Origin: a virus
DNA: 64,000 nucleotides
Reading direction: 5' to 3' (one strand)
IMG/VR virus record: IMGVR_UViG_3300049001_000044
Coordinates: 279,230 to 343,229 of that record
Shown: one piece after another, positions 1 through 64,000 of the stretch
How positions within the stretch are numbered: the first letter of the stretch is position 1
Layout: each line of letters starts with the position of its first letter
Notes under the pieces: model-generated
The model's input: the letters and a program-made list of their open reading frames with translations, nothing else
Told to the model about the DNA's origin: nothing
Databases searched by the model: none
Position numbers and translations under genes: made by a program

Positions 1-3000
1 GCTGGTGCAGCTGCTTGCGCTGCCATCGCAGGGCCGGCTTCTGTCACCTTACGACGCTCAAACTGCGCGCACCAACGGTCAAATGCTTTTTGCAGTTTTG
101 GTTGACCTGACGCAACGTCTTCTGGATCAAGATCGAGCGCAGGGAGAACATAGATCGTGTTGCCCTTGACGGTGATTGAATCAACGGTTACAACGGTTTG
201 ATTTTGAATAAAGCTGTCGTCACCCTCTTCTTCACCAAAGATCGCGTCTTCTTTCTTAGCCGCACTTAGTGCACGCAGTTTCGATGCTGTTGCGGGGATT
301 TCGATCCTATACTTAACATTCTTCACCGCTTCCTTCAGATCACCGGTAACGGCGTCAATGCCCAGCTGCTCAGCGACCATCTTCAGGTACTGACGAATCT
401 TGGCGTTGGAGTTAGCGAGCTTAGCACGTGAACGCAGAGCAGTGCGGAGGGTAGCACGACCCAGACGCTCGACCGATTCTGGCAGACCAACCTTCTGCAT
501 GATTTCCAGAATCATCTTCTGCATTGCATTGCCCAGCTCATCGTGCAGGGTTGCTTCTTGCGGGCTGGTGTTCGCCTTCATCAGTTCTTCAGTCAGGCGA
601 TTAACCCAATTACGGAACTGGCTGTCCTTCAGGAACTTGTCCGAAGCTTCAGCGACCGACTTGCGAAGGTCTGCCTTCTTCAAAGTCATGGCTTCGATTG
701 GTGCGCCGAGCAGGTACAGCAGAACGACCATTGCCTTCGACCCGCGGTTAGGGAACGACTGCAGCAGTTTGGTTACTTCAGCAGGAAGAGTTGCGGCTTC
801 AGCGGCCGATTGAACTTCCTCTTTGTCTTCTACTTTCTTTGGAGCTTTCTTTTCGGTAAGAAGCTTCGATTTGAACTGTTGTCCGAATGTCATGTTGTGG
901 GACTCCTCTGTCTTTTTGGGTTTGGTGGCATTTTCTTCATCATCGTCTTCTTCCTCTTCATCGTCGGTGCCAGATGGTGGTGGTGGTGGTGTTTCGTCAT
1001 CATCGCCCTCTTCAGGAGGAGTGTCATCATCGCTTGGTGCTGCAACTTCACCGCCTACGACTTCATCATCGTTGTCAGTGTCGTCAGTCGTATCGTCGAG
1101 TTCAGATGTGGTGTCATCCGACGAAACGGCGTCTGGATTATCTACCTCGTCCGGCGTGGTGTCAGCGGCAGGTTGATCTTGGACATCAATGTTGTCGTCG
1201 TCGCCAGGTGAACCGCCTTCATCATCGTCGTCAGAAAAGACCGTGGTGTCGATACCAGAATCAGTGGTCTCGCCTGCCGGCTCAGGAGTTGACTCGTAGT
1301 CTTCTTCCTCTTCTTCCTCTTCCTCGCCATTCTGTTTGATGTCGCCCAAGTTGATGACTGGGTTAACTGAAGGGGTAATATCGGTGTTCGTGTCGGTAAC
1401 CTCTGCGCTGGCATTGGCGTCACTAGCTACTGGATCGCTAGAACCCTCGACGCCGGTTTCAGCATCAACGCCAACTGGGGTTTCACCAGTCGACTGGAAA
1501 TTCTGTGGCCATTCAACGTCAACGATGTCAAAGGTCATTGCCAGATCGTTGATCGCTTCTTCAGCATCGTCGGTCTCACCAAGTTTCTGCGACAGAGCGT
1601 CTTCAAAGCCGTCGGCTTGGGTGGCATTGACGTAGACCTTTGCGATCGAGCCATCATCCATCTCCAGACCGAAAGCAACGGTGTCAACCTCATCGTTTAA
1701 CTCGTGCGCCTTGTCAAGGTAGCGAGTAACGTCCGCGTCAGTCACGTTGTCACCAACGCTTGCGTTGTTTCTCAGCTGTTTGAACTCGACATCGTTCTGG
1801 GCGCTAACCGTATCATCGACGTCAGTAGCATTTTGGTTCATGACGTCGAACTCTACCAACTGCAGAAGAGATTCATTTACGCCAGGCTTTGCGAATTTCT
1901 TCTTCACGACGAAGGTTCGCTTACGCTTGACAATGTTCTTTCCAGACCCGATTGATTGTGGAAGCGGTGCGATAGCATCCGCTCCTGTTGTTGCTGGCTG
2001 CTGCGGAACGACACCAGCGGGAACACCGCTTGGTGCAACGTCTTCCTCGCTCAATGCCTTCAGCAAGCTGAATGATTCTTTCACTTTATCGCTCCCTTTG
2101 AAAAGCGATTGGATAGTTCTACCGTACAGCGACATGATGAGTTCAGCCGGGGTCTCCGACTTATCAACAGCCTGATCAATCAAGTTGATGTCGCGCTTAA
2201 TCTCTGCGAATGCAGTGAGGGTGCGCTTGATCACGGTAGGGGACAGTCCGATCTCTCTCCCAGTCTTTAACTTTAGTTTGTAGGTGTCAGCTTCAGCCTT
2301 GAACTTGTCAACGATCTCATCTACTTCTTCGATCGTATTCTGCAGAATGGCTGAAACCTTTTGGCGCATCGCTGGGAAACTCTGGATGTGAGTCACCTTT
2401 GCGATATTTTCGGCGGTCTCTTGGGGAGTCGCGCCTTTGAACTTAGCGATGGTCTTTCGTGCGGACGAAGACACCGCCAATTCTCGGATGCCCAGCAAAC
2501 GGGCAATACGAATCTTTGCTTGACCAAATGCACCACCTCGCTTATCTAGTGGGGCGTCTTGATCGTCAGTAACAACCGGTCCACTCGCTACATCGCGAAT
2601 GGAATTGTTGAAGCTATTAAGTGCAGTGAACACGTCGCGATCAACCAACTTCACTTGGTCGCCGGTGTCGGGATCACGAAGTATCACACCTTCAACGCCG
2701 GTGTCTTCGCTTGGATCCAGCTCGTCTGCTTGGAGTTGTGGCTTGATCTTCCTGACGTAGTTGTTCAGTAGGATTTCCTTGATGGGCAGCTTATAAGTCT
2801 GAAGGATGACGCTAAGGATTCGCTCCCTTTCCGCCTTCATCTTCTCCCTACCTGCCTTCTCAACACTACCTAGCTTAACCTCTGCGACCTCTTTGTTGGT
2901 CATATCAGAGTACGTGGCGTTTGACTTGCGTAGGAACTTTTCCAGCTCCTTCAACTTCTTCAGTGCGTCGGCGGTGTTCACCTTCGAATTGTCGACTGGG

Positions 3001-3557
3001 CGAACCTGCGTAAACTCCCACTGCAACTGTTCCTCGTTGTATTGGAGTTGGTCACCATCAGGTGAATCAACTACCGTAGAGGTGACGTTGACAATGGTGT
3101 TGTCTAGGCGATTGCCAAGAGCGTCAACCTTCTTTGAATCGGCAGTGATGGGACGAAGGATGACGATGTAATTCTTACCATCCATGTCATATGTGACGGT
3201 GTTCGGTTGACGACCGAAGAGAACTTCAATCTCGACGATATCACCAACAGCGAGAACCTTGAGGATGGTTTTCTTAACCTGTTCCAGGGCTAGGTGAGCA
3301 GCGCGGAATCCATTGAAGGCAGCGATAACTGGATAGTCGTCTACGGAGTAGAATCTACCGTTGCGCTTACCCTTACCTTCTCGCGAAGTGAAGAAGCCCT
3401 TCTCATCGACGCCGATCCATAGATTCGCGCCATCGAGCTTCTCAGTAGCAACCTTGCTCTTGAGATTCTCTACGGTGTCGATAAATTTTTCTAGTGGCAG
3501 ATCCTCGAGATGGGCGATGCCCTCTCTGATCACTTCGCCTTTTTGAATTCTGCTCAT
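1..3557 (-). CDS. Giant protein with N-terminal RNA/DNA ligase-like nucleotidyltransferase domain (3' end outside window)
   Basis: At least 1185 codons are open from the ATG at 3557 to the window edge, so the C-terminus is missing. Residues 1-310 carry the covalent nucleotidyltransferase signature: motif I EKLDG (Lys40), a following SREG with Arg59, motif III VEIEVLFG (109-115), motif IV EGVILR (289-294) and motif V VKLV (Lys303). This suggests ATP-dependent lysine adenylylation as in RNA or DNA ligases. Residues about 320-640 look helical; about 640-880 are extremely Asp/Glu/Pro/Thr/Ser-rich; the rest is charged and helical. Ligases are normally 300-600 residues, so this is an exceptional size. 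A late-type promoter lies 26 bp upstream, hinting at a late or virion role rather than replication. The start has only a weak Shine-Dalgarno. Ligase activity is inference. Confidence 0.8.
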   Translation of the reverse strand, partial: MSRIQKGEVIREGIAHLEDLPLEKFIDTVENLKSKVATEKLDGANLWIGVDEKGFFTSREGKGKRNGRFYSVDDYPVIAAFNGFRAAHLALEQVKKTILKVLAVGDIVEIEVLFGRQPNTVTYDMDGKNYIVILRPITADSKKVDALGNRLDNTIVNVTSTVVDSPDGDQLQYNEEQLQWEFTQVRPVDNSKVNTADALKKLKELEKFLRKSNATYSDMTNKEVAEVKLGSVEKAGREKMKAERERILSVILQTYKLPIKEILLNNYVRKIKPQLQADELDPSEDTGVEGVILRDPDTGDQVKLVDRDVFTALNSFNNSIRDVASGPVVTDDQDAPLDKRGGAFGQAKIRIARLLGIRELAVSSSARKTIAKFKGATPQETAENIAKVTHIQSFPAMRQKVSAILQNTIEEVDEIVDKFKAEADTYKLKLKTGREIGLSPTVIKRTLTAFAEIKRDINLIDQAVDKSETPAELIMSLYGRTIQSLFKGSDKVKESFSLLKALSEEDVAPSGVPAGVVPQQPATTGADAIAPLPQSIGSGKNIVKRKRTFVVKKKFAKPGVNESLLQLVEFDVMNQNATDVDDTVSAQNDVEFKQLRNNASVGDNVTDADVTRYLDKAHELNDEVDTVAFGLEMDDGSIAKVYVNATQADGFEDALSQKLGETDDAEEAINDLAMTFDIVDVEWPQNFQSTGETPVGVDAETGVEGSSDPVASDANASAEVTDTNTDITPSVNPVINLGDIKQNGEEEEEEEEDYESTPEPAGETTDSGIDTTVFSDDDDEGGSPGDDDNIDVQDQPAADTTPDEVDNPDAVSSDDTTSELDDTTDDTDNDDEVVGGEVAAPSDDDTPPEEGDDDETPPPPPSGTDDEEEEDDDEENATKPKKTEESHNMTFGQQFKSKLLTEKKAPKKVEDKEEVQSAAEAATLPAEVTKLLQSFPNRGSKAMVVLLYLLGAPIEAMTLKKADLRKSVAEASDKFLKDSQFRNWVNRLTEELMKANTSPQEATLHDELGNAMQKMILEIMQKVGLPESVERLGRATLRTALRSRAKLANSNAKIRQYLKMVAEQLGIDAVTGDLKEAVKNVKYRIEIPATASKLRALSAAKKEDAIFGEEEGDDSFIQNQTVVTVDSITVKGNTIYVLPALDLDPEDVASGQPKLQKAFDRWCAQFERRKVTEAGPAMAAQAAAP

Positions 3558-3582
3558 AATCTGGTATGTGTATTCAACGGGT

Positions 3583-3590
3583 TATTTATT
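3583..3590 (-). promoter_or_regulatory. T4-type late promoter motif AATAAATA
   Basis: On the minus strand the octamer matches the T4 late consensus TATAAATA at seven of eight positions. It lies between the upstream gene's terminator hairpin and the giant ligase-like gene, in the right orientation. Confidence 0.55.
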
Positions 3591-3613
3591 GACCGAACCA
3601 GTCTAGCGGAAAT

Positions 3614-3631
3614 GAGGAGCCGAAGCTCCCC
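3614..3631 (-). terminator. UUCG-capped hairpin after the DUF6447-like gene
   Basis: On the minus strand a 7-bp stem (one G-U) is closed by a TTCG loop just after the stop codon at 3637. The downstream T-run is short, so it may terminate weakly or protect the 3' end. Confidence 0.55.
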
Positions 3632-3636
3632 ACCTC

Positions 3637-3846
3637 TTACGATCCCAACTCTTGCTTGACGATCGCAGCCAGCTCCATGTCGATCTGTCGAATAGCTGCT
3701 TCAGTCTTCAAGGCGGCTTCCCTTTCCTTCTCCAACTCAACCTGCCATCGATGCCGAAGAGCGACCAAGTCCTGCACTTGCTCACTGAACTTGGAGAGTG
3801 AGTAGCTGGTGTCGTCGATGATGATCTCAGAAATTTGTTGAACCAT
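3637..3846 (-). CDS. Small DUF6447-like protein
   Basis: 69 residues. A short beta-like start (VQQISEIIIDDTSYSLSKF) is followed by a long charged helix, the architecture I associate with the phage DUF6447 family of unknown function. The gene follows the helicase gene after a single base, so it is translationally coupled to it and probably made with the replication proteins. The family assignment is from memory of the pattern only. Confidence 0.7.
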   Translation of the reverse strand: MVQQISEIIIDDTSYSLSKFSEQVQDLVALRHRWQVELEKEREAALKTEAAIRQIDMELAAIVKQELGS

Positions 3847-3847
3847 C

Positions 3848-5185
3848 TTAACCTCCCGTTTGGAACAAGTTCATTACGTCGTTACCCTTCTTCTGTCCGC
3901 CAATCGCGATCGGTGTTTCAGGGATAACGACTTGACGCTTACCAGGAACCTTCAGCTCTTGCTTCTTGCCAGCCCTCGAAGAAACAACCAGCGATACTGG
4001 ATCCCAACCAAGTCGTACGCTTGCACCAACACCGCCAGAGTTACGGGACTTCAAGATGTCGTACTGGATTTCGCCTTGCGACCGCATCAGATCATCTTGC
4101 TTGATACCAATCACGTAGTCAGAAGTGTTGATCTTGGAGATACCACCCTGAATGTGCGATTGATTCAGCTTCTCTGCTTCGATAGCTGCACGACCCAGCT
4201 GAGCTGCAGAAACCATGATGCAGTTGTAGTCAAAGCCCAGCGAACGAATCTCCTCTGTGACGTACTTATCCTTGATGAAGAGATTGTCAAGGGAGATGTT
4301 GTGAGTGGTGCCCATGATGTCGATGTAGTCGACGATGATGAAGTCAGGACGGAAACCATTCGCTTGTTCCAACTGTTGGAGATAAGCTTGGATGGTGTGG
4401 ATGTTGGTACGATTCTCTGCAAATCGCTTCACGAAGAATCTTCCGTAGCCCTTTGCACCAGCTTTCTCAACCGCTGCTGCGACCTTGTGCATGTTCTTCA
4501 GCAGATCAGCCTGGCTGATCGCGGACACCATCGAGTCTAGACGTTTCGTCACCACGCCTTCGGCCATCTCCAATGTGATGTAGATGCCGTTAAGACCTTG
4601 CTTCAGGAAGTTGTGGGCCAAGTTCAACATGTTCATCGACTTACCACCGCCTGAGTTAGCGAGGAACGTGATGAGTTCTTGTCGAGCCAGACCGCCACCG
4701 ATCAGCTCGTCAATCTCTGGAAGACCAGTGCTGATGCGTGATTGCGTCTGCAAAGTTGCTTCAAGACGAGCGGTTGGATCGGCGAAGTAATCGATACCAA
4801 TGTCCTTCTGCAGGCCAGTGGTAATGGCGTTCTTCAAGTTCTCAATAATGGCGCCCATGTCACCCTTCTTCAAGAGCTCTGGGCCAGCCAAGATCGCTTC
4901 AGTCACCGCACTATCGCGGCAGAACTTTTCGATCTCTTCACTGATGTATGTTGTCTCTGCACGAGAGATGACGCCAACATCATCCAACAGTTGGCCAGTT
5001 TCGGCACGGATGATTTGGATCTTTGGTACGTCTTTGTATTGGTTGAAGTAGTCGCTGAGGAACTTGACGGTCTTCTTCAGCGATGGGTCAAAATAGCTGG
5101 GCTTCAGGAGACCGGCAGTCAGTGCCATGAGGTCTCGGTTTGCGCACAGCGCGGAGAGGATCAGTCTTTGCTTTTCAATATCCAT
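3848..5185 (-). CDS. gp41: Replicative DNA helicase, DnaB/T4 gp41 type
   Basis: 445 residues, close to T4 gp41. An N-terminal helical domain (about 1-135) precedes a RecA-like core: STGLPEIDELIGGG at 152-165, Walker A ANSGGGKS (Lys182), Walker B FIIVDYIDI (Asp286), then SAAQLGR and a C-terminal region around ILKSRNSGG that fits the arginine-finger and DNA-loop area of DnaB helicases. A hexamer would unwind the fork 5'-3' on the lagging strand together with the primase encoded just upstream. The gene sits in the order primase, 86-residue protein, helicase, DUF6447-like protein. No late motif is seen in front of it, which fits early or middle expression. Confidence 0.93.
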   Translation of the reverse strand: MDIEKQRLILSALCANRDLMALTAGLLKPSYFDPSLKKTVKFLSDYFNQYKDVPKIQIIRAETGQLLDDVGVISRAETTYISEEIEKFCRDSAVTEAILAGPELLKKGDMGAIIENLKNAITTGLQKDIGIDYFADPTARLEATLQTQSRISTGLPEIDELIGGGLARQELITFLANSGGGKSMNMLNLAHNFLKQGLNGIYITLEMAEGVVTKRLDSMVSAISQADLLKNMHKVAAAVEKAGAKGYGRFFVKRFAENRTNIHTIQAYLQQLEQANGFRPDFIIVDYIDIMGTTHNISLDNLFIKDKYVTEEIRSLGFDYNCIMVSAAQLGRAAIEAEKLNQSHIQGGISKINTSDYVIGIKQDDLMRSQGEIQYDILKSRNSGGVGASVRLGWDPVSLVVSSRAGKKQELKVPGKRQVVIPETPIAIGGQKKGNDVMNLFQTGG

Positions 5186-5194
5186 GTTTTACCT

Positions 5195-5455
5195 TTAGTT
5201 GTCTTCGTCTCGCCACATAGCTCTGTTGCAGAGCTCTTTGTATGTAATGTTCTCTCGCTTCATGGCATGTTCAAGGAGCGCATTCAGTTGCTCCAACAAG
5301 TTGTATGAAACGAGTGGCCACTCCCTGCTCATGATGGTGATCTCGTCGTGGATACGAAACACCTCCATCACAGGAGAATCAACCGTGAGCTTGGAGATGT
5401 GAGTGTAGAGAGTGTCGTCGTTTACTTCGTGTCGTTGAAAGATCAGTCGTCTCAT
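5195..5455 (-). CDS. Hypothetical protein between primase and helicase
   Basis: 86 residues, acidic and helical, with no motif I recognise. It overlaps the primase stop by 4 bases (ATGA) and ends 9 bases before the helicase start, so it belongs to the same transcription unit. A role at the primosome is possible only by position. Confidence 0.75.
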   Translation of the reverse strand: MRRLIFQRHEVNDDTLYTHISKLTVDSPVMEVFRIHDEITIMSREWPLVSYNLLEQLNALLEHAMKRENITYKELCNRAMWRDEDN

Positions 5456-6435
5456 TTGCAGTTGAAGGCGATGGCCAGCCTTGCTGAGGCTTCGTCAGCA
5501 GGGATGTTCTTGATGAGTTGTCGGGCTGTCCAGGAACGGCCAAAGCGTTGTACGGATTTGTTTAGATCGGCGGCTCCATCTGGAGCGAAGGTGATATCCC
5601 AGCCAGCTCGAATGACAGAGTCAGCAAAGCTGGCCCCGTTCTTGTCCTTGTCGATGACGAACACCAACCTACGGTTCGTCTTAGCAAGCAACTCCACTTT
5701 TGCTTCACTGAGCTTGCTGCCCAGCACTGCGATGCCGTTGAACATCATCGCATCGAAGATGCCCTCACATACGAGGAGAGGAGTTGGTGAGTAGCTTTGG
5801 AGCTGGTCGAAATTGAAGATGACCGCGTCGCGAGACACAATCGCGTTGTCGTACCGCTTCTTCTCATTTGGGTCGATGCTACGTGCTTGCCAGTAAATGA
5901 GATTGCCATTGCGATAGAAGGGGACAATCACTCGATCCTTCATGCGTGGATCGAGCGAGAAAAAGAATTGGTATTTGTCGAAGTCGATGCAGCGATTGAC
6001 GAGGTAATCGACGATGCGTTCTTGCAAGTCTAACCCTTCGTCTGTCTCACCAAGCTTGAAGGACTTCAGTGGGAGTTTAACCGGAGGAGTGGCGGTGTTC
6101 ACCTTCTGCAGTGCGCCTAAGGTGATCTTGCCGGTCTCCTCCTTCTTGTTGAAGAACGCCGAGTTGACTACAGAACTGATGGAGGAGTCGTCGACGCCGA
6201 ACGCATTCAAAATGCGTCGCATGCTCTTACTCATCTCACCACTGTACTCCTCGTACTTCCCTGTCTTACCACAGTTGAAGCACGAGTATCCTACAGCACC
6301 ACCGTCAAACTTGAATCCACCACGATCCTTGTAGTCATGGCAGAGGACACACTTGCAAGTGTACCAGCCAGTAGACGTCGGACGTAAGTTGATGGACTCG
6401 AGTATGAGGTCTTCGAGTTTCTGTTGTTTAATCAA
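5452..6435 (-). CDS. gp61: DNA primase, T4 gp61/DnaG type
   Basis: 327 residues. The N-terminus has a zinc ribbon with Cys29-x2-Cys32-His and Cys52-x2-Cys55. The C-terminal half carries a TOPRIM core: LLVCEGIFDA with the conserved Glu, then FVIDKDKNG with the DxD pair. It would synthesise RNA primers for Okazaki fragments, working with the gp41-type helicase two genes downstream. The start codon appears to be TTG at 6435: an in-frame TAA lies upstream and no ATG precedes the zinc ribbon. No clear Shine-Dalgarno is seen. Confidence 0.9.
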   Translation of the reverse strand: MIKQQKLEDLILESINLRPTSTGWYTCKCVLCHDYKDRGGFKFDGGAVGYSCFNCGKTGKYEEYSGEMSKSMRRILNAFGVDDSSISSVVNSAFFNKKEETGKITLGALQKVNTATPPVKLPLKSFKLGETDEGLDLQERIVDYLVNRCIDFDKYQFFFSLDPRMKDRVIVPFYRNGNLIYWQARSIDPNEKKRYDNAIVSRDAVIFNFDQLQSYSPTPLLVCEGIFDAMMFNGIAVLGSKLSEAKVELLAKTNRRLVFVIDKDKNGASFADSVIRAGWDITFAPDGAADLNKSVQRFGRSWTARQLIKNIPADEASARLAIAFNCK

Positions 6436-6438
6436 GAT

Positions 6439-6470
6439 GAGGACAGAATTAAGAGGTTAACGCTGTCCTC
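6439..6470 (-). other. 8-bp inverted repeat in the primase leader
   Basis: GAGGACAG at 6439-6446 pairs with CTGTCCTC at 6463-6470. The hairpin lies between the transglycosylase stop and the TTG start of the primase gene and ends almost at the start codon. It has no T-run, so control of primase initiation is as likely as termination. Confidence 0.45.
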
Positions 6471-6480
6471 CAAAACCAAC

Positions 6481-7107
6481 TTATAGTCGGTCAGACTCTA
6501 GCGATTTGATGTTCTTCAAGACGCTAATCGTGTAACGATTAGTGCGGGGATTTTTGGATTTGGCACCGTGAGGACCTAAGTTAAATGCTAGTGCCAACTT
6601 AGCTATTGTAACATAGCCTAGCCGGCTTAAAACTAGCGTGTACTTAGACGCGACTGATGCATTGAATCGTTCGTCATTCTTCAACTTGGAGATGACCTCC
6701 TTATCCGACTTTCCGCGGAAGCCAAATTCTTCCCAGAGAGATGGATAAGCCCGCAGAGCTTCACGCGCCGCGACCAATTTGATTTGAAAGATTCCGTAGC
6801 AATCACTTCCTTTACGGAGCTTGGTTTCCCCAGCATTGGTTTCCTGCAAGAGGAGACCTTGAAGAAGCTGCGGGTGTTCATGCCCATCGTCCTTCGCTAC
6901 TTGGTAGACCATCGTGAGCAGCTTGGCCTGGTGTTCGCTAAAACGTTTGGACAGGTTCAAAGAAAATCCATCAGGAACGACGGTCTCAGGTGCAACATCT
7001 GTGACAGGCGTAGTGGTGGACGCGATGACAGGAATCACAGTAAGTGAAGATGTGATTCCAAATGAAAGCGCTGCAACGAGCGCTAGAGCGGAATTGCTCC
7101 ATTTCAT
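6481..7107 (-). CDS. Exported lytic transglycosylase (SLT/lysozyme-like)
   Basis: 208 residues from the ATG at 7107, chosen over an upstream ATG at 7140 because an AAAGGAG Shine-Dalgarno lies 8-9 bases before it. Residues 1-30 form a signal peptide or signal anchor (Lys2, hydrophobic run, VIAS). The SLT-like domain follows: QGLLLQETNAGE with candidate catalytic Glu89, CYGIFQIK (103-110), and a late ALAFNLGPHGAK resembling the AYN-G block. It would cleave peptidoglycan in the periplasm, either as the lysis enzyme or as a muralytic accessory. No holin is adjacent. The late promoter at 7343-7350 and a leader of about 235 bases precede it, so its timing may be under structural control. Confidence 0.8.
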   Translation of the reverse strand: MKWSNSALALVAALSFGITSSLTVIPVIASTTTPVTDVAPETVVPDGFSLNLSKRFSEHQAKLLTMVYQVAKDDGHEHPQLLQGLLLQETNAGETKLRKGSDCYGIFQIKLVAAREALRAYPSLWEEFGFRGKSDKEVISKLKNDERFNASVASKYTLVLSRLGYVTIAKLALAFNLGPHGAKSKNPRTNRYTISVLKNIKSLESDRL

Positions 7108-7142
7108 AGGTAAGGCTCCTTTCCTTGTGTCATAACACATAC

Positions 7143-7236
7143 GCTGGAGCTTACTAGAAGCGCCCAGAGGTGTTAGGACCGTTAAGATGATAGCTTCATC
7201 ATCATTAAGCAGCAGGACCTCTGGGAGGTCCTGCTG
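7143..7236 (+). repeat. Five-copy intergenic element, copy A
   Basis: It begins GCTGGAGCTTACTAGA, the start shared by the family. CCCAGAGGT at 7163-7171 pairs with ACCTCTGGG at 7217-7225. The far end is a perfect 12-bp stem with a 3-base loop (7210-7221/7225-7236). The two structures share bases and cannot form together. It lies in the transglycosylase leader. This is the most diverged copy. Confidence 0.6.
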
Positions 7237-7342
7237 CGAGGCGGTGGTCTACTTTCGATTTAGAGAGCAGAGCTTCGTTTTTATATTGCCCAGGTTGCAC
7301 GACCGAAGACTCCGACGGTCTCTGAGCTTGCTGCTTGACAGG

Positions 7343-7350
7343 TATTTATA
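7343..7350 (-). promoter_or_regulatory. T4-type late promoter TATAAATA
   Basis: A perfect match to the T4 late consensus on the minus strand, placed after the terminator at 7409-7428 and about 235 bases before the transglycosylase start. Confidence 0.65.
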
Positions 7351-7408
7351 TGCTTTGCAGTGAGTACATTTTAACAAAATGATAACCTGGCGAAAACTGC
7401 GCAAAATA

Positions 7409-7428
7409 AAAGGGCCCGAAGGCCCTTT
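7409..7428 (-). terminator. Intrinsic terminator after the 240-residue protein gene
   Basis: On the minus strand an 8-bp stem AAAGGGCC/GGCCCTTT closes on a TTCG loop and runs into TATTTTG. It lies 37 bases after the stop at 7465. Confidence 0.85.
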
Positions 7429-7464
7429 GTAAACTGAGTGCTTAGGAGTTAGAACGACAGTATC

Positions 7465-8187
7465 TCATTCACCTTCGTAATCGGCGCGGGTACCACTGCG
7501 CCAGCTGCTGGTGTCTACGACGAAGTATTTGTCGTCACTTGGGATGTCTTGGCCTTCATCGTCTTCGGATCCAGTCACGTAGATGAGAACCGAATCTGCA
7601 TCTGGGCATTTAGCAATTTCGATGCCGTGAACGGTCTGTCCCTCAGCATCGAGGTAGTAGGTAACAGATTCAAAGCTACCCTGTTCCCAGTCAGAATTTT
7701 CAAGCATGTCCTTTTCATCTGGCTGTTCCTTGTAGAATGCATCCAGATGCTGCTGGAGATTTTTGCCCTCGTAGCTTGCACCAGCCGATTCGTTTAGGCC
7801 ATCTTCAGTGAGAAGCTTCTCCATTGCGGCCTCGATGTCTTTCGCTTCATCGCCTGTCAGTTCCTTGATGAGCGTGACTTCTGCCTGGTAAACAGCTTCA
7901 CCAGCCATGAGGTTGAAGTTGTCCTCATCGTCCTCGTCATGGTCACTCACCAGCTCGAAAGTAGCCCCGCCAATTGGGCGAAGGAGATGGTTGATTTCCT
8001 GCTCGATGTCTTCCCCGTGCTCGGGGAAGTCATAACGAACTCCCCACGTAATTCGATTACCTTCCACGTAAGGATCAGCCCCTTGAGCACCTCGTACGTC
8101 CAGCGTACGCTTGACCGCTTCCAAGATCAGTGCTTTGACGTCAGGCGCACCTTCTTTCAGTGCCATCAGTTCTTTGATCAGTTGCAT
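7465..8187 (-). CDS. Putative internal head protein with capsid-targeting-like N-terminus
   Basis: 240 acidic residues of unknown function. The start MQLIKELMALKE|G resembles the short amphipathic capsid-targeting sequence of T4 internal proteins, with an LxE|G site of the kind cut by the gp21 prohead protease (after Glu12). A second possible site, LNE|S, lies mid-protein. A GAGGAG Shine-Dalgarno sits 5 bases before the ATG. It is the third of three consecutive genes with such starts, spaced 3 and 14 bases apart. The rest alternates acidic loops and beta-like segments. Packaging is inferred from the N-terminus alone. Confidence 0.75.
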   Translation of the reverse strand: MQLIKELMALKEGAPDVKALILEAVKRTLDVRGAQGADPYVEGNRITWGVRYDFPEHGEDIEQEINHLLRPIGGATFELVSDHDEDDEDNFNLMAGEAVYQAEVTLIKELTGDEAKDIEAAMEKLLTEDGLNESAGASYEGKNLQQHLDAFYKEQPDEKDMLENSDWEQGSFESVTYYLDAEGQTVHGIEIAKCPDADSVLIYVTGSEDDEGQDIPSDDKYFVVDTSSWRSGTRADYEGE

Positions 8188-8190
8188 TGG

Positions 8191-8793
8191 TTACTCCTCT
8201 TCTTCGTTGTGGAATGAATCTTCGGATGGTGGAAAGCTGAGATGCACCGCATAGCCGCCATCCTCCATACCCTCGTCATCGGGGATGCCGTCCATGAGGG
8301 ATAATTCCGTGTCACCGTGCATGGCAATCATGTCATTAAACCACGAATGGAAATGTTCCATCTTAGTTTTTCCTTCTGCCTCGGTGACAGCACGGACCCA
8401 CAGGTGCGCTTCACGCTCTTCAGGGTCTTCGAAGTCGATAGAGATTACTGCATCACCGGATTCATGCTCAACGTACATATCCCCTCCAGGATGAGATTCA
8501 TTCACTGACTCAGTAGTCATCGCCTCGACTTTCGTCTTGAACTTCTGCAGGCTGGTCGAATACACTGGACGATTCTTGTCACCATCCATGTCCTCATCAA
8601 TATCAGAGAGGAAGTACACCAGGTCATCTTCGATTTTCTGCACGCGGAGAATATCGCCAGCTTGATGGCCTGCGTTGATACGACCTTGGTCGTACGCGCT
8701 CGCAATGAAATTCTTGGTGACTGTATAAAGGCTACCCTCTTTGATACTCGCGCTGGCCTCAGATAGGGCCAAAAGTTGTTTCAACAGTTCCAT
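8191..8793 (-). CDS. Putative internal head protein with capsid-targeting-like N-terminus
   Basis: 200 residues, strongly acidic, no known fold recognised. MELLKQLLALSE|A has the same pattern as its neighbours and an LSE|A prohead-protease-like site after Glu12. After it, a region around GHQAGDILRVQKIEDDLVY could be a small beta-barrel, followed by an acidic alpha/beta segment and a Glu-rich tail. AGGAG lies 5 bases before the ATG. It precedes the 240-residue gene by 3 bases, so the two are co-translated. Confidence 0.75.
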   Translation of the reverse strand: MELLKQLLALSEASASIKEGSLYTVTKNFIASAYDQGRINAGHQAGDILRVQKIEDDLVYFLSDIDEDMDGDKNRPVYSTSLQKFKTKVEAMTTESVNESHPGGDMYVEHESGDAVISIDFEDPEEREAHLWVRAVTEAEGKTKMEHFHSWFNDMIAMHGDTELSLMDGIPDDEGMEDGGYAVHLSFPPSEDSFHNEEEE

Positions 8794-8807
8794 ACTTACT
8801 CCTGTTT

Positions 8808-9065
8808 TTAGATTGGAATTTGTAGCATCGTACCAACTTTCATCTCTTCAATGCTCAGGATAACGGTTTTCATTCTTGTAATCTCATCTCTGTCAGACAA
8901 TAATTCTTCTGCATGCGATTCAGAATTGGCAATCACTACGTAGAATTCATCATAGCCCTTATGACCAGGATTTTTGTTATCTCTACGGAATTTAACGTAG
9001 TATGCTTTCGACGTGCCAGCTTTACGACTTGCACTTTCCCTCATAAGTTCTCTCATTAGTTCCAT
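8808..9065 (-). CDS. Small putative internal head protein
   Basis: 85 residues from the ATG at 9065, chosen over the ATG at 9080 because GGAGG lies just before it. The start MELMRELMRE|S again resembles a capsid-targeting sequence, here with a weaker MRE|S site. The remainder (AYYVKFRR..., DEFYVVIANSESHAEELL) looks like a small alpha/beta domain. Function unknown; first gene of the three-gene block. Confidence 0.7.
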   Translation of the reverse strand: MELMRELMRESASRKAGTSKAYYVKFRRDNKNPGHKGYDEFYVVIANSESHAEELLSDRDEITRMKTVILSIEEMKVGTMLQIPI

Positions 9066-9104
9066 ATTTCCTCCAAACAACCAGTGTTAATTAAATTATA
9101 CACT

Positions 9105-9110
9105 GACTTC
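9105..9110 (-). promoter_or_regulatory. Possible -10 box TATAAT before the internal-protein genes
   Basis: A perfect TATAAT on the minus strand, 40 bases upstream of the ATG at 9065, in an AT-rich gap. No good -35 hexamer is found 16-18 bases upstream, so this is a weak call. Confidence 0.3.
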
Positions 9111-9128
9111 AGTAGTTTTATACGTGAT

Positions 9129-9311
9129 TTAGCTCGGCATATTAGCTTTAGTCTCTTCTGAATGCTTCTTCCCCATTCTCGCGAGAGCAATATTTCTCCT
9201 GGCTTCCTCACTAATTGGCTTGCGAGGCTTCCTAGGCTTTGCGCTTCTTTCAAAGCTTTGTACGGCGCGACTCCATGAATTAACTCCTATAGAGTCGTGC
9301 TGTTTTGTACC
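9129..9311 (-). pseudogene. NUMOD3-containing homing endonuclease remnant
   Basis: The minus frame directly downstream of, and in phase with, the ATPase stop codon encodes SEEARRNIALARMGKKHSEE, a clear match to the NUMOD3 DNA-binding repeat of GIY-YIG and HNH homing endonucleases. It ends at TAA 9129-9131. There is no start codon in this frame. An ATG with a strong AGGAG Shine-Dalgarno at about 9280 is in a different frame and stops after eight codons, which looks like a frameshift. No nuclease catalytic domain remains. Readthrough of the ATPase stop would fuse this tail to it, but that is less likely than decay. Confidence 0.6.
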
Positions 9312-10805
9312 TCAGGCGTAAAGCTTCACCAAAGTCTCCCAATTTGCTGCACCAGAAGCCGCCAAGTTCAGTGCACGTACAAGTGTACGCAGGGAGACTT
9401 CTTCCCTACGCTTACCTTCCTTGACCGTCCCCAGAACGTTTTCACGCTGCTTCTTGGTCAGGCTGAGGCCGTCTTCCAGAGGAATCTTGTGGAGGATCTG
9501 TTCCATACGCTCCAGCAGTTCTTCTGGAGTTGGGTTGATCGAGATGACGAAAGCGCGGGTACGCAGCGCTTTGTCAGGGTCCAGCTTGTTCAGTGACAGG
9601 TTTGAAATGAAGATGATTCGGCCTTCGAAGTTGAAGTACTTCGGAATACGGTCGTCATCATCTTCAAGATTCTCCACGTCTTCAAACTCAGGGTCGATCA
9701 TATTCGAAGACTTTTTGTTCCAAACCAGCTTACGAATCTTCTTGGTGTCGGTTGCAGCCTTGATCAGGTTACGTGCGTCTTGGTCAGCGAGTGCGCCGTC
9801 CGAGTCGTCGAACAAGATGATGTCTTTGCGGTGGTGGAAGAGCAGCGAGTAGATACCGATTGCAGAAGCTGAACCAGTGTTCTTGAAGTAGCCATCACCG
9901 TCACGGAGACCTGCTTCATGCAGAGTGTCTTCAACGGTTTGGGTCTTACCAGTACCACCTTTACCTGCAACGAACAGTGCGTTGAAGGAGCCCTTGATCA
10001 GACCTTGAGTCAGACCTTGCAGGTGTTCTAGGGAGTCAGCGAACGGGATACGGTCAGCAGGATCTTCCAGCTCTTCTTGCGAAGTTGATTGGTATGTTTC
10101 GTTGGTACCGCCAGCCGTAACTAGCAGCTCGCCGTCACCGTGCGCAAGCACTGCTGCAGCCAGTGTGTCTGTATCAACACCTGGAGCCAGCTGAATACGC
10201 TTGCCTTGCTTGACGAGCTGTTCGTCGTAGTCGCCATTTACCAGCACGTCGAAAGCTTCAACAGTGGAGATGTGGTACTTGACGATCCAGTCAGTGCGGG
10301 TGCAGCTGGTCTTCTTGATACGGATGAGGAAGTCCTTGAGTGCAGATTCGTACGTGTACTCACCACGCTTTGCCTCAGAAAGGATGGCTTCGCTTTCAGC
10401 GACCATTGCTTTTTCTGGCTTGGCGGCGAAGACAGTGAAGGTGCCTTTCTTCGGATTAGCGACGGCGCCGGCCAGCGCGGGGAGAATCTTGACGAACGAA
10501 ATGCCGTCAGTCTTCATGGTGTAGGATGGGTCCTTCTTGCCGTCGAATACGTCGATCGACATGATGGAGCTGGACTTACCAGTTTTTGGTTCCGATTCCC
10601 AGTTGAAGCGGATGCACTTGGTGCTGCCGTCAAACACGTAGCGGAGACCCCAACCAGCAGTTTTGCTGTTCTTGAAGTGTTCGACGCCGGGAACTTTGAT
10701 GAGTCGTGCACCTACTGCACGCTCCAAGTAGGAGATAACTTTGGTCATCGCGGCATCGACTTTGTGGCTACCGATTCGCGCTTCAAATAGGTCTTGTAGT
10801 TTCAT
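9312..10805 (-). CDS. AAA-type ATPase with capsid-targeting-like N-terminus
   Basis: 497 residues. MKLQDLFE|A resembles a capsid-targeting start with an LFE|A site after Glu8, and a second site LSE|A occurs at 142-145, so residues 9-144 could be released. The ATPase core has Walker A GKGGTGKT (281-288) and Walker B DIILFDDSD (about 330-338), followed by ARNLIKAATD and, after an acidic insert, RIIFISNLSL with a sensor-1-like Asn and RTRAFVISINP. The core resembles phage P-loop ATPases that remodel nucleic acid or protein. A late motif lies 36 bases upstream, against a replication role. Packaging in the head is inference. Confidence 0.8.
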   Translation of the reverse strand: MKLQDLFEARIGSHKVDAAMTKVISYLERAVGARLIKVPGVEHFKNSKTAGWGLRYVFDGSTKCIRFNWESEPKTGKSSSIMSIDVFDGKKDPSYTMKTDGISFVKILPALAGAVANPKKGTFTVFAAKPEKAMVAESEAILSEAKRGEYTYESALKDFLIRIKKTSCTRTDWIVKYHISTVEAFDVLVNGDYDEQLVKQGKRIQLAPGVDTDTLAAAVLAHGDGELLVTAGGTNETYQSTSQEELEDPADRIPFADSLEHLQGLTQGLIKGSFNALFVAGKGGTGKTQTVEDTLHEAGLRDGDGYFKNTGSASAIGIYSLLFHHRKDIILFDDSDGALADQDARNLIKAATDTKKIRKLVWNKKSSNMIDPEFEDVENLEDDDDRIPKYFNFEGRIIFISNLSLNKLDPDKALRTRAFVISINPTPEELLERMEQILHKIPLEDGLSLTKKQRENVLGTVKEGKRREEVSLRTLVRALNLAASGAANWETLVKLYA

Positions 10806-10840
10806 TTAGGATTTGTCCTAGAATAGGGTTGAACGCGTCT

Positions 10841-10848
10841 TATTTATG
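10841..10848 (-). promoter_or_regulatory. T4-type late promoter CATAAATA
   Basis: Seven of eight matches to the T4 late consensus, 36 bases upstream of the ATPase ATG and directly after the terminator of the preceding gene. Confidence 0.6.
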
Positions 10849-10852
10849 CGAA

Positions 10853-10875
10853 AAGGGAGTCATCATGACTCCCTT
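10853..10875 (-). terminator. Intrinsic terminator after the 83-residue protein gene
   Basis: A perfect 10-bp stem AAGGGAGTCA/TGACTCCCTT with a 3-base loop. On the minus strand it ends in TTTTCG and abuts the late promoter of the ATPase gene. Confidence 0.75.
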
Positions 10876-10902
10876 GCGTACGGCGTTTTGCGTGCTTAGC
10901 TG

Positions 10903-11154
10903 TTAGCTGCTCGGCGTGAACTCAACATCTTCGATAATGTCTTCGGGAGCATCTGCAAATCTAACCACCGAAATCCTTGACTTATGCATCGGAAGGATCA
11001 TGACTTTGTTGTCTGGGAAGTACTCTGCAATCGATGCTTTGGCTTGCTCGATGTAACGAGTAGCAGCAGATTGCGGCATCATCCCTAAGTCAAGCTCCAC
11101 CACCAACACATCGCCCGGATTTACGGTGAGTGTCTTAATGGTGGAGTCGTCCAT
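10903..11154 (-). CDS. Hypothetical protein
   Basis: 83 residues with an alternating beta/alpha pattern (TLTVNPGDVLVVEL, an AATRYIEQAKASIAEYF helix, NKVMILPM). It could be a small alpha/beta domain, but I recognise no family. It overlaps the upstream gene's stop by one base (TAATG) and is followed by a terminator, so it ends a two-gene unit. Confidence 0.75.
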   Translation of the reverse strand: MDDSTIKTLTVNPGDVLVVELDLGMMPQSAATRYIEQAKASIAEYFPDNKVMILPMHKSRISVVRFADAPEDIIEDVEFTPSS

Positions 11155-11594
11155 TAGTTACCTGCGCGGTCGAAACGGCGAGTGGTAGGATCCAACATTG
11201 CTTCAGCTGGGTTGGTGAAGTCAGCACCGATCATTGCGTCGTTGACGTTACCTGCATCAGCCAGACCGCCTGCTGCAGCGCGTGCACCCTTCGGACGCTT
11301 CACTTTGACGCAGTTTGAGTGGAAGAAGTCCAGCGCGTTCATACCATTTGAGAGCTTGGACATAGCCAGCAGTTCCCACATAGAGTACTTGTCAGCGTGA
11401 GGACCAGTAACGATCTTCTTCAGACGTGCTTTGTCGATTTGGTGAAGTGGATCGATGTCGATGTAGTAGATCGAACCATCTTTAAACTCTTTCACTAGAG
11501 CGATTTCACGAAGCAGACCGGAGTCGTCGATGTCGCACAGAAAGATGTGTGGGAGGGAAGTCGGTTTCAGATCGATTTTGTCTTTTGCGGCCAT
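11154..11594 (-). CDS. Hypothetical late protein
   Basis: 146 residues from the ATG at 11594, which has AAAGGAG 7 bases upstream. The longer frame beginning at 11696 runs through a promoter and hairpin and is rejected. The N-terminal half is compact alpha/beta (LPHIFLCDIDDSGLLREI, KDGSIYYIDIDPLHQID). A Lys/Arg/Ala linker then leads into an Asn/Ala/Asp-rich tail. The late promoter at 11683-11690 suggests a structural or assembly role. Family not recognised. Confidence 0.75.
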   Translation of the reverse strand: MAAKDKIDLKPTSLPHIFLCDIDDSGLLREIALVKEFKDGSIYYIDIDPLHQIDKARLKKIVTGPHADKYSMWELLAMSKLSNGMNALDFFHSNCVKVKRPKGARAAAGGLADAGNVNDAMIGADFTNPAEAMLDPTTRRFDRAGN

Positions 11595-11657
11595 GGTAAT
11601 GCTCCTTTGAGTATGAGGGGATAACGTGTAACGTTTTGACAACCCCAGAAATAAAAA

Positions 11658-11681
11658 CAGGCCGTCTTGATTGACGGCCTG
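11658..11681 (-). promoter_or_regulatory. Leader hairpin with T-run directly after a late promoter
   Basis: A perfect 9-bp stem CAGGCCGTC/GACGGCCTG with a 6-base loop, followed on the minus strand by TTTTTATTT. It begins two bases after CATAAATA, so it would sit at the very 5' end of the late transcript. It could act as an attenuator, a stabilising 5' hairpin or a backstop terminator. Confidence 0.6.
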
Positions 11682-11682
11682 G

Positions 11683-11690
11683 TATTTATG
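11683..11690 (-). promoter_or_regulatory. T4-type late promoter CATAAATA
   Basis: Seven of eight matches to the T4 late consensus on the minus strand, about 90 bases upstream of the 146-residue protein gene and immediately followed by a T-tailed hairpin. Confidence 0.55.
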
Positions 11691-11727
11691 CTTCACTCAA
11701 AGGTGAATGTCAGGTTATCTTCCAAAC

Positions 11728-11766
11728 AAAAATGGACCAGTTCCTTTCGGATACTGGTCCATTTTT
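11728..11766 (-). terminator. Strong bidirectional-type terminator after the membrane protein gene
   Basis: A perfect 14-bp stem AAAAATGGACCAGT/ACTGGTCCATTTTT with an 11-base loop and T-runs on both strands. It lies 13 bases after the stop at 11780. Confidence 0.9.
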
Positions 11767-11779
11767 GGGTGAAGCTATT

Positions 11780-12235
11780 TTATTCGAAGCGAACTCGGAA
11801 GCACGTCTTGTCCTTCAGCGAAGTGTACGCCGTGGCGATGAAGCTGGGCTTAGGTTCAGGAATTTCTTCACCACGCTCACGAGCTTCCCACAGCTTTTGC
11901 TGCTTTGCTTCACGGCGCTTCTCCTTGAAGTAGTGGAAGCTGATCAGGCAGCCGATTGCCGTGGCAATGAGTAGCAGGCCGATGATGACCTGCGCACCGA
12001 GATGCGGATCGAGATTGAACCATAGTCCCGTGGTAACCATCGCCGCAAGGTATGCGAAGAAGTCACCAAGGAAGAACATCATCATCGTGCCGACGAACAG
12101 GAACATCAGGCCGATGATGCCACCGAAAATTGCCGATCGAACGTAGTGGCAGAAGTCCGGGCGGTACTCGTTGTACTCACCCAGCTTTGCCAACTTGTAG
12201 TGCCAGGAGTTCTTGCTGAAGTTCAGTTCTTTCAT
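11780..12235 (-). CDS. Membrane protein of unknown function
   Basis: 151 residues. A charged N-terminus with aromatic residues (about 1-33) is followed by two or three transmembrane segments (about 34-58, 60-75 and 82-100) and a long basic then acidic cytoplasmic tail (KEKRREAKQQK). Size and topology would allow a holin or an inner-membrane exclusion protein, but nothing specific supports either. It is the last gene of a unit starting at 12670 and is closed by a strong terminator. Confidence 0.75.
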   Translation of the reverse strand: MKELNFSKNSWHYKLAKLGEYNEYRPDFCHYVRSAIFGGIIGLMFLFVGTMMMFFLGDFFAYLAAMVTTGLWFNLDPHLGAQVIIGLLLIATAIGCLISFHYFKEKRREAKQQKLWEARERGEEIPEPKPSFIATAYTSLKDKTCFRVRFE

Positions 12236-12239
12236 CGTA

Positions 12240-12410
12240 TTATCCGTAGAATTTCGGGTTGATCGCCAGTACTTCCGGGAATTGCATCATCGATGTATCG
12301 ACGCTCTTGCCACGGTGCATGTAGTGGTACATCGCACGTAGTGCCAGGTCCAGCTTGTTTGCGTCTTTCGCTTTGATCGCGTCGTCAATATTCTGTTGCA
12401 GGTCTTTCAT
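12240..12410 (-). CDS. Small hypothetical protein
   Basis: 56 residues (starts MKDLQQNIDDAIKAKDAN, ends NPKFYG), a helical charged protein. It overlaps the upstream gene by 4 bases (ATGA) and ends 4 bases before the membrane protein start, so coupling makes it a credible gene. No family recognised. Confidence 0.7.
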   Translation of the reverse strand: MKDLQQNIDDAIKAKDANKLDLALRAMYHYMHRGKSVDTSMMQFPEVLAINPKFYG

Positions 12411-12670
12411 TCTTCGTCTTCCTCGTCAATGAATTGTTCGATGTCTTCCATGGTCAGTACCGAGATGCCCATCGATTCAGCAGTGCATCCTGCCGGCAGG
12501 GTAATCGTGCGGTAGCTGAAGTCACCACCGGCGCAGCCGTAGTCGTCATAGTCCATGCGACCAGCATCGCTAGCTTTCTCCAGCGCGTCGATGACGGCGG
12601 GGTCCAGCACATAATCAACGTCGAAGCTGCCATCCGATTGATCGGTCAACAGTACAAAGAGAGTTACCAT
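12407..12670 (-). CDS. Hypothetical acidic protein
   Basis: 87 residues beginning with a beta strand (MVTLFVLLTDQSDGS) and ending in an acidic IEQFIDEEDEE. First gene of a three-gene unit, with a GGAG-type Shine-Dalgarno about 7 bases before the ATG. Function unknown. Confidence 0.75.
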   Translation of the reverse strand: MVTLFVLLTDQSDGSFDVDYVLDPAVIDALEKASDAGRMDYDDYGCAGGDFSYRTITLPAGCTAESMGISVLTMEDIEQFIDEEDEE

Positions 12671-12703
12671 TCGTCATGCTCCTTTAATTAGAGTTCATCA
12701 AGT

Positions 12704-12741
12704 AAGTGTTGATGATGACATTTTATACATCATCAACACTT
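12704..12741 (-). terminator. Long hairpin after the RNase H gene
   Basis: A perfect 14-bp stem AAGTGTTGATGATG/CATCATCAACACTT with a 10-base AT-rich loop, 10 bases after the stop at 12752. No T-run follows on the minus strand, so it may block 3' exonucleases rather than terminate. Confidence 0.55.
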
Positions 12742-12751
12742 TAAAAAACTG

Positions 12752-13762
12752 TTAGAACGTCAGGAGCGAAGGCTTCTTCTTTGCAAGCTGATTGCTCACG
12801 ACACCATTGGGGCTCATGACCTTCTTGCCATTCGCAGAGAACATGTCAGCGAAGGTCTGAGCGTTTTCTGCGATTTGAGCCAAACCGAATTTGCCACAGA
12901 ACTTGGTGAAGTGGAAGTGCGAGAACTTGCCATGATGTTCCAGCTCGTAGTCGAGGGTCTCTTTCACCAGCTGGCGGATGTCTTCTGGCTGCGCGTGCAG
13001 ATCCATCAGCAGTTTGTTCTCTTCAAACAGCTCGCAGGTTTTGTAGTGAGTGACTTCACCGGTTTCAGGGTCAGTAAAATCCCACTCATGATTCAGCAGC
13101 TGAGTCAGCATGTAGTCGTCCGTCATTGCCTTCGCCAACTTCGTCTTCAGAACGCGCGGATAAGCTGTCATGACGTTATCGCCTGGATCGCCACGGAAAC
13201 ATTTCTCGAACATGAAGAAGTGAGGGTCGTCGCAAGTGCGTGGCTTGCCATCGTTAGGATCGATCAACGTGAAGTTCTTGTACTTCAGGAGTTGGACGAA
13301 GTCACGGTCACCGGAGATGCCAATGATTTCGTCTGCGCCTTCCAGCAAAGATTCGTCTTCCACACCATAGCGCTCAACGAAGCCAGCGAACAGATCATCA
13401 CCCTCAAGGCGAGGAGCGGAGAGGCAAGCTACTGCAGTGTGAGTGCGAGCCAGATCCTCAAAGCCCTTGATCAGTTCGAAGAACGGTTCCATCGAAGCGT
13501 CCTTCACTCGGTTACCCTTGTACAGCTTCTTCGACTTGCACTGTGCGGACTTGGTGTATTCCTTACGCCAGTTCTGACCACCTTCGAAGGTGACGACGAG
13601 TTGATCAGGGCGATACTTCTTGTAGTACTTGTTGAGGGTATTCAACGCGATGTGCATCGCAAGACCGGCCTTCTCCTCGGGGGTACCGGCAGGGCCGTAC
13701 TTGCCATGGGCTGCTGCAACTCGGAACAGAACGTTCGCGGTGTCTACAATCATTCGTTTCAT
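12752..13762 (-). CDS. rnh: RNase H / 5'-3' exonuclease, T4 Rnh type (FEN-like)
   Basis: 336 residues, near T4 RNase H (305). Acidic metal ligands of FEN-type nucleases are visible: MIVDTANVLFR (Asp7), LEGDDLFAGF, SGDRDFVQLL, and GDPGDNV of the helix-hairpin-helix region. The Lys/Arg-rich stretch SKKLYKGNRV fits the helical arch. It would remove RNA primers and flaps on the lagging strand and lies in the replication region with clamp and polymerase. It overlaps the upstream gene by 4 bases. Confidence 0.9.
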   Translation of the reverse strand: MKRMIVDTANVLFRVAAAHGKYGPAGTPEEKAGLAMHIALNTLNKYYKKYRPDQLVVTFEGGQNWRKEYTKSAQCKSKKLYKGNRVKDASMEPFFELIKGFEDLARTHTAVACLSAPRLEGDDLFAGFVERYGVEDESLLEGADEIIGISGDRDFVQLLKYKNFTLIDPNDGKPRTCDDPHFFMFEKCFRGDPGDNVMTAYPRVLKTKLAKAMTDDYMLTQLLNHEWDFTDPETGEVTHYKTCELFEENKLLMDLHAQPEDIRQLVKETLDYELEHHGKFSHFHFTKFCGKFGLAQIAENAQTFADMFSANGKKVMSPNGVVSNQLAKKKPSLLTF

Positions 13763-14112
13763 TCTTCGTCTTCCTCTTGATCCAGTTTTGCTGCACGAGC
13801 TGTTGCTTTTTCCACCATGCTCTCAAGCACGTTGTAACCAACCTGACCACCGCACATGTTGATGAACTCGTGATAGAATTCTTCGCTGCATGGCTGGTCA
13901 CTGACGCCCATTTCGAAGTCGTCGAATGAGTAGAATTGCAGAAATTCATTCGTGCCGAAGTAGTACTCGTCATCTTCAGTTAGAACGTTGGCGTCGAAAG
14001 CAAGTTGAACTATCGACATGTTCTTGTTGAACTCACGCTTGTCAGCAACGAAGCAGCAGTCGACATCGAACTCATCCGCATAGTCATGGGACATCTTTAC
14101 AAAAACGTACAT
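13759..14112 (-). CDS. Hypothetical acidic protein
   Basis: 117 residues from the ATG at 14112, which is preceded by GGAG; the longer frame upstream is a shadow of the 100-residue gene. It begins MYVFVKMSHDYADEFDVD and ends in DQEEDEE. Starts one base after the previous stop and overlaps the RNase H start by ATGA. Its position inside the replication operon is the only functional clue. Confidence 0.75.
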   Translation of the reverse strand: MYVFVKMSHDYADEFDVDCCFVADKREFNKNMSIVQLAFDANVLTEDDEYYFGTNEFLQFYSFDDFEMGVSDQPCSEEFYHEFINMCGGQVGYNVLESMVEKATARAAKLDQEEDEE

Positions 14113-14113
14113 C

Positions 14114-14416
14114 TTATCTCCGGAGAATGTTTGCTTCGTTGGTGAGGTTTGGAGTTGCCGAAGGATTGATGGTGTCATCTTCTTCAAGCAGGGATTCAGG
14201 CAGCATCTGAGTCGAGAGGTAGAACATCTGCACCATCTCTTCTTCAGTCTGGCCTTCATAACCAGCAACTTTCAGGGTGTGGATGAATGCGTCGTTCCAG
14301 CTCATGGTGAACTCAAGACGTCCATCGATAGGACCAGTGGTTTCAAAACTTGCCCAGGGCTTCTTCGACTTCTTCCGAAGAAGCTCCTGTAGTTTGGACA
14401 GGAGCGACCTTTTCAT
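14114..14416 (-). CDS. Hypothetical protein
   Basis: 100 residues: a very basic helix (KRSLLSKLQELLRKKSKK), a beta segment (GRLEFTMSWNDAFIHTL) and an acidic C-terminal part. Coupled on both sides (TAATG start; next gene one base after its stop). The basic start could bind nucleic acid, but this is not shown. Confidence 0.7.
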   Translation of the reverse strand: MKRSLLSKLQELLRKKSKKPWASFETTGPIDGRLEFTMSWNDAFIHTLKVAGYEGQTEEEMVQMFYLSTQMLPESLLEEDDTINPSATPNLTNEANILRR

Positions 14417-14790
14417 TACAGACCTTTCGAGATAGAGAGACGATCGACGTTGTCGATGGCACGGGAGAGAGGAGGACCCAGCTTGCTGACTACGTGTTCA
14501 GTCAGAAGTTCGATGATGAACTGTTGCGCTAGGGAGTGGGCGATAGTGTGCTTGTCGTCGATGAAGTACTTCGCGTGCGTCTGCGACAAAACCTTCGTCA
14601 CTACTTTACCACCAGCTTCGCCAGTGATGTGGACGTCATACGCACCGTTGTTAGGGGTGACCTGAACATTGAAGTCGATCTTCCAATCGACCAGCTCTTT
14701 GTTCGCTTCGGCCAGTTGCTGTTGAAGCAGCTTGATGCGGTTGGTGGCCTCAGTCATTTCAGTGAGGTTGGCTACTGCTCGTTGATCCAT
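14416..14790 (-). CDS. Hypothetical protein with N-terminal coiled coil
   Basis: 124 residues. Residues about 8-35 form a probable coiled coil (TEATNRIKLLQQQLAEANKE), followed by a beta-rich central part and a C-terminal helix. It starts within the clamp stop (TAATG) and ends within the next start. No family recognised; possibly a partner of the clamp by position. Confidence 0.7.
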   Translation of the reverse strand: MDQRAVANLTEMTEATNRIKLLQQQLAEANKELVDWKIDFNVQVTPNNGAYDVHITGEAGGKVVTKVLSQTHAKYFIDDKHTIAHSLAQQFIIELLTEHVVSKLGPPLSRAIDNVDRLSISKGL

Positions 14791-15518
14791 TAATCGTCTC
14801 CGTCAATTTGAGAGAATACGTACATTGGGTGGCCATGTACGAGGAGGTTGATGGTGCCTGCGCCGCCAACGGTGAAGCTTACGCCATCGTCAGTTTGAGC
14901 AGTGCGGAAAAGAGTACTGAGAATGTCCGTGTTGTAGTAGTGGACTAGGGTCTCCAGATCATCTTCGTGGATGTCTTCCAGCCTCTCTACTTGGTCATCC
15001 AGCTCGATGGTCATGCGGTCATTGTTGGAATCGGCAGTGTCGAAGAAGACCTTGCCGTCCTTCTTGATCGACAAAGTGATTTGCTTTGCGCCCATTACCT
15101 TGATGGAGTTGAGGACTAGCTGGAGTTGGTCCTTCTTCACTTTGATCTTCGCGACTGGTTCGTCGTTGAGTTTCTTCGGTGCCTTGATGAGGGCAGTGGA
15201 CGTGCAGCGGAATTGGATCTTACTTTTACCAGCAACGATCTCCAGCTGAACAATTTCACCACGCTCACTTTCCTTGGCATCGATCGTGACGTCAGGGTTG
15301 TTCACGAGGAGATCCAGCCGTTGGCGCAGCAGATTCAAACGGGACAGACCAATTTTCTGGCCGAAGGAAGGGATGTCGTTGTCAGAAATGAAGACGGCGT
15401 TCTTATTGTTCAAGCCGCTGGCCAGACCATTTTCGATAACGATCGCATCGATTCCGCCCAACGCAACCGTCGCCAGAAGGTTGTTCAGATTTACAGCATC
15501 AGCACGGGATAATTTCAT
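14790..15518 (-). CDS. gp45: Sliding clamp (DNA polymerase processivity factor), T4 gp45 type
   Basis: 242 residues; T4 gp45 is 228. The overall alternating beta pattern and the C-terminal block GTINLLVHGHPMYVFSQID fit a two-domain phage clamp, and the acidic C-terminus is usual. It would form a trimeric ring tethering the polymerase and, in T4-like phages, also activate late transcription from TATAAATA promoters such as those found across this window. The gene lies just downstream of the polymerase. Identification rests on C-terminal pattern, size and position; clamp loader genes are not in the window. Confidence 0.8.
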   Translation of the reverse strand: MKLSRADAVNLNNLLATVALGGIDAIVIENGLASGLNNKNAVFISDNDIPSFGQKIGLSRLNLLRQRLDLLVNNPDVTIDAKESERGEIVQLEIVAGKSKIQFRCTSTALIKAPKKLNDEPVAKIKVKKDQLQLVLNSIKVMGAKQITLSIKKDGKVFFDTADSNNDRMTIELDDQVERLEDIHEDDLETLVHYYNTDILSTLFRTAQTDDGVSFTVGGAGTINLLVHGHPMYVFSQIDGDD

Positions 15519-15739
15519 GGGTATTGGATGTAGTCGATTGATTGGATTTTCTTCTTGCGCTTCTTCGCCAGCTCTTTCTCAACAGCGTTCTTGATGAAGT
15601 ACTCAGCTTGTGCTTGGCTGTCAAAGGACTGAACTTCAGAGTAGGAAGTGAAGTTGTACCAGAAGAGGAAGGTCTTGTACTGAGGGAAGTAGGTCTTGGA
15701 ATCATCACCTTTCGTGATGACCTTAATACGTGTTTTCAT
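15515..15739 (-). CDS. Small basic hypothetical protein
   Basis: 74 residues, rich in aromatics and Lys (YFPQYKTFLFWYNFTSY, KKRKKK). Its stop overlaps the clamp ATG. It could be a small nucleic-acid-binding accessory protein of the replication set; nothing more specific can be said. Confidence 0.7.
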   Translation of the reverse strand: MKTRIKVITKGDDSKTYFPQYKTFLFWYNFTSYSEVQSFDSQAQAEYFIKNAVEKELAKKRKKKIQSIDYIQYP

Positions 15740-15747
15740 TTAGTATT

Positions 15748-15772
15748 TTACCCCGCTTATTAGGCGGGGTAA
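15748..15772 (-). terminator. GC-rich hairpin after the DNA polymerase gene
   Basis: A 9-bp stem TTACCCCGC/GCGGGGTAA with a 7-base loop, 7 bases after the polymerase stop. No T-run follows on either strand, so termination may be partial, allowing readthrough to the clamp. Confidence 0.6.
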
Positions 15773-15779
15773 TCTCGCA

Positions 15780-18476
15780 TCAGAATTCAAGCAGACGTTT
15801 TACATGAACGCCTTGAGGAGTTGGGACTTCATGACCAAGAGCAGCGAACACACCACCCAGTTTCGCATCGAACATCTTCTGCTCCGTCTTCTTAATGTCG
15901 ACGCTGAAGTTCTCCACGAACCATTTCGGGAATCGCAGCAGTTCGGCTGGCAGGGCGATCGACTTCATCCCATAGTTGTTGGGCTTGAGGTAGTAAACCA
16001 GACCCTTGTCACCGCTTCGAATCGACTTTGCACCCTTGTCGAACTCATCCAACAGCATGTTGTAGTTCATAGCTGCCATCGCGTGACCTGGGACACGAGG
16101 CTTCTTACCTATGCCACCGTTCTTCTGCCAAACGAAGTACTCAGCTGTGTACTGCTCCAAGTTGTTGATTTGCTTTGCCACACCCAGCAGGAAGACGTTG
16201 TCAGGGTTCTTCAACACAATCCTACGCTGGCTGTTCACGTAGTCAGAGACGGTGTCGAGGTCTTCACCATTCAAGATCATGTCCACAGTCTCTTTCAAGA
16301 ACTTCTGGATAATCTTCGGGGTATCGGCCTTCTTAATCTCCGAGCCTTGCGACTTCATCTTGTCGACGCGCTTGCCTTCGATGTCGAAGCACTTGATCAT
16401 GTACTTCTTCTTCGCTTGGAACAGGCCACGAACACCAACAACTTCCCTTGCCGCTTGGATGTGGGTGTCAAAGCCAGGCTGACACAGGAATCCATTCCTC
16501 ATCAAGTCAGGGAACGAGTCATTCACTAGCTTTGCCACTTCATCAGCGATCGCCACTGCGGTGTCATTGTCCTCTGCACCCACGCACTTGAAGTAACCAG
16601 AGTCGGTGTCAGAGTAGATGATCGCATCGCTGTCGATCGTGTAAAGAATCTGCAGATCGCCTTTGTCGTCGATGATGCGCTGCTTCTTCAGTGGGACTTG
16701 CTCACCAGTCAGGTAGAAGTTCAGCGTCTCCAACATGTGCTTGGTGATTCGACGGCCAGATGCGGTAACTGATGCACCCATTCGTTCGTCACCGAAGCGG
16801 AAGGCCACGTTCAGCAGAGCGCCATACAGCGAGTTCATCGAGATTTTCTTGGTCAGCTGGAGAAGATCAAACTGCTCAGCCAACTTCTCGTACTCTGCCT
16901 TCTTGACTGGATCCTCTTCCTTGTCCGCCAACTTGGAGTATTTCTTCTTTTCTGCCTGAAGACGAATACGCTCAGTGTACCAGAAACCAAGAATGTCTGC
17001 AACGACACCCCTTCCGTTACCTTGATCGAAGACAGTGCCGTAGCCAGAGACTGCCCACTTGTTGTCGATGAGGATCTGTTTCCATTCAGCAGCAGTCTTC
17101 ACATGCTGGGTGCCATCTTCCAGAATCAGTGTGCAACGTACTGCGTGATCGCCACGGTTGATTGCTTCCCAATCTGCTTCATCTTCAGTGTTGGTGAACT
17201 GACCGATGATCTTCTCAGGGGAGATGTTGATGGAACGAATGACGTTTGGATACAGCGACTTGATGTCAACTGATGCTGGCAGATCATGCATGCCAACCTT
17301 TGGCGACAATACAACCGCGCCCTCAACCTTGTTGTTCTGCCCAATGACCTTATCATGGACGATCTTGTTCAGAACTCTGTGTGCGTGGTTGGTAATGCCC
17401 GTCTCCACGTACTTCACAGTACCAAGAATAGCTGCGAAGTCGACGGTGTTTTCGTGCGCCATCTGATTGACTAGCGCAATGAACTTGAACTTCTGATCCA
17501 GCTTTACCAGCACTTCAACGTCTCGTGCGTTGTATGTGATGAAGTGGATGAAGTCGTTTAGGTACAGTTCTTCCAGGGTACCGTCATAGTCCAGCTTTGG
17601 TACGTCCAGCTCTTCGTTCGCGATGTTTGCCAGCGCATAGGAGGTGCGACCTTCGAACGTGAACTTCTCGAACAGTTGGCGGTAGTCAAGGTGCGAACGA
17701 CCTTGGAACTTGTAGACTGGTTCTTCGTTGCCGAAGTGGTTCATCATCTCCTTGCGAGGAGGACGGCAGCCGGGCAGCTCCAGACTTGACAGAGCTTTTT
17801 CACCCATGAGCAACTTGATGCGTTCGCAGACGTAGGGTACGTCATAGAACTCCGAGTTCCAACCACTGATGATGTCAGCGTCTTGGATCAAGTCAAGGGT
17901 TCGTTCGAGCAGTTCCAGCTCGTCTCGGCAAATGATGATGTTGGGCTCGAAGCCCATCTTCTGCTGTTTCCAATTCTCATGGATTTTATCCATGAACGTC
18001 TCATCTATCACATAGCCTGGCGGAGGAACAGCTAAGGTGATGTACTCGTTAGTCCACGAGCTGTAGATAGTGTTGGCGTTGATTGGGGCGTAAGGGTTCG
18101 AAGGGCCTGCAAAGCCAATCGACTGTTTGTAATCAACCTCAATGTCGAAGAAGACGAAGTTGACAGGAGGGGTGGGACGTCCGTAGTACATATCCATCAG
18201 CACTCGGGCGAGTGGACGAATATCGGACTCAAACTTGACTGGACATGCACGAGAAAGGTAGTCGAACTCCTCTTTGGAGTCTGCGTCAACCCTCGCAAGC
18301 TTGTCACCAAAGATCGACTCATACTCACCATCTTCGTCAGGGACGTAGAAGTAGTAAGGAGGTTTCACTAAGGTGGTGAAGCGCTCACGCGTCTCGATGT
18401 CGCGTTCTACAACGACGACTCGATCTTGCTTGTAGTCCATCCAAGCAGCGATGTAATTGCTAGTGGCTTCAGTCAT
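15780..18476 (-). CDS. gp43: DNA polymerase, family B, T4 gp43 type
   Basis: 898 residues, the same length as T4 gp43. Proofreading exonuclease motifs: FVFFDIEVDY (Exo I), ISGWNSEFYDVPYV (Exo II), YNARDVEVL (Exo III). Polymerase motifs: DIKSLYPNVIRS (A), KKISMNSLYGALLN (B), YSDTDSGY (C), then KKKYMIKC. The C-terminal end GVHVKRLLEF fits a clamp-binding tail. Replicates the phage genome with the clamp encoded two genes downstream. Clean single frame, no intron or split as seen in some T4 relatives. Confidence 0.97.
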   Translation of the reverse strand: MTEATSNYIAAWMDYKQDRVVVVERDIETRERFTTLVKPPYYFYVPDEDGEYESIFGDKLARVDADSKEEFDYLSRACPVKFESDIRPLARVLMDMYYGRPTPPVNFVFFDIEVDYKQSIGFAGPSNPYAPINANTIYSSWTNEYITLAVPPPGYVIDETFMDKIHENWKQQKMGFEPNIIICRDELELLERTLDLIQDADIISGWNSEFYDVPYVCERIKLLMGEKALSSLELPGCRPPRKEMMNHFGNEEPVYKFQGRSHLDYRQLFEKFTFEGRTSYALANIANEELDVPKLDYDGTLEELYLNDFIHFITYNARDVEVLVKLDQKFKFIALVNQMAHENTVDFAAILGTVKYVETGITNHAHRVLNKIVHDKVIGQNNKVEGAVVLSPKVGMHDLPASVDIKSLYPNVIRSINISPEKIIGQFTNTEDEADWEAINRGDHAVRCTLILEDGTQHVKTAAEWKQILIDNKWAVSGYGTVFDQGNGRGVVADILGFWYTERIRLQAEKKKYSKLADKEEDPVKKAEYEKLAEQFDLLQLTKKISMNSLYGALLNVAFRFGDERMGASVTASGRRITKHMLETLNFYLTGEQVPLKKQRIIDDKGDLQILYTIDSDAIIYSDTDSGYFKCVGAEDNDTAVAIADEVAKLVNDSFPDLMRNGFLCQPGFDTHIQAAREVVGVRGLFQAKKKYMIKCFDIEGKRVDKMKSQGSEIKKADTPKIIQKFLKETVDMILNGEDLDTVSDYVNSQRRIVLKNPDNVFLLGVAKQINNLEQYTAEYFVWQKNGGIGKKPRVPGHAMAAMNYNMLLDEFDKGAKSIRSGDKGLVYYLKPNNYGMKSIALPAELLRFPKWFVENFSVDIKKTEQKMFDAKLGGVFAALGHEVPTPQGVHVKRLLEF

Positions 18477-18490
18477 AGGAATAGGAAAAT

Positions 18491-18516
18491 GGCTCTAAGA
18501 GTACATACTTAGAGCC
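18491..18516 (-). terminator. Intrinsic terminator after the GroES-like gene
   Basis: A perfect 9-bp stem GGCTCTAAG/CTTAGAGCC with an 8-base loop, then ATTTTCC on the minus strand, 18 bases after the stop at 18535 and just upstream of the polymerase gene. Confidence 0.75.
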
Positions 18517-18534
18517 GTGGTAAATCAAGTTTGC

Positions 18535-18831
18535 TTACATGTCACGAATGATGGCAAGAACGTCTGCTTCAGCCATGATGGTGAAGACTTCGCCTTCAAC
18601 CTTCACTTCTTGGCCAACGTTCTTGGCGAAGATCACAGTGTCACCTGCTTGAACTTGCAGTGGCTTCACATTGCCGTTCTTGTCTTCACGGCCTGGACCG
18701 ACTGCAATCACAACACCACGGTCAGGGCGTTCGCTCGAAGTGTCGGGGATGTACAGACCACTTTCGGTCTTCTTGACGGTGTCTGCTTTTTGGACTACGA
18801 TGCGGTCCAGGATAGGATTGATTTGTGCCAT
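18535..18831 (-). CDS. groES-like: GroES-like co-chaperonin (Cpn10)
   Basis: 98 residues, the size of bacterial GroES. The start INPILDRIVVQKAD, the mobile-loop region with GLYIPDTSS, RGVVIAVGPGRED, and GDTVIFAKNVGQEV and the C-terminal VLAIIRD are classic Cpn10 features. It would cap the host GroEL ring and help fold phage proteins, as gp31 does for the T4 capsid protein, but this sequence is closer to cellular GroES than to the divergent gp31. It begins 3 bases after the DsbA-like gene and is followed by a terminator. Confidence 0.92.
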   Translation of the reverse strand: MAQINPILDRIVVQKADTVKKTESGLYIPDTSSERPDRGVVIAVGPGREDKNGNVKPLQVQAGDTVIFAKNVGQEVKVEGEVFTIMAEADVLAIIRDM

Positions 18832-18834
18832 TTC

Positions 18835-19188
18835 TTATTCCTCAATGCTGTTGAATTGTGCGGATGCGGCGATGGAAGTGTTCAGCATCAGCGCTTCCAG
18901 GGCCATTTCCATTTTCTCGATCTCTGCCTTCTTCTGATCAAAGTTGTTGTTGAAGAACAGGGAGACCAGAGTCATGAACATCTTAGGCTCGATGCCAAGC
19001 TTCTCAACTGCGCTCTCCTTCAGCGTCTTGATCGACTCTTGTTCATCGAGGATTTTGGTCTTGCATCGCACTGCTTCGTCGACATAGTTCTGGAGTTTTG
19101 CACGATCGGACGGGTTGTTCAGAATTTCGTGGACATCACGGAACTTCGAAGCTTTCTTACCGGTCGTTGTGAGTTGATTCTTGGCCAT
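18835..19188 (-). CDS. dsbA: DsbA-like double-stranded DNA binding protein
   Basis: 117 residues. The block from about 35 to 95 (VDEAVRCKTKILDEQ, AVEKLGIEPKMFMTLVSLFF) lines up by eye with T4 DsbA (IKEAS..KLKI..., AKDELGVDGKMFNRLLALY). T4 DsbA binds double-stranded DNA near late promoters and stimulates late transcription. This copy is longer by an N-terminal extension. AGGAG lies about 8 bases before the ATG. It pairs with the GroES-like gene in a two-gene unit. Confidence in the family is moderate. Confidence 0.7.
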   Translation of the reverse strand: MAKNQLTTTGKKASKFRDVHEILNNPSDRAKLQNYVDEAVRCKTKILDEQESIKTLKESAVEKLGIEPKMFMTLVSLFFNNNFDQKKAEIEKMEMALEALMLNTSIAASAQFNSIEE

Positions 19189-19272
19189 CTAAATTTCTCC
19201 TAAAATGAGGTGGTGCTTAACTATGAAATTGTAATTTGCTAGCCATCGTAAAGTTACTTCGGCCTGCCTGAC

Positions 19273-19635
19273 TTAGATCGTATTACTGAGGGAGATGTGC
19301 GCGCTAATGGAGTAAAGAATCTCTTCAGTCTCTTTGTACTCTTTCGCCTTCGCCACATAGAGTCGTGCGACTTGCTTGTCGGCAAACTCAACCTTCTCTT
19401 CGTCTCGATCGCGGAATTTGGATACGACGATGAATTGCTCGTCGCTGACTTTGTTCAGCAGCGCGCACAGCCGATGCATGAGGCCTTGAAGCTGGTTTAG
19501 GCACTCATCATAGGTTGGGTAGTAGTGTGAGGTGATGATCATCTCGGCCGCGTTTTTGGCAATGGAAACCAGGGGCTCCACAGCAAGGAGCCGGCAGCTC
19601 TTAGAGAGCCGAGCATTGTAGATGTATTTGGACAT
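19273..19635 (-). CDS. Hypothetical helical protein
   Basis: 120 residues, mostly helical, with no recognised motif. It starts 2 bases after the preceding gene stop, so it is the last gene of the unit beginning with the virion protein at 21250; a late structural or assembly role is possible by association. Confidence 0.7.
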   Translation of the reverse strand: MSKYIYNARLSKSCRLLAVEPLVSIAKNAAEMIITSHYYPTYDECLNQLQGLMHRLCALLNKVSDEQFIVVSKFRDRDEEKVEFADKQVARLYVAKAKEYKETEEILYSISAHISLSNTI

Positions 19636-19637
19636 GG

Positions 19638-20189
19638 TCAGTGCAGAGAAGCCGGTGTTGGTGGGATTTCTCGATGAGCAGACGTTGCACGGGTTGCTTC
19701 TTCCTCCATCATCTTTCCCTTCTCATCCATGTAGACGTTAGGGTTGATGGCGATTCGCATCTTGATCTTGTAGTTGGCTGCCTCTAACTGCATACGGACA
19801 GCAACGTAGTCGCCGAGAGGATCAAACCGTCGGGTGACGACTACTGGAAATTGGTTGTCTTCCTTCACCAAACTCTCTGCGTACTCTTCAGCGATCGCCT
19901 CTTGCGTCAACTGCTCTTCAGTGGGTTCGATGGTAGGAATCGAAGGGAAGAATTCAGGGTTGTAATCCACCGATTCGGTGTAGTCATCATGGTCAAGCTT
20001 GTTGTTCTCAAGCATGAAGTCGACTGCTTCTTGCCCTGCCGAAGCAGCCTCCATGTCGTTGGTGAAATCGTAAGAGCCGATGGTTACCCGCTTGACGCCG
20101 AAGTTTTGGCCTAACAGGAATTCCAAGCTCGCTGCTTCACCCTCCAAATCCAAGATGTAGAGGGCGGGCAGAATCTTGTTTGCGATCAT
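19638..20189 (-). CDS. Hypothetical late-unit protein
   Basis: 183 residues with an acidic central segment (about 70-105) and a beta-rich part containing DYVAVRMQLEAANYKIKMRI. It overlaps the upstream virion protein gene by 4 bases. Possibly a tail or baseplate assembly partner; family not recognised. Confidence 0.7.
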   Translation of the reverse strand: MIANKILPALYILDLEGEAASLEFLLGQNFGVKRVTIGSYDFTNDMEAASAGQEAVDFMLENNKLDHDDYTESVDYNPEFFPSIPTIEPTEEQLTQEAIAEEYAESLVKEDNQFPVVVTRRFDPLGDYVAVRMQLEAANYKIKMRIAINPNVYMDEKGKMMEEEATRATSAHREIPPTPASLH

Positions 20190-21250
20190 ACTGGTCCAAG
20201 AATTTTCTTGCTCGCAAAGCGTGCTTCTTCTGTGTCAGTCACAACTGCTGATGAGGATCCAACCGTGAAAAGATCGGTTGAGATGTAAGCCTCAGGTACC
20301 AGCATTAGAGGTGGGAACAACTCCGAGAGAAGTGCTTGGCTGGCGGTGAGTCTTCCACTATCGTGGGCCGTGTTGAAGTCATCCGATAGAATCGACTGAT
20401 CAACTACAAAGTTTAGGTACCTGTCGGTTGATTGGTAAGGGGTAGACGCGAGTAAGAAGAAGGCCTCATCGCTCACATCGTTCTTCACAACTCTAATCTT
20501 ACCAGCGGTCAGACCTGCGATTACGTCCGTGCTGTACAGGTACCACTTCGAAGTTCCACCATTCGCCTCAGCCTGCACGACGTAATCTATGTTCGACCAT
20601 GAACCACGAGTGAGGGATGGCAACAGGGTTTTGTTGCGCGTCAGGGTAAGAGTGCGAGTGGTAGTTGACTTTTCGGTATAGATGATAATATCAACGATCG
20701 CGCCAGCAAAAATCTGTGTCCTGAACGTGATGCGAGACGGCTCCAGAAGGAAGTCAGTCGTATCAACGCCATTCACCCGCACGGTGATTCTACCCTCGTC
20801 AATAGCCAGCTGGTCAAAGCGCAGGTTCTTGCCAACACTGTCCTTGCCAGAAATCAGCGTAGTGCTGGCGGAGGGCTTGAATTGATACTGCTGATAGGCG
20901 ACATCGCCCACTCTCTTCTGCTCTAGCGAGATGGTGAGCTGGGTAGGAAGGGCAGTTGGAGAGTCGCTTCGCACCGCCAACACCAAGCTTCCTGTCGCAG
21001 AGGTGGAGAGGGTAAAGTTTGGAGTGACAGATACTGCTCCAGCTTTGGCATGAGTCACGCCACGAGCATACCACTCCTCAACACCGTTCACTGCCTTAGT
21101 AGCAGTGGGTTGGGCGGTTTCTTTCGTTGGGATAAGCCTACCTAGGCAACCCTTTGTGATCGTGCAGCTGTCCGGCGTTACACGAAGGTTGTCCTTGACA
21201 AAGCTCTTGCTTCTTCGGCACGTGGTGCACTCGTAGTTTACGTAACTCAT
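20186..21250 (-). CDS. Putative virion (tail/baseplate) protein with N-terminal zinc knuckle
   Basis: 354 residues. The start has CTTC and, after about 16 residues, CTITKGC, forming a probable zinc site of the kind found at the N-terminus of some tail proteins. The remainder is beta-rich, Thr/Ser-rich and without long helices, typical of tail or baseplate proteins. A GATAAATA late motif lies 26 bases upstream. A structural role is inferred from composition and promoter; no family match is claimed. Confidence 0.7.
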   Translation of the reverse strand: MSYVNYECTTCRRSKSFVKDNLRVTPDSCTITKGCLGRLIPTKETAQPTATKAVNGVEEWYARGVTHAKAGAVSVTPNFTLSTSATGSLVLAVRSDSPTALPTQLTISLEQKRVGDVAYQQYQFKPSASTTLISGKDSVGKNLRFDQLAIDEGRITVRVNGVDTTDFLLEPSRITFRTQIFAGAIVDIIIYTEKSTTTRTLTLTRNKTLLPSLTRGSWSNIDYVVQAEANGGTSKWYLYSTDVIAGLTAGKIRVVKNDVSDEAFFLLASTPYQSTDRYLNFVVDQSILSDDFNTAHDSGRLTASQALLSELFPPLMLVPEAYISTDLFTVGSSSAVVTDTEEARFASKKILGPV

Positions 21251-21275
21251 GATTTTCCAAATAGGTGGGATGGAA

Positions 21276-21283
21276 TATTTATC
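21276..21283 (-). promoter_or_regulatory. T4-type late promoter GATAAATA
   Basis: Seven of eight matches to the T4 late consensus on the minus strand, 26 bases before the putative virion protein ATG. Confidence 0.6.
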
Positions 21284-21286
21284 CCA

Positions 21287-21478
21287 TCACTTACCCTCTA
21301 CAACCTCATACAGCTGCTCCATCGGCACCCACTTCTTCCAATCGAAGGTGTCGTCAACAGGCGTGATCTCGACAAGCGACATCTCACGTGGCGGCTTGCC
21401 TGGGACGGTGGTGACTCGTTTGACGGCCTTGCGACCCGTCAGCTTAACTTCGGTTCCATCAAACACAAATGTCTTCAT
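21287..21478 (-). CDS. Small basic hypothetical protein
   Basis: 63 residues, beta-rich (TFVFDGTEVKLTGRKAVKRV). The late promoter of the next gene lies directly after its stop. No family recognised. Confidence 0.65.
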   Translation of the reverse strand: MKTFVFDGTEVKLTGRKAVKRVTTVPGKPPREMSLVEITPVDDTFDWKKWVPMEQLYEVVEGK

Positions 21479-21523
21479 GCACTACTCCAAGATGTTGGCT
21501 GTCGAATGACAGCCTCCACCTAT

Positions 21524-21712
21524 TTACTTCTTCGCGTAGTGCTTTTCCAGACGAGCAATCGATCGACCAACCCATGCTAGACTCTGCTCGATGTCTTGCA
21601 TCGTATCTTGGAATTCCTTCCAATGTTTTTCCCAAATGTGGTCTGGCATCCGCATGTAGTCAAGGGGCTTTTCCTCCTTGACTTTCTTAACCTTCTTTGC
21701 AGGATCGCTCAT
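21524..21712 (-). CDS. Small charged hypothetical protein
   Basis: 62 residues from the ATG at 21712, chosen over the upstream ATG at 21733 because it overlaps the stop of the preceding 34-codon gene as ATGA. Very basic start (DPAKKVKKVKEEK), then a helix with several Trp residues. Function unknown. Confidence 0.65.
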   Translation of the reverse strand: MSDPAKKVKKVKEEKPLDYMRMPDHIWEKHWKEFQDTMQDIEQSLAWVGRSIARLEKHYAKK

Positions 21713-21813
21713 GTCATCAACACCCATATCCATAGGATTATAGCCGGAATCCAGAAAAGAATTCGATCCCTTCTGAATTTCCGATTGTGCTTCTCAATCT
21801 GCTCTTCGGTCAT
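21709..21813 (-). CDS. Tiny single-pass membrane protein
   Basis: 34 residues: a charged half (MTEEQIEKHNRKFRRDRI) followed by one transmembrane segment (LFWIPAIILWIWVLMT). It is linked by ATGA overlaps to both neighbours, which argues that it is real despite its size. Likely an inner-membrane peptide of unknown role. Confidence 0.6.
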   Translation of the reverse strand: MTEEQIEKHNRKFRRDRILFWIPAIILWIWVLMT

Positions 21814-22436
21814 AGACCCAAAGCTTCTTTGACGAGCATACGAACCACTGCGCAGGTCTCAAGCGTCTGGCTTGCATCTTGCAGTGCGTCATGTTGACCA
21901 CGTTCGTTGAAGCCCATCGCCTCGAACAGGAGGTCTGACTTGAACAGGCCCATGGTGATAAAGCCCAGCGCTGAAGTGTCCAACACTACGTGGTGCATTT
22001 GGATCCATCCTTCGCTGTTGGTGGTGCGCTCTACACTGAACTCGATACCAACGGTCATCGTCAGCTGGTTGGTAAAGCGGCGGTCGAACTCAGGGTTGTG
22101 GCCCAAGAACATCACCTTGTTATCAGGACCCCAATATTTCAGGATTAGTTCGAGTAGGGCGCCTGCCGCTTCTTCCTGTGTGAAGCCATTCTCTTCCAGG
22201 TACTCACGGGTCAAACCATGGATCTTCTCTGCCTCAGGCGACCACTTGTACTTCGAGGCGTCGAACTTGATATCGATCTTCAGCTTCTCGACAGGGGAGA
22301 AGTCCTTCGTGCGGAACACGATGATACCAATCTGGATGCCTTGGTACTCAATCGATGAGTCCTTGCCCCATGCTGCGCCCGACGTTTCCCAGTCAACACA
22401 GAGGCCGAATTCCGGGGTTACTTGCTTAGTAGCCAA
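21810..22436 (-). CDS. DnaQ-like 3'-5' exonuclease
   Basis: 208 residues from a TTG start at 22436 with AGGAG 7 bases upstream; the longer frame to 22601 is a shadow of the membrane protein gene. DEDD motifs: GLCVDWETSG (Exo I, with Asp and Glu), FLGHNPEFDRRF (Exo II), and QHDALQDASQTLE (Exo III, HxAxxD-like). It would trim DNA or RNA 3' ends. It is distinct from the polymerase's own proofreading domain and may be the functional counterpart of T4 DexA. Confidence 0.8.
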   Translation of the reverse strand: MATKQVTPEFGLCVDWETSGAAWGKDSSIEYQGIQIGIIVFRTKDFSPVEKLKIDIKFDASKYKWSPEAEKIHGLTREYLEENGFTQEEAAGALLELILKYWGPDNKVMFLGHNPEFDRRFTNQLTMTVGIEFSVERTTNSEGWIQMHHVVLDTSALGFITMGLFKSDLLFEAMGFNERGQHDALQDASQTLETCAVVRMLVKEALGL

Positions 22437-22621
22437 ATTACTACTCCTAAAGTGTAGATGATTAGCATGTGACTCGCGCATGTTGGGAGGCTGTTCATCC
22501 AGCGATAGGGTAATGGCTTCGTCGTGATGGCTTGACACAGTAGCGCAGGCCAGATCAATAAGACGGTGATGGCCATACCAATAGACCAGATGATGTTCCA
22601 TCCAACGGCGCGAGTCAGCAT
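22418..22621 (-). CDS. Small two-pass membrane protein
   Basis: 67 residues with two hydrophobic segments (about 8-30 and 50-65) and a short basic linker. It starts one base after the kinase stop and overlaps the exonuclease start by 19 bases. Function unknown; small phage membrane proteins often modify host envelope functions. Confidence 0.7.
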   Translation of the reverse strand: MLTRAVGWNIIWSIGMAITVLLIWPALLCQAITTKPLPYRWMNSLPTCASHMLIIYTLGVVIWLLSK

Positions 22622-22622
22622 G

Positions 22623-23207
22623 TTAGTCTTGTTTCATACGTTCGATCACCTCAACGAGACGGTAGTCGATGTGAATGGATTCGATGATAGCGTGAGGAAG
22701 ACCGCCACCCACAACGAAGTCTTCGACCTCCTTGGCGTGGAACTCTCTACTCGCTTCATCAGCTCTGTTCGCTTCCGCAACGAATGGGATTTCTTCGCGG
22801 ATAGGAACGATCAGTTGGCGTCGATACATTGTGCCTGCCAGATAGCGGCACGTTGCTTTGTAAGCGGAGAGGCGGTCTTGATCAACCTTTCCACCTAGAC
22901 GATTCGACCACAGCTTCGCATAGCCCCATAAATCTGCAGGGGTACGATCAACTAAGGTGACGATGCCACTTTTGGTAATTTGCAGATCGCGATCATACAT
23001 TGCTTGCATGATCGCATCTTGCAGGGCCCACATATTTTCTTCGGACTCCTGCGCGTACTTCAGGGAGTCCCAACCCAACACCGCTTGCGCAGTGCGAGAG
23101 AGTTGGGTATCTACCACAGGGTACCCGGCAGCTTTCACGGCTTGTAGAATGGTGCTCTTTCCGGTACCATGGGTACCGCAGAGACCGACGACGGATAGTT
23201 CTGTCAT
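22623..23207 (-). CDS. P-loop nucleotide/nucleoside kinase-like protein
   Basis: 194 residues. Walker A GTHGTGKST (about 11-19), a following YPVVDTQLSRTAQ, VTLVDRTPADLW resembling a DRxxxD substrate or lid region, and a C-terminal ESIHIDYRL. The layout fits AAA_28/NadR-type kinases and phage deoxynucleoside kinases. It may phosphorylate a (deoxy)nucleoside or a cofactor precursor; the substrate cannot be told. Flanked by coupled genes on both sides (ATGA upstream). Confidence 0.75.
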   Translation of the reverse strand: MTELSVVGLCGTHGTGKSTILQAVKAAGYPVVDTQLSRTAQAVLGWDSLKYAQESEENMWALQDAIMQAMYDRDLQITKSGIVTLVDRTPADLWGYAKLWSNRLGGKVDQDRLSAYKATCRYLAGTMYRRQLIVPIREEIPFVAEANRADEASREFHAKEVEDFVVGGGLPHAIIESIHIDYRLVEVIERMKQD

Positions 23208-23683
23208 TTGCCCTCGTAATCTTTTGCTTCGGCGCAGTTCAAGCCATCCACATTCGGCCAGACATGAGTGAAGTCGCCGTCAGGAATGTTGGTGAGGAAC
23301 CACGTCTTGTTGGATTTGATGTGATAGAAGGTTGGGCCCCTCAGGAAAAACCAACCATCCCAGTTGTCATCATCGGTATCCTTCTTATCGAAGAGAATGA
23401 AGTAACCGTTGCGATCTTCGAGATAACAGATCTTCTGCGTCTTGTACTCACGGAAGAGAGCTGCATAGGCATCATCCAACGTCAGCTCATCTTCCTTCGG
23501 CCCCAGCTCCTTGGCCTGCACTGCAGCTTCGACCTTCACCGTCTTCTCGCTGTAGCGACCATAGATGAGAGTGATGAGGATCAGGATCGAGACAATCACG
23601 ATAGCTGCTGCCGCGAACATGTTTACATTCTTGTACCACGGCCGCTTGATCGGAGGTTCGTAGTTGGGGTTGTTGTAGCTCAT
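23204..23683 (-). CDS. Single-pass membrane protein with soluble domain
   Basis: 159 residues. A short cytoplasmic start (MSYNNPNYEPPIKRPWYK) precedes one transmembrane helix (about 20-42) and a charged soluble domain rich in aromatics. Topology suggests an N-in anchor with a periplasmic domain, but no family is recognised. Coupled by ATGA to both neighbours. Confidence 0.7.
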   Translation of the reverse strand: MSYNNPNYEPPIKRPWYKNVNMFAAAAIVIVSILILITLIYGRYSEKTVKVEAAVQAKELGPKEDELTLDDAYAALFREYKTQKICYLEDRNGYFILFDKKDTDDDNWDGWFFLRGPTFYHIKSNKTWFLTNIPDGDFTHVWPNVDGLNCAEAKDYEGK

Positions 23684-24288
23684 TTTGCCAGGTCTTTCGA
23701 TTTGAGGAAGTCGACGAACTCAAACAGCTCGTCAGTTTCTTGGATGAGATACTTCGCGCCGGACGTCGGCTCAATCCACTCGTAACGTACCACGCCATTT
23801 TCGAACTTGCGACGCAGATTGAAGATGTAGTCAGGCAGAACGACCGCGACTGCAGTCATCAGACCGCCCAGTGAATCTTCATCTTCATGGAAGGGCGCGA
23901 AGGGGAATCCACTCTTCTCAGCCAACACCAGTGCCTTCTTGATGTCCACGTGACGGCCGCCGTTCAGCGTGATGTAGGTTTTGTAGTTGTCGGCCCAGTC
24001 AGCAACCATTTCGGTGTGACGAGGTTCAACGGCTGCCATTGGGTGAACGTACTTGCGGATGATGTCCACAGATGCGTGGCCGGTTTGGATGCCCTGCTGG
24101 ATCGAGCTGAGGTAGAAGTTGACGAAGGCGTACAGACGCAGCTCAGGTTTGTACGTTGGTTCCGGACCGGCTTCGTCCTCTTCCTTGTCAAGGACGACGA
24201 AGCCGGCGTCTTCGAGAGCCTTGCGCAGTTCCGCAGGGGTTATCTCTTCCAGCTTCTTCATCGCGTATTCGAAAAATGCTTGATTCAT
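23680..24288 (-). CDS. Hypothetical protein, faintly PTH2-like
   Basis: 202 residues from the ATG at 24288 (AAGGAG 4 bases before), rejecting an upstream start. The central segment FYLSSIQQGIQTGHASVD faintly recalls the Q-GHA region of type 2 peptidyl-tRNA hydrolases, and GGRHVDIKKALVLAEKSGFP continues an alpha/beta pattern. If real, it would recycle or bind tRNA, but catalytic residues are not convincing. Best treated as unknown. Confidence 0.7.
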   Translation of the reverse strand: MNQAFFEYAMKKLEEITPAELRKALEDAGFVVLDKEEDEAGPEPTYKPELRLYAFVNFYLSSIQQGIQTGHASVDIIRKYVHPMAAVEPRHTEMVADWADNYKTYITLNGGRHVDIKKALVLAEKSGFPFAPFHEDEDSLGGLMTAVAVVLPDYIFNLRRKFENGVVRYEWIEPTSGAKYLIQETDELFEFVDFLKSKDLAK

Positions 24289-24296
24289 AGTTCTCC

Positions 24297-24455
24297 TTAG
24301 GGTGAGATTCGATGTTGTTTGTATTTGCGGAGGCCGCACGTCTGGCATTCCCGCTCTTGAATGAACGAGTAGCCTTTCACCGCGCCAGTGCGTGAGCTAA
24401 TGATTTCAGTTTTGTGGATGGTGCTCCAGCGGCCCCAACTATGGAAGTGAAACAT
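24297..24455 (-). CDS. Small CxxC protein
   Basis: 52 residues with a single CQTC near the C-terminus and several His (FHFHSWGRW), which may bind zinc. A strong GGAGG sits 4 bases before the ATG. Ends 9 bases before the next gene. Confidence 0.7.
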   Translation of the reverse strand: MFHFHSWGRWSTIHKTEIISSRTGAVKGYSFIQERECQTCGLRKYKQHRISP

Positions 24456-24506
24456 GTTGCCTCCTTATCATACAGCTATTGTAGCTTGATGGCAACCTCA
24501 ATGAAA

Positions 24507-25856
24507 CTACGTCCTGCCCACCAACATGTAGCGATCATATTGGATGAACGTCCTCGTACCCTCATACAGAACTTCCGAAAGATTGAGTGCTTTACGGAGT
24601 TCATGTGAGTTGTTGACGCATGAGACGTGCCCCTCGCCTTGAAGGTAGTTGTTGTTCTGCACAATGATTAGCTTTCCAGCGGGAATCTTCTCACGCCATG
24701 CAGGGATATTTGGGATATGTTCTGACGAAGTGTTGATGATGACGTCAAACTGCGAGTAGTCAAGTTGGTACATGTCCATCGTCATCGTACCAAATCCTTC
24801 GTAGTCGTAATTGAGTTTTTCAGCGATACGATTGGCGCGCGGATCCAAGTCTATCGACGTCACCTTCAATGACAGCTCCTTACAGTGGAGCATGAGAGTG
24901 AGGGTACCGATCCATCCACCAAGAATTGCAACTCTACTTCCCTTCTCCAACACGCCTTCATCTAACATCGACTGAAGTCTCTCAGCCAACCACATCTTGC
25001 TGAGGATTTGCCCATCTGAAATTGCATCCCTAATCTCAGTCAATGGAAGATTTCCCAACACGTAGGGATCGTATAGCGCGCTAGCAATTCGGGTGGTGAA
25101 GAAGAATTCTTGTTTCATTGGATGGTCAGGTGCTGGAGTTGGATCTTTGATAGGATCAATGGTTGGGTCGGTCGAGGGAGCTTCGATCAAATCACCTAGC
25201 AGTTTAAGCATGAAGTCATGGTCATTGATGAACATGAGATCAGCATTTTTCTCTGCCTCCTTCACACCTAATTCTGCGGCTTGCCTGATGATGTCGCTAA
25301 AGTCGCAAGGGATTGGATTCAACCATCTCTTCAATCGATCCTCGGCTTCCATTCTAACGAACTTCGGCTTAATAGGATCCTGTGTTGTCCTCCACAACTT
25401 TGCTGCCTCCCTAAATGCGCCGCGGGCACTACGATAGTGATCGCTGTTGAAGTGAGTGGTGCAGACAGTTTGCGGGATAACCTTGATGTCCTTCGTCAGA
25501 GTCGTGGTGAAATCAAGCTGAGATTGGACGTTCTTAAAGAAGGCCTTGTTGAATAGCTTGACGCCACCGTACCCATAACTAATGCCTAACGCAGGGTTCA
25601 TCGCGTACCAGACATGGACATAGTTCTCATCACCCTCTTTAGGCTTGTAGGAGAAGTCGAAGGTGGGATGAATAGTGGCGTCAGCATCGACCACGTAGAA
25701 GAACTTGGTGAGAGCTTTCTTCGAGGCGGCAATGTGAGCGTTGGCGATACCCTTTACTCCGTGGACACGGCGGGCATGAGGAAAGCGAGCCTTCAACGCA
25801 GCGAAGTTCTTGTCTGCGTTGGGCTCGTCGTATGAGATGAAGATGATGTCTAGCAT
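24507..25856 (-). CDS. Glycosyltransferase-like and SAM methyltransferase fusion
   Basis: 449 residues. The N-terminal half (about 1-230) is GT-A-like: IIFISYDEPNADKNF, then YVVDADATIHP with a DxD metal motif. It is paralogous to the 307-residue protein at 43578-44501 (YDEP, RVxGVKG, VDxD). A Pro/Asp-rich linker at about 235-260 leads into a Rossmann methyltransferase half: VAILGGWIGTLTLML, SIDLDPRAN, FDVIINTSSEHI. It may glycosylate and methylate one substrate, such as DNA, a virion protein or a sugar. A CGTAAATA motif lies just 5 bases upstream. Confidence 0.75.
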   Translation of the reverse strand: MLDIIFISYDEPNADKNFAALKARFPHARRVHGVKGIANAHIAASKKALTKFFYVVDADATIHPTFDFSYKPKEGDENYVHVWYAMNPALGISYGYGGVKLFNKAFFKNVQSQLDFTTTLTKDIKVIPQTVCTTHFNSDHYRSARGAFREAAKLWRTTQDPIKPKFVRMEAEDRLKRWLNPIPCDFSDIIRQAAELGVKEAEKNADLMFINDHDFMLKLLGDLIEAPSTDPTIDPIKDPTPAPDHPMKQEFFFTTRIASALYDPYVLGNLPLTEIRDAISDGQILSKMWLAERLQSMLDEGVLEKGSRVAILGGWIGTLTLMLHCKELSLKVTSIDLDPRANRIAEKLNYDYEGFGTMTMDMYQLDYSQFDVIINTSSEHIPNIPAWREKIPAGKLIIVQNNNYLQGEGHVSCVNNSHELRKALNLSEVLYEGTRTFIQYDRYMLVGRT

Positions 25857-25860
25857 GCCG

Positions 25861-25868
25861 TATTTACG
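25861..25868 (-). promoter_or_regulatory. Possible late promoter CGTAAATA inside a small palindrome
   Basis: On the minus strand GCCGTAAATACGGC is palindromic and contains TAAATA. If used as a late promoter, transcription would begin almost at the ATG at 25856, giving a leaderless message. Could be coincidental. Confidence 0.35.
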
Positions 25869-25878
25869 GCACGTAGAA

Positions 25879-26124
25879 TCACGGTAGGAAGTAGATGTAC
25901 TTGGAGTCGATGCTCGTGACGTTCGTGTCGGTCATCGACGCCTTGTTCTTCAGGACACGGCCATCAGTGGAATCGGTCATGCGAGACAGCGTACGATCGA
26001 CGAAGGCCTTTGGATAGCGACGGCCCAGCTGCGTCTCGACGATGTGATGGAGCTGATTGCTGTCAGAGCGGACAGTGGTTTTCAGTGCGTTGATAATGAT
26101 GGATGGAACAGTTTGCTTTGCCAT
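25879..26124 (-). CDS. Hypothetical small basic protein
   Basis: 81 residues from the ATG at 26124 (AAAGG 8 bases before). Helical start (VPSIIINALKTTV), a middle helix with RRYPKAFVDRTLSRM and a short C-terminal beta segment. The pattern is compatible with a winged-helix DNA-binding fold but this is a guess. Confidence 0.65.
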   Translation of the reverse strand: MAKQTVPSIIINALKTTVRSDSNQLHHIVETQLGRRYPKAFVDRTLSRMTDSTDGRVLKNKASMTDTNVTSIDSKYIYFLP

Positions 26125-26170
26125 GGTGATACCTTTCATCGAAGTTAGTTAACGTAAAATTTTAGAACGT

Positions 26171-26251
26171 AGGAGGTGCTCGAAAAACTGCGTGTAGTGG
26201 CTGTCAACAGCTTTGCATGGAGGTCTCTGAGCACCTCTGGTAAGTCCCAGC
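26171..26251 (-). repeat. Five-copy intergenic element, copy B
   Basis: Read on the minus strand it starts GCTGGGACTTACCAGAG. GAGGTGCTC and GAGCACCTC form 9-bp end arms, with an inner GCTGT/ACAGC stem. Its GCTGG end abuts the stop codon of the YqeY-like gene at 26252. Confidence 0.75.
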
Positions 26252-26683
26252 TTATTGCTGCTTCAACAGCTCGTCGATGATCTGCGAAGCCAGCTTACCG
26301 TCGAACTTGCCTGCGAAGTTGTCCTTCAGGTACTTCATGCAGGTACCTTTGTTCAGCTGCAGACCAGATGCAGCCAGCGCATCCATGATCTCCTGGCCAT
26401 TCATTTGTTTCGGCAGATAGGCAGACAGAATCTTCTTCTCTTGCTCCATCGTCTCAGCACTGTCGTACGACCTTTGAGCGTAGAGGATAGTGAGGGTGTC
26501 ATCAACACCCTTGATGAATTTCTTGATGACTTGAATGACCTCTTGGTCGTTCGTCTCGCGGTTGCCGTCGTTTTTACCGATGGTTGCCGCCTCACCGATC
26601 AGGGTGGTGAGCAAAGTTGCTTCTGCCTTGTTGCCGTTCTTTCGTGCTTGCAGTTGGTCTGCTTTCAGTTGTTGCATCAACAT
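26252..26683 (-). CDS. YqeY/GatB-tail domain protein
   Basis: 143 residues, near the usual 145-150 of bacterial YqeY. ATLLTTLIGEAATIGKNDGN, VIKKFIKGVDDTL, EKKILSAYLPKQMNGQEI and MKYLKDNFAGKFDGKLAS follow the family pattern; the same domain forms the C-terminal tail of the tRNA amidotransferase GatB. The cellular role of free YqeY is unclear, though the fold binds tRNA in GatB. In a phage it may act on host tRNA or on amidotransferase; inference only. It lies 2 bases after the RNA ligase stop. Confidence 0.88.
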   Translation of the reverse strand: MLMQQLKADQLQARKNGNKAEATLLTTLIGEAATIGKNDGNRETNDQEVIQVIKKFIKGVDDTLTILYAQRSYDSAETMEQEKKILSAYLPKQMNGQEIMDALAASGLQLNKGTCMKYLKDNFAGKFDGKLASQIIDELLKQQ

Positions 26684-26685
26684 GA

Positions 26686-27804
26686 TTAGTCCTTTTCTTT
26701 CAGTAGGAATTTGTTCGAGATGGTCTTGAAGGAGAACAGGCCGTCCATACGCTTGTAAACCAGACCTTCACGGATTGGGTGAGTGATGGATGGACCTTCG
26801 GCTTTTGCCAGCAGGTCTTCGATGGTTGTGCCAGCTGGAATCTTAAACTCTTGTTCCAGGATAGGGACGTGCTTGAAGTTCTTACCCATCTGGAAGTTGT
26901 GAGTGATGATCTCAAACAGCTGCCACCTTGCTTCCGGCGCCATGTATTCCTGGCGATCGATGTCGAAGATGTCGAAGACGTGGAACTCGAAGTCCTTCAG
27001 ATTCTCCCTGTTGCCTTGGATACCAGGACCCATCAGCTCGCCTTGAATTGCGATGTTGCGGCCCAGATTCTGCAGCATGTTCAGCACACCAGTGGTAGTG
27101 GCGGTCTTGATGAGGGTGTTGTCCTTGTTGTCCTCGTTTACCTTCAGTTCCAGGTTACGCGAGCAGACACCGACTTCACCGTTGAAGTGGTAGATGGTCA
27201 GCGACGAGCCATCCAGCTTCATCGTGACTTCGTACTCTGCTTCATTGTCGTTCACGACGTTCGGCATATTCTGAACGCGCTCTTGATCAGTCTTGCGAAT
27301 GAACGACGGGAACATACCCTTCACTTGACCAACCAGCTGCGGCGGGATCGGCGGTTCCCACTTGACAACACCCAGCAGTTCAGCGAAGTCTTGCTCGCGG
27401 ATGGCAGTCAGATGTTCGCCAGCCTTGGCGACGACATCGTTCAGATCAGCGCACGTACCGAAGTCAGGGATAGTGCTGATGATGTGCCGTGCGATCTCAG
27501 GGAACTTGCGCAGTGGGATCGAGAAGCCTTGGCTGACTTGACCACGCAGCTTGATGGTGCGCAGACGGTGGCCACGCTTGCCTTCGTACTCCCTCCCTGC
27601 CTTGTCGACCAGGTCTTGCCAACGTTCATCACCATCTGGCAGGAAGCTGTCGATCTCGAAGTAGACCGCGAAGTCACCTTGCTGGTAGTTGCCTTTCTGG
27701 CTTACGACGTTCCAGCCTTCAATGGTGATGCGCTCGATGCTGTCGGCACCTTCGATGGGATTTACCGCCGACACTTGGCGGACTGTTACCAGTTTACGTG
27801 TCAT
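26686..27804 (-). CDS. RNA ligase, DRB0094/Rnl5-like
   Basis: 372 residues from the ATG at 27804 (AAGGA 7 bases before); an upstream ATG at 27846 is unlikely. The first 180 residues contain an OB-like module (EGWNVVSQKGNYQQGDFAVY, GFSIPLRKF) as in the Deinococcus DraRnl family. The ligase core follows: MKLDGSS motif I (Lys196), VCSRNLELK, AIQGELMGPGIQGN motif III, FEFHVFDIFD IIIa, REGLVYKR motif IV, FSFKTISNKFLLK motif V. It would seal RNA nicks or repair cleaved RNA. It is a second ligase type beside the T4 Rnl1-like protein at 29369-30496. Confidence 0.88.
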   Translation of the reverse strand: MTRKLVTVRQVSAVNPIEGADSIERITIEGWNVVSQKGNYQQGDFAVYFEIDSFLPDGDERWQDLVDKAGREYEGKRGHRLRTIKLRGQVSQGFSIPLRKFPEIARHIISTIPDFGTCADLNDVVAKAGEHLTAIREQDFAELLGVVKWEPPIPPQLVGQVKGMFPSFIRKTDQERVQNMPNVVNDNEAEYEVTMKLDGSSLTIYHFNGEVGVCSRNLELKVNEDNKDNTLIKTATTTGVLNMLQNLGRNIAIQGELMGPGIQGNRENLKDFEFHVFDIFDIDRQEYMAPEARWQLFEIITHNFQMGKNFKHVPILEQEFKIPAGTTIEDLLAKAEGPSITHPIREGLVYKRMDGLFSFKTISNKFLLKEKD

Positions 27805-27814
27805 GTTGTTTTCC

Positions 27815-27967
27815 TTATTTGATTTCGATATCGTGGATGTCGCCACCCATGTCTTCAGCCAGAATGTGGAGAGACTCCTTCACCATCTCCATGTTCGCAT
27901 GGTAGTTTTCGTCGGCGAAGAATTCTTCTGGCAAGCAATGGATGGTGACGTACAGTTTCAGTTCCAT
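27815..27967 (-). CDS. Small acidic hypothetical protein
   Basis: 50 residues, starting with a beta strand (MELKLYVTIHCLPEEFF) and continuing as an acidic helix. Overlaps the upstream stop by one base and ends 10 bases before the RNA ligase. Function unknown. Confidence 0.7.
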   Translation of the reverse strand: MELKLYVTIHCLPEEFFADENYHANMEMVKESLHILAEDMGGDIHDIEIK

Positions 27968-28269
27968 TATTTGCTCCAGCTCTTCCAATCATGAGGACAG
28001 ATGTCCTGCACTGGGCATTGATCGCAGTACCAGTCGTCGTGGTAGTAGTGCTCACCCTTCGCTTTGGCTTCTGCTTCATAGGTGAGAATGCAGCCCCATG
28101 GCTTGATGTTTTCGGGGTCACCCTTCCTACCACCCCAACCCCAGTCAACCGGCATTGTGTCGCAGATCTTGGTGCAGAGCTCTTGGAGCTTTTTCCCCTG
28201 CATGTCCAAGTGCAACTTCTGCTTTTCCTTCAGCGCATCGTACTCTTCTTGTGTGAGGATGTACTGCAC
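27967..28269 (-). CDS. Hypothetical protein with C-terminal Cys/His cluster
   Basis: 100 residues. A helical start (LTQEEYDALKEKQKLHLDMQ) and a C-terminal CDQCPVQDICPHD cluster with upstream Cys residues suggest a metal site, perhaps zinc or Fe-S. No family recognised. Coupled to both neighbours. Confidence 0.7.
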   Translation of the reverse strand: MQYILTQEEYDALKEKQKLHLDMQGKKLQELCTKICDTMPVDWGWGGRKGDPENIKPWGCILTYEAEAKAKGEHYYHDDWYCDQCPVQDICPHDWKSWSK

Positions 28270-28572
28270 TTAATCACCTTGGAAGATGTAGTGAATGAGG
28301 TCAGCGATGATCTTGTGCGCTGCCTTGTTGTCATGCGGCCACGCTCGACCATCAGGGCATTTTTCGATGTCGCCAGGGACCACGCCATAGCGGACCAGGG
28401 GATCAAACACTTCATACTGCCACGAGCTGTTGCCGAACGGTCGCTTGCCGCTGAAGCCTTCTTCCTCATACCACAGGGTGGTGAGGAGACGTTGGAGGTA
28501 CTCACGGATGGTGAGCGTCTCGTTCAGATCATCACTGCGAAATTTCAACTCTGCGATGTCTCGTAGTTCCAT
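28270..28572 (-). CDS. Hypothetical protein
   Basis: 100 residues from the ATG at 28572 (GGGGAA upstream). The longer frame to 28692 is a shadow of the small membrane protein gene. Helical and charged, with aromatic patches (LLTTLWYEEEGF). It adjoins the next gene with no gap. No family recognised. Confidence 0.7.
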   Translation of the reverse strand: MELRDIAELKFRSDDLNETLTIREYLQRLLTTLWYEEEGFSGKRPFGNSSWQYEVFDPLVRYGVVPGDIEKCPDGRAWPHDNKAAHKIIADLIHYIFQGD

Positions 28573-28724
28573 TATTTCCCCGTGAGCTTGGCAATGATCG
28601 CTAGTGGGATCATCAGAAATTGTTGAAAGAGAGTAGGTTTGCGGCGGTCGAAAGCGGTGATGAATGCGCTGCCACAACCCGCCACGAACCACAACAGTGC
28701 GAAGAAGAGAATCCAGCCTACCAT
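28572..28724 (-). CDS. Small membrane protein
   Basis: 50 residues with two hydrophobic segments (VGWILFFALLWFVAGCGSA and FLMIPLAIIAKL) separated by a basic turn. The AGC in the first segment vaguely resembles a lipobox but lies within the helix. TAATG-type overlaps on both sides support it as a gene. Confidence 0.65.
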   Translation of the reverse strand: MVGWILFFALLWFVAGCGSAFITAFDRRKPTLFQQFLMIPLAIIAKLTGK

Positions 28725-28969
28725 TAGAACACCACCGCGCAGAGCTTCAAACCTTCTTCCTTAGGATCGCGTTCGTAGTATTCCAGGTCTTGACCCGTCA
28801 AACACTCACGCGACTTCGGATCGTAGTAGTTGGCATGTTCTCCAGATGGGATGAATTCAACACCACGAACGTAGTGGTAGCCATTGCCTTCATCATCTTC
28901 TTGCATGACGAGCGGAATGCTGTCGTCAAGTTCTGCGAGGTCTCGTTTAAGATCACCGATCGTGTACAT
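28724..28969 (-). CDS. Hypothetical protein
   Basis: 81 residues: YTIGDLKRDLAELDDSIPLV at the start is a pattern seen in small phage proteins with an EF-hand-like or ubiquitin-like look, followed by EGNGYHYVRGVEFIPSG. One base separates it from the upstream stop. Function unknown. Confidence 0.7.
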   Translation of the reverse strand: MYTIGDLKRDLAELDDSIPLVMQEDDEGNGYHYVRGVEFIPSGEHANYYDPKSRECLTGQDLEYYERDPKEEGLKLCAVVF

Positions 28970-29221
28970 TTAGGTTGCCTTGTTTTCGTAGGAGAAGTGG
29001 ATGAAGCAGCCCGTGCCACCGCAACCACATTGGACGATGTTGTGGTTGTTGCCTTTCAGCTCCACTTCACCGCGGTTGATCTTGCTGTTTCGAATGGCTT
29101 CGTCCAGCTTGACGATCGCCATGTCATACAGTGTGTAGAAGCGCCGACCGTTTCCACGGCTCAGCTTGTTGCCAACGAGGCGTTTGATTGAACGCTTCGA
29201 ATGCGGAATACGCTTACTCAT
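28970..29221 (-). CDS. Basic hypothetical protein with Cys/Gly cluster
   Basis: 83 residues. Strongly basic start (SKRIPHSKRSIKRLVGNK) and a C-terminal CGCGGTGC motif that could bind metal. It may bind nucleic acid. Overlaps the upstream 51-residue gene. Confidence 0.7.
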   Translation of the reverse strand: MSKRIPHSKRSIKRLVGNKLSRGNGRRFYTLYDMAIVKLDEAIRNSKINRGEVELKGNNHNIVQCGCGGTGCFIHFSYENKAT

Positions 29222-29369
29222 CCTCTTCTCCTTTCCATTGACGATACTCGGCGAGAGCTTCCCAGTACCATTCCCAGTTATCTACGCCACCATTGATAAG
29301 TGAATTCAACTTCGCCGAATCATCGAGGAGCTTTTCATACTCCTCTTTTGAAATAGTAACAGTTCCCAT
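29214..29369 (-). CDS. Small acidic hypothetical protein
   Basis: 51 residues: TVTISKEEYEKLLDDSAKL then several Trp (NWEWYWEAL). Small proteins of this look are frequent in T4-type phages without known function. Overlaps RNA ligase stop (TAATG) and the next start. Confidence 0.7.
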   Translation of the reverse strand: MGTVTISKEEYEKLLDDSAKLNSLINGGVDNWEWYWEALAEYRQWKGEEDE

Positions 29370-30496
29370 TATTCTGCCTCTGCCGTGCTGTCCATTAACG
29401 CCAGTTGGCGCAATGTGTACTCTTGACGGAGGATGTTCCGCTCGAAGTACTCCTTGTAGGATGGCTGCTTTCCAGTGAAGGCTGCCATGATCAGGCCACG
29501 ATGAGTGTGGTCCTTGTACTTGATCGCAAAGTCCTTCCGCTCCATCTCACCATCCACACGCAGTGCATCTTGAACGGTGTTGTGCAGATTGATGAGCTGA
29601 CTTACTACGCGGTTCTCGATCTTCAAAATGTCTTCGATGTTTACACCATCGCCGACGAGCATGGACTTGACATCATCCAAGCCTTCGTCCAGCACAAGCT
29701 GAGCGATGTCACGCTCACGGAGGAAGGTCATTGCGCGGTGACGCTTCAAATACCAGTCGGTCTTGACCTTCACCATTTCGCCGTTGTCGTACTGCGCAAT
29801 CCAACCTTCGATGTTTTCGCTGGTCTTCGCTGCATCGAGCAGCATTTGGAGGGTGGCGAATTCAACATTGAACTCTTCCACTACCTTTACCTTGAAGATC
29901 ACGGCAGCTGCTCGCACTTCTTCCACTGGCCAGTACACACCAGTCCGGTTGTTGCGGATATGTAGCACCTGCAACTCTGCCTTCTTGTAAGGCAGAACGA
30001 TGCGAGCGTCCGGAGCGGTGTATTCGAAGATCACGGTATGACCAGCCATCGCCATCTTTTCGGCGAAGATGAAGAAGGAGAAGTTCTCTGGCTCATTGAT
30101 CCATGCAGTGGCTTGTCTTGCAACGTCCGAGTCAAACGACTTCTTCGACTTCAGAGCGAAAGTATAGCCACCTTCATTCTCCACCTTCACAGTGTGGATC
30201 ATCGAACCGTCACGCTTGTCCATCAAGCGAGTGATCTTGGACGGCAGATTTTCTGGACGAGTCTCTTCACGTTCGTTCACATTGAAGAACTTGTGCAGGG
30301 GGCGACCGACCACTTCGCCAGTCCGCTTGTCAAACACGATACCACGGCACTCACGTGACCACGCATCGTCAAAGGTTCCTTCAGCCGACACCATGTAGCA
30401 GAACGAGATTAGGTTGGGTGCAATCTCTGCTTCCCGAATCTCTTGCTTGCGCGCAACCTTGGAACGAAATTCATCGAGTGAGTTGATAGTTAGCAT
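29369..30496 (-). CDS. rnlA: RNA ligase 1, T4 RnlA type
   Basis: 375 residues, as T4 Rnl1 (374). WSRECRGIVFD and GRPLHKFFNVNE precede motif I DKRDGS (Lys94), then FALKSKKSF, TVIFEYTAPDARIVLPY (motif III/IIIa), NIEGWIAQYDNGEMVKVKTDWY (motifs IV-V). T4 Rnl1 reseals tRNA anticodon loops cut by host PrrC-type nucleases, together with Pnkp. No Pnkp gene is in the window. First gene of a long minus-strand unit ending near 21.5 kb, transcribed away from the tail genes. Confidence 0.92.
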   Translation of the reverse strand: MLTINSLDEFRSKVARKQEIREAEIAPNLISFCYMVSAEGTFDDAWSRECRGIVFDKRTGEVVGRPLHKFFNVNEREETRPENLPSKITRLMDKRDGSMIHTVKVENEGGYTFALKSKKSFDSDVARQATAWINEPENFSFFIFAEKMAMAGHTVIFEYTAPDARIVLPYKKAELQVLHIRNNRTGVYWPVEEVRAAAVIFKVKVVEEFNVEFATLQMLLDAAKTSENIEGWIAQYDNGEMVKVKTDWYLKRHRAMTFLRERDIAQLVLDEGLDDVKSMLVGDGVNIEDILKIENRVVSQLINLHNTVQDALRVDGEMERKDFAIKYKDHTHRGLIMAAFTGKQPSYKEYFERNILRQEYTLRQLALMDSTAEAE

Positions 30497-30562
30497 GTGT
30501 AGCTCCTTGTGAGAGTTGTATTGTATGCTTTGCGACGTCAGATGAAATCTTTATTCAGCGGA

Positions 30563-30570
30563 ATAAATAT
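30563..30570 (+). promoter_or_regulatory. T4-type late promoter AATAAATA
   Basis: Seven of eight matches to the T4 late consensus on the plus strand, 27 bases before the ATG at 30597, in the divergent gap after rnlA. Confidence 0.55.
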
Positions 30571-30596
30571 GACTTTCAACCAAAGGAGAAAGTCCC

Positions 30597-30785
30597 ATGA
30601 ACTACGAGGAACTGAAAGAGAGCATGCCTTCTGCATCTCACGTCTACTACGGTGTTGCACAGGATGTGATCGAATCTCTCACCGTCTCGGCATGGTGGGG
30701 ACAAGACAGGGGTACCTACTATATGGGTACTGAAGAGCCAGTCGAGGAACTGGCCGCGCTGGAAGTTCTGCCAGCAAATTCCTAA
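30597..30785 (+). CDS. Small hypothetical late protein
   Basis: 62 residues, acidic, with a helical start (MNYEELKESMPSASHVYYG) and no known motif. AAGGAG lies 8-9 bases before the ATG and a late promoter precedes it. It is the first plus-strand gene before the tail block. Confidence 0.7.
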   Translation: MNYEELKESMPSASHVYYGVAQDVIESLTVSAWWGQDRGTYYMGTEEPVEELAALEVLPANS

Positions 30786-30800
30786 AATCAGGGTCAACCT

Positions 30801-30831
30801 GATAAATAATGCCTGACCAAGATGGTCAGGC
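30801..30831 (+). promoter_or_regulatory. Late promoter GATAAATA followed by 8-bp hairpin
   Basis: GATAAATA at 30801-30808 is followed after two bases by GCCTGACC/GGTCAGGC (30811-30818/30824-30831) with a 5-base loop. The late transcript would start in or next to this hairpin, as at 11658-11690. Confidence 0.6.
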
Positions 30832-30850
30832 TCTAAGTGAGGTACGCATT

Positions 30851-31321
30851 ATGCTATTCGACGGTATTGAACTGATCGACTCATCAACAGCTGTAAATTT
30901 AACAATAGATAACGGCCCGAACTTCCCATCGGGAACTAAAGGCGAACTCTTCTTCAAGGACGGAGTTGGTCTGTTCGTCTTTGATGGCGCTACGTGGGTC
31001 CGCGTTCAAGGACAAACAGCCGCTAACTGTGTGACTGGCAATTTTCCAGGTGATGTGAAGCAAGTGGCAGGCACCGCTCGCTTTTATCCACGCGATGTTA
31101 TCGCGGTGACATCTATCTCTGCTTGGCTGTCTAGCAACGCAACTACTGATGTTGTTGCCACTGTTAGAAAGAATGGGAATGTGGTGACTAACATCACCAT
31201 CAAGGCGGGCGATTCGATGACGAAAATTGCTGCCAACTTTAGCGTGCTAACAACCGACTATCTGACGATGGACGTCGTAAGTGGTGTTGGCAAGGATCTA
31301 ACTATTCGACTGGACTACTAA
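30851..31321 (+). CDS. Putative tail or tail-fibre-associated protein
   Basis: 156 residues from the ATG at 30851, with AGTGAGG about 9 bases upstream; a start at 30809 would lie in the promoter hairpin. Beta-rich with small residues; FPSGTKGELFFKDGVGLFVFDGATWVRV resembles a carbohydrate- or fibre-associated module seen in phage tail proteins. It ends one base before the first of three paralogues, so is likely part of the same adhesion structure. Confidence 0.7.
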   Translation: MLFDGIELIDSSTAVNLTIDNGPNFPSGTKGELFFKDGVGLFVFDGATWVRVQGQTAANCVTGNFPGDVKQVAGTARFYPRDVIAVTSISAWLSSNATTDVVATVRKNGNVVTNITIKAGDSMTKIAANFSVLTTDYLTMDVVSGVGKDLTIRLDY

Positions 31322-31322
31322 C

Positions 31323-32150
31323 ATGCAAGCAAAATATGTTGCTCTGGGTTCTTACACTCAGGCGAACCTAATCTCTGACCTTGCTGCCATTCTTTGTGGC
31401 GCGCAAGTTGCAGACCTCTCAGCAACTTGCGACAAGGCAAACACCACGATCGTAAGCACTGTTGCCCCTGGCTGGACTCTGGTAGATGCCAACGCATCTA
31501 ACTTAGGTAAAGTCATCTCTGCCCCAGATATGAATGGCAATCCGAAGTATGTGTACATCTACGCATCAGGCACTTCGCAGATTGCTATCAGAGTGTATGA
31601 GACTTGGAACAGTACCACCCACACTGGTACTAACCCAAGTGGCGCATACGTCTTGAGCAATGGTACGAGCTTCATGGTCTTTGGTACCCCGCAAACAGCA
31701 TACATCTCCGGTGGTGCTGACGGTTTTGGTGTGCTCGAAGTGTCTCGTGATGTCGCATACCTGCAAAACAACACTACCTACCCCGCTACCGTTGCTGGCG
31801 GAGCATACGGTTTTAGTAGCCCGACGGCCATGTCAATGCCTAGGGGCAAGAATATGACAGCTGCCGGTGACACCCTACCGTACCCTGTTCAATCCGCAAC
31901 GATCACGGCAAGATCCAGCAGTTCGATTTTGGCTGGAACCACTGCACGGCAAGACGCCAACGGTGTTCAGTACATTGAAGTACGTCCTATTTGGATCGCT
32001 CTATCCGACAACACGATCATCGGCCGCCTCTACGATATCGCAGAGATCACTCGTGGTGGCTACACTGTGTTCGACACGTTCAGCGACGGTGTTGACACGT
32101 GGATGGTTCTCCCAGGCTATAGTGGTTTGATGGCTCTCAAGGTAAAGTAA
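31323..32150 (+). CDS. Tail adhesin-like paralogue 1 of 3
   Basis: 275 residues, beta-rich and Thr/Ser/Gly-rich. Shared blocks with the next two genes: KYV..., DLS..CDK at about 35, TVAPGWT, SAPD-x-NG, ETWNSTTHTGTN, and a C-terminal IxGRxYDIxE...DTFSDG-T-M. The three tandem copies differ most in the middle. Probably a component of a receptor-binding tail structure; no known family recognised. Confidence 0.75.
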   Translation: MQAKYVALGSYTQANLISDLAAILCGAQVADLSATCDKANTTIVSTVAPGWTLVDANASNLGKVISAPDMNGNPKYVYIYASGTSQIAIRVYETWNSTTHTGTNPSGAYVLSNGTSFMVFGTPQTAYISGGADGFGVLEVSRDVAYLQNNTTYPATVAGGAYGFSSPTAMSMPRGKNMTAAGDTLPYPVQSATITARSSSSILAGTTARQDANGVQYIEVRPIWIALSDNTIIGRLYDIAEITRGGYTVFDTFSDGVDTWMVLPGYSGLMALKVK

Positions 32151-32164
32151 GGAAAGGAATTCTC

Positions 32165-33061
32165 ATGTTCGCAAAATACGTAACCACTTCTTCGCCTACT
32201 CAGGCAAATGTGATCGCTGATATCGCCGCTCTTTTGGCGGGCGCAGCAATTACTGACTTGTCCTCTTCTTGCGACAAGTCTAACTCAACCCTCTTGAGCA
32301 CTGTTGCCCCAGGTTGGACCATTACTGACAACAATGCTGGCAGCTCAGGATACATCCTTTCAGCGCCAGACCTGGCTGGCAACACCAAGTACGTCAAGCT
32401 ATTTGCTTCTAATGCAACGTACTTGGATATTCAGGCGTATGAAACCTGGAATTCCACCTCGCACACTGGTACTAATCCAACCACCGCACTTGGTGCAGTG
32501 TCGACCTCTCCAGGCGTGACAGTAAATGTTGTCAATTACTTTTTCATTTTTGCAACCGCGAGATCATTCATTGTTATGGGTGGCGGCTCTAATCCAGCAG
32601 GCGGTGGCGGTATTGGTGCATTTGAATTCACGAGAGAAGCAGCTTATCTCCAAGGAACCACCTACCCAGCAGTATGCGTCGGTATGTTGGCAGGTCTTAC
32701 CAATAGTAACAAAAACATGAACATTTCACGTACTAAGAATCTCACTGCCGCAGGAGATACTGTACCAACGACTGCTCTCTCCGCAACAATTGCCGCTCGC
32801 AATGTCGCCGCTGGGGGCATTACCTCGCCAACCTCCTACCTCATAGATGCGAATGGCACATACTACAATGAAATTCGCCCTATTTGGCTAGCTACTTCTG
32901 GCGCGGGGGCGGCAATCTATGGCAAGTGCATTGATGTGTTCGAGACGACTAACTTAAGCGCGGTCGGTAACCCTCTTGACACTCTGTCAGATGGCACCGG
33001 TACTTACATGATCTTGGTGCAGACCACTGGTGTTGGGACTTTGATCGCTAAGGTAGCATAA
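32165..33061 (+). CDS. Tail adhesin-like paralogue 2 of 3
   Basis: 298 residues with the same blocks as copy 1 (DLSSSCDKSNST, STVAPGWTI, SAPDLAGN, ETWNSTSHTGTN, YGKCIDVFE, DTLSDGTGTYM). A Gly-rich insertion (GGGSNPAGGGGIGAF) in the middle distinguishes it. A GGAAAGGAA Shine-Dalgarno precedes the ATG. Confidence 0.75.
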   Translation: MFAKYVTTSSPTQANVIADIAALLAGAAITDLSSSCDKSNSTLLSTVAPGWTITDNNAGSSGYILSAPDLAGNTKYVKLFASNATYLDIQAYETWNSTSHTGTNPTTALGAVSTSPGVTVNVVNYFFIFATARSFIVMGGGSNPAGGGGIGAFEFTREAAYLQGTTYPAVCVGMLAGLTNSNKNMNISRTKNLTAAGDTVPTTALSATIAARNVAAGGITSPTSYLIDANGTYYNEIRPIWLATSGAGAAIYGKCIDVFETTNLSAVGNPLDTLSDGTGTYMILVQTTGVGTLIAKVA

Positions 33062-33071
33062 GGAGAAACAC

Positions 33072-33986
33072 ATGCTGGTAAAATACGTAACTAATGCGTC
33101 TGTGACGACCATAAACATTATTAACGATGTGGCTTTGCTCTGCACCGGCGGAAGCATTTCTGACTTGTCTACAGGCTGCGATAAAGTGTACACGACAATC
33201 TTGGCTAAGATTGTTAACCCTGGTTGGACTCTAGTTGACAACGCCGCTCCAAATACCGGCGTTGTCATTTCATCACCAGACGTGGATGGCAACATCAAGT
33301 ATGTGAGGCTATCTCTGGTGGGCGCAAGTAATAATGTAAGCTTTGACTTGTTCGAATCATGGAACGCTACGACTCACACTGGTACTAATCAATCTTCCTA
33401 CCCTGCAGCTGTAACAGCCACCGGCGGGTCGAAGCAAACTTTTTATCTTTACGTCACCCCAAGAACAATCTACTTTGCTAAACCTGCAACTATCTCTAAT
33501 GGTATCGTGACTCACAATGGTGGTGGAACATTTGAGGTCTCTAGGGATGCCCTCTATCTAAAGGGTACAAACTACCCCGCGTTTTGCACGGGAGCCGACC
33601 AGGGGCTAATACCATATGGAAGCGGCAACAGTTATTCAATGGTGTTCCCAAGAATTAAAAATCAGTCTGGTGTTGGTGATGTTACGGGCACAAGCGCGCT
33701 TGGCATGACTGGTACAATATGCGCCAAATACTACGGTGCCGGGGGCACGGTTGGCTCGCCAGGAAGGCCGAATAGAACCGCTACTGATGCCACATACTAT
33801 GACTTCCGTGACATGTGGGTACTTTGTAGCCTTTCAGGAAGCAATGGAACTATCCTAGGCAAGATGTATGATGTCAAAGAAATTGCGTATGGCGCTGCAA
33901 ATACGGGTGACACTTTCAGTGATGGTACAGATACTTACATGGCATTCTTGACTAACTATGGCTGCTTTGCATTGAAGGTGGCATAA
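33072..33986 (+). CDS. Tail adhesin-like paralogue 3 of 3
   Basis: 304 residues, the most diverged of the three. Blocks retained: DLSTGCDKVYTT, NPGWTLVDN, SSPDVDGN, ESWNATTHTGTN, LGKMYDVKE, DTFSDGTDTYM. AAGGAG lies 6 bases before the ATG. Its stop overlaps the next ATG (TAATG). Confidence 0.75.
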   Translation: MLVKYVTNASVTTINIINDVALLCTGGSISDLSTGCDKVYTTILAKIVNPGWTLVDNAAPNTGVVISSPDVDGNIKYVRLSLVGASNNVSFDLFESWNATTHTGTNQSSYPAAVTATGGSKQTFYLYVTPRTIYFAKPATISNGIVTHNGGGTFEVSRDALYLKGTNYPAFCTGADQGLIPYGSGNSYSMVFPRIKNQSGVGDVTGTSALGMTGTICAKYYGAGGTVGSPGRPNRTATDATYYDFRDMWVLCSLSGSNGTILGKMYDVKEIAYGAANTGDTFSDGTDTYMAFLTNYGCFALKVA

Positions 33987-34327
33987 TGGCAGCACTTGCA
34001 ATTAAAGGCATTGTGGTGTTCACAAGCTCACCCCTTTCATCATTCAACGTCGCGACAAGAAAATTTGGTATTGGGCGTAACGTAGCAACAGGGACGCCAG
34101 CATTAAGCTACTCCTTGGCGAAAGTAGCTGCTGGTGGTAGAAGCGTGGGTTTTGATCACGGCTTGGCTCTTAAAATGGTCTCGTCCGCTCAAGCCATCTC
34201 GTCTAACATGTACTATCCCGGCGTGCGCAGCTTTGGACAGGCGGTTGGCTCTAGTGGCAAGGTAGTGATGAACTCTACAACAGCAGGTTCAAGTGGTGGT
34301 TCTTCTCTATCGTTCTACTGGAAGTAA
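33986..34327 (+). CDS. Small putative tail-tip protein
   Basis: 113 residues, Ser/Gly/Ala-rich, without charge clusters, ending GSSGGSSLSFYWK. It ends the plus-strand tail block before a bidirectional terminator. Likely a minor component or assembly partner of the three paralogues. Confidence 0.7.
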   Translation: MAALAIKGIVVFTSSPLSSFNVATRKFGIGRNVATGTPALSYSLAKVAAGGRSVGFDHGLALKMVSSAQAISSNMYYPGVRSFGQAVGSSGKVVMNSTTAGSSGGSSLSFYWK

Positions 34328-34370
34328 AATAGGCGTTCGTAATTAGGGCTTAGCTCATAGCTCACAAAAC

Positions 34371-34394
34371 AAAGGGGACCTTAAGGTCCCCTTT
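34371..34394. terminator. Bidirectional terminator between convergent tail blocks
   Basis: A perfect 10-bp stem AAAGGGGACC/GGTCCCCTTT with a TTAA loop and T-rich flank on the plus side. It separates the plus-strand block (ending 34327) from the minus-strand gene ending at 34418. Confidence 0.9.
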
Positions 34395-34417
34395 TCTTTT
34401 ACTTCTACTGACTAAGA

Positions 34418-34834
34418 TTAGTCAAGGAAGATCACGCGTGCAGTGCCTGCCTGAGCAGCTGAGAACTGCAGTTCAACCGTATTTTCATCAATGATTCTGA
34501 TGAGGTCGGGGAGGATGACAGCTTTGTTCTCATCGAAGGCCTGGATGATCACATTCTCAGAATCGAGATTGTGTTCAATGGTCCAGACAGTTTCAGGAGA
34601 AGCAACCGCGAGTACGAACTTACGCACACTAGACAGGCCGCCAGCACCACCTAGGTTGGTACCAGTCAGCACACCATTCACCATAGCCAGAACTTGGCCT
34701 TCTGTCATGGTGACGCCATCGAACTGTCGAGCACCAGGACCACGACGAACAATGATCGACTCTTGAGGAACGTCTACATCCAGGTAACCACGCTTAGGAA
34801 GTTCCCGTTGGATGAAGTCTTCAAACGCGCTCAT
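34418..34834 (-). CDS. Virion protein (tail-fibre-associated)
   Basis: 138 residues. The C-terminal half VWTIEHNLDSENVIIQAFDE ... NTVELQFSAAQAGTARV is the short beta domain (W-I-HNL, F-D, NTV, AG-A-V) repeated in many phage tail and fibre proteins. The N-terminal part with FEDFIQRELPKRGYLD may attach to the adjacent fibre-like protein. Overlaps its upstream partner by one base. Confidence 0.75.
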   Translation of the reverse strand: MSAFEDFIQRELPKRGYLDVDVPQESIIVRRGPGARQFDGVTMTEGQVLAMVNGVLTGTNLGGAGGLSSVRKFVLAVASPETVWTIEHNLDSENVIIQAFDENKAVILPDLIRIIDENTVELQFSAAQAGTARVIFLD

Positions 34835-36495
34835 TATGCGGCCTCCGTAATATCAACCATCAAAGTACCAGTCGTGTTGGACTGTGCGTATGCAGAGTCA
34901 GTGAGGAAGAGATACCCACCGTTAGGGTCATACTGACCTTGCGCGTTCACAATGGTGAAGCCCTGGAAGTGGTCAACAGTATCCTTGAACAGAGTCAGGT
35001 TGTTCGCAGTACCAGAGTACTTTGCGGTTACCTTGTCGATGTTGCCGATAAGAGTGCCGATTGCGTGGTATTGCTCGAACGCTGCGAAGGTGATAGTGCG
35101 AGTTGCGAAACCACCAACAGTGTAACTTGCTCCAGCCGTGATCGTATTACCAATGACGCTTGCTTGGTTGGTCATCACCAAGTTGCTGAAGGTCTGTGCG
35201 CCTTTTGCATCGCCATCGACAATGCGCAGGGTACGCTGCCAGTTGTTACCAGACTGGGTCCATGCACCCTGCCAAGTACCCGAAGATGCGGTGAGCGAAG
35301 GAGCCGAAGACAGGGTTTCAGTAGGCGTGATGACGACGACGTAGTCAACACCAGTTGGCGAAGACAGCAGACGTGTTGGGTTACCAGTGATCGAGATCGA
35401 AGCGGTAGGAGCTGCGTCTGCGATAACGACCGCGCTAGATGCAGTGGAGACTGCGCCATTGCTGGTCTTGGTAGCCGTGATGGTGTAGTTATTCGAACCC
35501 GTTACGTAGGTACCAGACACGCGGGTAACGGTCTTCGACGCTGCGTAAGTAGATGGGTTCGCAACCGACAGGTTAGCAGAAGTCGTGTATGCCACAGTAT
35601 CTGCGTTGGTGATGGTAGCAGTGACGGTAGCTGATTCAGTACCCTTCAGAGCTGTTTGGCCAGCAGGATAAGTGATCGTACGTGCGCCAATCGTTGGGTA
35701 GGTTTGGTTCAGCGTGACGGTGTTGGTAGAGACGAACGTGTTACCAAAGGTACCAAGTGCATTCCTTCCGTGTGCCGAAACAGTCTGTGCGCCAGCACCC
35801 GAACCAACAGTGAAGGTACCACTGAAGGACTTGTAACCAGTGCCAAAGGAGTCGTCGCCGCCAAGGGTGAGCGAAGACAGACTACCAGCTGCGCCGCCAG
35901 CAATAATTTCTACATAGGTCGCAGCATTTTCAATACGACCGGAAATTTGTACCACGTCGCCCGACTTAACTTCAGTCTGAGAACCTGGTAGAGCGCCAAT
36001 CAGCAGGGTGTCCATCTGTGGGCCTGCTGCTGCGCGATGAACGACGCAAGTCGCAACACCGCCAGTCGAAGAGGTTGCGGTGACAGTGACGTCAGCAGTT
36101 ACGTTAGTGAGGTCAACGTAGCCAGTGAAGAAGCGTTTGTCACTTGCATCCTCAACCAGCGCCACGGTTGCTGGCATGCCTGGCAGGGGTGGGTTGGTAT
36201 CAACAGTGATCGTTGGGGAATAGAATTGCCCACCACCCTCAGCGATTAGAGTAACACGAACGTTGTTCGTGTCAGTCGTACCATCAGTGATGACCTTGTT
36301 TGAAGGAACGGTGTTAGGAACATACTGCTTTGCACCTACGTTACCAGTGGAAGTAGGTGCGATGTTCGTGAAGAAGACGCCACCGCCTGCACCCTGCGTA
36401 AGAGCAGAGACAAGGCGGTCAACGTACTGCTTCGTTACGGCGTCCATGTTCTGCGTTGGATCGTCCGAGAGTGATGCGTGTTGATAAATTTTCAT
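34834..36495 (-). CDS. Tail fibre-type protein with repeated beta modules
   Basis: 553 residues. The start contains DAVTKQYVDRLVSAL, the N-terminal signature of many tail-fibre and collar proteins. The rest is Thr/Ser/Ala/Gly-rich with several Ig-like modules (for example IGARTITYPAGQTALKGTES, ASISITGNPTRLLSSPTGVD). It would be a structural, perhaps host-contacting, part of the tail. A late promoter lies 31 bases upstream. Confidence 0.8.
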   Translation of the reverse strand: MKIYQHASLSDDPTQNMDAVTKQYVDRLVSALTQGAGGGVFFTNIAPTSTGNVGAKQYVPNTVPSNKVITDGTTDTNNVRVTLIAEGGGQFYSPTITVDTNPPLPGMPATVALVEDASDKRFFTGYVDLTNVTADVTVTATSSTGGVATCVVHRAAAGPQMDTLLIGALPGSQTEVKSGDVVQISGRIENAATYVEIIAGGAAGSLSSLTLGGDDSFGTGYKSFSGTFTVGSGAGAQTVSAHGRNALGTFGNTFVSTNTVTLNQTYPTIGARTITYPAGQTALKGTESATVTATITNADTVAYTTSANLSVANPSTYAASKTVTRVSGTYVTGSNNYTITATKTSNGAVSTASSAVVIADAAPTASISITGNPTRLLSSPTGVDYVVVITPTETLSSAPSLTASSGTWQGAWTQSGNNWQRTLRIVDGDAKGAQTFSNLVMTNQASVIGNTITAGASYTVGGFATRTITFAAFEQYHAIGTLIGNIDKVTAKYSGTANNLTLFKDTVDHFQGFTIVNAQGQYDPNGGYLFLTDSAYAQSNTTGTLMVDITEAA

Positions 36496-36525
36496 GGGAG
36501 CCCTTGAAAAGAAGAAAGTTCGGAG

Positions 36526-36533
36526 TATTTATG
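36526..36533 (-). promoter_or_regulatory. T4-type late promoter CATAAATA
   Basis: Seven of eight consensus matches on the minus strand, squeezed between the carbamoyltransferase stop at 36535 and the tail fibre-type ATG at 36495. Confidence 0.6.
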
Positions 36534-36534
36534 G

Positions 36535-38025
36535 TCAGAATACCTTAACCTGGTATTTGCTTGCAAATCGCTCACCATCTTCTACGGTGTTTACAAGAGG
36601 TTCGCCTTTGATGTTCAGCGAAGTGTTCAGCAGAACAGGGCAGCCGGTCTTCTCATACCACGCCTCTAGCACAGCATTGAAGAAGGGCGACTCATCGTGC
36701 GTAACGGTCTGTAAACGACCAGTACCATCAGCATGGGAGACTGCTGGTAGAGTTGTAGGAACCTTTACGACGCAGACCGCCTGCATGTATGGCACCTTGT
36801 CCAACTTTCCAGGCATGATGAAGTGATCGTGCTTGTATCTGTCCAATACAGCAGGAGCAAATGGTCGGAACTTCTGTCGCTTCTTGATTTCATTGACGCG
36901 ATCCTTCATCAAGTTACTGCGAGGGTCACCAAGTAGAGAGCGATTGCCAAGAGCTCTTGGCCCAAACTCAGCTCTACCAGTCATCACACCACAAACGCCC
37001 GTCGTAAGCAGCTCTTTCACCACGTCTGATGGGTCGATGTCAGAGTCGATGTTCGTACCAAGCATCGCGTTCTTCCAATTCAGTTGAGTGCGCAGATTAT
37101 TCGCGATCGCGCCTAAGGAGTTACCAGCATCGCCAGGATTAGGCATGATCCAGAAGTTGTCGAACTTATCGCCCAGTTTGGTTACTACTTCAGCGTTCGC
37201 AAGACAGTTCAAAGCAACGCCACCTGAGTAAACGATGTTCCTGCAGTTTGTCATGTCCAATGCCATCTCAATAACGCGCGAAATCTTGTGTGTTATGAGA
37301 GTCTGCGCCGCGAGAGCCAAGTCATATCTGCCTTGTTCGCCTTTCGCTTGACAAGCAAACTGGCTGCCTCTCATACCTCGATGGAGATTGGTTGTTTGGT
37401 GAAGATGACCATCGAAGAATTCCTCCTGCATTTCTGCTGCGATGAGGTCTGCACTTGAAGGATTGCCGTATGCGGCCATACCCATCAAGATGTACTCTTC
37501 TTCATTGGGCTTCAGACCTACCAAGTCGGTTACGGCACTGTAGAACAGACCGAGTGAGTGAGGATACTTCAGTGACCACACCCGCTTTAAGTTCGAACCT
37601 TTCCCATGCCAAATGGATGCAGTGGTTAGCTCGCCGATTGCGTCGATGACAACGCACACTGCCTCATCAAAACCTGAAGTGTAGAATCCACCGGCTGCAT
37701 GGGACTGGTGGTGATCGGAGTATTCGATCGGCGCAACAATTCCAAACTGCTTCATGTACTCTTTCGGAAAAGCCTGCATGACCTTGTCGAACTGCCCAGC
37801 CTTTATGAATCTCGCTTTTCTTCCCCATGGGTTCTCAAACCAAACGACCTTGCCTGGGGAACCAAACTGCAAAGCGTCTTGAATCAATTCGTTGTTGAGG
37901 TGTTCGTCGTTCTTAATCCTACTGTACCTTTCGGCATGGCCAGCAAAGAGGATGTCTTTCGTGACCGAATCTACGACCGAAATCGAAGCATCATGGTTAT
38001 CGGCGTTGACGCCCCAGATAATCAT
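36535..38025 (-). CDS. Carbamoyltransferase, NodU/CmcH family
   Basis: 496 residues, slightly shorter than typical NodU proteins (550-600). Features: a start resembling the Kae1-like fold (IWGVNADNHDASISVV), YSDHHQSHAAGGFYTSGF, VVIDAIGE, NEEEYILMGMAAYG, NIVYSGGVALNC, GRAEFGPRALGNRSLLGDPR, RQKFRPFAPAVL, GCPVLLNTSLNIKGEPLV. These are the HxxxH metal site and the carbamoyl-AMP domains. It transfers a carbamoyl group to a hydroxyl on a sugar or hypermodified nucleobase; the acceptor here is unknown. Divergent from the lipoprotein gene. Confidence 0.93.
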   Translation of the reverse strand: MIIWGVNADNHDASISVVDSVTKDILFAGHAERYSRIKNDEHLNNELIQDALQFGSPGKVVWFENPWGRKARFIKAGQFDKVMQAFPKEYMKQFGIVAPIEYSDHHQSHAAGGFYTSGFDEAVCVVIDAIGELTTASIWHGKGSNLKRVWSLKYPHSLGLFYSAVTDLVGLKPNEEEYILMGMAAYGNPSSADLIAAEMQEEFFDGHLHQTTNLHRGMRGSQFACQAKGEQGRYDLALAAQTLITHKISRVIEMALDMTNCRNIVYSGGVALNCLANAEVVTKLGDKFDNFWIMPNPGDAGNSLGAIANNLRTQLNWKNAMLGTNIDSDIDPSDVVKELLTTGVCGVMTGRAEFGPRALGNRSLLGDPRSNLMKDRVNEIKKRQKFRPFAPAVLDRYKHDHFIMPGKLDKVPYMQAVCVVKVPTTLPAVSHADGTGRLQTVTHDESPFFNAVLEAWYEKTGCPVLLNTSLNIKGEPLVNTVEDGERFASKYQVKVF

Positions 38026-38101
38026 TGTCTGATCTCCATTATATAAAGTGCGATGAAGTACTTATTCAAATTGATTTGTAACAAGTTTTACACTTAACCT
38101 G

Positions 38102-38130
38102 TTTACAATCAGCGCGAACTTTAGTACAAT
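38102..38130 (+). promoter_or_regulatory. Sigma70-type promoter for the lipoprotein gene
   Basis: TTTACA at 38102-38107, a 17-base spacer and TACAAT at 38125-38130, each one mismatch from the bacterial consensus. It lies 32 bases before the ATG at 38163. This is the clearest host-type promoter in the window. Confidence 0.8.
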
Positions 38131-38162
38131 AAATCCATACTAACTCTCAGCGAGGTTTAAAA

Positions 38163-39029
38163 ATGAAGAAAATCAATGTGGCGGCAACTGTCCTGGTATC
38201 GATGATCCTCTCGGCCTGTGGCGGTGGAGGCGGTGGTAGTTCCACCCAAACCCCACCAGTCGCACAAGTCCCGGTCTCCCTGCCTATCCTCAACATTAAC
38301 GACCAACTCACCAAGTCCGCAAATGCTGACACCCTGGGCTTCGAGCCTGCGAACATGTCCCACACCTCGGGCGAACTGCAAACCAACACTGGGTTCTGGG
38401 GAGTGAAGTCGGCTTCCGCCTACTACGAGAACGTGGTGGGGACGATCGACCCGAATACGAACATCGCCAACGTCACCTTCAACTGGGACATCACGTCCTC
38501 GCAAACCCCTGGCGTTGTGAACTTCTCCAACATCACCTACGGCCTGCACCCTGGCTCCGCCTTCTCCACCACGAAGAAGCTCCCTGTGCGAGTGACGAGC
38601 ATGGGAGACCAGGTGGTAAATGCGGATGTGAAGACGAGCTGCGAGACCACGTGCTCCTACCAAACGATGCTGGACGTCTTCGTGATGAGTTCGAATAGCA
38701 CGAGCAACGCGGACATCGGAACCGAGATCGTCATTCTGACGGATCGCAACATCGGTCCTTCTGATCTGACGGGTGAAACAGCAACGATCGGCGGCGTCAC
38801 CTACAAGGTCGTGCACAACGGCTTCATCACCAACTGGAACGCCATCCAATACTTCGCGCCCATCGGTACCCCGATTAACTCGATGAAGATTAATGTCAAG
38901 GACTTCGTCAACGACGCTTTGCAACGTGGCTGGATTAAGAGCACCGACTACCTGGTCTCCATCGAACTGGGCACGGAAGTAATCCAGGGTAAGGGCAAGA
39001 CCGAGATCAAGAATCTGCACTTCAACTAA
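38163..39029 (+). CDS. Secreted lipoprotein with GH12-like glycoside hydrolase domain
   Basis: 288 residues. Signal peptide with lipobox LSAC (16-19) followed by six Gly, so Cys19 would be lipidated. The rest follows the GH12 (endoglucanase/xyloglucanase) jelly-roll: FWGVKSASAYYENV, MLDVFVMSSNST, GTEIVILTDR with candidate nucleophile Glu188, NWNAIQYFAP, INVKDFVNDALQRGWI, and SIELGTEVIQGKGKT with candidate acid/base Glu272. The Trp usual after the nucleophile is replaced. C-ending codons dominate, unlike its neighbours. It has its own sigma70 promoter and terminator, suggesting a transferred moron. It may degrade plant glucans, or alter the cell surface and exclude other phages. Confidence 0.8.
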   Translation: MKKINVAATVLVSMILSACGGGGGGSSTQTPPVAQVPVSLPILNINDQLTKSANADTLGFEPANMSHTSGELQTNTGFWGVKSASAYYENVVGTIDPNTNIANVTFNWDITSSQTPGVVNFSNITYGLHPGSAFSTTKKLPVRVTSMGDQVVNADVKTSCETTCSYQTMLDVFVMSSNSTSNADIGTEIVILTDRNIGPSDLTGETATIGGVTYKVVHNGFITNWNAIQYFAPIGTPINSMKINVKDFVNDALQRGWIKSTDYLVSIELGTEVIQGKGKTEIKNLHFN

Positions 39030-39050
39030 ATCCTTTCCCTGCAAACAACG

Positions 39051-39075
39051 AAGGGTAGCGTAGGCTACCCTTTTT
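39051..39075 (+). terminator. Intrinsic terminator of the lipoprotein gene
   Basis: AAGGGTAGC/GCTACCCTT stem with a 4-base loop and TTTTT on the plus strand, 21 bases after the stop at 39029. Confidence 0.9.
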
Positions 39076-39082
39076 GACGTGC

Positions 39083-39171
39083 GGACCTCCCAGAGACCTC
39101 CTACCTACTTGATGTAGAAGTTAGTGTCGAAATAGGCTATGCATCTCTGGACCTCTCTGGTAAGCTCTAGC
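39083..39171 (-). repeat. Five-copy intergenic element, copy C
   Basis: Minus-strand reading starts GCTAGAGCTTACCAGAGA and overlaps the stop codon of the gene ending at 39167. It shares with copy D the internal ACACTAAC, a CTAC(ATCAA)GTAG hairpin and GTAGGAGGTCTCTGG. Ends pair through CCAGAGA/TCTCTGG. Confidence 0.75.
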
Positions 39172-39946
39172 GATAGTAAGAGTGATGCATGTCCTTGATT
39201 GCGTAGAAGTCATCTACTGAATCCATGCCCAAGACCTCTGCTCGATACATGATCTCTGGGAAGTTACTAGCAACCTTCATGTCCAAGTTAATGGCCTGTC
39301 CGTACTTCGTAAGCCTGGTCCCTGGTCCAAGAACATGATAGTTATCGATCCTCCGTTTTGGCGCTTCACCCTCGCGAATCTTTCGGAAGATATCGCAGAC
39401 CAGATCCATACCCCACGAGTCACCGAAGAAGATGCAATCTGACGCATTGAATTGGTTGTACTCTAATCCCATTCGATAGTTGTGCGGGAAGTAAATCGTG
39501 CGATCACCAATCCAATTGTCTCTTAATTGATCCATCACGCTGGTGTCAGGGTCAAAGACGTTATCGTACCGACATTTGAACACGACATCGTAGCGGAAGC
39601 CCATCTCAATCTCATGTGCACGCTTAAGATGGTTGGCAATCATCATCGACCAATACAAACTGCCAAAAGGAACGTATCCCATTGGCTCCTGCGCCTTGAA
39701 CAAATCTTCTTGCGTCTCAATGACGTAGGAAATTGGATTGAATTGTAACAGCTGTTCAGTCAACCAGTCCTTGTCAAGTTGTTGGTACTCGCCTATTGAA
39801 TGATCAGGAAGTTTCCAAGTGTTGTAGTCCCAAGCATGACAGAAGAAGTCAACTTGAACTCCTTCTGCATTAAAATATCTGAGGATAGATTTCCGAGCGA
39901 ACTCAATCGACCTAGGTTGCCCGGATAAACAGACTGCGATTCTCAT
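39167..39946 (-). CDS. Glycosyltransferase-like protein
   Basis: 259 residues from the ATG at 39946. The start MRIAVCLSGQPRSIEFARKS is typical of a group of viral and bacterial proteins annotated as glycosyltransferases; later FKCRYDNVFDPD and SDCIFFGDSWGMD may hold metal-binding acids. Last gene of the sugar operon, overlapping the upstream gene by 35 bases. The sugar acceptor is unknown. Confidence 0.7.
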   Translation of the reverse strand: MRIAVCLSGQPRSIEFARKSILRYFNAEGVQVDFFCHAWDYNTWKLPDHSIGEYQQLDKDWLTEQLLQFNPISYVIETQEDLFKAQEPMGYVPFGSLYWSMMIANHLKRAHEIEMGFRYDVVFKCRYDNVFDPDTSVMDQLRDNWIGDRTIYFPHNYRMGLEYNQFNASDCIFFGDSWGMDLVCDIFRKIREGEAPKRRIDNYHVLGPGTRLTKYGQAINLDMKVASNFPEIMYRAEVLGMDSVDDFYAIKDMHHSYYR

Positions 39947-40451
39947 AATTGACACACTCAGTGGATAGGGAAAGGGTTTGCAGATGGTAATAGAACTTGG
40001 CGGCGTCATCTACGCTTGGACCGCGGATTTGATTGACGGGAATGTTCTTGAGATTAGTGTGGTACTCACACGCCCTATCGAATTCCCAACTGCGAGCGAT
40101 GAACACGCATGGGTTAACACTCGTCAGCCAATGCTTCTTGTCGAAGCCACCTGTCATGTAGTAGATGAAGTTCTTTTGAAGGTCGACCTTCTTGTCAGCA
40201 TCGTACACCATCTCGATGTGCCTTACGTCGAACATCACATCAGTGTCGTACGCCATACAGATTTTGAATTCGACGTGAGTCTGAAATTCAGCTGTCTTCT
40301 TCTTGTGCGATACAGTTTCGAGGGCAAGAAACTTGTCTTCGTCAAAGTGATGGAAGAAGGTCATTGGGAATGGGAACCACTTCTGAAGCTTAGCTTGAAG
40401 TTCAGTGGTGTCCACACTCTTGGTTCCGTAAAAGCAAACTGCGTAAGTCAT
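39912..40451 (-). CDS. Hypothetical protein of the sugar operon
   Basis: 179 residues. MTYAVCFYGTKSVDTTELQ and MAYDTDVMFDVRHIEM recall the start and acidic segment of its downstream neighbour, so it may be a reduced or diverged glycosyltransferase-like protein. No catalytic motif is certain. Confidence 0.65.
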   Translation of the reverse strand: MTYAVCFYGTKSVDTTELQAKLQKWFPFPMTFFHHFDEDKFLALETVSHKKKTAEFQTHVEFKICMAYDTDVMFDVRHIEMVYDADKKVDLQKNFIYYMTGGFDKKHWLTSVNPCVFIARSWEFDRACEYHTNLKNIPVNQIRGPSVDDAAKFYYHLQTLSLSTECVNYENRSLFIRAT

Positions 40452-40458
40452 GTCAACC

Positions 40459-40551
40459 TCAGTAGATGAACGGATCGGATTTGTTCTTCTTTCGCTTGTA
40501 CTGGCGATATGCCATCTTCCAGGATTCGAGTAAGTTCTTAATGAAGGTCAT
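40459..40551 (-). CDS. Tiny basic protein
   Basis: 30 residues: MTFIKNLLESWKMAYRQY then KRKKNKSD. It overlaps the SGNH-like gene stop (ATGA) and ends 8 bases before the next ATG, consistent with coupled translation. An amphipathic basic peptide; function unknown. Confidence 0.55.
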   Translation of the reverse strand: MTFIKNLLESWKMAYRQYKRKKNKSDPFIY

Positions 40552-41390
40552 AGGATGTTTCTCATCTTGATTTGATCGTGCAGATATTTAGCCCACGCCG
40601 CATGTCCTGACTCCAATGGGTGACCACCATTTCCTGTTGGATTTTCAGGATAGGACCATTCGCAGAACCACGTTGTCTCCACATTGCTGAACAGCTGGCG
40701 CAGCGTGAAATTTTCTGGCGCGTAAATGAAGTTAGGAGCATTGAAGTTGACCAACTCAAACATCGTCTGTAGCTCTTCAGACTCGACGGCTTTCTCAACG
40801 TCATCCCTTTCGTAGTATTGCTGGATTGAAGACACGAGCGAATGGGTGAATACGTACTTGATCTTCTTCGACTCCAAGAATGTCTTCAGTGAGATGATAC
40901 TTTGCAGGTAGTTGGTAATGTTGTAGATGGGATCACCACTTACCCACTTAACGTGCTTCTTCAGGTAGTCTAGAAATTCAGGTGACAGATCAGTGGTGTT
41001 CTTTTGGATCTGTGCGACAAGATCAGGGATGAACTGTCGCCATTGCCCACGATGTCTAGTCTCAAACCGCTCGTATGCCGTCCATCCGACGATCACGAAG
41101 ATGTCTTCAGGCTTGTGTGTCTTGAGCAACTTGCCAACCGCTGAGATGGTAGTGCGAGCAATCCTTTCGTTGCTGCTTCCGCCCAGACCTTCGTTAAGTA
41201 CCTCCATGCCGAGCGAGCGAGCCAACACCGCAGGCCACGCATGATACTCCATATGAGCGTAGTGTTGAGGGGTCAACGCGCTGTAAGTGCGGCTAGTTGC
41301 AACACCAAACTTCTTTTCATCCCATCCAAATTGTTTATTGCCAAGTTCGCTACCCTCAGTTAGCGAACACCCGTTCGCGTACAAAATCAT
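40548..41390 (-). CDS. SGNH hydrolase-like protein
   Basis: 280 residues. NGCSLTEGSEL at the start (nucleophile Ser block, GDS-like), EGLGGSSNERIART (block with Gly/Asn), VIVGWTAYERFE, and HPLESGHAAWA near the C-terminus (acid-x2-His block). These fit SGNH/GDSL esterases, a family that removes or transfers acyl groups on sugars. In this operon it may acylate or deacylate a glycan. Coupled to its neighbours by ATGA. Confidence 0.75.
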   Translation of the reverse strand: MILYANGCSLTEGSELGNKQFGWDEKKFGVATSRTYSALTPQHYAHMEYHAWPAVLARSLGMEVLNEGLGGSSNERIARTTISAVGKLLKTHKPEDIFVIVGWTAYERFETRHRGQWRQFIPDLVAQIQKNTTDLSPEFLDYLKKHVKWVSGDPIYNITNYLQSIISLKTFLESKKIKYVFTHSLVSSIQQYYERDDVEKAVESEELQTMFELVNFNAPNFIYAPENFTLRQLFSNVETTWFCEWSYPENPTGNGGHPLESGHAAWAKYLHDQIKMRNIL

Positions 41391-41980
41391 GTTACGTCCT
41401 TCATGGTGATAAGAGTGTGCGGGTCAACTTTAACCACTGTCGCCTTCGAAGCACGTGCCGCAGCTATCCCACTTGGTGAATCTTCGAAGATAACAGTATC
41501 ATCGTAATTCACCGAAAGCTTTTCCATTACTTTTTGAAAGATTTCTGGATCAGGCTTAGGCTTGCTAACCTCATCTCCTGCAATGACTAAATCGAGGTAT
41601 GGCTTTACGCCGATCTTTTCCAAGATCAGATCAACATACAGACGACGAGAGTTACTTGCGACAGCAATGTAGAAGGGATTTGCTGAGAAATGTTCCATCA
41701 CCCTAATCGCTTCTTCGTTGCTAGGCAGGTTGGACATCAGCGACATCGTCGCCTCTTGCTTTAAGAGATCAATCTTGCGGACGTCTGCTGCTTTGAGTTG
41801 GTACTTAGCGCGCAAAACTTCCAACTTGTCAATGGTGCGAACGCCGTCGCTTGCATCAAGAAGAGGAAGTTTGGATGCTTCCTCACCAATGACTTCAAGT
41901 ACGGCTTGACGGAATGCGGAGGTGTGAATGGATGAGGTGTCGACTAACACCCCATCGAGATCAAATATTGCAAGTTTCAT
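41387..41980 (-). CDS. HAD-superfamily phosphatase
   Basis: 197 residues, standard for the beta-phosphoglucomutase subgroup. FDLDGVLVDT with Asp7 and Asp9, VASNSRR (motif II), SKPKPDPEIF (motif III Lys) and FEDSPSGIAAA (motif IV). A helical cap follows the first motif. It probably dephosphorylates a sugar phosphate for the neighbouring nucleotidyltransferase pathway. Confidence 0.88.
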   Translation of the reverse strand: MKLAIFDLDGVLVDTSSIHTSAFRQAVLEVIGEEASKLPLLDASDGVRTIDKLEVLRAKYQLKAADVRKIDLLKQEATMSLMSNLPSNEEAIRVMEHFSANPFYIAVASNSRRLYVDLILEKIGVKPYLDLVIAGDEVSKPKPDPEIFQKVMEKLSVNYDDTVIFEDSPSGIAAARASKATVVKVDPHTLITMKDVT

Positions 41981-42413
41981 GTGTGACGATGGACACGTAG
42001 TCCGTGCAAATGCCGTAGATGCTCTTATCTATTGCGTTTACGTCGCCAATCAGTTCAGGCATAACTGCGATCGAGTGCCTGCTCAGTTGTTTCCCAGGGT
42101 AGGTCCAAATATAACCTGACGACGTCAATGTGAAGTCGTCTTCTTGGTGCCAGAAGTAATGCTTGGTCTTACAAATACGAAGAGTGTTTAGGGCAGCGAA
42201 GTTCTTCGCATGGCACCATAACCCTGGCGTTTTTAGGAATGAAGGATTGACATGGTAGGTGGGCGCGTCGTGTCCTAACCAGATACCGCCTTGGTGGAAC
42301 CATACATCAATCTCCACGTCATATCCCGCTGCGAGCGCCTCCTCAATGTAGGAGGGCTCATTCTCGCGGTTAGACGGGCCGTTCCTATTACCTCGGTGCG
42401 CGATCAGTCTCAT
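41961..42413 (-). CDS. Short glycerophosphodiester phosphodiesterase-like protein
   Basis: 150 residues, about 60 percent of a full GDPD barrel. IAHRGNRNGPSNRENEPS (the His-Arg-Gly and Glu-Asn motifs), AAGYDVEIDVWFHQGGIWLGHD (Glu-x-Asp metal site and second His). The C-terminal strands of the TIM barrel appear reduced. In phage sugar clusters such proteins may cleave a phosphodiester in a glycan precursor. Overlaps genes on both sides by 20-26 bases. Confidence 0.8.
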   Translation of the reverse strand: MRLIAHRGNRNGPSNRENEPSYIEEALAAGYDVEIDVWFHQGGIWLGHDAPTYHVNPSFLKTPGLWCHAKNFAALNTLRICKTKHYFWHQEDDFTLTSSGYIWTYPGKQLSRHSIAVMPELIGDVNAIDKSIYGICTDYVSIVTHETCNI

Positions 42414-43110
42414 GCTTGATGTATGCCTCTAAATCTTCAGGAGTTCCCACACCATGCATTTCGTCAACTGGCATGGTAATTACTTTGTGACCCAGCGCTA
42501 CGTTTTGAGTGTAGACTGGAGCAACGTAGAATTCGTTCTTGTAGCGGATGTTCTTCTTAATCATTAACTCCGCTGCATCAACGAACTGACTACCCTTGTA
42601 CCAAAAGTAGAGACCTGCTGTGGCATGAGTGCTGACGGGTACCTTCTCAACGACTTCAGTTACGAACCCATGCTTATCCAGCTTCGCGAAGCTCCACTTT
42701 GGATCGGTATCTTCGAACGTCATGATCACACCATCAGCGTGTGTGTAGAGAGGAGTGACACTTGCTTCGTTGAACTTGATGATGTTGTCAGAGTTCATGA
42801 TCGCCAATGGCTCATCATTGTTAATGAGGTGCTTTGCTTGAAGCACGGTACATGCGGCTCCCTCAGTCACGCCATCAATGACGACCACATCACATCCTTC
42901 GTATCGTTCTTGAAGGAAGTTCTTCACGTCGTATTTCTCAACGTGCTCTTTCTGGACGATAAAGATCAGATGTCTAATTGCAAGAGGGAACGAATCTACG
43001 ACATGCTCAATCATCGTCTTACCAAGGAACTTGATGAGGGGCTTTGGGTCAGTGTATCCCGCCGCACTGAAGCGGGACCCTAAACCCGCCATTGGAATGA
43101 GAAGGTTCAT
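42388..43110 (-). CDS. Sugar-phosphate nucleotidyltransferase
   Basis: 240 residues from the ATG at 43110; a GTG at 43119 is an alternative. MNLLIPMAGLGSRFSAAGY is the G-x-G-T/S-R nucleotide loop, followed by DPKPLIKFLGKTMIEHV, IMNSDNI (sugar-nucleotide/Mg site) and VVEKVPVS. It activates a sugar phosphate to an NDP-sugar that the operon's glycosyltransferases could use. Confidence 0.9.
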   Translation of the reverse strand: MNLLIPMAGLGSRFSAAGYTDPKPLIKFLGKTMIEHVVDSFPLAIRHLIFIVQKEHVEKYDVKNFLQERYEGCDVVVIDGVTEGAACTVLQAKHLINNDEPLAIMNSDNIIKFNEASVTPLYTHADGVIMTFEDTDPKWSFAKLDKHGFVTEVVEKVPVSTHATAGLYFWYKGSQFVDAAELMIKKNIRYKNEFYVAPVYTQNVALGHKVITMPVDEMHGVGTPEDLEAYIKHETDRAPR

Positions 43111-43111
43111 C

Positions 43112-43303
43112 TTAATCACCCAACTTCAGTTCGATGCTCGCGCCCATCTTCAGAAGTTCCTCTAGAGATACCTCCATAACAGAGGCGTACTCCTCACCAC
43201 GAGTGCGAACGTAGAGGTAGTATTTCCCATCTCGTTCGTTAAGCGAGACATAGGCGGGGAGGGTTTGACCGGTTACTTCAGTGTATGCGTAGATGTTGTT
43301 CAT
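43112..43303 (-). CDS. Small hypothetical protein
   Basis: 63 residues, beta-rich in its first half (YVSLNERDGKYYLYVRTRG), then a helix. It precedes the nucleotidyltransferase directly. No family recognised. Confidence 0.65.
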   Translation of the reverse strand: MNNIYAYTEVTGQTLPAYVSLNERDGKYYLYVRTRGEEYASVMEVSLEELLKMGASIELKLGD

Positions 43304-43311
43304 TTGATTCC

Positions 43312-43581
43312 TCAGGGGTTCTTTTTAACGTATCGAATATTAGGAGGTTCATCTACCTCAACTGCGCCATCAAACATTGATGTATCAATCCAGTCAACAT
43401 CATAGTTGTTTGGGCCGGTGCTGACTCTATACTGCTCACTTGGAAGACCAGCATTTCGTGGCCCTGTCTCTACGAACACTGTCTCACCCGCGTAATCACC
43501 ATGCTCAGGTTTATCAGCGAGTCGATAGCACTTCCCAATCTGTGGTCTAAACGTGGCCTCAAATAGTTCCGCCATTTTCAT
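43312..43581 (-). CDS. Small protein with capsid-targeting-like N-terminus
   Basis: 89 residues. MKMAELFE|A resembles the ATPase start MKLQDLFE|A and the LxE|A processing site of internal head proteins. The remainder is a small beta-rich domain (GKCYRLADKP, AGETVFVETG). A packaged protein inside the sugar operon would be unexpected; resemblance may be coincidental. Overlaps the upstream gene by ATGA. Confidence 0.65.
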   Translation of the reverse strand: MKMAELFEATFRPQIGKCYRLADKPEHGDYAGETVFVETGPRNAGLPSEQYRVSTGPNNYDVDWIDTSMFDGAVEVDEPPNIRYVKKNP

Positions 43582-44501
43582 TTGTTAGCCTCGACTTCGG
43601 TTAGGACTGCATTTAAATTGCGCTTGGGCGCTTCGTAGACGGACTTGAAGAAGGATGATGCGTCAGCGGTCATGTCAGCAATGTTCATACCCAGATCTTT
43701 CTTCAGTGGAATGAGCAGGTCTGCGCTCGCCTTCAACAGGCTTTCTTCGGTTGCAAACTTCGGTTTGATCTCTTCATGGAAGTACTTCTTGAACCAATCG
43801 TAGTCAGAAATCTGTGCGATGTCGAAGTCGGCTTCGATGTTGGCCATGTAGATGCCGAGCCTAGTGCCGTAGACAGCCCACACTCCGTTCTCTACGTCAG
43901 CACCAACAGAAGCCCAAATCAGCAGGCGCTTGTAGTTGGTTGCGTAGACAGAGTTTTGAATGAGACCTGTTGCTTTCGCACCGCGATCAAGAGTCATCTT
44001 CACACCTTCACGGAAGCCTGCGCGGAAGGCTTGGAAGGGCGAGCCATTAATGCACGTGTCGGAGTAGGTGTTGTTGAGCTGGACGTAGTTGTCGTCCCAG
44101 CAGAAGTCTACTTTTTCTTCGTCACGTGTTGCGTTCTCATGAGTGCGCATGTTCAACACGAAGTCTTTGGTCCACAGCTTCAGACCACCGTTGCCGTAGT
44201 GGAGACCGTTGACGATGTTCCTTGCTCCCCAGCTCAGCGTCTTGTCATCGAGATGGGCGGGGATGTCCAACTCCAAATCGAAGAACTCGTCGTAGACTAG
44301 GTTGTCGCCGTCGACAGTGATGAACTTATCAGTACTAGATGCGTTCGCGCAGGCCTTGTGCGCGCTATCAAATCCCTTTACTCCATCAACGCGTTGAGCC
44401 CATGGACACTGATCTTGCAGCTTTGCCCAGAACTCTTCCTTTTGCGGTTCATCATAGGAGAGGTAGAAGAGATCGAAGTCTGAGATGGAATGTTTAGCCA
44501 T
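43578..44501 (-). CDS. GT-A-like glycosyltransferase domain protein
   Basis: 307 residues. Paralogous to the N-terminal half of the fusion at 24507-25856: DLFYLSYDEPQKEEFW, AQRVDGVKGFDSAH, FITVDGDN (DxD-like), WGARNIVNGLHYGNGGLKL. No methyltransferase half. The acceptor could be DNA or a virion protein; nothing in the sequence decides. Coupled to both neighbours. Confidence 0.7.
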   Translation of the reverse strand: MAKHSISDFDLFYLSYDEPQKEEFWAKLQDQCPWAQRVDGVKGFDSAHKACANASSTDKFITVDGDNLVYDEFFDLELDIPAHLDDKTLSWGARNIVNGLHYGNGGLKLWTKDFVLNMRTHENATRDEEKVDFCWDDNYVQLNNTYSDTCINGSPFQAFRAGFREGVKMTLDRGAKATGLIQNSVYATNYKRLLIWASVGADVENGVWAVYGTRLGIYMANIEADFDIAQISDYDWFKKYFHEEIKPKFATEESLLKASADLLIPLKKDLGMNIADMTADASSFFKSVYEAPKRNLNAVLTEVEANK

Positions 44502-45123
44502 TTTGGAATGATACGGATAGAGGCCCCCTCACCGCGAACACTGAGAGATCATCAACGTCTTTCAGGTTAAGGCGAATTGGATTGGGCCAGGATGGGAGGT
44601 TGTTGTAAGTGGTGATTTCGTTGAGGATATTTACGTCCAACGAGAAGGCGCACTTCAGGTACGTCATGTCACCCTCCCTCGTAAAGTACATCTTGACGGG
44701 ATTTGAGATCGTCTTCAGCTTTTCCCCATCGTAGTAAATCTCCACAACACCTTCATCCTTCAACACCTTCAGTCGAATGTCATCCCAGTCATTAGGCTTC
44801 ACCTCATAAATGCCCAACCCAATATCTACGCGATTCAGTTTGACAGTGTGCGGTTGAATCTTTTGGAAGACAAACAACTTGTCATCAGGTATGATCGACC
44901 ACGAGATTGGATTCTCTTCGCCGGTGATGAACTTCAAACCCAACTCATAATCCACTTCTAAACATTTCTCATCTTCCACCGTCACGTCACACGAGCTAAT
45001 CGACTTAATTTGCAGAGTGGTGCTGTTAAAGTGGACGTAGAATTTTGGTTCGACGGGTGCGGGTGCGGGTGTTGGCGCAAAGTCTTGCGTGCTAGACAGC
45101 ACTTGCATGAGCTGTTCGATCAT
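44494..45123 (-). CDS. Hypothetical beta-rich protein
   Basis: 209 residues with a Pro/Ala linker (PTPAPAPVEP) after a short helix and then beta-rich sequence. It might be a virion component modified by the flanking glycosyltransferases. No family recognised. Confidence 0.65.
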   Translation of the reverse strand: MIEQLMQVLSSTQDFAPTPAPAPVEPKFYVHFNSTTLQIKSISSCDVTVEDEKCLEVDYELGLKFITGEENPISWSIIPDDKLFVFQKIQPHTVKLNRVDIGLGIYEVKPNDWDDIRLKVLKDEGVVEIYYDGEKLKTISNPVKMYFTREGDMTYLKCAFSLDVNILNEITTYNNLPSWPNPIRLNLKDVDDLSVFAVRGPLSVSFQNG

Positions 45124-45977
45124 ACTCCCAGCTTCCTTTCCATTGTGTTGATCATTTTATCGGTCATGAACTCTTTCACATGATAATGAAGAGGCAGCTG
45201 TTGAGCGTAGTTACCAATCTTCAACGAGCAATCCCTATTGAAGTAGTAGGGGACAATCTTAGTCCAGTCTTCGACCATGAACTGACCTTCAGGCCAACCT
45301 TGCAGTTGCGACTTCATGTGGACGAACGTAGGCAGGTCCGATTCAGAGTAGAGGTTGTAGGATGGGTAGTCTAGAATCTTTGCCGCGATACCGAACACAA
45401 CGTCAGTTGATACGAACTTTGGTCGATGTTCTGGCTCCAAGAATTCGTAGAAGCAGCGCTCCCAGTTGTTGAAGATGAACTCACAAAGACGGAAGAACTC
45501 AAAGTTCAAATCGTTCTTCTTGAAGTAGAACATCGCGCTGTAGACATTAGGAAGGTTCGACTCGGTGAAGGTCTTACGATAATAATCGCTAGTGATAACC
45601 TCCCCACGATACGTCTTCGCCTTCGTACAGAACACGCCTTCGCTGTCAGACAGCATATCCCACCAGTGAGAGATGTCACCAGGGAAAATCATGTCCGCAT
45701 CCAACTTGATTGTCTCATCGTAAGGCGTCATGTAGATCGCCTTCCATTCATTCTCCAACTTCCACGTGCTGTTCTTTGCGTGGTCTTCCCAAGGAATTTC
45801 AACCACTTGATCGAACACTTCCAGGTACTTGGCAGGAATGTTTGTGATCTCATCCTTCGTTACACCAATCGACAGATCATTTGGTCCTGTCTGGGACAGC
45901 TTCAACGACAGTGCGCATGCGTAAGCGAGACGTTGATACGATTCGCCTTGGGCAATAGTGAAGAAACCTCTACTCAT
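45120..45977 (-). CDS. Glycosyltransferase with DxD motif
   Basis: 285 residues from the ATG at 45977, which overlaps the preceding stop as ATGA; a GTG at 45986 is the alternative. SRGFFTIAQGESYQRLAYA, TPYDETIKLDADMIFPGD (DxD metal motif), SAMFYFKKN and YHVKEFMTD follow a GT8-like layout. Same architecture as the 290-residue neighbour (SPYDETLLIDCDFLV). Probably adds a sugar to a phage component. Confidence 0.75.
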   Translation of the reverse strand: MSRGFFTIAQGESYQRLAYACALSLKLSQTGPNDLSIGVTKDEITNIPAKYLEVFDQVVEIPWEDHAKNSTWKLENEWKAIYMTPYDETIKLDADMIFPGDISHWWDMLSDSEGVFCTKAKTYRGEVITSDYYRKTFTESNLPNVYSAMFYFKKNDLNFEFFRLCEFIFNNWERCFYEFLEPEHRPKFVSTDVVFGIAAKILDYPSYNLYSESDLPTFVHMKSQLQGWPEGQFMVEDWTKIVPYYFNRDCSLKIGNYAQQLPLHYHVKEFMTDKMINTMERKLGV

Positions 45978-46138
45978 TTGTACCACTCCGGATGTTCTTC
46001 TCTCAATTTAGCGTATGCTTCCTGCTCGTGCTGTCGATATTCAACAGCACGTTCTTCCCATCCAGGACCACCTTCATATCGAATCATGGTCGAATAGAGC
46101 ATCATGATCTGGTATTCTGCTTTTTCTTTCTCCGTCAT
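45974..46138 (-). CDS. Small hypothetical protein between glycosyltransferases
   Basis: 54 residues, charged and aromatic (MTEKEKAEYQIMMLYSTM, then EGGPGWEERA). ATGA overlaps with both glycosyltransferase genes support it as real. Unknown function. Confidence 0.65.
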   Translation of the reverse strand: MTEKEKAEYQIMMLYSTMIRYEGGPGWEERAVEYRQHEQEAYAKLREEHPEWYK

Positions 46139-47007
46139 TTGAGTGCCTCCATGATTTCGTTCATGTTGTTGAGTAGGGAAAGCTTGTTCATGCAGTGTAC
46201 GTTCAAACCGTTAGTCGTCACACCTTGGTACTTCCAAGTCTCTTGACGATCCTGGTGGAAGAAGTGTAATTTTGCTGGTGAGCTAATGCCGAAGAATTGG
46301 TCGGTATCAAGTGCAGATAGGATCGTTGGATCTGGTAGAGACACAACGTAGTTCGACTCTTCGAACAGACCGTTCAGAATGTGGATCGCAATGGAGAAGG
46401 CGTAGTCATTCCTAAACAAGGCGCCCGGAAAATCGTACGTTAGCTGATAGAAGTCCCAGTTGTCTTTGACGTGCTCTACCAAATCGAATAATCTCTTTGC
46501 CTTCTCGCCCTTTCGGAAGTAGATGACAGTAGCCCAGTACATTGGGATGCCGTATGGGTTCAACCTATCTTCCGCACCTTGAAGTTTGTTGTGGAAGAGG
46601 TCAGTCGCATACTTGTTGATTTGGAATTCCTCCTCACTGCCCCATACATGGGAGAGGACGTCGTTGCAGACGAGGAAGTCGCAGTCGATTAGGAGGGTCT
46701 CATCGTATGGAGACAAGTCATAGACCGTGCTTCTGCTTTCGTTCTTGAATTGGGCTTCGAACCCATAGTATTGAGTGTCACGATATCGACGGTTGTTGAC
46801 GAACTTTTGTTCTTGTTCTTCAATCAACACCACAGAGTCGAACAGTGTGTAGACGTCATGGCGAGGATCGACGGAGCCTTTATCGCTGATCAGGCAGACG
46901 TTGGTGCCTGGCATGTTCTTGCGGATAAAGGATGCGCACATAATCGCAAGCTGGACGTAATCAATACGGGCGTTATTGACGCCGAAGATTACAACACCAC
47001 GAGACAT
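46135..47007 (-). CDS. Glycosyltransferase with DxD motif
   Basis: 290 residues. Related in layout to the protein at 45120-45977: VVIFGVNNARIDYVQLA, SPYDETLLIDCDFLVCND (DxD), VIYFRKGEKAK, LHFFHQDRQETWKYQG. Second of the two GT8-like enzymes of the operon, possibly acting sequentially. One base after the preceding stop. Confidence 0.75.
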   Translation of the reverse strand: MSRGVVIFGVNNARIDYVQLAIMCASFIRKNMPGTNVCLISDKGSVDPRHDVYTLFDSVVLIEEQEQKFVNNRRYRDTQYYGFEAQFKNESRSTVYDLSPYDETLLIDCDFLVCNDVLSHVWGSEEEFQINKYATDLFHNKLQGAEDRLNPYGIPMYWATVIYFRKGEKAKRLFDLVEHVKDNWDFYQLTYDFPGALFRNDYAFSIAIHILNGLFEESNYVVSLPDPTILSALDTDQFFGISSPAKLHFFHQDRQETWKYQGVTTNGLNVHCMNKLSLLNNMNEIMEALK

Positions 47008-47008
47008 G

Positions 47009-47392
47009 TCACACTCCTAGTACGTCAGCGGTGTTTCGCTTTTGTCTGATCGACTTGTATTCGACCATAAATTCGTTCATGACTTCGTAGTACTTGCCAA
47101 CGATGTCATCTTGGAATTTTGCGAGATCAGTGATTTCGATTGGATTCCTATTCGCATCGTTCAAGATGACGTTCTCTTGGCCCATACCAAGAAGCGTCTG
47201 TACGAAGGAGATAAGTTCAGGGGTGATTTTGAAGATGCCGCCATTCACAGAGTAGGTGAGACCTTTGTCTGCTTTGATGCGAGCGTTTTCGACTTGGTTG
47301 TTGAGGGTGATGCGGTAGTTGGCTTTAGCGATTACGTCCTCGAGACGAGTGTCGATCGCTGCCTTGATTTCAGGCTGAGAATTTCTCTTCAT
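47009..47392 (-). CDS. Hypothetical protein, first gene of the sugar operon
   Basis: 127 residues, helical and charged at both ends (KRNSQPEIKAAIDTRLEDVI, YKSIRQKRNTADVLGV). The late promoter and leader hairpin at 47415-47461 precede it. It may be a structural protein rather than a sugar enzyme. Family not recognised. Confidence 0.7.
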   Translation of the reverse strand: MKRNSQPEIKAAIDTRLEDVIAKANYRITLNNQVENARIKADKGLTYSVNGGIFKITPELISFVQTLLGMGQENVILNDANRNPIEITDLAKFQDDIVGKYYEVMNEFMVEYKSIRQKRNTADVLGV

Positions 47393-47414
47393 GATGGGTA
47401 TATCCGATGGGAGT

Positions 47415-47438
47415 TGGAGAGAGCTTCCACTCTCTCCA
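47415..47438 (-). promoter_or_regulatory. Leader hairpin after the late promoter of the sugar operon
   Basis: TGGAGAGAG/CTCTCTCCA, 9 bp, 6-base loop, no T-run. It lies 16 bases downstream of the GCTAAATA motif, so it would be in the 5' leader. Confidence 0.55.
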
Positions 47439-47453
47439 TTTTGGTAACAAGAC

Positions 47454-47461
47454 TATTTAGC
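47454..47461 (-). promoter_or_regulatory. T4-type late promoter GCTAAATA
   Basis: TAAATA core with two mismatches in the flanking positions, in the 73-bp gap before the sugar operon. Same variant as at 63031-63038. Confidence 0.5.
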
Positions 47462-47465
47462 CTTA

Positions 47466-49205
47466 TCAGGTTCCTGCTGCTGCGCTGAGGAAGGTTCCTG
47501 CTGCCGAGACAGAAGGGACAACCACTGCTGGGGTATCGATGTATGGCAGGCCGGCGACGGTTGCTGCGGATACACGAACGTCGGTTGCGACAGTCACCTT
47601 GCTGATGACTTGGCCTGCTGCGTAGTCTTCGTTGAAGATCAAGCTCACAGTCAATTTCGCGGTGGCTGAGTTGTACACTGCATTCACGACCAAACTGCCT
47701 GTACCGTACGCACCACTACGGTTGAACGATGCGATCGTTCTTGCTGTGGTATTCAAGTCGTAGAAGCCGTAGGTAGTCGTGCCGCCCGAGTTGTACGCGC
47801 CATTGAAACCGATCTTCGTGCCAGTGTAGTCAAGCACGATACCTGACGTGTTCAGACCCGCATTGACGATGGTGTTGTACCACTCATGACCAACGCCTGC
47901 GCCATCGGTAAGGGAGATGGTAAAGCGCGCAGAACCAGCTTGATTGAAGAAGGCGTACGCTGCTGCATTCGATGCAAAGGTAAACGTCAAATCCAACTGG
48001 CGTGTGGAAGCCCAAGTACCAGTCGTTGCATCAGAACGAAGCGAGGAGATGTTCATACTTGCTGCGTTAGGCGAGAAGCGGTTTGCCTCAAGCGCGTCGA
48101 CACCTGCAGTGAGAGCATTCCAGTTAGTAACGATACCTTGGATACCATAACCACTCCATCCAGCAACCCAATTGACGTTTGGCGAATACGCATTTGCGGT
48201 AGCGTGAGAGCCGCGGCCATCATAAATGAAACCGATCGAGCCAGTATTGTCAGCTGCCGCTGTGTGACGAAGAGCTTTTTTCAGACGGGACAGAAGGATG
48301 GTCCACTTAACGTTGTCAAACTGCGAAGGAGTGTTCATGTTAGTGAAGACTTCCAACGTATCAGTTTGACCCCAACCCCACTGATTGTCTGCGGGATCAG
48401 GAGCGGAACCAGAAGTTGATGGTGCGCCAATGACTCTGTTGATTCGGGTTGCCAGCGCATTGTACTCGTTATAGGAAGCGTAGCGAGTAACGCTTGGCCA
48501 TACCTGTGCCCATGAGCTGTTGAAGTATAGTGGCTGATCGGCTGTCGATTGCATCGAGTTGTCTACGCGCACGTACAGAATCTTCTCTGACGTCGACCAC
48601 CACAGACTACCAACTGTGGAAGCAGCCCCAGCTGTTGGAGGGGTAGCAGTTGTGGTGACGCCCTGACCTGCGCCAACGTTCGTCCAAGTACTAGTCGAAG
48701 CGTCATACACTTTCAGCACGCCAGAGCTGGTGTCAAACCACAGCTGACCAGTCTGAGGATTTGCTGGTGCGGTTGCGGATGGTTGACCACCTCCGCCAAC
48801 GCTAGTCCACTGGGTACCATTCCACACCTTGAGGGTAGTGGTGGTGTTGTCGAACCACATGTCACCGAGTTGTGGCGCGGATGGTTGCGTGCTAGATGGA
48901 AGAACACCACCGACGAGGTGCCACGTTTGGTCAATGCCGTATACTTTCAGCTTCGTGCTTACTGTATCATACCATGCTTGACCAACGGTAGGGTGTGAGG
49001 GTGCTGTTTTGGAAGCGAAGTTCTCCAACAGACGGATGAAGTTTTCCTGTTGGATTTCACCGTAGTTTGGAACGCCTTTACCCGTAAGGGTGAGGGAAGT
49101 AGAAGTAGCGTCTACTACGCTTTGTGGCAAGTCAATGGTTGTCTTGCCTGGGATCGATGGCGAAGTCTCAATACCACCGCTTTGGTAGTCTACCTTGTAG
49201 CTCAT
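47466..49205 (-). CDS. Tail/virion structural protein with W-F-D repeats
   Basis: 579 residues. Residues about 60-175 hold three or four repeats of the form P-x-x-G-x-x-W-[FY]-D-[TN]-x-x-x-x-L-K-V-[YW] (for example PQLGDMWFDN, then TLKVWNGTQW), common in T4-type and cyanophage tail proteins. The C-terminal 300 residues are Thr/Ser/Ala-rich beta structure. It is probably a baseplate or fibre component contacting host glycans. A late promoter lies 69 bases upstream. Confidence 0.8.
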   Translation of the reverse strand: MSYKVDYQSGGIETSPSIPGKTTIDLPQSVVDATSTSLTLTGKGVPNYGEIQQENFIRLLENFASKTAPSHPTVGQAWYDTVSTKLKVYGIDQTWHLVGGVLPSSTQPSAPQLGDMWFDNTTTTLKVWNGTQWTSVGGGGQPSATAPANPQTGQLWFDTSSGVLKVYDASTSTWTNVGAGQGVTTTATPPTAGAASTVGSLWWSTSEKILYVRVDNSMQSTADQPLYFNSSWAQVWPSVTRYASYNEYNALATRINRVIGAPSTSGSAPDPADNQWGWGQTDTLEVFTNMNTPSQFDNVKWTILLSRLKKALRHTAAADNTGSIGFIYDGRGSHATANAYSPNVNWVAGWSGYGIQGIVTNWNALTAGVDALEANRFSPNAASMNISSLRSDATTGTWASTRQLDLTFTFASNAAAYAFFNQAGSARFTISLTDGAGVGHEWYNTIVNAGLNTSGIVLDYTGTKIGFNGAYNSGGTTTYGFYDLNTTARTIASFNRSGAYGTGSLVVNAVYNSATAKLTVSLIFNEDYAAGQVISKVTVATDVRVSAATVAGLPYIDTPAVVVPSVSAAGTFLSAAAGT

Positions 49206-49273
49206 TTTATCTCCTTGCGCCGGCTCACAATATTTGGGATGACGTAGAAAATCCGGTATACTCTACGTTCACA

Positions 49274-49281
49274 TATTTATT
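49274..49281 (-). promoter_or_regulatory. T4-type late promoter AATAAATA
   Basis: Seven of eight matches on the minus strand, between the PhoH terminator hairpin and the virion protein gene. Confidence 0.55.
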
Positions 49282-49301
49282 CAGGAGACGAAAACAACGC
49301 T

Positions 49302-49331
49302 GGGATGAGCCCTCCTTCAAAGTCTCATCCC
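49302..49331 (-). terminator. Hairpin after the PhoH gene
   Basis: GGGATGAG/CTCATCCC, 8 bp, 14-base loop, about 55 bases after the stop at 49386. The T-run (TTGTTTTC) starts 6 bases later, so it is a weak terminator. Confidence 0.5.
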
Positions 49332-49385
49332 AGGTCCAATTGTTGTTCTGCTTGTCTTCGCTACGGTCAGTGCTGACTCACTGAG

Positions 49386-50201
49386 TTAGGCTGTGCCGAG
49401 GAGACTTGCAGGGCGTCGATAGTCCGATCTAGTTGCTTGAGTTCTAGGTAGTTCAGGTGCGGTCCTCCCATTGTCAGGTGCGTCAAGAAGTTTAACGAGC
49501 TTTTTGCATAGATCAGATCGAACAACGTCGCTCTGATAGAATTCGCAGTATTGAATGTCGGGGTCTTTGGCTGCCAATTTACGGATGGCGTACTGAAGAC
49601 CGTTCTCCCATGGAGTCTTTTCGTCGTAGTCGCGTGGTTGTCGAATATCGCACTGACCGAGATCACCGTTGATTGCAAAGCTACTTCCTTCACCAACACG
49701 AGTAAGGAACAGCTTCATCTGTTTGACTGTCGCATTTTGCGATTCGTCGAGGATGAGGTAAGCGTAGTTGAAGGTCCGACCGCGCATGTAAGCAAGCGGT
49801 GCAATTTCAATCTTGCCGTCCTCAATCAACTTCTTAGCCATCACTGGGCCGACAAATTCTTCGATAGCGTCGAAGAGCGGCTTCAAGTATGGATCAAGCT
49901 TTTGTTCGAGGGTACCAGGGAGGAAGCCAAGGTTCTCGCCTTCTGCTTCAACGACTGGACGGGTTAGGACGATCTTGGAAACTTTATTGGAGAGCAGTTT
50001 CTCTAGAGCGATGCCTGTGGCCAACCAAGTCTTTGCGGAACCAGCTGGGCCGTTCGCAATGGTAATGGGGTTGTTTTTCAGTGACTCAATGTAAAGCTCT
50101 TGAGCCATATTCTTTGGAACGATTCGTGTTTTCAGCTTGACTTGCTGGCCTGCTACCGATGCGGGAACATCTTGTGGGTAGCGCTGCTTTCTTTTGGTCA
50201 T
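49386..50201 (-). CDS. phoH: PhoH-like ATPase
   Basis: 271 residues from the ATG at 50201 (GGGGGTCTA before it); an upstream ATG at 50252 is unlikely. Walker A GPAGSAKT, VLTRPVVEAEGENLGFLPG, YMRGRTFNYAYLILDESQN (Walker B) and FAINGDLGQCDI are diagnostic. PhoH is widespread in large phages and is thought to be an RNA-processing helicase-like ATPase. The late promoter lies 240 bases upstream, giving a long leader. Confidence 0.92.
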   Translation of the reverse strand: MTKRKQRYPQDVPASVAGQQVKLKTRIVPKNMAQELYIESLKNNPITIANGPAGSAKTWLATGIALEKLLSNKVSKIVLTRPVVEAEGENLGFLPGTLEQKLDPYLKPLFDAIEEFVGPVMAKKLIEDGKIEIAPLAYMRGRTFNYAYLILDESQNATVKQMKLFLTRVGEGSSFAINGDLGQCDIRQPRDYDEKTPWENGLQYAIRKLAAKDPDIQYCEFYQSDVVRSDLCKKLVKLLDAPDNGRTAPELPRTQATRSDYRRPASLLGTA

Positions 50202-50318
50202 TAGACCCCCGAAAAAGTGGTTTACGAAAAGGACTCCAACACCGAGGTACAATCATCCGGAGAAAGGAAGGATCAGCTTCCTTTCGAAAAAGCGGTTTTG
50301 GGAGAACATCGTGCGGAC

Positions 50319-50399
50319 TTAGGAAAGAACGATAGAGGACGGTCGGTGTTCCGTCATTGTCGTTTCAGGGGCTTTGAGATGGATTTGCTCTAGCTTCAT
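50319..50399 (-). CDS. Possible leader peptide upstream of phoH
   Basis: 26 codons (MKLEQIHLKAPETTMTEH...) with an AGGAA Shine-Dalgarno 5 bases before the ATG. It would be the first reading frame in the late phoH message. It may be a leader peptide or chance. Confidence 0.35.
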   Translation of the reverse strand: MKLEQIHLKAPETTMTEHRPSSIVLS

Positions 50400-50441
50400 A
50401 TGAAATTCCTGTTGGGTGTTCGTTATTGAACTTGCACTTGG

Positions 50442-50449
50442 TATTTATA
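50442..50449 (-). promoter_or_regulatory. T4-type late promoter TATAAATA
   Basis: Perfect consensus match on the minus strand in front of the phoH leader. Confidence 0.6.
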
Positions 50450-50471
50450 TGGGCCGGTTGATGGCGTGGGC

Positions 50472-50479
50472 AGTAAATA
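50472..50479 (+). promoter_or_regulatory. T4-type late promoter AGTAAATA
   Basis: TAAATA core on the plus strand, 32 bases before the ATG at 50511, 22 bases from the divergent minus-strand motif. Confidence 0.5.
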
Positions 50480-50510
50480 ATCCTGTTATCAACTATCAGA
50501 GAGGATCATC

Positions 50511-50720
50511 ATGGAAGACAATCAAATTCCACCGAAGAACGAGTGGCCTAATCTTTCGGTTTCCCAACTGCACGATGTCAAGAACGCCCTTCTCAACAAG
50601 TACTGGGCCATGCGTGGGATCAATGCGTCATTTGCGAACTCATATTTGGGCTTCGTTAACCACGTAGACGCGATCATCGCGTACAAAGAGAACGAAGCCC
50701 AAACAGCTGAACACGATTAA
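50511..50720 (+). CDS. Small hypothetical late protein
   Basis: 69 residues, helical (LSVSQLHDVKNALLNKYWAM). One of the few plus-strand genes here; GAGAGGA lies 6-7 bases before the ATG and a late motif precedes it. Its stop overlaps the convergent gene by 4 bases. Function unknown. Confidence 0.7.
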   Translation: MEDNQIPPKNEWPNLSVSQLHDVKNALLNKYWAMRGINASFANSYLGFVNHVDAIIAYKENEAQTAEHD

Positions 50721-51256
50721 GTCCAGAAGTGGTGGCGCCAAGCCACGATGCGGTGGAGCATGTCATCGCACTTCTTGATATGCTCTTCTTCTTTCTCCCA
50801 ACTGAAGCCATTCGCTACGTGGTCGAACTCCCACTGCCCAGTGACGTACCACTCGTACATCCAGATCAGCTCCATGTAGGTGAGATAACGGGTCGTCATC
50901 TGGTCACGGGTGAATCCGCACTCTTCGACCGGTGCATTTTCGCCGTAGTACTTCTCCACATATTCACGCATTTCTGCAATGTTGGTGTGGCACTTCTGCT
51001 TGTGCTTGCTACCCCAGTCGACGAAGGGCTGTTCACCTTCAATGAAGTCGACGAAGATGGTGAACATTGCATGAAGGAGAACGTAGTCGCGATCATGCCA
51101 TCCACGTCCCATGTTCTTTACCTTGATGACATTCCAAGGGAAGAAGATGTCCTTGACGCCAATGTACGCGCTTCGAATTTTCGAGCGAATGCGGCGGGCG
51201 CGGTCCTTCCAGGACGGCTTGTAATCTTTGAGAAGTTCGTCAAAATCGATTTCCAT
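50717..51256 (-). CDS. Hypothetical protein
   Basis: 179 residues, rich in His, Trp and charged residues; RARRIRSKIRSAYIGVKDI suggests a basic helix near the start. The region KQKCHTNIAEMREYVEKYYG and following is acidic. No family recognised. Element D and a terminator lie upstream, so the gene is probably transcribed from within that region. Confidence 0.7.
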   Translation of the reverse strand: MEIDFDELLKDYKPSWKDRARRIRSKIRSAYIGVKDIFFPWNVIKVKNMGRGWHDRDYVLLHAMFTIFVDFIEGEQPFVDWGSKHKQKCHTNIAEMREYVEKYYGENAPVEECGFTRDQMTTRYLTYMELIWMYEWYVTGQWEFDHVANGFSWEKEEEHIKKCDDMLHRIVAWRHHFWT

Positions 51257-51316
51257 ATTTGCTCCTTTGTCGTATAGCTTATTTTATACGAGAAGCAACC
51301 TTACGAAATCAATATC

Positions 51317-51414
51317 CTGGGGCTTACCAGAGGTGCTCAGAGATGTGTGAGTAAGTTCAACACTAACAACTACATCGAAGTAGTAGGAGGTCTCTGAGCA
51401 CCTCTGGTCCCAGC
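51317..51414 (+). repeat. Five-copy intergenic element, copy D
   Basis: The most regular copy. Arms ACCAGAGGTGCTCAGAGA (51326-51343) and TCTCTGAGCACCTCTGGT (51391-51408) pair perfectly over 18 bp; the stem continues as CTGGG/CCCAG with GCTT bulged out. The 47-base loop contains an ACTAC/GTAGT hairpin at 51369-51384 around ATCGAA. Confidence 0.85.
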
Positions 51415-51416
51415 GC

Positions 51417-51446
51417 AAAAAAAATCCCACTCGAAGTTGAGTGGGA
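51417..51446 (-). terminator. Strong intrinsic terminator
   Basis: TCCCACTC/GAGTGGGA with a 6-base loop followed on the minus strand by eight T, 33 bases after the stop at 51480. Confidence 0.9.
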
Positions 51447-51479
51447 CAAAAAGGGATCGATGATCCCTGCTGAAGAAGG

Positions 51480-51884
51480 TTACCGAATGGGTGTATACCT
51501 AGGTGCCATCGACCTGAACACGATGACTCCCCAGATCTGGTACACCATGTACCACCACCATGCAAACAGTCCAATCGAGAAGATGTTCGGGCATTGCCAG
51601 CAGAACGTGAAGCCCTTGCACACCATGTCGAAGAAGAAAATGATCGGAGCAACCGGCGCTTCCCAGAATTGGAAGCCAGGGCGTTCGAGGAAGTCGGACA
51701 TCATGAAGCTGCCGATCTTGTAGGCCCGCACCGTCTCGCTCCAGAAGAGATAGGAAAGACAGGCTCCCAAAACTTCGACAAGGGCAAGGGACACCGCGGT
51801 TGCGATGATCGCGATGTAGACGGTCAGGGTCTTATAGAGGCCCCACCCCCACAAGCAGAGTCCTACAACAATCAAGGTTATCAT
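51480..51884 (-). CDS. Multi-pass membrane protein
   Basis: 134 residues with three to four hydrophobic segments (about 2-18, 22-48, 76-96, 104-125) rich in Trp and Phe. The start MITLIVVGLCLWGWGLY would be inserted directly. Role unknown; could be exclusion- or lysis-related. Confidence 0.7.
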   Translation of the reverse strand: MITLIVVGLCLWGWGLYKTLTVYIAIIATAVSLALVEVLGACLSYLFWSETVRAYKIGSFMMSDFLERPGFQFWEAPVAPIIFFFDMVCKGFTFCWQCPNIFSIGLFAWWWYMVYQIWGVIVFRSMAPRYTPIR

Positions 51885-51974
51885 GTTCCCTCCTTCGGGA
51901 GTTCGTAGTTAGGAACATAATACACAAGTTTCGTTGAGTTGTAAACTAGAGAAGTGTAAAAGTTGTTACAGCTT

Positions 51975-52145
51975 TTATCTGAAGAAGATCAACACGTCTG
52001 CTGAGACTAGGAACACAATCCCAAAGGACAGGCCAGTCACCCATCTAGATAGCGTGCCAACCTTCTTGACCAGTGGATCAAAGTTGGTTTCTCTGAATTT
52101 GTCGAACTCTTCCTGTGTGAAGAGATCATTTCCATGATATTTCAT
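51975..52145 (-). CDS. Small tail-anchored membrane protein
   Basis: 56 residues: a charged N-terminal half (MKYHGNDLFTQEEFDKFRET) and one C-terminal transmembrane segment (WVTGLSFGIVFLVSADVLIFF). Starts 18 bases after the preceding stop and ends 90 bases before the membrane protein gene. Confidence 0.65.
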   Translation of the reverse strand: MKYHGNDLFTQEEFDKFRETNFDPLVKKVGTLSRWVTGLSFGIVFLVSADVLIFFR

Positions 52146-52163
52146 TTCTGTTCCTTTTGCGAT

Positions 52164-52637
52164 TTAGACGCCCAAATAGTCGTGGTAGATATGCATGAAC
52201 GCCTCGCGGTCAAAGTGATCTCCGTGGAGGTTGCGTTCGATGTCTTTGATCTGTTTCAAACGGTAGTAATCACCGTTATCGTCTTTGACGAGCAGGCCTT
52301 TGCTTGGACCTACTGTTTTAGATTTGAGCTTGAGGCCTTGCACCTCAACCATTTTCTCCTCATCACCAATGATCAGCTTGTCGTCTGGCTGAGGCAGGTG
52401 CTGGGCACGTGTAATCTTGCCAAGAGCATTGAACACCTTCGAGCCTTTAACCAGCTCAACAGGAACATCATTGATCTCAGCAATGTCGAAGAAGTAGATT
52501 AGGGTGAGTGACTTGTCACCCCTCATTTTTCCATAGACCGCAGGTCCGCCATCCTTGTAGTTCGTGTACGACACTACCTTGTAGGATTGCTTGTCCTTAG
52601 TCTTGATTTGGTCTTTGTCAATTGGGACAACTAGCAT
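52164..52637 (-). CDS. Hypothetical beta-rich protein
   Basis: 157 residues with repeated beta strands (SYKVVSYTNYKDGGPAVYG, LTLIYFFDIAEINDVPVEL, VEVQGLKLKSKTVGPSKG) and a C-terminal helix. Reminiscent of small phage beta-barrel proteins but no family is recognised. Starts inside the stop of the 52-residue gene (TGATG). Confidence 0.7.
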   Translation of the reverse strand: MLVVPIDKDQIKTKDKQSYKVVSYTNYKDGGPAVYGKMRGDKSLTLIYFFDIAEINDVPVELVKGSKVFNALGKITRAQHLPQPDDKLIIGDEEKMVEVQGLKLKSKTVGPSKGLLVKDDNGDYYRLKQIKDIERNLHGDHFDREAFMHIYHDYLGV

Positions 52638-52795
52638 CAGTCTTCCTCATCTTGGATACCGTCGACAATGTCGTCTTCGTCTTCGATCATTTCTTCTTCC
52701 AATTGACGGAGATAGCGTTTGAAGCCGACACGTTGGGCACGCGTCTCCTCAATGCTCTCGTTGAAGCCGCGGTTGTGGAATTTCTTTTGTGACAT
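52637..52795 (-). CDS. Small acidic protein
   Basis: 52 residues: basic start (SQKKFHNRGFNESIEETRAQ), acidic C-terminus (EDEDDIVDGIQDEED). A late promoter lies 41 bases upstream. Unknown function. Confidence 0.65.
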   Translation of the reverse strand: MSQKKFHNRGFNESIEETRAQRVGFKRYLRQLEEEMIEDEDDIVDGIQDEED

Positions 52796-52835
52796 TTGAG
52801 ATTATCCTTGGTAGGAATGTATGGATGATGTTGTT

Positions 52836-52843
52836 TATTTATG
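52836..52843 (-). promoter_or_regulatory. T4-type late promoter CATAAATA
   Basis: Seven of eight matches on the minus strand, between the macro-domain terminator and the 52-residue gene. Confidence 0.6.
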
Positions 52844-52873
52844 CGTCCTGCATCAGAATTCCGCGCAAAAGAA

Positions 52874-52891
52874 TGCCCGCCGAAGCGGGCA
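52874..52891 (-). terminator. UUCG-capped terminator after the macro domain gene
   Basis: TGCCCGC/GCGGGCA with a TTCG loop on the minus strand and ATTCTTTTG after it, 7 bases beyond the stop at 52898. Confidence 0.85.
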
Positions 52892-52897
52892 ACCTGA

Positions 52898-53359
52898 TTA
52901 GTCGTGAACCCAGAATGTTCGATTCACGTGCTCATCTCCGTAATGGATGAACTGATCATCGATGATCTCACTGATGACAGCCCAATTCCCATTGGCTAGA
53001 CCTGCGCCAATCATCGGGTAGTGAACGTCTTTCTTCAATGTACATGCCGCGACCATCACTGTCTCAAACGCCTGTTGGATGGCCTTGTACGAGACGTATT
53101 TCACTGTGGGGTCTCTGCCATAATTCTGCTGGGTGATCGCGTTGCCGATGATGAGGTCGTCAGTCACTTGAGCCCAAATGACCTCACCCAAAAGCAGACC
53201 GTTTGTCTCGTGCTCTTTGCGGTACACCTCGTACGCCATCGGATACTTGTCACGAATCTGCTTTGCAATGCCACTACCCATGACCCCTTGCGCGTTGCAT
53301 CCGTGGACGATGATTCCCTTCGTCACTGTTAGGATGTCGCCTACCTCAACTCTCTTCAT
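52898..53359 (-). CDS. Macro domain protein (ADP-ribose/ADP-ribose-1''-phosphate binding)
   Basis: 153 residues, a single macro domain. VEVGDILTVTKGIIVHGCNAQGVMGSGIAKQIRDKYP contains the ADP-ribose loop 1, and HYPMIGAGLANGNWAVI the phosphate-binding loop 2. Such proteins in yeast process Appr-1''-p left by tRNA splicing, and others remove ADP-ribose from proteins or nucleic acids. With two RNA ligases, an SLOG-type protein and an ART-like protein in the window, either RNA-repair clean-up or ADP-ribose reversal is plausible. Last gene before a terminator. Confidence 0.9.
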   Translation of the reverse strand: MKRVEVGDILTVTKGIIVHGCNAQGVMGSGIAKQIRDKYPMAYEVYRKEHETNGLLLGEVIWAQVTDDLIIGNAITQQNYGRDPTVKYVSYKAIQQAFETVMVAACTLKKDVHYPMIGAGLANGNWAVISEIIDDQFIHYGDEHVNRTFWVHD

Positions 53360-53763
53360 TCCAACTCCTCATAGTGGTTCAACACGCGGCTCTTGACAAG
53401 GGCCAGCTCCTTCAGCTCTTCCTGCTTTTGGTTCTGTGCCCAAATCATCTCTGCCATTTTACCAGCTTCAGTAGGTAGCTTGGTCTTGGACGTATTCAGC
53501 ACCAAGTAGTCCATCAACGGCCGCCGCTCCAACTTGAAGCAACCCCATGGAGCAACCCCACTGGCAACTACTTCGCGTAGCTTCCTAACAGCAGCCTTCG
53601 CACTGAACTCGGCATTGAGCGGACAGATGTAGAGCCAGAACTCATACTCACCTGGCCCTACTGGTTTGGCGAGATAGGAAACCCCGCCATTCCTCTGCGG
53701 GGTAACCGTCACTCGATCCTTATTGAAGCGCATAGGCCTCAAGTGACGGAAAATTTCACTCAT
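53356..53763 (-). CDS. Hypothetical protein
   Basis: 135 residues from the ATG at 53763, which overlaps the upstream stop by 8 bases; a start at 53844 would overlap it by 89. A beta-rich middle (YEFWLYICPLNAEFSAKAAV) and helical C-terminus. Coupled by ATGA to the macro domain gene. Unknown function. Confidence 0.7.
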   Translation of the reverse strand: MSEIFRHLRPMRFNKDRVTVTPQRNGGVSYLAKPVGPGEYEFWLYICPLNAEFSAKAAVRKLREVVASGVAPWGCFKLERRPLMDYLVLNTSKTKLPTEAGKMAEMIWAQNQKQEELKELALVKSRVLNHYEELE

Positions 53764-54292
53764 CTTCTGATCCAGCCTCACGTGCTCTTGCAAGGGATTC
53801 GCGAGCTTGTCTACGTGCTTCGTCTTGCATGAGACTGTTGCCACCCTCTACCCATGGATGCTGGTCAGCACCATCAAAATACGAGTAGATGACTTTTGCT
53901 TCTTCCTCGATTTGTTCAGCATAGGCCGCCGCTTGTCGAGCTCGCGCTGCTTCAGCAATTTTCTCGATCACATCATAGATCATCCTTTCGAACTCTACAA
54001 ACAGATCCAAATTTCCCGAGATGTCTTCCATCCAGCTTTCAAGCCCGTAGACGGTAGTTGGGTTCATCAAGTTACCTTGCAGCCAGACTTGAGTTGGATA
54101 ATCGTTGCTGTCGATGAAGATGCTCGACTGTCCGTCGACGTTGAAGTGCCAGCTCAGCTTGTCGTACGTGCCTTGTTCAGCGATTTCAGGGTCAACATGC
54201 GAGAGCCAGTTGAAGACCTTCTGAAGAACAGATGCCAGCAACTGCCTGTCAATGGCTGTCTTCGGTGTGTAAGTGGTGTTTACGTAAGTCAT
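53756..54292 (-). CDS. Hypothetical protein with helical C-terminus
   Basis: 178 residues. The first 100 are mixed alpha/beta (LSWHFNVDGQSSIFIDSND); from about 100 a long charged helix (EFERMIYDVIEKIAEAARA) and an Arg/Glu-rich tail suggest a coiled-coil. Overlaps thymidylate synthase by ATGA. No family recognised. Confidence 0.7.
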   Translation of the reverse strand: MTYVNTTYTPKTAIDRQLLASVLQKVFNWLSHVDPEIAEQGTYDKLSWHFNVDGQSSIFIDSNDYPTQVWLQGNLMNPTTVYGLESWMEDISGNLDLFVEFERMIYDVIEKIAEAARARQAAAYAEQIEEEAKVIYSYFDGADQHPWVEGGNSLMQDEARRQARESLARAREAGSEDE

Positions 54293-55188
54293 ACTGCCAT
54301 TTCTCCTGTGATAGCGGCGTGGTGTTGGTAACCAACCAGCTTGAAGTCGTCCATGGTAAAGCCATTGATATCCTTCACGTCAGGGTTGATCCAGAGTTTC
54401 GGTGGGTCGAACGGCTTGCGAGTCAGCTGCTCCTTGACCTGCTCAATGTGGTTCGAGTAGATGTGCGCATCGCCGATGGTCATGATCAGCTCGCCTACTT
54501 CCAAGCCAACGACTTGTGCGATCATGTGAGTGATGATGGCATAGCCAGCGATGTTGAATGGTGCGCCTAGGAACATGTCGTTCGAACGCATGTAGACTTG
54601 GCATGACAGCTTCCCACCACTCACGTAGAACTGGGCGAACATGTGGCAGGGCGGCAGAGCCATTTGATCAAACTCGCCAATGTTCATCGCAGTCAGAATC
54701 ATGCGACGATCAGTTGGGTCGTTCTTCAACTTGTAGATTAGCATGTCAAGCTGATCTACGTAGTCGTACTTACCGAAGAAGGCCTTTACCTTCTGGACAA
54801 AGGTGACAGGGGTCTTGCGCCAGTTGCGCCATTGAACGCCATACACACGACCAAGGTCACCAGCAAACTTGGCCTTTGGAGTCCAATAATCGGCTTCTGC
54901 GTTGCCTGACCAGATGGTGCGTTTCAGTGGATCACGAGTTCCATGCAGAATTTCTGCAAGCCTACGCTCATCACTCGAGCCCTCGATGAAGAACAGATCT
55001 TCAGATACGACTGACTTGAATGCGAGACGTTTGGTGGTGATGGCGGGGAATGCTTTCGACAGATCGAATCGCATTTGACGGCCAAAGACTGAGATGGTAC
55101 CGACGCCAGTACGATCCATTCGCTCCTCACCGTTAGTGAGGATGTCTTGGTATAGGTCTAGGAGTTGTTGTTCAGGGTAGTAGGACAT
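54289..55188 (-). CDS. thyA: Thymidylate synthase (or dUMP hydroxymethylase)
   Basis: 299 residues, 35 more than E. coli ThyA. DRTGVGTISVFGRQMRFDL, TTKRLAFKSVVSE, DLGRVYGVQWRNW, DPTDRRMILTAMNIGEF, ALPPCHMF (catalytic Cys181), RSNDMFLGAPFNIAGYA, GDAHIYSNHIEQ. Asn212 aligns with the E. coli Asn that selects dUMP; dCMP hydroxymethylases have Asp there, so a T4 gp42-like role is unlikely. A dUMP hydroxymethylase, as in hmU phages, cannot be excluded. It supplies nucleotides for phage DNA. Confidence 0.93.
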   Translation of the reverse strand: MSYYPEQQLLDLYQDILTNGEERMDRTGVGTISVFGRQMRFDLSKAFPAITTKRLAFKSVVSEDLFFIEGSSDERRLAEILHGTRDPLKRTIWSGNAEADYWTPKAKFAGDLGRVYGVQWRNWRKTPVTFVQKVKAFFGKYDYVDQLDMLIYKLKNDPTDRRMILTAMNIGEFDQMALPPCHMFAQFYVSGGKLSCQVYMRSNDMFLGAPFNIAGYAIITHMIAQVVGLEVGELIMTIGDAHIYSNHIEQVKEQLTRKPFDPPKLWINPDVKDINGFTMDDFKLVGYQHHAAITGEMAV

Positions 55189-55721
55189 GTTTTGATAAGC
55201 AGACCCTCTTCGTCGAGGATCCGAAATGCGGAGGTTAAAATCTTGGAGGCGTGCTGGAAGTGGAAGCCGTGTGCCTTGTCTCGATCAGCATTTCCTGCTA
55301 CGTTGAGGCACTCGACGTTGTTATTTACGATGAAGTAGACCAGCTCGGCTGCCTTCATGTCGTAGTCTACGCCATCAAGAAGGAGGGAGAGGCATGGCTT
55401 CTTTGCTGCATTCACATAGCGGAGAGTTAGCACTTCCCCTGCAGTGTCAAAGTTGGATGCTAGTCGGACGGTGGCGTCGCCTTCATACGCATTGGCCCTA
55501 GTGCGCGGTGGATAGTCTCTCGATGAGGAGACCGTCAAATTGAATTGGGCGAGAGTGGGATCATCACCTAACGCAGTGCGATAGCCTCGTGCAATGTGCC
55601 CACCTGTCTCAATTTGAAAGTCACGAGCAACAAACAGACCGGCCTGATCTGCACCGGTCTGTGCGCCGCTGATGACCTTACGTAACCCTGTGTAGGGCAG
55701 GTCAAGTAGCTTGTGATTCAT
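55158..55721 (-). CDS. SLOG/YpsA-type putative nucleotide-binding protein (molybdenum-carrier-like)
   Basis: 187 residues. [20 protein letters not shown] and [20 protein letters not shown], then [23 protein letters not shown] match the putative molybdenum cofactor carrier/YpsA branch of the SLOG superfamily, which binds nucleotide-like ligands in a Rossmann fold. In prokaryotes SLOG domains are often linked to NAD- or ADP-ribose-derived signals. Overlaps both DnaJ-like and thymidylate synthase genes. Confidence 0.85.
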
Positions 55722-56568
55722 TCTCTTCCATCTTGTATTTGGTTTGGTCGATGAATGCTTGGATCTGTTCAGGGGTCAGATCATCGAGCTTCGGAATCAC
55801 AGGCATAACCCGCAGTAGTAGGTCACCCCTGTTGCTCTGCTTGGCGTCAGTCCAATACCCCTTGCCCTTGATCTTCAGCAGCTTGCCTGCTTCGAATCCA
55901 GATGGGATGCGGACAGTGCCAGTGCTGCCATCTACTGTGAAGACCGACTTGAAACCGCCCGTCATGATAGTGAACCAATCCACGAACATGGTTTGAGTGA
56001 TGTTGCCACTTCCTTCCTTTGCACCACCATACAGCCATGGCTCAGTAGCCCACACGACATTCGCATCTTCAACGTCAATGTCGAGCACCAAATCGATCGT
56101 ATAGTCTAGCCCACCATTCTTGCCAGCGACGGTCTTCAACTTCATGCCAGGCTTCATACCTGGACCGATGTCTACCGTCTCGATGTAACCGGCAACCTTC
56201 GTCAAGTCGACTTTCTTCGTGACACCAGTGAATGCTTCCTTCAGGGAGATTTTGATGGTGACTTGGTAGTGGCGAGCCCGTTTCATCTGCTCATGTTGGC
56301 TTCGAGCTCTGTTGATCTCTTCCTCGAAGTCATTCATGGTCTTGCTGTAGTTGGACCAGAAGTTCGGATTGACGGGGTCTTCCTGTTTGGATTCCAGGAA
56401 CTCGTACGCCTCTTTCATCTCCTTGAACTTTCCCTCGACCTCTGCTTCCTTGCCGGGATTTCGATCAGGGTGGTACTTCATGGATAGCTTACGATACGCC
56501 TTCTTGATCTCGTCATCAGAAGGTTTACCAGTCAGGCCCAACAGTGCGAGTGCTTTCGCTCGATTCAT
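55702..56568 (-). CDS. DnaJ-like co-chaperone without zinc finger
   Basis: 288 residues. J domain at 1-65 with HPD at 33-35 (KYHPDRNPG), then a linker helix, and a DnaJ C-terminal domain pair: [74 protein letters not shown]. There is no Gly/Phe region and no four-Cys zinc domain, as in CbpA-type proteins. It would stimulate host DnaK, possibly for virion assembly or replication. Begins directly after element E. Confidence 0.9.
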
Positions 56569-56593
56569 CTTACACTTTCAAAAATCAGGAAGG

Positions 56594-56676
56594 CCCAGAG
56601 ACCTCCAGGCTTTCCTATGTAGTTGCTTATGACTTTGCAGTGAGAGGTGCTCAGAGCACCTCTAGTAAGCTCCAGC
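56594..56676 (-). repeat. Five-copy intergenic element, copy E
   Basis: Minus-strand reading begins GCTGGAGCTTACTAGAGG. Here the GAGGTGCTC and GAGCACCTC arms lie next to each other as a 21-bp palindrome (56643-56663), as if the loop had been lost. The other end keeps GGAGGTCTCTGGG and an AGGAA/TTCCT stem. It lies between the membrane protein stop (56679) and dnaJ-like start. Confidence 0.75.
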
Positions 56677-56678
56677 AG

Positions 56679-57077
56679 TTATGCTTTTGCAGCGCACAGA
56701 ATCTTTTCGACATCGATCTGCGTACGCAGTTCTTTCAGGAGGAACAGGAGCAGGAAGCTCAAGCCCAAGTTGATCAGGTCGATCGTACCGATTAGCCAGT
56801 GACCGGTGAAGACGAGGTAGATGGTGGTGAGGATCGAGACAGCGCGCGAGAACATCAGCATTAACTTTTTCGGTTCCTCGGGCATCGTCGCCTTCGACAG
56901 GTCTGCCTTTGCGATTGCAACGAAGACCACACTAACCAGCAGCACCTGCAGCAGAGTCATCCCTACGATGATGAATGCCGCAATGTTGTAGAAGCCTTCC
57001 ACGCCGGTCAGCTCCTTCGCAGCGAGCAGAGCAGGGACAAGGGCGACCAACAGCAGAGTTTTCAGGTTTTTCATCAT
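56679..57077 (-). CDS. Four-pass membrane protein
   Basis: 132 residues with an N-terminal signal-like segment (KNLKTLLLVALVPALLAA), then hydrophobic segments at about 30-55, 80-95 and 100-118, and a charged C-terminus. Function unknown. Coupled by ATGA to the gene before. Confidence 0.7.
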   Translation of the reverse strand: MMKNLKTLLLVALVPALLAAKELTGVEGFYNIAAFIIVGMTLLQVLLVSVVFVAIAKADLSKATMPEEPKKLMLMFSRAVSILTTIYLVFTGHWLIGTIDLINLGLSFLLLFLLKELRTQIDVEKILCAAKA

Positions 57078-57382
57078 TCATCTTCCTTTGGTAAGAGCGG
57101 TACAATGGTGTTCGAAGTCAGCCATGAGCGGTAACCACGATCGTTGTCGATGTAGGCGGTCACTTGAGCATCTTTTGGTTCGACCTTCGTGTAACGAAGA
57201 CAGCCAGTTGGGCGAGGAAACTTCTCACAACGGCATTGGTGTTGGAAGCAGAGGATATCCAGCTTCACTTCCACCAGCGTGTCGCGATCTGGTAATCGCT
57301 GGTGTTCAACTTTTGGATCGTCAGATCGAACGATCACTGCACGGAACTTCGTGTCCTCGTGCCACATTACTGGAAGAACCAT
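57074..57382 (-). CDS. Hypothetical protein with Cys cluster
   Basis: 102 residues with CFQHQCRCEKFPRPTGC, possibly a metal site, in a beta-rich protein (FRAVIVRSDDP, AQVTAYIDNDRG). It overlaps the upstream membrane protein by 16 bases and the next by ATGA. Confidence 0.7.
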   Translation of the reverse strand: MVLPVMWHEDTKFRAVIVRSDDPKVEHQRLPDRDTLVEVKLDILCFQHQCRCEKFPRPTGCLRYTKVEPKDAQVTAYIDNDRGYRSWLTSNTIVPLLPKEDE

Positions 57383-57648
57383 GCAAGGGACTCCTTAATG
57401 ATGGACAGGCTTACTTCTTGACAGATGATCCACTTTGCCCAGGCGAATGGCCATAAGAAGAAGTCGATGATTGCCCAGAATCCGCTGTGGTGGATATGGT
57501 AGCCGATTGTAGCAGTGATGATGGCGATAATGAAGTACAGAGGTTTCATCAGTTTTCTCCGGATAGTTGGAAAGAGAATTTCAAAAAGGATTTCTCGCCC
57601 ATGTTCACTGGCGCTGAGCTTGTAAATTCCAACGAGCAACTTGAACAT
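57367..57648 (-). CDS. Small membrane protein
   Basis: 93 residues if started at the ATG at 57648 (AAAGG 6 bases upstream) or 60 from the ATG at 57549 (CGGAG upstream); both sites are plausible. The shared part has two hydrophobic segments (PLYFIIAIITATIGYHI and FWAIIDFFLWPFAWAKWII). Unknown function. Confidence 0.65.
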   Translation of the reverse strand: MFKLLVGIYKLSASEHGREILFEILFPTIRRKLMKPLYFIIAIITATIGYHIHHSGFWAIIDFFLWPFAWAKWIICQEVSLSIIKESLAWFFQ

Positions 57649-57683
57649 CGTGAACCTTTCTTGAGGGCCGACGCCCTCATTAC

Positions 57684-57884
57684 TTACATCGTTGGGATTG
57701 GTGGTGCTTCGTACTTCACCACTGCTTGGGCAAAGCGACTACGTGGTCCACACATTGTGTTCTCAGTGTAGGCACTGATACCTCCTTGTGGTTGCCAACC
57801 AAGTCGAATCCAGCTAGCGACCATAACAATCAGCTCAGCCTTGTCTTCGCCGACAACCACAGAGTAGTCGATGATGTTAGGCAT
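57684..57884 (-). CDS. DUF1737-like small protein
   Basis: 66 residues. DYSVVVGEDKAELIVMVASW, then IRLGWQPQGGISAY and FAQAVVKYE follow the DUF1737 pattern (a strand, a helix, GW-P-GG, a final strand), a small domain of unknown function. Starts inside the topoisomerase stop region by an 8-base overlap. A GAGGGC/GCCCTC hairpin follows at 57663-57678. Confidence 0.75.
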   Translation of the reverse strand: MPNIIDYSVVVGEDKAELIVMVASWIRLGWQPQGGISAYTENTMCGPRSRFAQAVVKYEAPPIPTM

Positions 57885-59286
57885 CGTACTTGAACTCCTT
57901 GAGTTCGCGCTTGTACATCTCCTTGGCGCTGTCTGCTTCGAGGGCTGCGAGCTTTCCTTTCACTGCCTCGATGTCTTTCTTCAGCTCTTCGATCTTGTCG
58001 CGAGTGAGGTTCCACATCGGCATTGCTAGGAGTCGGTCGTAGTCTTCGAACTTGTTCTTCAGCAATAGGGTGACCAGGTCGTCCTTGCGCTTGTTCTTGA
58101 ACTGCTCGACATTAGCGAGATAGAAGAGAATGAAACGCAACTTCTCGCTCAGCCAGCGAATTTCTTCCTTCGTGACTGCTATCAGCTTTTGGCGGCGATC
58201 TTCATAGCGAGCCAAACGCCATACCACGAATCGTTCGACGATATCTTCGGCAGTATCGAAGCGCTCCAAGATACCTTTCTCGTTCCAAAGGGTGAAGTTC
58301 TCCGTGTCGCGGCTGATCAGCTTGAACTTCTGATACAGAACGTCCATGTCCAGCTGCGTGGTAGTGCGAGGAGCAATGATTTTGAAGTCAAAGGATTCTT
58401 CGGTGGAAGTATCCTCGTACTCCTTGATGAAGCCGCTGTCTTCCAGCTTGTTGAGGAATTCCTTGTATTGGTCGAGGTAGACGCCCACTGGGAGTTCAGT
58501 GATTCGGATCGTCGTGCTGTTCTCCACCTGCAGCTTGCCAGTGATAACCACCTGGCCGGTGTCTTCAACACGATCGACCTCGCCGCTGAAACCTTTGAAC
58601 CACGGAATAAGCGAGTCCATCGGCAGCTTCTTGCCCATCACTACCTTGAGGCATGCATCGCGCACGTGCTCTGGGTGGTAGGACATAATAAGGTTGGCGT
58701 GACCAGTACCGGTACCTTGACTACCATTCACCAGCACCATCGGGAGCAGGGGAATGAAGTACTTGGGCTCGATCTTTTCACCATCAACGAGGATGTGCTC
58801 GAGGATTGAGTCGTCTTCCTTCTTGAAGAGCTTGCGGAAGTTCTCGCTGAACTTGGTGTTGATGTATCGACCAGCGGAAGCTTCCTTCGTCAAGCGCGAA
58901 CCAAACTGGCCGTTAGGCATCAGAATGTTCATGTTGTTGGTGCCAGGATAATTCACTGCCATACCAACGATCGTGCTCTCCAGGGAGCCGACGCCGTGGT
59001 GATAATCGGTCGCCGAAGCGATTTGAGCTGCAACTCGTTCGACTTGAATCTCAGCAGCATTCTCACCACGGAGTTGCATACCATAGATCGTCTTGCGATG
59101 AGCTGGCTTCAGACCATCGAAGAGGGTTGGGATCGAACGAACGTTGTCATAGAGCGAGAACTCCTTGAACGCGGTGTTGAAGAAGTTCGATGCCTTGATC
59201 GAGCGCAGCAACTGCTGACGTTCGCCCTTGCTATTCTTTTGCTGTCCAACCAGCGTTGGATCTTGCTTACTGTTTTTAAATGCCAT
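57877..59286 (-). CDS. gp52: DNA topoisomerase II, GyrA-type subunit, T4 gp52-like
   Basis: 469 residues; T4 gp52 is 442. NVRSIPTLFDGLKPAHRKTIYGM opens the winged-helix breakage domain; ASAGRYINTKF contains the active-site Tyr; GSQGTGTGHANLIMSYHPEHV, then the tower (RITELPVGVYLDQYKEFL), and a C-terminal coiled coil (KIEELKKDIEAVKGKLAALE). No C-terminal DNA-wrapping domain, so it should relax rather than supercoil DNA. It works with the GyrB-type subunit at 60898. Confidence 0.95.
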   Translation of the reverse strand: MAFKNSKQDPTLVGQQKNSKGERQQLLRSIKASNFFNTAFKEFSLYDNVRSIPTLFDGLKPAHRKTIYGMQLRGENAAEIQVERVAAQIASATDYHHGVGSLESTIVGMAVNYPGTNNMNILMPNGQFGSRLTKEASAGRYINTKFSENFRKLFKKEDDSILEHILVDGEKIEPKYFIPLLPMVLVNGSQGTGTGHANLIMSYHPEHVRDACLKVVMGKKLPMDSLIPWFKGFSGEVDRVEDTGQVVITGKLQVENSTTIRITELPVGVYLDQYKEFLNKLEDSGFIKEYEDTSTEESFDFKIIAPRTTTQLDMDVLYQKFKLISRDTENFTLWNEKGILERFDTAEDIVERFVVWRLARYEDRRQKLIAVTKEEIRWLSEKLRFILFYLANVEQFKNKRKDDLVTLLLKNKFEDYDRLLAMPMWNLTRDKIEELKKDIEAVKGKLAALEADSAKEMYKRELKEFKYDA

Positions 59287-59350
59287 ATGATGGTCCTCGT
59301 TGACACAGATGAGTTATTGTAATTTGTTCAGCTACTTACAAAAACTGTAA

Positions 59351-59551
59351 TCAGAGAGTTCTCAGCTTCGTCTCATTGATCAGGTCTTGTAGTGCGTCTA
59401 GATGACGAGGAGAAATTCCACTGGCGCCAACATGGGAAATCAGGTTGGTGTGGAACGTATTCATCAACTCCAACTGTTTTTCTGCTTGAGCCTTCGCCGC
59501 CTTCCTTCGCTGCTCGTACTCGTACTCATAACCGCTATCGTAGTGACCCAT
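59351..59551 (-). CDS. Small helical hypothetical protein
   Basis: 66 residues. A Tyr/Glu-rich start (GHYDSGYEYEYEQRRKAAKA) and two helices. Overlaps the upstream stop (TAATG). Unknown function. Confidence 0.65.
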   Translation of the reverse strand: MGHYDSGYEYEYEQRRKAAKAQAEKQLELMNTFHTNLISHVGASGISPRHLDALQDLINETKLRTL

Positions 59552-60015
59552 TACTTGAACTCCGCGGTCACGTCTTGGAGTTGGATGTCGTTAGGAGTGT
59601 ACTCCACTTTGAACGACTCGCAAACTCGAGTGTAGAACTCGCCACTGCCAATCCCCAGATCATAGAGGAAGTCGTATGCACCGTCCATGTACTCAGGACG
59701 ACCATCTTCATCTTCAGGAATCTCATCCAGCAGCCATTCAGCATTTGCCTTCACCCACTCTTCGTGCTTTACCGCAACGCTGCGAATAGCGACGGCGAGG
59801 CGGTAGATTTCATCATCGCTGGGTTCGTACATGTTGCCGAAATCGCTCGGACCATTCCACGAGCTCCTATCGAATAGCTTCAGAATATCAGTAAGGAAGT
59901 AAACTTCTGCTTTCTCCAAACCTTCTTTAATTTCGGTGTTGTAGTTGTCTCCGTCATTTTCCCAAGTGGTGACGGTGAGACGATAACCAGCTTTGATGGT
60001 CGTGAATTTGGTCAT
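59551..60015 (-). CDS. Hypothetical acidic protein
   Basis: 154 residues. A beta hairpin at the start (TTIKAGYRLTVTTWENDGDN) then mainly helical acidic sequence. It resembles conserved phage proteins of unknown function, but no family is named. Overlaps the upstream gene by ATGA. Confidence 0.7.
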   Translation of the reverse strand: MTKFTTIKAGYRLTVTTWENDGDNYNTEIKEGLEKAEVYFLTDILKLFDRSSWNGPSDFGNMYEPSDDEIYRLAVAIRSVAVKHEEWVKANAEWLLDEIPEDEDGRPEYMDGAYDFLYDLGIGSGEFYTRVCESFKVEYTPNDIQLQDVTAEFK

Positions 60016-60695
60016 GCTTTTCCTTTTCGTTGTTTTTGGAATTCAGGGTGGATTTCAAACCCCATCTGTTGTAGAGTGGGAGTCAACTTCAGTTGCTTAT
60101 CGGCCTTGCGTTCATCTAAACCGATCGACACCTCAGTCGTTACACCTCGCTCTTTCTTCTTTTGCTCGGCCTTGTTGTTGTGGACTTCAGCGCCGTGCTT
60201 GTCCAACATCTCACTCATCTGATCCTCAAGCGCGCTTGCCTTGCCCTTGTAGCCGATGATGAGCGGTATCATGAGGATAGCAACGTGCTCATTGTCCAGG
60301 TATTTCTGGATGAGAACATTTCGCATCCACGCGCATCTGCCCGCCTCTAGACTCTTGGTGTCGCCCGCGTACTTCGTTAGCCTCTCGTTGAAAGGCATCA
60401 TGAAGCGATCCCAAATGTCGTCGAAGTTGTTTAGCGGTCTACGAACCTTGAACATCCTCTCAAGCCTAGTCTCCGTGATTTCGGCCGTGCCTACTTTCCA
60501 GAGACAGCTCTTGACGAGCTCACTATATTCTTTGTTTTGGACTTGTGCGCGGAGTTGCAGCTCACTTTCGAAGCACGTGACTGCGTATCCATTGAAGAGG
60601 CCCGGTACCATCGGGCCATATGAAGATTTCCAGAGCTGGTATGCTGCGGTGCGGTACAGGAGTTGGGTTCGGACTGGTGAAATGAGCTTAGCCAT
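60012..60695 (-). CDS. Hypothetical protein
   Basis: 227 residues, mostly helical, with a Lys-rich C-terminal third (NNKAEQKKKERGVTTEVSIG, FQKQRKGKA). It might bind nucleic acid. First gene of a three-gene unit upstream of the GyrA-type subunit. No family recognised. Confidence 0.7.
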   Translation of the reverse strand: MAKLISPVRTQLLYRTAAYQLWKSSYGPMVPGLFNGYAVTCFESELQLRAQVQNKEYSELVKSCLWKVGTAEITETRLERMFKVRRPLNNFDDIWDRFMMPFNERLTKYAGDTKSLEAGRCAWMRNVLIQKYLDNEHVAILMIPLIIGYKGKASALEDQMSEMLDKHGAEVHNNKAEQKKKERGVTTEVSIGLDERKADKQLKLTPTLQQMGFEIHPEFQKQRKGKA

Positions 60696-60796
60696 TTACA
60701 GGGAAGAGAAGGAAACTCGAGGTGGTCCTCGGGCTATGTTGGAGTGCATCAAGAGACATCGTATCATCCTAGCTTTCAAAAGAAATCTTTCTTCCG

Positions 60797-60868
60797 TTAT
60801 TTGCGGAGGGGACAGTCACGGCCTTGTCGGCAGTTCTGGTTGCAGCACTTGATGGGGATGGTGATCAT
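60797..60868 (-). CDS. Tiny Cys-rich peptide
   Basis: 23 residues: MITIPIKCCNQNCRQGRDCP followed by LRK. Four Cys in thirteen residues suggest a metal site. No clear Shine-Dalgarno is seen, but the Cys pattern is too regular for chance in my judgment and resembles very small phage proteins with C-N-Q-x-C and GRxCP. Confidence 0.45.
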   Translation of the reverse strand: MITIPIKCCNQNCRQGRDCPLRK

Positions 60869-60875
60869 AAAGAGG

Positions 60876-60893
60876 AAGGGGCCGAAGCCCCTT
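60876..60893 (-). terminator. UUCG-capped terminator after the GyrB-type gene
   Basis: AAGGGGC/GCCCCTT with a TTCG loop on the minus strand then CCTCTTTA, 5 bases after the stop at 60898. Confidence 0.8.
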
Positions 60894-60897
60894 GTGA

Positions 60898-62904
60898 TTA
60901 CTTGGCAGTAGCTAGCACGAAGTCTTCGAAGTTTGCAGCAGGAGTTTCCAGCCACACCTTACGATCGTCTGCTCGAGAAGAGCTAAATGCCAGATCGATT
61001 GCGTTGCGGTCTTCGTCGTCTTCCATGTCAATCCTAAACAGGTAGTTGTCCATGTTCGACAGGTAGTGCGTGAACTCCGCTGCGGTCGAAGTACCCAATC
61101 CCTTATAGTACTTGTGAGACCAGCCCTTCGTCGTCTTGCCTTCAGTGTGTTCCCATTCCCTGAACTCGCGCTCAGTGAAGAACTCCAGAGTAGGTTTGCC
61201 CTTGATCGTGACCTTCACCAGTGGGGTACGGAAGATGTTGATGACACCCATTGCGAAGAGCTCAGGCCAGAACTTCTCGAAGAGATTCATGAGCAGACCA
61301 CAGATGTGTGCACCGTCAACGTCAGCATCAGTAGAGAATGCGACGCGACCGAAGCGAAGCTGACTAATGTCAGTGACAGGAACACCAATCTCCAATCCCA
61401 TGATCGTCAAGATCTTTTGGATCGTGTTCGGTTCTTTCTTCTTGTCCTTGTCATCCTTGGCAGCAGTCTTACCTTTCTTCTTCATGCCGAGAATCTCGAG
61501 CACTTCCTTTTCCCTCACGTTCAGAGGTTTGCCTTTCAAAGGCATCGAGCCAATGTACGGAGACTTGCCACGACCGGCTTGAACCGCTTTCGCTGCCGAA
61601 TCACCCTCAGTCAAGAACAAGATGCACTTGCTACGATCTTTCTTTTCGATCGCATCACTGAACTTGTCAACACGACGAGGATCAGCCTTGCTCATGTCCT
61701 TGATTGCGCCGCGAGCCAACTTCGCATCTTCAGCTGCTTGCTTTGCAGCAGCCCAGTCCAAGATGTTTTGGATGATTGGTAGCTTGATGACCTTGTTGAT
61801 GAACTTATCGGAGACTTCATACGACGTCTTGTAGTCTTTTACTTCCGTGATGAGGTCATCCTTGGTCTGCGAGGAATATCTTGGATTGACGATGGTCGCA
61901 TCAATGAACAACGTCATGTGCTGACGCAGCTCGGAAGGCTTGACATCCACCTTGTGCTTCTTCTTGATGTGTTCGCGAATACGTTCCCAGATCTGCATAC
62001 CCACATACAGAATGTGAGTGCCACCAATCTTAGTGCGAGTGGTGTTTACAAAGGAAACGTGTTGGAAGCCATCTTCAGAAGGAGCAACACCCACTTTGAA
62101 ATGCTGACCTTCATCGTAAGCGTAGTTGTCTTCGCCTACGAACATCTCGATGTAGTCTTTAAAGCTACGGGTAGGAATACGATCGCCGTTGAAGTAGACC
62201 TTGAGGTGCGTGTTACATGCTGCGATCTCTACAACACGCGCGAACAACATGTCAAAGTTGTCTTGATCAAGCGCGAAGGTACCATCGTCCAGTTGCATAC
62301 CCAGCTTTTCATAATCTGGTATGTAGCTGATCTTGGTGTAACCCTTACTGCCTTCTGCTGGAGTTACCTTTGGAGGATTCCGAGTTTGAGAATTGTCTTC
62401 AAACACCATCTTGAACTTCTTCTTCGAATCGCAGGTCTCAACCACAAACCGCGTAGAGAAGATATTGGTAAGACCAGCACCTTCACCATTCTGACCCGTC
62501 AAAGTGGATTCGTCTTCGTCATCGAAGTTCGAACCGGCCCGCAGTTCAAAAATCATTTCCGGTACGTACTGATTCTGCTCCTTGTGGATTACGACAGGAA
62601 TTCCGCCGTTATCGTAGATCGAAATCTCTCCGTTCTTCGGATCGACTTCCACCTTGATAATATCCAGATGCTTACCTTCTTCTCGTTTCGAGTGGTCAAC
62701 CGAATTACTTACCACTTCATCGAAGAGTTTGAGGAAGCCGGGATTGTAAGTAACGTTCCGCTTCAACATCGTCTTGCTCGAGGGATTAGGCATCCACTCT
62801 TCGCCTTCATGCGGTTTGACCGAGCCAATGTATCGGCCAGGTCGAAGTAAGACGTGCTCAACCTCATTCAGCTTTCGAAATTTTTGTTCGATAGATTTAG
62901 TCAT
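60898..62904 (-). CDS. gp39: DNA topoisomerase II, GyrB-type subunit (T4 gp39 plus gp60 in one chain)
   Basis: 668 residues from the ATG at 62904 (GTGGAG upstream), rejecting an in-frame ATG at 63000. GHKL ATPase: VLLRPGRYIGSV, DEVVSNSVDHSK, ISIYDNGGIPV, GQNGEGAGLTN. Transducer then TOPRIM: LFLTEGDSAAKAV, FSTDADVDGAHI. In T4 this subunit is split between genes 39 and 60; here it is continuous. A Lys-rich insert (KKKGKTAAKDDKDKKKE) lies inside TOPRIM. Uses ATP to pass DNA through the break made by the gp52-like subunit. Confidence 0.96.
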   Translation of the reverse strand: MTKSIEQKFRKLNEVEHVLLRPGRYIGSVKPHEGEEWMPNPSSKTMLKRNVTYNPGFLKLFDEVVSNSVDHSKREEGKHLDIIKVEVDPKNGEISIYDNGGIPVVIHKEQNQYVPEMIFELRAGSNFDDEDESTLTGQNGEGAGLTNIFSTRFVVETCDSKKKFKMVFEDNSQTRNPPKVTPAEGSKGYTKISYIPDYEKLGMQLDDGTFALDQDNFDMLFARVVEIAACNTHLKVYFNGDRIPTRSFKDYIEMFVGEDNYAYDEGQHFKVGVAPSEDGFQHVSFVNTTRTKIGGTHILYVGMQIWERIREHIKKKHKVDVKPSELRQHMTLFIDATIVNPRYSSQTKDDLITEVKDYKTSYEVSDKFINKVIKLPIIQNILDWAAAKQAAEDAKLARGAIKDMSKADPRRVDKFSDAIEKKDRSKCILFLTEGDSAAKAVQAGRGKSPYIGSMPLKGKPLNVREKEVLEILGMKKKGKTAAKDDKDKKKEPNTIQKILTIMGLEIGVPVTDISQLRFGRVAFSTDADVDGAHICGLLMNLFEKFWPELFAMGVINIFRTPLVKVTIKGKPTLEFFTEREFREWEHTEGKTTKGWSHKYYKGLGTSTAAEFTHYLSNMDNYLFRIDMEDDEDRNAIDLAFSSSRADDRKVWLETPAANFEDFVLATAK

Positions 62905-62963
62905 ATTGTGCTCCACAAAAGTATGAGTATATTTTATTAGCAACAACTCATAGAAAAAACTGC

Positions 62964-63025
62964 GAGTTGAGTTCCTACTTATAGTAGCATTGTACTCCAT
63001 AGTCCTGCCAACAAAAACTCAACTC
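62964..63025. promoter_or_regulatory. 10-bp inverted repeat in the divergent gap
   Basis: GAGTTGAGTT at 62964-62973 and AACTCAACTC at 63016-63025, 42 bases apart, between the divergent topoisomerase and ART-like genes. It may be an operator pair or a large hairpin; the role is unknown. Confidence 0.4.
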
Positions 63026-63030
63026 AGACA

Positions 63031-63038
63031 GCTAAATA
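63031..63038 (+). promoter_or_regulatory. T4-type late promoter GCTAAATA
   Basis: TAAATA core on the plus strand, 31 bases before the ATG at 63069. Same variant as at 47454-47461. Confidence 0.5.
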
Positions 63039-63068
63039 TGCGTAAGATCATCTTCTCCTCCAACAAAA

Positions 63069-64000
63069 ATGAAAACATTCAAACAATTCCTCTCCGAAGC
63101 CGAGAACGCAGGATACCACTACGGCGATCTTCAGTATGGTAGAGACACCGCCCTCGGGCGAATGAGTGGCAGGTCGACAGGCCATTTCGGTACCGGCGTC
63201 TACTTCCTCTCTCAACCAATGTCAAACACAGGTCGCGACGATCGCCCCGTCAAGAAAGTCGATCTTAGTAAGTACCACCTCGCCAAACCTCGAGGAAAAT
63301 CCGGCGCAAAACAACTTCACGACGCCCTCAAGAAAATCAACTCACTCTTACATAATGAAGACAAAGATGAAGAACCACGCCTGATTAGAAAAGCCGCTTT
63401 CGAACTATGGTTGGCCCTCATGCCTGCGAACGAAGATAAGATCATCGACATTATTAAGAAGAGCTTGGAAGTTGTGCGTGCTAAGTACGACGTCGTAAGC
63501 CATACCTCCGAATACGCAGAGAGTTGCTCCACTCTCGTAATGAAAGAATTAGGATATGATGGAGTTGACGTCAGAGGAATTGACGGCTTTGACAACACCG
63601 ATTATGGCACAGTCATCTATGCGAGAGAACTATCGCAAGACGATCTTACTGAAGCAAAATTCGACAAGAATGTAGATGTTGAAGAACACGGCGACGGCTA
63701 TTACACCTTCACTGTCAACGGTAAGTTCTACCTCTGCAGCTTCTCTCCTGAGGAAAACGTTAGCAAATACGGTCCAAACTTTAGCTTCGGTCTCTACGAC
63801 GAAAAAGCGGAAGGTAGCGATATCTCAGTCACTGGTACGGGTAATGAATATGAAGTCTTCTCTACTGTAGTTAAGATCCTTCGCGATTGGATGGAGTTAA
63901 AGAAAGCTGACTTCCATTTCACTGCAGCGAAAGACGAACCTTCCCGCGTAAAGTTGTACGATAGAATGGTAAAGCGGCTGAAGTTGGTTGATGGTTGGAA
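63069..64000 (+). CDS. Putative packaged ADP-ribosyltransferase-like protein (3' end outside window)
   Basis: 310 codons are visible, the end is beyond the window. MKTFKQFLSE|A is very close to the start of T4 internal proteins as I recall it (MKTYQEFIAE|A), with the LSE|A cleavage site at the same position. Then YHYGDLQYGR, GHFGTGVYFLSQP (like FGKGIYF of PARP-type enzymes) and LGYDGVDVRG ... DYGTVIYARE follow an ART-like order. From about 205, a second domain YYTFTVNGKFYLCSFSPEE ... KDEPSRVKLYDRM appears. By analogy with T4 Alt it could be injected with the DNA and modify host proteins. ART activity is inference. Confidence 0.7.
   Translation, partial: MKTFKQFLSEAENAGYHYGDLQYGRDTALGRMSGRSTGHFGTGVYFLSQPMSNTGRDDRPVKKVDLSKYHLAKPRGKSGAKQLHDALKKINSLLHNEDKDEEPRLIRKAAFELWLALMPANEDKIIDIIKKSLEVVRAKYDVVSHTSEYAESCSTLVMKELGYDGVDVRGIDGFDNTDYGTVIYARELSQDDLTEAKFDKNVDVEEHGDGYYTFTVNGKFYLCSFSPEENVSKYGPNFSFGLYDEKAEGSDISVTGTGNEYEVFSTVVKILRDWMELKKADFHFTAAKDEPSRVKLYDRMVKRLKLVDGW

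Follow-up and report, generated by a model that had tools for sequence, protein, structure and literature searches.

A virus record of the IMG/VR collection carries a stand-alone gene for a predicted lipoprotein of the GH12 family that has both of the catalytic Glu positions of that family. As to its role, we lean, with somewhat less than even confidence, towards an exported, lipid-anchored GH12 endo-beta-1,4-glucanase that would trim the beta-glucan matrix around the infected cell. The DNA analysed (the window) is the 64,000-nucleotide stretch at positions 279230-343229 of this 343,229-base record; coordinates below are those of the window unless given as record positions.

The record encodes a gp23-type (T4-type) major capsid protein (E 7e-94) and a T4-type terminase, and a search of it for a tyrosine integrase gave no match. 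Considering these features and its 343-kb size, "lytic jumbo phage" is a fair description as judged from its gene content, in agreement with the lytic phage genome of the initial annotation. The DNA polymerase is 41-91% identical to those of 31 IMG/VR contigs, and its nearest counterpart among isolated phages is that of Xanthomonas phage XacN1 (38% identity), whose host is Xanthomonas citri. The same phage has two adjoining tRNA genes (L049:15112-15264, record positions 195112-195264) with the anticodon CTA of the amber suppressor type; ARAGORN labels both of them Pyl, and TAG is still a stop in some of the phage genes. At 31323-33986 there are three consecutive + strand paralogues (275, 298 and 304 aa, with M..KYV starts) that have no PHROG match.

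The GH12 gene stands alone on the + strand, with opposite-strand genes on either side. The features of the locus are the following:

36535..38025, - strand: Nol-like carbamoyltransferase, divergent to the GH12 gene (Pfam PF16861/PF02543; phrog_1601, "moron")
38102..38130, + strand: predicted sigma70-like promoter, TTTACA-17-TACAAT (10 of 12 consensus positions)
38150..38162, + strand: ribosome-binding region (GCGAGG), a Shine-Dalgarno just 5' of the ATG, read from the sequence
38163..39029, + strand: GH12 lipoprotein gene, 288 aa (Pfam PF01670, phmmer against the PDB, and an AF2 model matched to GH12 by Foldseek)
38163..38219, + strand: predicted lipoprotein signal peptide with lipobox LSAC (Cys19), MKKINVAATVLVSMILSAC
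38724..38726, + strand: codon for Glu188, the predicted nucleophile (L-INS-i alignment with 7mkr, 2bw8 and others)
38976..38978, + strand: codon for Glu272, the predicted acid/base (GxE column, invariant in every alignment)
39051..39075, + strand: predicted intrinsic terminator, a hairpin (39051-39072) running into T5 (folding energy)
39167..40009, - strand: uncharacterised phage protein, convergent to the GH12 gene (phrog_13607, 4e-10)

Both the lipobox protein with Glu188 and Glu272 and the self-contained unit that had been described earlier are thus present: the translated frame begins MKKINVAATVLVSMILSAC-GGGGGG, and the isolated gene has its promoter-like site, Shine-Dalgarno and strong terminator. 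The leader is a signal peptide ending in a consensus lipobox of the bacterial pattern [LVI][ASTVI][GAS]C, with Gly, and no Asp, at +2; lipidation is predicted from this. It resembles lipoprotein leaders that are common across the order of genome G288, and the leaders that it matches in other genomes belong to lipoproteins and have the form LxACGGGGG. The phage encodes further small lipobox proteins at record positions 16221-16958 (L043) and 130120-130685 (L046).

The two transcription signals claimed for the unit, a near-consensus sigma70 promoter and a terminator, did not fare equally well. The 56-nt terminator stretch has a folding energy of -23.9 kcal/mol (z -4.6) and is well borne out. The promoter is plausible but weak: a site matching at least 10 of the 12 positions arises by chance in 3.5% of shuffles of the 137-base intergenic stretch, and sites of this sort are not over-represented in the surrounding 4 kb, so that we regard this one as only suggestive. 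Since the phage has a similar hairpin at 34371-34394, where another pair of genes converges, this terminator type is not peculiar to a cassette.

Membership of the GH12 family is well supported by sequence and by the modelled fold, since all of the comparisons point the same way. The protein scores 44.1 bits with Pfam PF01670 over residues 76-280 (curated cut-off 27; E 3.5e-11), its phmmer matches in the PDB are GH12 glucanases, of which the best is the Bacillus licheniformis xyloglucanase 2jen (2.2e-13), and it reaches 107 bits against a profile of the remaining GH12 sequences collected for this analysis. An AF2 model made from ten sequences (pLDDT 73, pTM 0.76; without relatives the model is useless, with pLDDT 34) shows the expected GH12 beta-sandwich (jelly-roll), and its top Foldseek matches in the PDB are all GH12, with 2jem at E 1.3e-16 and best TM values of 0.77-0.84 by target. 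NCBIfam has no match for the protein, and BFVD contains no similar viral protein at E values up to 0.001. The call of GH12, with both Glu positions, was thus right, and its recognition from raw sequence alone is notable.

When the protein is aligned with bacterial GH12s such as 7mkr and 2bw8, Glu188 lies on the nucleophile column and Glu272 on the acid/base column. The register of Glu188 comes from L-INS-i alignments of 17 and 18 sequences; in narrower alignments a two-residue gap moves it off its column, and the gapless match of GTEIVI to the GTEIMI of 7mkr favors Glu188 as the nucleophile. Since the alignment fed to AlphaFold was picked because it sets Glu188 against the catalytic Glu, the model is no independent proof of that register. 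Asp171 and Trp79 are retained as well. The Trp of the E-[IL]-M-I-W motif and an aromatic substrate platform are common in GH12 and do not strictly define it; in the phage protein the motif Trp is replaced by Leu192, the aromatic (Trp) that follows His129 by Pro130, and other aromatics are missing. The gammaproteobacterial protein L030 also lacks the motif Trp, which is thus variable within the family. Moreover, GH12-like proteins of Myxococcota and gammaproteobacteria have lost the nucleophile Glu (L021-L023) or changed it to Asp (L031, L085), so that activity is not to be taken for granted.

These losses bear on whether the protein might be a lipoprotein that retains the GH12 fold for binding or blocking, is scarcely or not at all catalytic, and serves to mask a receptor or exclude superinfecting phages. 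Receptor blocking is known from small lipoproteins of phages, T5 Llp among them (PMC9586334), the substrate-site aromatics are partly lost and GH12-like domains devoid of the nucleophile exist. Nevertheless, we judge this unlikely: retention of both Glu residues and Asp171 in so divergent a protein (its branch in our tree is very long, at 3.28 changes per column) points to selection on catalysis, and the small lipoproteins known to act in exclusion are shorter than its 288 aa. Neither Llp nor Cor appears by name among its PHROG and Pfam results, but such proteins are short and diverse. We infer the endo-beta-glucanase activity, the substrate and the role of the protein; the persistence of both Glu residues despite strong divergence suggests, at the level of the alignments, that the enzyme is active and its substrate site altered.

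The initial annotation had also noted C-ending codons unlike those of the neighbors, and a comparison with 180 ORFs of at least 150 aa from the phage agrees: the C3 of the GH12 gene (0.48) is the highest of the 180 and its GC3 (0.77) the second highest (z about 2.7). High expression was rejected as the cause of this bias because the GC3 of the major capsid gene is only 0.62. As proof of a recent transfer the bias is weakened, since another phage gene (record positions 102097-103491) has an equal GC3 and the favored codons are the phage's own preferred ones, only more strongly so. The high GC3 could also signal an assembly chimera or bacterial contamination rather than a phage gene, as could the lack of GH12 in the phage's relatives described below. 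This seems to us very improbable, given that phage genes flank the locus on both sides inside a 343-kb phage record, that the terminator is of the type found at another junction of the same phage, that the codons used are those which the phage itself prefers and that the GH12 gene is present in a single copy only.

None of the 31 polymerase relatives has GH12 above the cut-off (seven exceed 290 kb; the shorter ones, being fragmentary, carry little weight). A weak match in the related phage G683 (E 0.02) was dropped, the 393-aa protein in question having no GH12 look. Because of this absence from all 31, the simplest reading is that the gene is a private or recent gain, probably by transfer. 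Bacterial matches come from Bacillus, Paenibacillus, Pectobacterium, Brenneria, Myxococcota and gammaproteobacteria, with 24-29% identity in the longer matches, and no close relative was found; in the class of genome G009, 3 of 369 sampled genomes have a match in the GH12 region. Placement of the gene in the tree is unsure owing to long branches. Single-protein searches of phages, plasmids, viral contigs and genome contigs gave no relative, and further alignment scans of viral contigs likewise gave none, but all of these rested on a few short patterns and absence from them is not proof.

Only an actinobacterial-type alignment, in the short-pattern scans, found GH12 in phage contigs, namely in the two near-identical IMG/VR contigs L040 and L041. 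The L040 gene (5509-6513; 92 bits) has both Glu residues and follows head and tail-fibre genes, ahead of a GH26 gene; L041:2-787 is a shortened version fused to upstream tail-gene sequence. They share with our phage a GH12 with both Glu residues on a phage genome, but they are of the actinobacterial type, lie after a tail-fibre gene, have no lipobox and are about 20% identical to it. GH12 is therefore not unique to this phage, and the lipid-anchored stand-alone form differs in layout and was acquired separately. The earlier suggestion that this is an auxiliary gene of a new kind was too strong: phage-borne polysaccharide hydrolases are already known, among them GH5 and GH48 enzymes (PMC9544554), a GH5 mannanase (PMC6786970) and this second phage GH12. 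A literature match for GH12 with chronic phages proved to concern GH127.

The B. licheniformis xyloglucanase (2jen/2jem), best PDB match in both sequence and fold, shares the fold, the catalytic Glu positions and the GTEV acid/base motif with the phage protein; it differs in having EIMIW where the phage has EIVIL and several aromatics that the phage protein lacks, at about 20-29% identity. The related Bacillus GH12 genes read here have no lipobox, unlike the phage gene. L030, itself lipoprotein-like, shares the lipobox layout and a YGL[HK]P...STT..LP stretch, but it and the Pectobacterium and Brenneria enzymes are only 24-29% identical to the phage protein, and both L030 and the phage protein sit on long branches.

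Among the closest GH12s are a Bacillus xyloglucanase and the enzymes of Pectobacterium and Brenneria, which would fit an auxiliary metabolic gene, with plant xyloglucan or other beta-glucans cut outside the cell and a plant-associated host gaining sugar during a long jumbo-phage infection. The Xanthomonas citri host of the isolated phage with the most similar DNA polymerase (38% identity) and the activity of the GH5 mannanase of soil viruses (PMC6786970) are in line with this. We nevertheless consider it a minority possibility: none of the genes next to the GH12 gene was recognised as serving import or the use of sugar, lytic infection leaves the cell little time to benefit, and at 24-29% identity the substrate of the relatives is not transferable.

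The surroundings of the gene raise another possibility. A cluster of glycan-type genes (carbamoyltransferase, HAD, nucleotidyltransferase and glycosyltransferase-like proteins) extends over 36535-47007 and may modify virion or host glycans. Synteny through relatives of the carbamoyltransferase was tried and set aside, as only that gene is common to them, with PhoH or the 43578 gene in places; among the DNA-polymerase relatives there was no carbamoyltransferase match. The nearby carbamoyltransferase, nucleotidyltransferase and HAD genes and a tail gene at 34834-36495 could, together with the predicted lipid anchor and the position of the L040 GH12 after a tail-fibre gene, be taken to favor a capsule or EPS depolymerase on the infected cell, which would remove receptors or barriers and stop progeny from re-adsorbing to the dying cell or its debris. 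These neighbors are on the opposite strand, though, and may act on virion glycans, and we find this explanation quite improbable.

In the reading that we prefer, that of matrix trimming, the gene would be transcribed from its own unit by the host sigma70 RNA polymerase during infection, and the preprotein would be processed at Cys19 and then placed on the outer membrane. There the enzyme would cut a beta-glucan by a retaining GH12 mechanism (Glu188 as nucleophile, Glu272 as acid/base), the substrate perhaps being bacterial cellulose or a similar polymer of the host matrix, rather than or besides plant xyloglucan. The likely benefit would be a loosened matrix around the infected cell, from which progeny could get out instead of being trapped on the polymer. 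This role is drawn by analogy with two known systems. Erwinia phage S6 needs host cellulose for infection and carries the cellulases gp094 and gp095 (GH48 and GH5; PMC9544554); these too are phage-borne beta-1,4-glucanases, but of other families, and are not described as lipoproteins in the text consulted. BcsZ, a periplasmic GH8 cellulase, reduces cellulose output and biofilm (PMC5070118); it is likewise an envelope-located cellulase acting against a cellulose matrix, but of another family and encoded by a host gene of the cellulose operon.

A bolder version, which we hold to be possible but on the unlikely side, makes of the infected cell a platform that displays a cellulase or glucanase on its surface, where the outer-membrane GH12 would dissolve the host or plant beta-glucan matrix before lysis, as a means of release and dispersal distinct from virion depolymerases. 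Many of the known polysaccharide-cutting enzymes of phages are carried on the virion. If the account given here is true, an enzyme that the infected cell itself makes and holds on its membrane would open a biofilm by another route, from the inside, and it would tie jumbo phages to the turnover of cellulose-type polymers.

What the first reader, a model, noticed from the sequence alone, without database searches (positions are those of the whole stretch)
63069..64000. ART-like protein with a capsid-targeting leader: an Alt analogue
The first eleven residues align with the T4 internal-protein leader, and the following GHFGTGVYF and LGYDGVDVRG motifs resemble ADP-ribosyltransferase folds. T4 Alt is the known packaged ART, but this protein is unlike Alt elsewhere. 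It may be an injected effector acting on host RNA polymerase or other targets, perhaps including RNAylation-type chemistry.
Basis: partly seen in the sequence, partly recalled or inferred. Interest (0 to 1): 0.7.

Follow-up and report, generated by a model that had tools for sequence, protein, structure and literature searches.

The report
Head-packaged ART-like protein of jumbo phage
A giant bacterial virus carries a protein with a T4-style tag for loading into the virus head, followed by an enzyme-like domain known from proteins that phages inject into their hosts, and then a second domain set off by what looks like a cutting site.

Summary
Window 63069-64000 is the first 310 residues of a gene; 20 more residues lie at the other end of the record, whose two ends share 127 bp. 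The record encodes T4-type gp21 protease and gp23 capsid protein. A motif scan put the ART-like domain in a phage family (26-50% identity to 50 aligned domains), mostly inside giant polyvalent proteins. Profile comparison links it to ART-PolyVal well above shuffled controls; T4 Alt does not match. So it resembles Alt in delivery, not in family. NAD use is unproven: H17, Y45 and D164 are present, but the usual Glu position is Gly in all 51 aligned rows (partly by selection). The 310 residues hold only two gp21-type sites, at the leader and at the domain junction; a marine phage protein with reversed domain order shows the same. Best reading: an injected ART-fold effector, perhaps released from its partner by the prohead protease.

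The parts
63069..63101 (+). Capsid-targeting leader, residues 1-11 (MKTFKQFLSEA); predicted prohead-protease cut after E10
   Evidence: rules for residues 4, 7, 8, 10 from passages of PMC9026906; only match of a leader pattern in the whole record, 0 in the backward control
63111..63632 (+). ART-like domain of the GHFG family, about residues 15-188
63180..63206 (+). GHFGTGVYF, residues 38-46 (ART strand 2; candidate catalytic Y45)
   Evidence: same in all A1 rows, but by construction of the search pattern
63552..63578 (+). GYDGVDVRG, residues 162-170 (candidate strand-5 acid D164; D/E/N in 28/15/8 of 51)
   Evidence: corresponds to the nearly invariant GxDG of ART-PolyVal rows; the mapping is my inference
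63591..63620 (+). DNTDYGTVIY, residues 175-184; G180 stands where ART-PolyVal and PARP-like enzymes usually carry Glu
   Evidence: mapping by eye, inference
63645..63656 (+). Internal LTEA, residues 193-196: gp21-type site at the domain junction
   Evidence: one of only two [LI]xE sites in 310 residues
63654..64000 (+). C-terminal DUF6934-like domain, residues 196-310; 20 more residues lie at the other end of the record (L003 up to base 188)
   Evidence: PA5oct relative annotated 'structural protein, ESI-MS/MS'
52898..53359 (-). Macro domain protein (T4 Tk.4-type family phrog_335); possible ADP-ribose-handling neighbour, not shown to act with it

Best explanation
The gene encodes a capsid-targeted, injected ART-fold effector. 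Late in infection the leader would bring the protein into the prohead core, and the phage's gp21-type protease would remove it after E10 (inferred from T4). The protein would be packed with the DNA and enter the next host with it (inferred). There the ART-like domain would modify a host molecule, most likely a protein, from NAD+; this is inferred from the fold family and is the weakest step. The C-terminal domain is a second packaged module, possibly cut free at E195.
For: Leader matches T4 IPII/IPIII and the tested CTS positions (passages). The record has gp21-type protease (E 1.1e-24) and gp23-type capsid protein (E 6.9e-94). The same leader heads many kinds of phage protein: 57 aligned sequences, 55 from the leader scan plus two from L007, with Pfam matches to GNAT, methyltransferase, SAM lyase, cytidylyltransferase and DPBB. 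The ART-like domain has 50 aligned relatives at 26-50%, 56 of 80 ORFs being 1000 aa or more. Pfam's ART-PolyVal is found over its cut-off in 17 of 73 of these records (3 of 25, 14 of 48), beside and not on the motif in the three proteins checked. A1 against ART-PolyVal: probability 76, score 38.6, against a best of 19.0 in 100 column shuffles. Of 19 stand-alone members, 13 have by my eye a leader-like N-terminus, 12 of the 13 with [LI]xE in the first 20 residues. Nearest viral model: a PolyVal ADP-ribosyltransferase.
Against: Foldseek in PDB gave nothing at E<1 and the best viral match is weak (E 0.022). VIA-align gives PARP-2 only Z 3.2 and 2.5, below a cyanophage ejectosome chain (Z 4.5) and another unrelated chain (Z 4.2). 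Gly stands at the usual Glu position, and strand 1 carries R rather than H in 18 of 50 rows, so catalysis is open. No proteomics for this phage. No late-promoter match near the gene. The S77 protease was found in only 5 of 13 leader-type records, and contig length confounds that comparison.
Confidence: 0.68

Rival explanations
1. A packaged ART-fold protein that has lost transferase activity and works by binding (NAD+, ADP-ribose, nucleic acid or a host protein).
For: Gly instead of the usual Glu in all 51 aligned rows, though the row filter required G there; without that filter G in 94% of 63 rows. H17 varies to R.
Against: Other residues not fixed by the pattern are kept: R35 in 50 of 51, N91 in 50 of 51, T155 in 51 of 51, as if an active site were under selection; some ART clades use an acid other than Glu in strand 5 (PMC5512222 section 9).
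Confidence: 0.2
2. An ordinary early or middle host-takeover ART (like T4 ModA/ModB) made after infection and not packaged; the leader resemblance is coincidence.
For: No late promoter was seen nearby; the leader pattern occurs only once in this record.
Against: Leader fits all tested CTS positions and stands on diverse proteins in other phages; a virion-detected relative exists for the C-terminal domain.
Confidence: 0.12
3. Not ART-related: a different fold that happens to carry GxGxYF-like strings.
For: Weak structural matches.
Against: Profile comparison far above shuffled controls; weak Pfam matches to ART-PolyVal (3 of 51 members) and PARP (1 of 51), and to DUF3990 (5 of 51), which I recall as ART-related.
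Confidence: 0.1

Closest known systems
T4 Alt
   Same: ART packaged in the head and injected; short N-terminal leader removed by gp21 (MELITELFDE in the T4 record; passages of PMC9026906)
   Different: No sequence or profile match; Alt is of the R-S-E clade (PMC5512222), this has H and Y; different leader wording; extra C-terminal domain here
ART-PolyVal domains of polyvalent proteins (PF18760)
   Same: H-Y-D pattern, GxGxYF strand and GYDG strand; profile match on 44 columns; neighbours in the same giant proteins
   Different: Window protein does not reach PF18760; family-specific R-x-T-GHFG and DNxxYG motifs; small leader-tagged protein, not a giant one
T4 internal proteins IPI-IPIII
   Same: Leader closely alike
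   Different: Cargo unrelated
DUF6934-like phage proteins (PA5oct EST35_0349, Vibrio phages ValKK3 and D479; phrog_16075, phrog_6387)
   Same: C-terminal domain, 20-37% identical to the window part
   Different: Stand-alone or differently fused there; below the Pfam cut-off here (21.1-23.9 of 27 bits)
IMG/VR proteins L007/L008 (marine T4-like contigs)
   Same: MKTFKQFLEE leader, DUF6934-like domain and an ART-looking LYHQT domain
   Different: Domain order reversed; that ART-like assignment is by eye, with no Pfam match

Membership tests
T4 capsid-targeting sequence | N-terminal 10 residues, aromatic 4 and 7, [IL] at 8, E at 10 | tested here: met
   MKTFKQFLSE against T4 record and rules in PMC9026906 passages
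T4 capsid-targeting sequence | Phage encodes gp21-type protease and gp23-type head | tested here: met
T4 capsid-targeting sequence | Protein is packed, cut and injected | not testable with these tools
   Needs proteomics
T4 Alt family | Sequence or profile similarity to Alt | tested here: not met
T4 Alt family | R-S-E catalytic residues | tested here: not met
   H17 and Y45 at strands 1 and 2; R-S-E definition from PMC5512222 section 9
ART-PolyVal (PF18760) | Score over Pfam's gathering cut-off | tested here: not met
   Window domain has no match; 3 of 51 members weakly, best E 0.02
ART-PolyVal (PF18760) | Profile similarity above controls | tested here: met
   Score 38.6 against at most 19.0 in 100 shuffles; without the window 40.5
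ART-PolyVal (PF18760) | H in strand 1, Y in strand 2, D in strand 5 | tested here: inconclusive
   H17, Y45, D164 in the window; family varies (H/R; D/E/N); strand mapping inferred
ART fold | Structural match to solved ARTs | tested here: inconclusive
   PARP-2 Z 3.2 and 2.5 among weak rows; Foldseek nothing at E<1
ART enzymes | NAD+-dependent transfer | not testable with these tools
   Needs assay
Polyvalent proteins | Large multidomain protein | tested here: not met
   310 + 20 residues, two domains
DUF6934 (PF22028) | Score over cut-off 27 bits | tested here: not met
   21.1 and 23.9 bits

The most novel reading that the evidence does not exclude
One leader carries two effectors: the phage packs an ART-like/DUF6934-like polyprotein, and its prohead protease cuts it inside the head at the leader (LSE10) and at the domain junction (LTE195), so that two separate proteins, one of them an ART-like enzyme with an unusual active site, are injected. 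Distant T4-like phages have built the same device with the domains in the other order.
Probability: 0.33. Interest if true: 0.75.

Novelty: new variant of a known kind. Interest (0 to 1): 0.55.

Why it matters
It links two known delivery routes for injected ARTs, the T4 head leader and the giant polyvalent proteins, through one domain family that uses both. It gives a readable rule (leader plus [LI]xE) for finding injected effectors of uncultured jumbo phages, and a sharp prediction: two cuts and two products in the virion. If the family is active without the usual Glu, it would be a new ART active site.

Tried and rejected
Alt homology: rejected. L009, brought in as a relative of the ART-like part: set aside as chance, a 365-aa ORF with no ART motif seen. 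tblastn of the window ART-like part in phages at E 10, of L156 and L131 domains in phages and of L156 in plasmids at E 0.001: no match; at E 10 an empty list is odd, so I do not lean on it. PDB by sequence: only chance rows, mostly helical. VIA-align: no bacterial ART toxin or PolyVal chain among the 50 rows shown; absence says nothing. Single-sequence fold of the 310 residues: pLDDT 35.9, unusable. Late-promoter scan: 14 matches against 16.9 expected. General enrichment of [LI]xE at ORF starts in the window: weak, 12 of 74 ORFs (16.2%) against 12.6% of other 16-mers. Avoidance of [LI]xE inside leader cargo: 38 seen, 41.3 expected by shuffling, while other ORFs of the same loci show 1005 against 833; suggestive only. 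Internal-site pattern in other leader-type ART members: not seen, most hold [LI]xE inside the domain, which speaks against a general rule. Of the C-terminal relatives, D479_392 has no [LI]xE at all and D479_391 none at its start.

Papers: passages of PMC9026906, PMC10052503, PMC9503650, PMC7824862 and PMC5512222, plus section 9 of the last; the rest only as search listings. Searches listed no paper that I recognised as describing this leader-ART pair; I did not open all listed papers. DUF6934: 0 papers.

Full report
What is there. The ORF at 63069 runs 310 residues to the window end. The window is the right end of a 343,229-base virus record whose last 127 bases repeat its first 127, as expected of a closed circle, and the frame continues there for 20 residues to a stop. 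The pieces were read apart.

Leader. MKTFKQFLSEA matches T4 IPII/IPIII (MKTYQEFIAEA) and IPI (MKTFKEF), read from the T4 record. In T4, ten residues suffice for packing; residues 4 and 7 matter for targeting and 8 and 10 for cutting (passages of PMC9026906). All four fit. The record carries a gp21-type protease and gp23-type capsid proteins. A leader pattern occurs once in the record. In viral contigs a similar strict pattern hit 98 stretches; I read the 80 listed loci, which gave 81 proteins. Of these, 55 distinct ones of 60 aa or more, with two proteins from L007, were scanned against Pfam. The cargo is varied: GNAT, methyltransferase, SAM lyase, cytidylyltransferase, DPBB, HAD. By eye L031, L044, L054 (with its copies L061 and L089) and both L062 proteins also look ART-like, but Pfam does not confirm it.

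ART-like domain. Direct searches found no relative. A scan for GHFG[TS]GxYF gave 82 stretches; 80 loci were read, giving 80 ORFs, of which 56 are 1000 aa or more, 6 are 500-999 and 18 shorter; lengths are lower bounds where a locus ends. I aligned 50 domains with the window (A1). The filter kept 59 non-redundant domains with a DNxxYG[ST]V end motif, and of these the 50 of 240 aa or less. So invariance of GHFG.G.YF and of DN, G180 and V182 is partly by construction. Positions not fixed that way: R35 50 of 51, T37 50 of 51, L87 51 of 51, N91 50 of 51, T155 51 of 51, G165 51 of 51. Without the end filter, D175 is 94% of 65 and G180 94% of 63. One genome scan gave 5 relatives among 50 candidate stretches; all sit in ORFs longer than 1000 aa.

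Link to ARTs. Profile comparison with 12 ART-PolyVal domains from the same kind of records gives probability 76 and score 38.6 on 44 columns; 100 column-shuffled controls reach at most 19.0, the reversed profile 16.3, and an unrelated profile (A3) 16.3. Pfam sees ART-PolyVal in 3 of 51 members and DUF3990 in 5 of 51, weakly. Model: pLDDT 89.7, pTM 0.86. Its best viral match is a PolyVal ADP-ribosyltransferase at E 0.022; PARP-2 rows span the model at Z 3.2 and 2.5, but unrelated rows score as high, so the fold test is inconclusive. By alignment H17, Y45 and D164 could form the H-Y-D set described for polyvalent ARTs (PMC5512222 section 9). Gly180 stands where ART-PolyVal rows often have Glu (by eye). 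Alt does not match.

Leader-type relatives. Nineteen of the 80 ORFs have the motif within 75 residues of the start; 13 of these have by eye a leader-like N-terminus, such as MKDFIKQLLRKELNEA in L122, and 12 of the 13 carry [LI]xE in the first 20 residues. A gp21-type protease was found in 5 of these 13 records (one below cut-off), 1 of 6 other small or unclear ones, and 0 of 30 with giant proteins (one-sided Fisher 0.0013 for 5 of 13 against 0 of 30). No giant-protein record in that call exceeds 65 kb while 8 of the 13 leader-type ones are over 100 kb, so length confounds this.

C-terminal domain. Residues about 196-310 match Vibrio and Pseudomonas phage proteins (44 records at E up to 1), including PA5oct EST35_0349, recorded as structural by ESI-MS/MS. 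D479 has three such genes in a row, with starts MEFRTFLTEA, MNDFKQFMVEA and MKTLQTYMVEA. A further copy, MRIDEIFD, lies within 21500-26500 of the same record.

Junction. The 310 residues contain exactly two [LI]xE sites: LSEA at 8 and LTEA at 193, the domain junction. Composition shuffles put sites in both places in 0.67% of trials, and nowhere else in 0.055%. L007/L008, with the two kinds of domain in reverse order, likewise have two: 8 and 142, between the domains. L007 and L008 are near-copies and count once; the test was thought of after seeing the sites. ValKK3 ORF276 has LTEA at its junction but two other sites as well; most other leader-type ARTs have sites inside the domain. The two-product model is therefore a hypothesis.

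Verdict. A T4-style packaged ART-fold effector of a family otherwise seen mainly in polyvalent proteins, perhaps processed into two. Packaging and injection are inferred from leader and head genes; catalysis and target are unproven; RNAylation has no support.

Noticed in passing
window 52898-53359 (-): Macro domain protein of the T4 Tk.4-type family (phrog_335, Pfam Macro), about 10 kb from the ART-like gene
   Followed up: partly
window 55158-55721 (-): SLOG-family (cpYpsA) protein, another nucleotide/NAD-signal type gene
   Followed up: partly
window 7465-8187, 8191-8793, 9312-10805, 43312-43581 (all -): Four more ORFs with leader-like starts (MQLIKELMALKEG, MELLKQLLALSEA, MKLQDLFEA, MKMAELFEA); the second resembles the Alt leader; the third matches phrog_1250 and weakly an AAA ATPase
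   Followed up: partly
L062 5215-7293: Two tandem MKTFK-leader proteins with LYRG and R-TSRD strings, by eye like R-S-E ARTs; no Pfam match
   Followed up: partly
L003 449-1303: GIY-YIG homing-type endonuclease downstream of the gene's end
   Followed up: partly
window 36535-47007: Run of glycosyltransferase-, carbamoyltransferase- and nucleotidyltransferase-like ORFs, by eye
   Followed up: no
L094-L111, L192-L193: Further matches of the two viral scans that were fetched but not read
   Followed up: no
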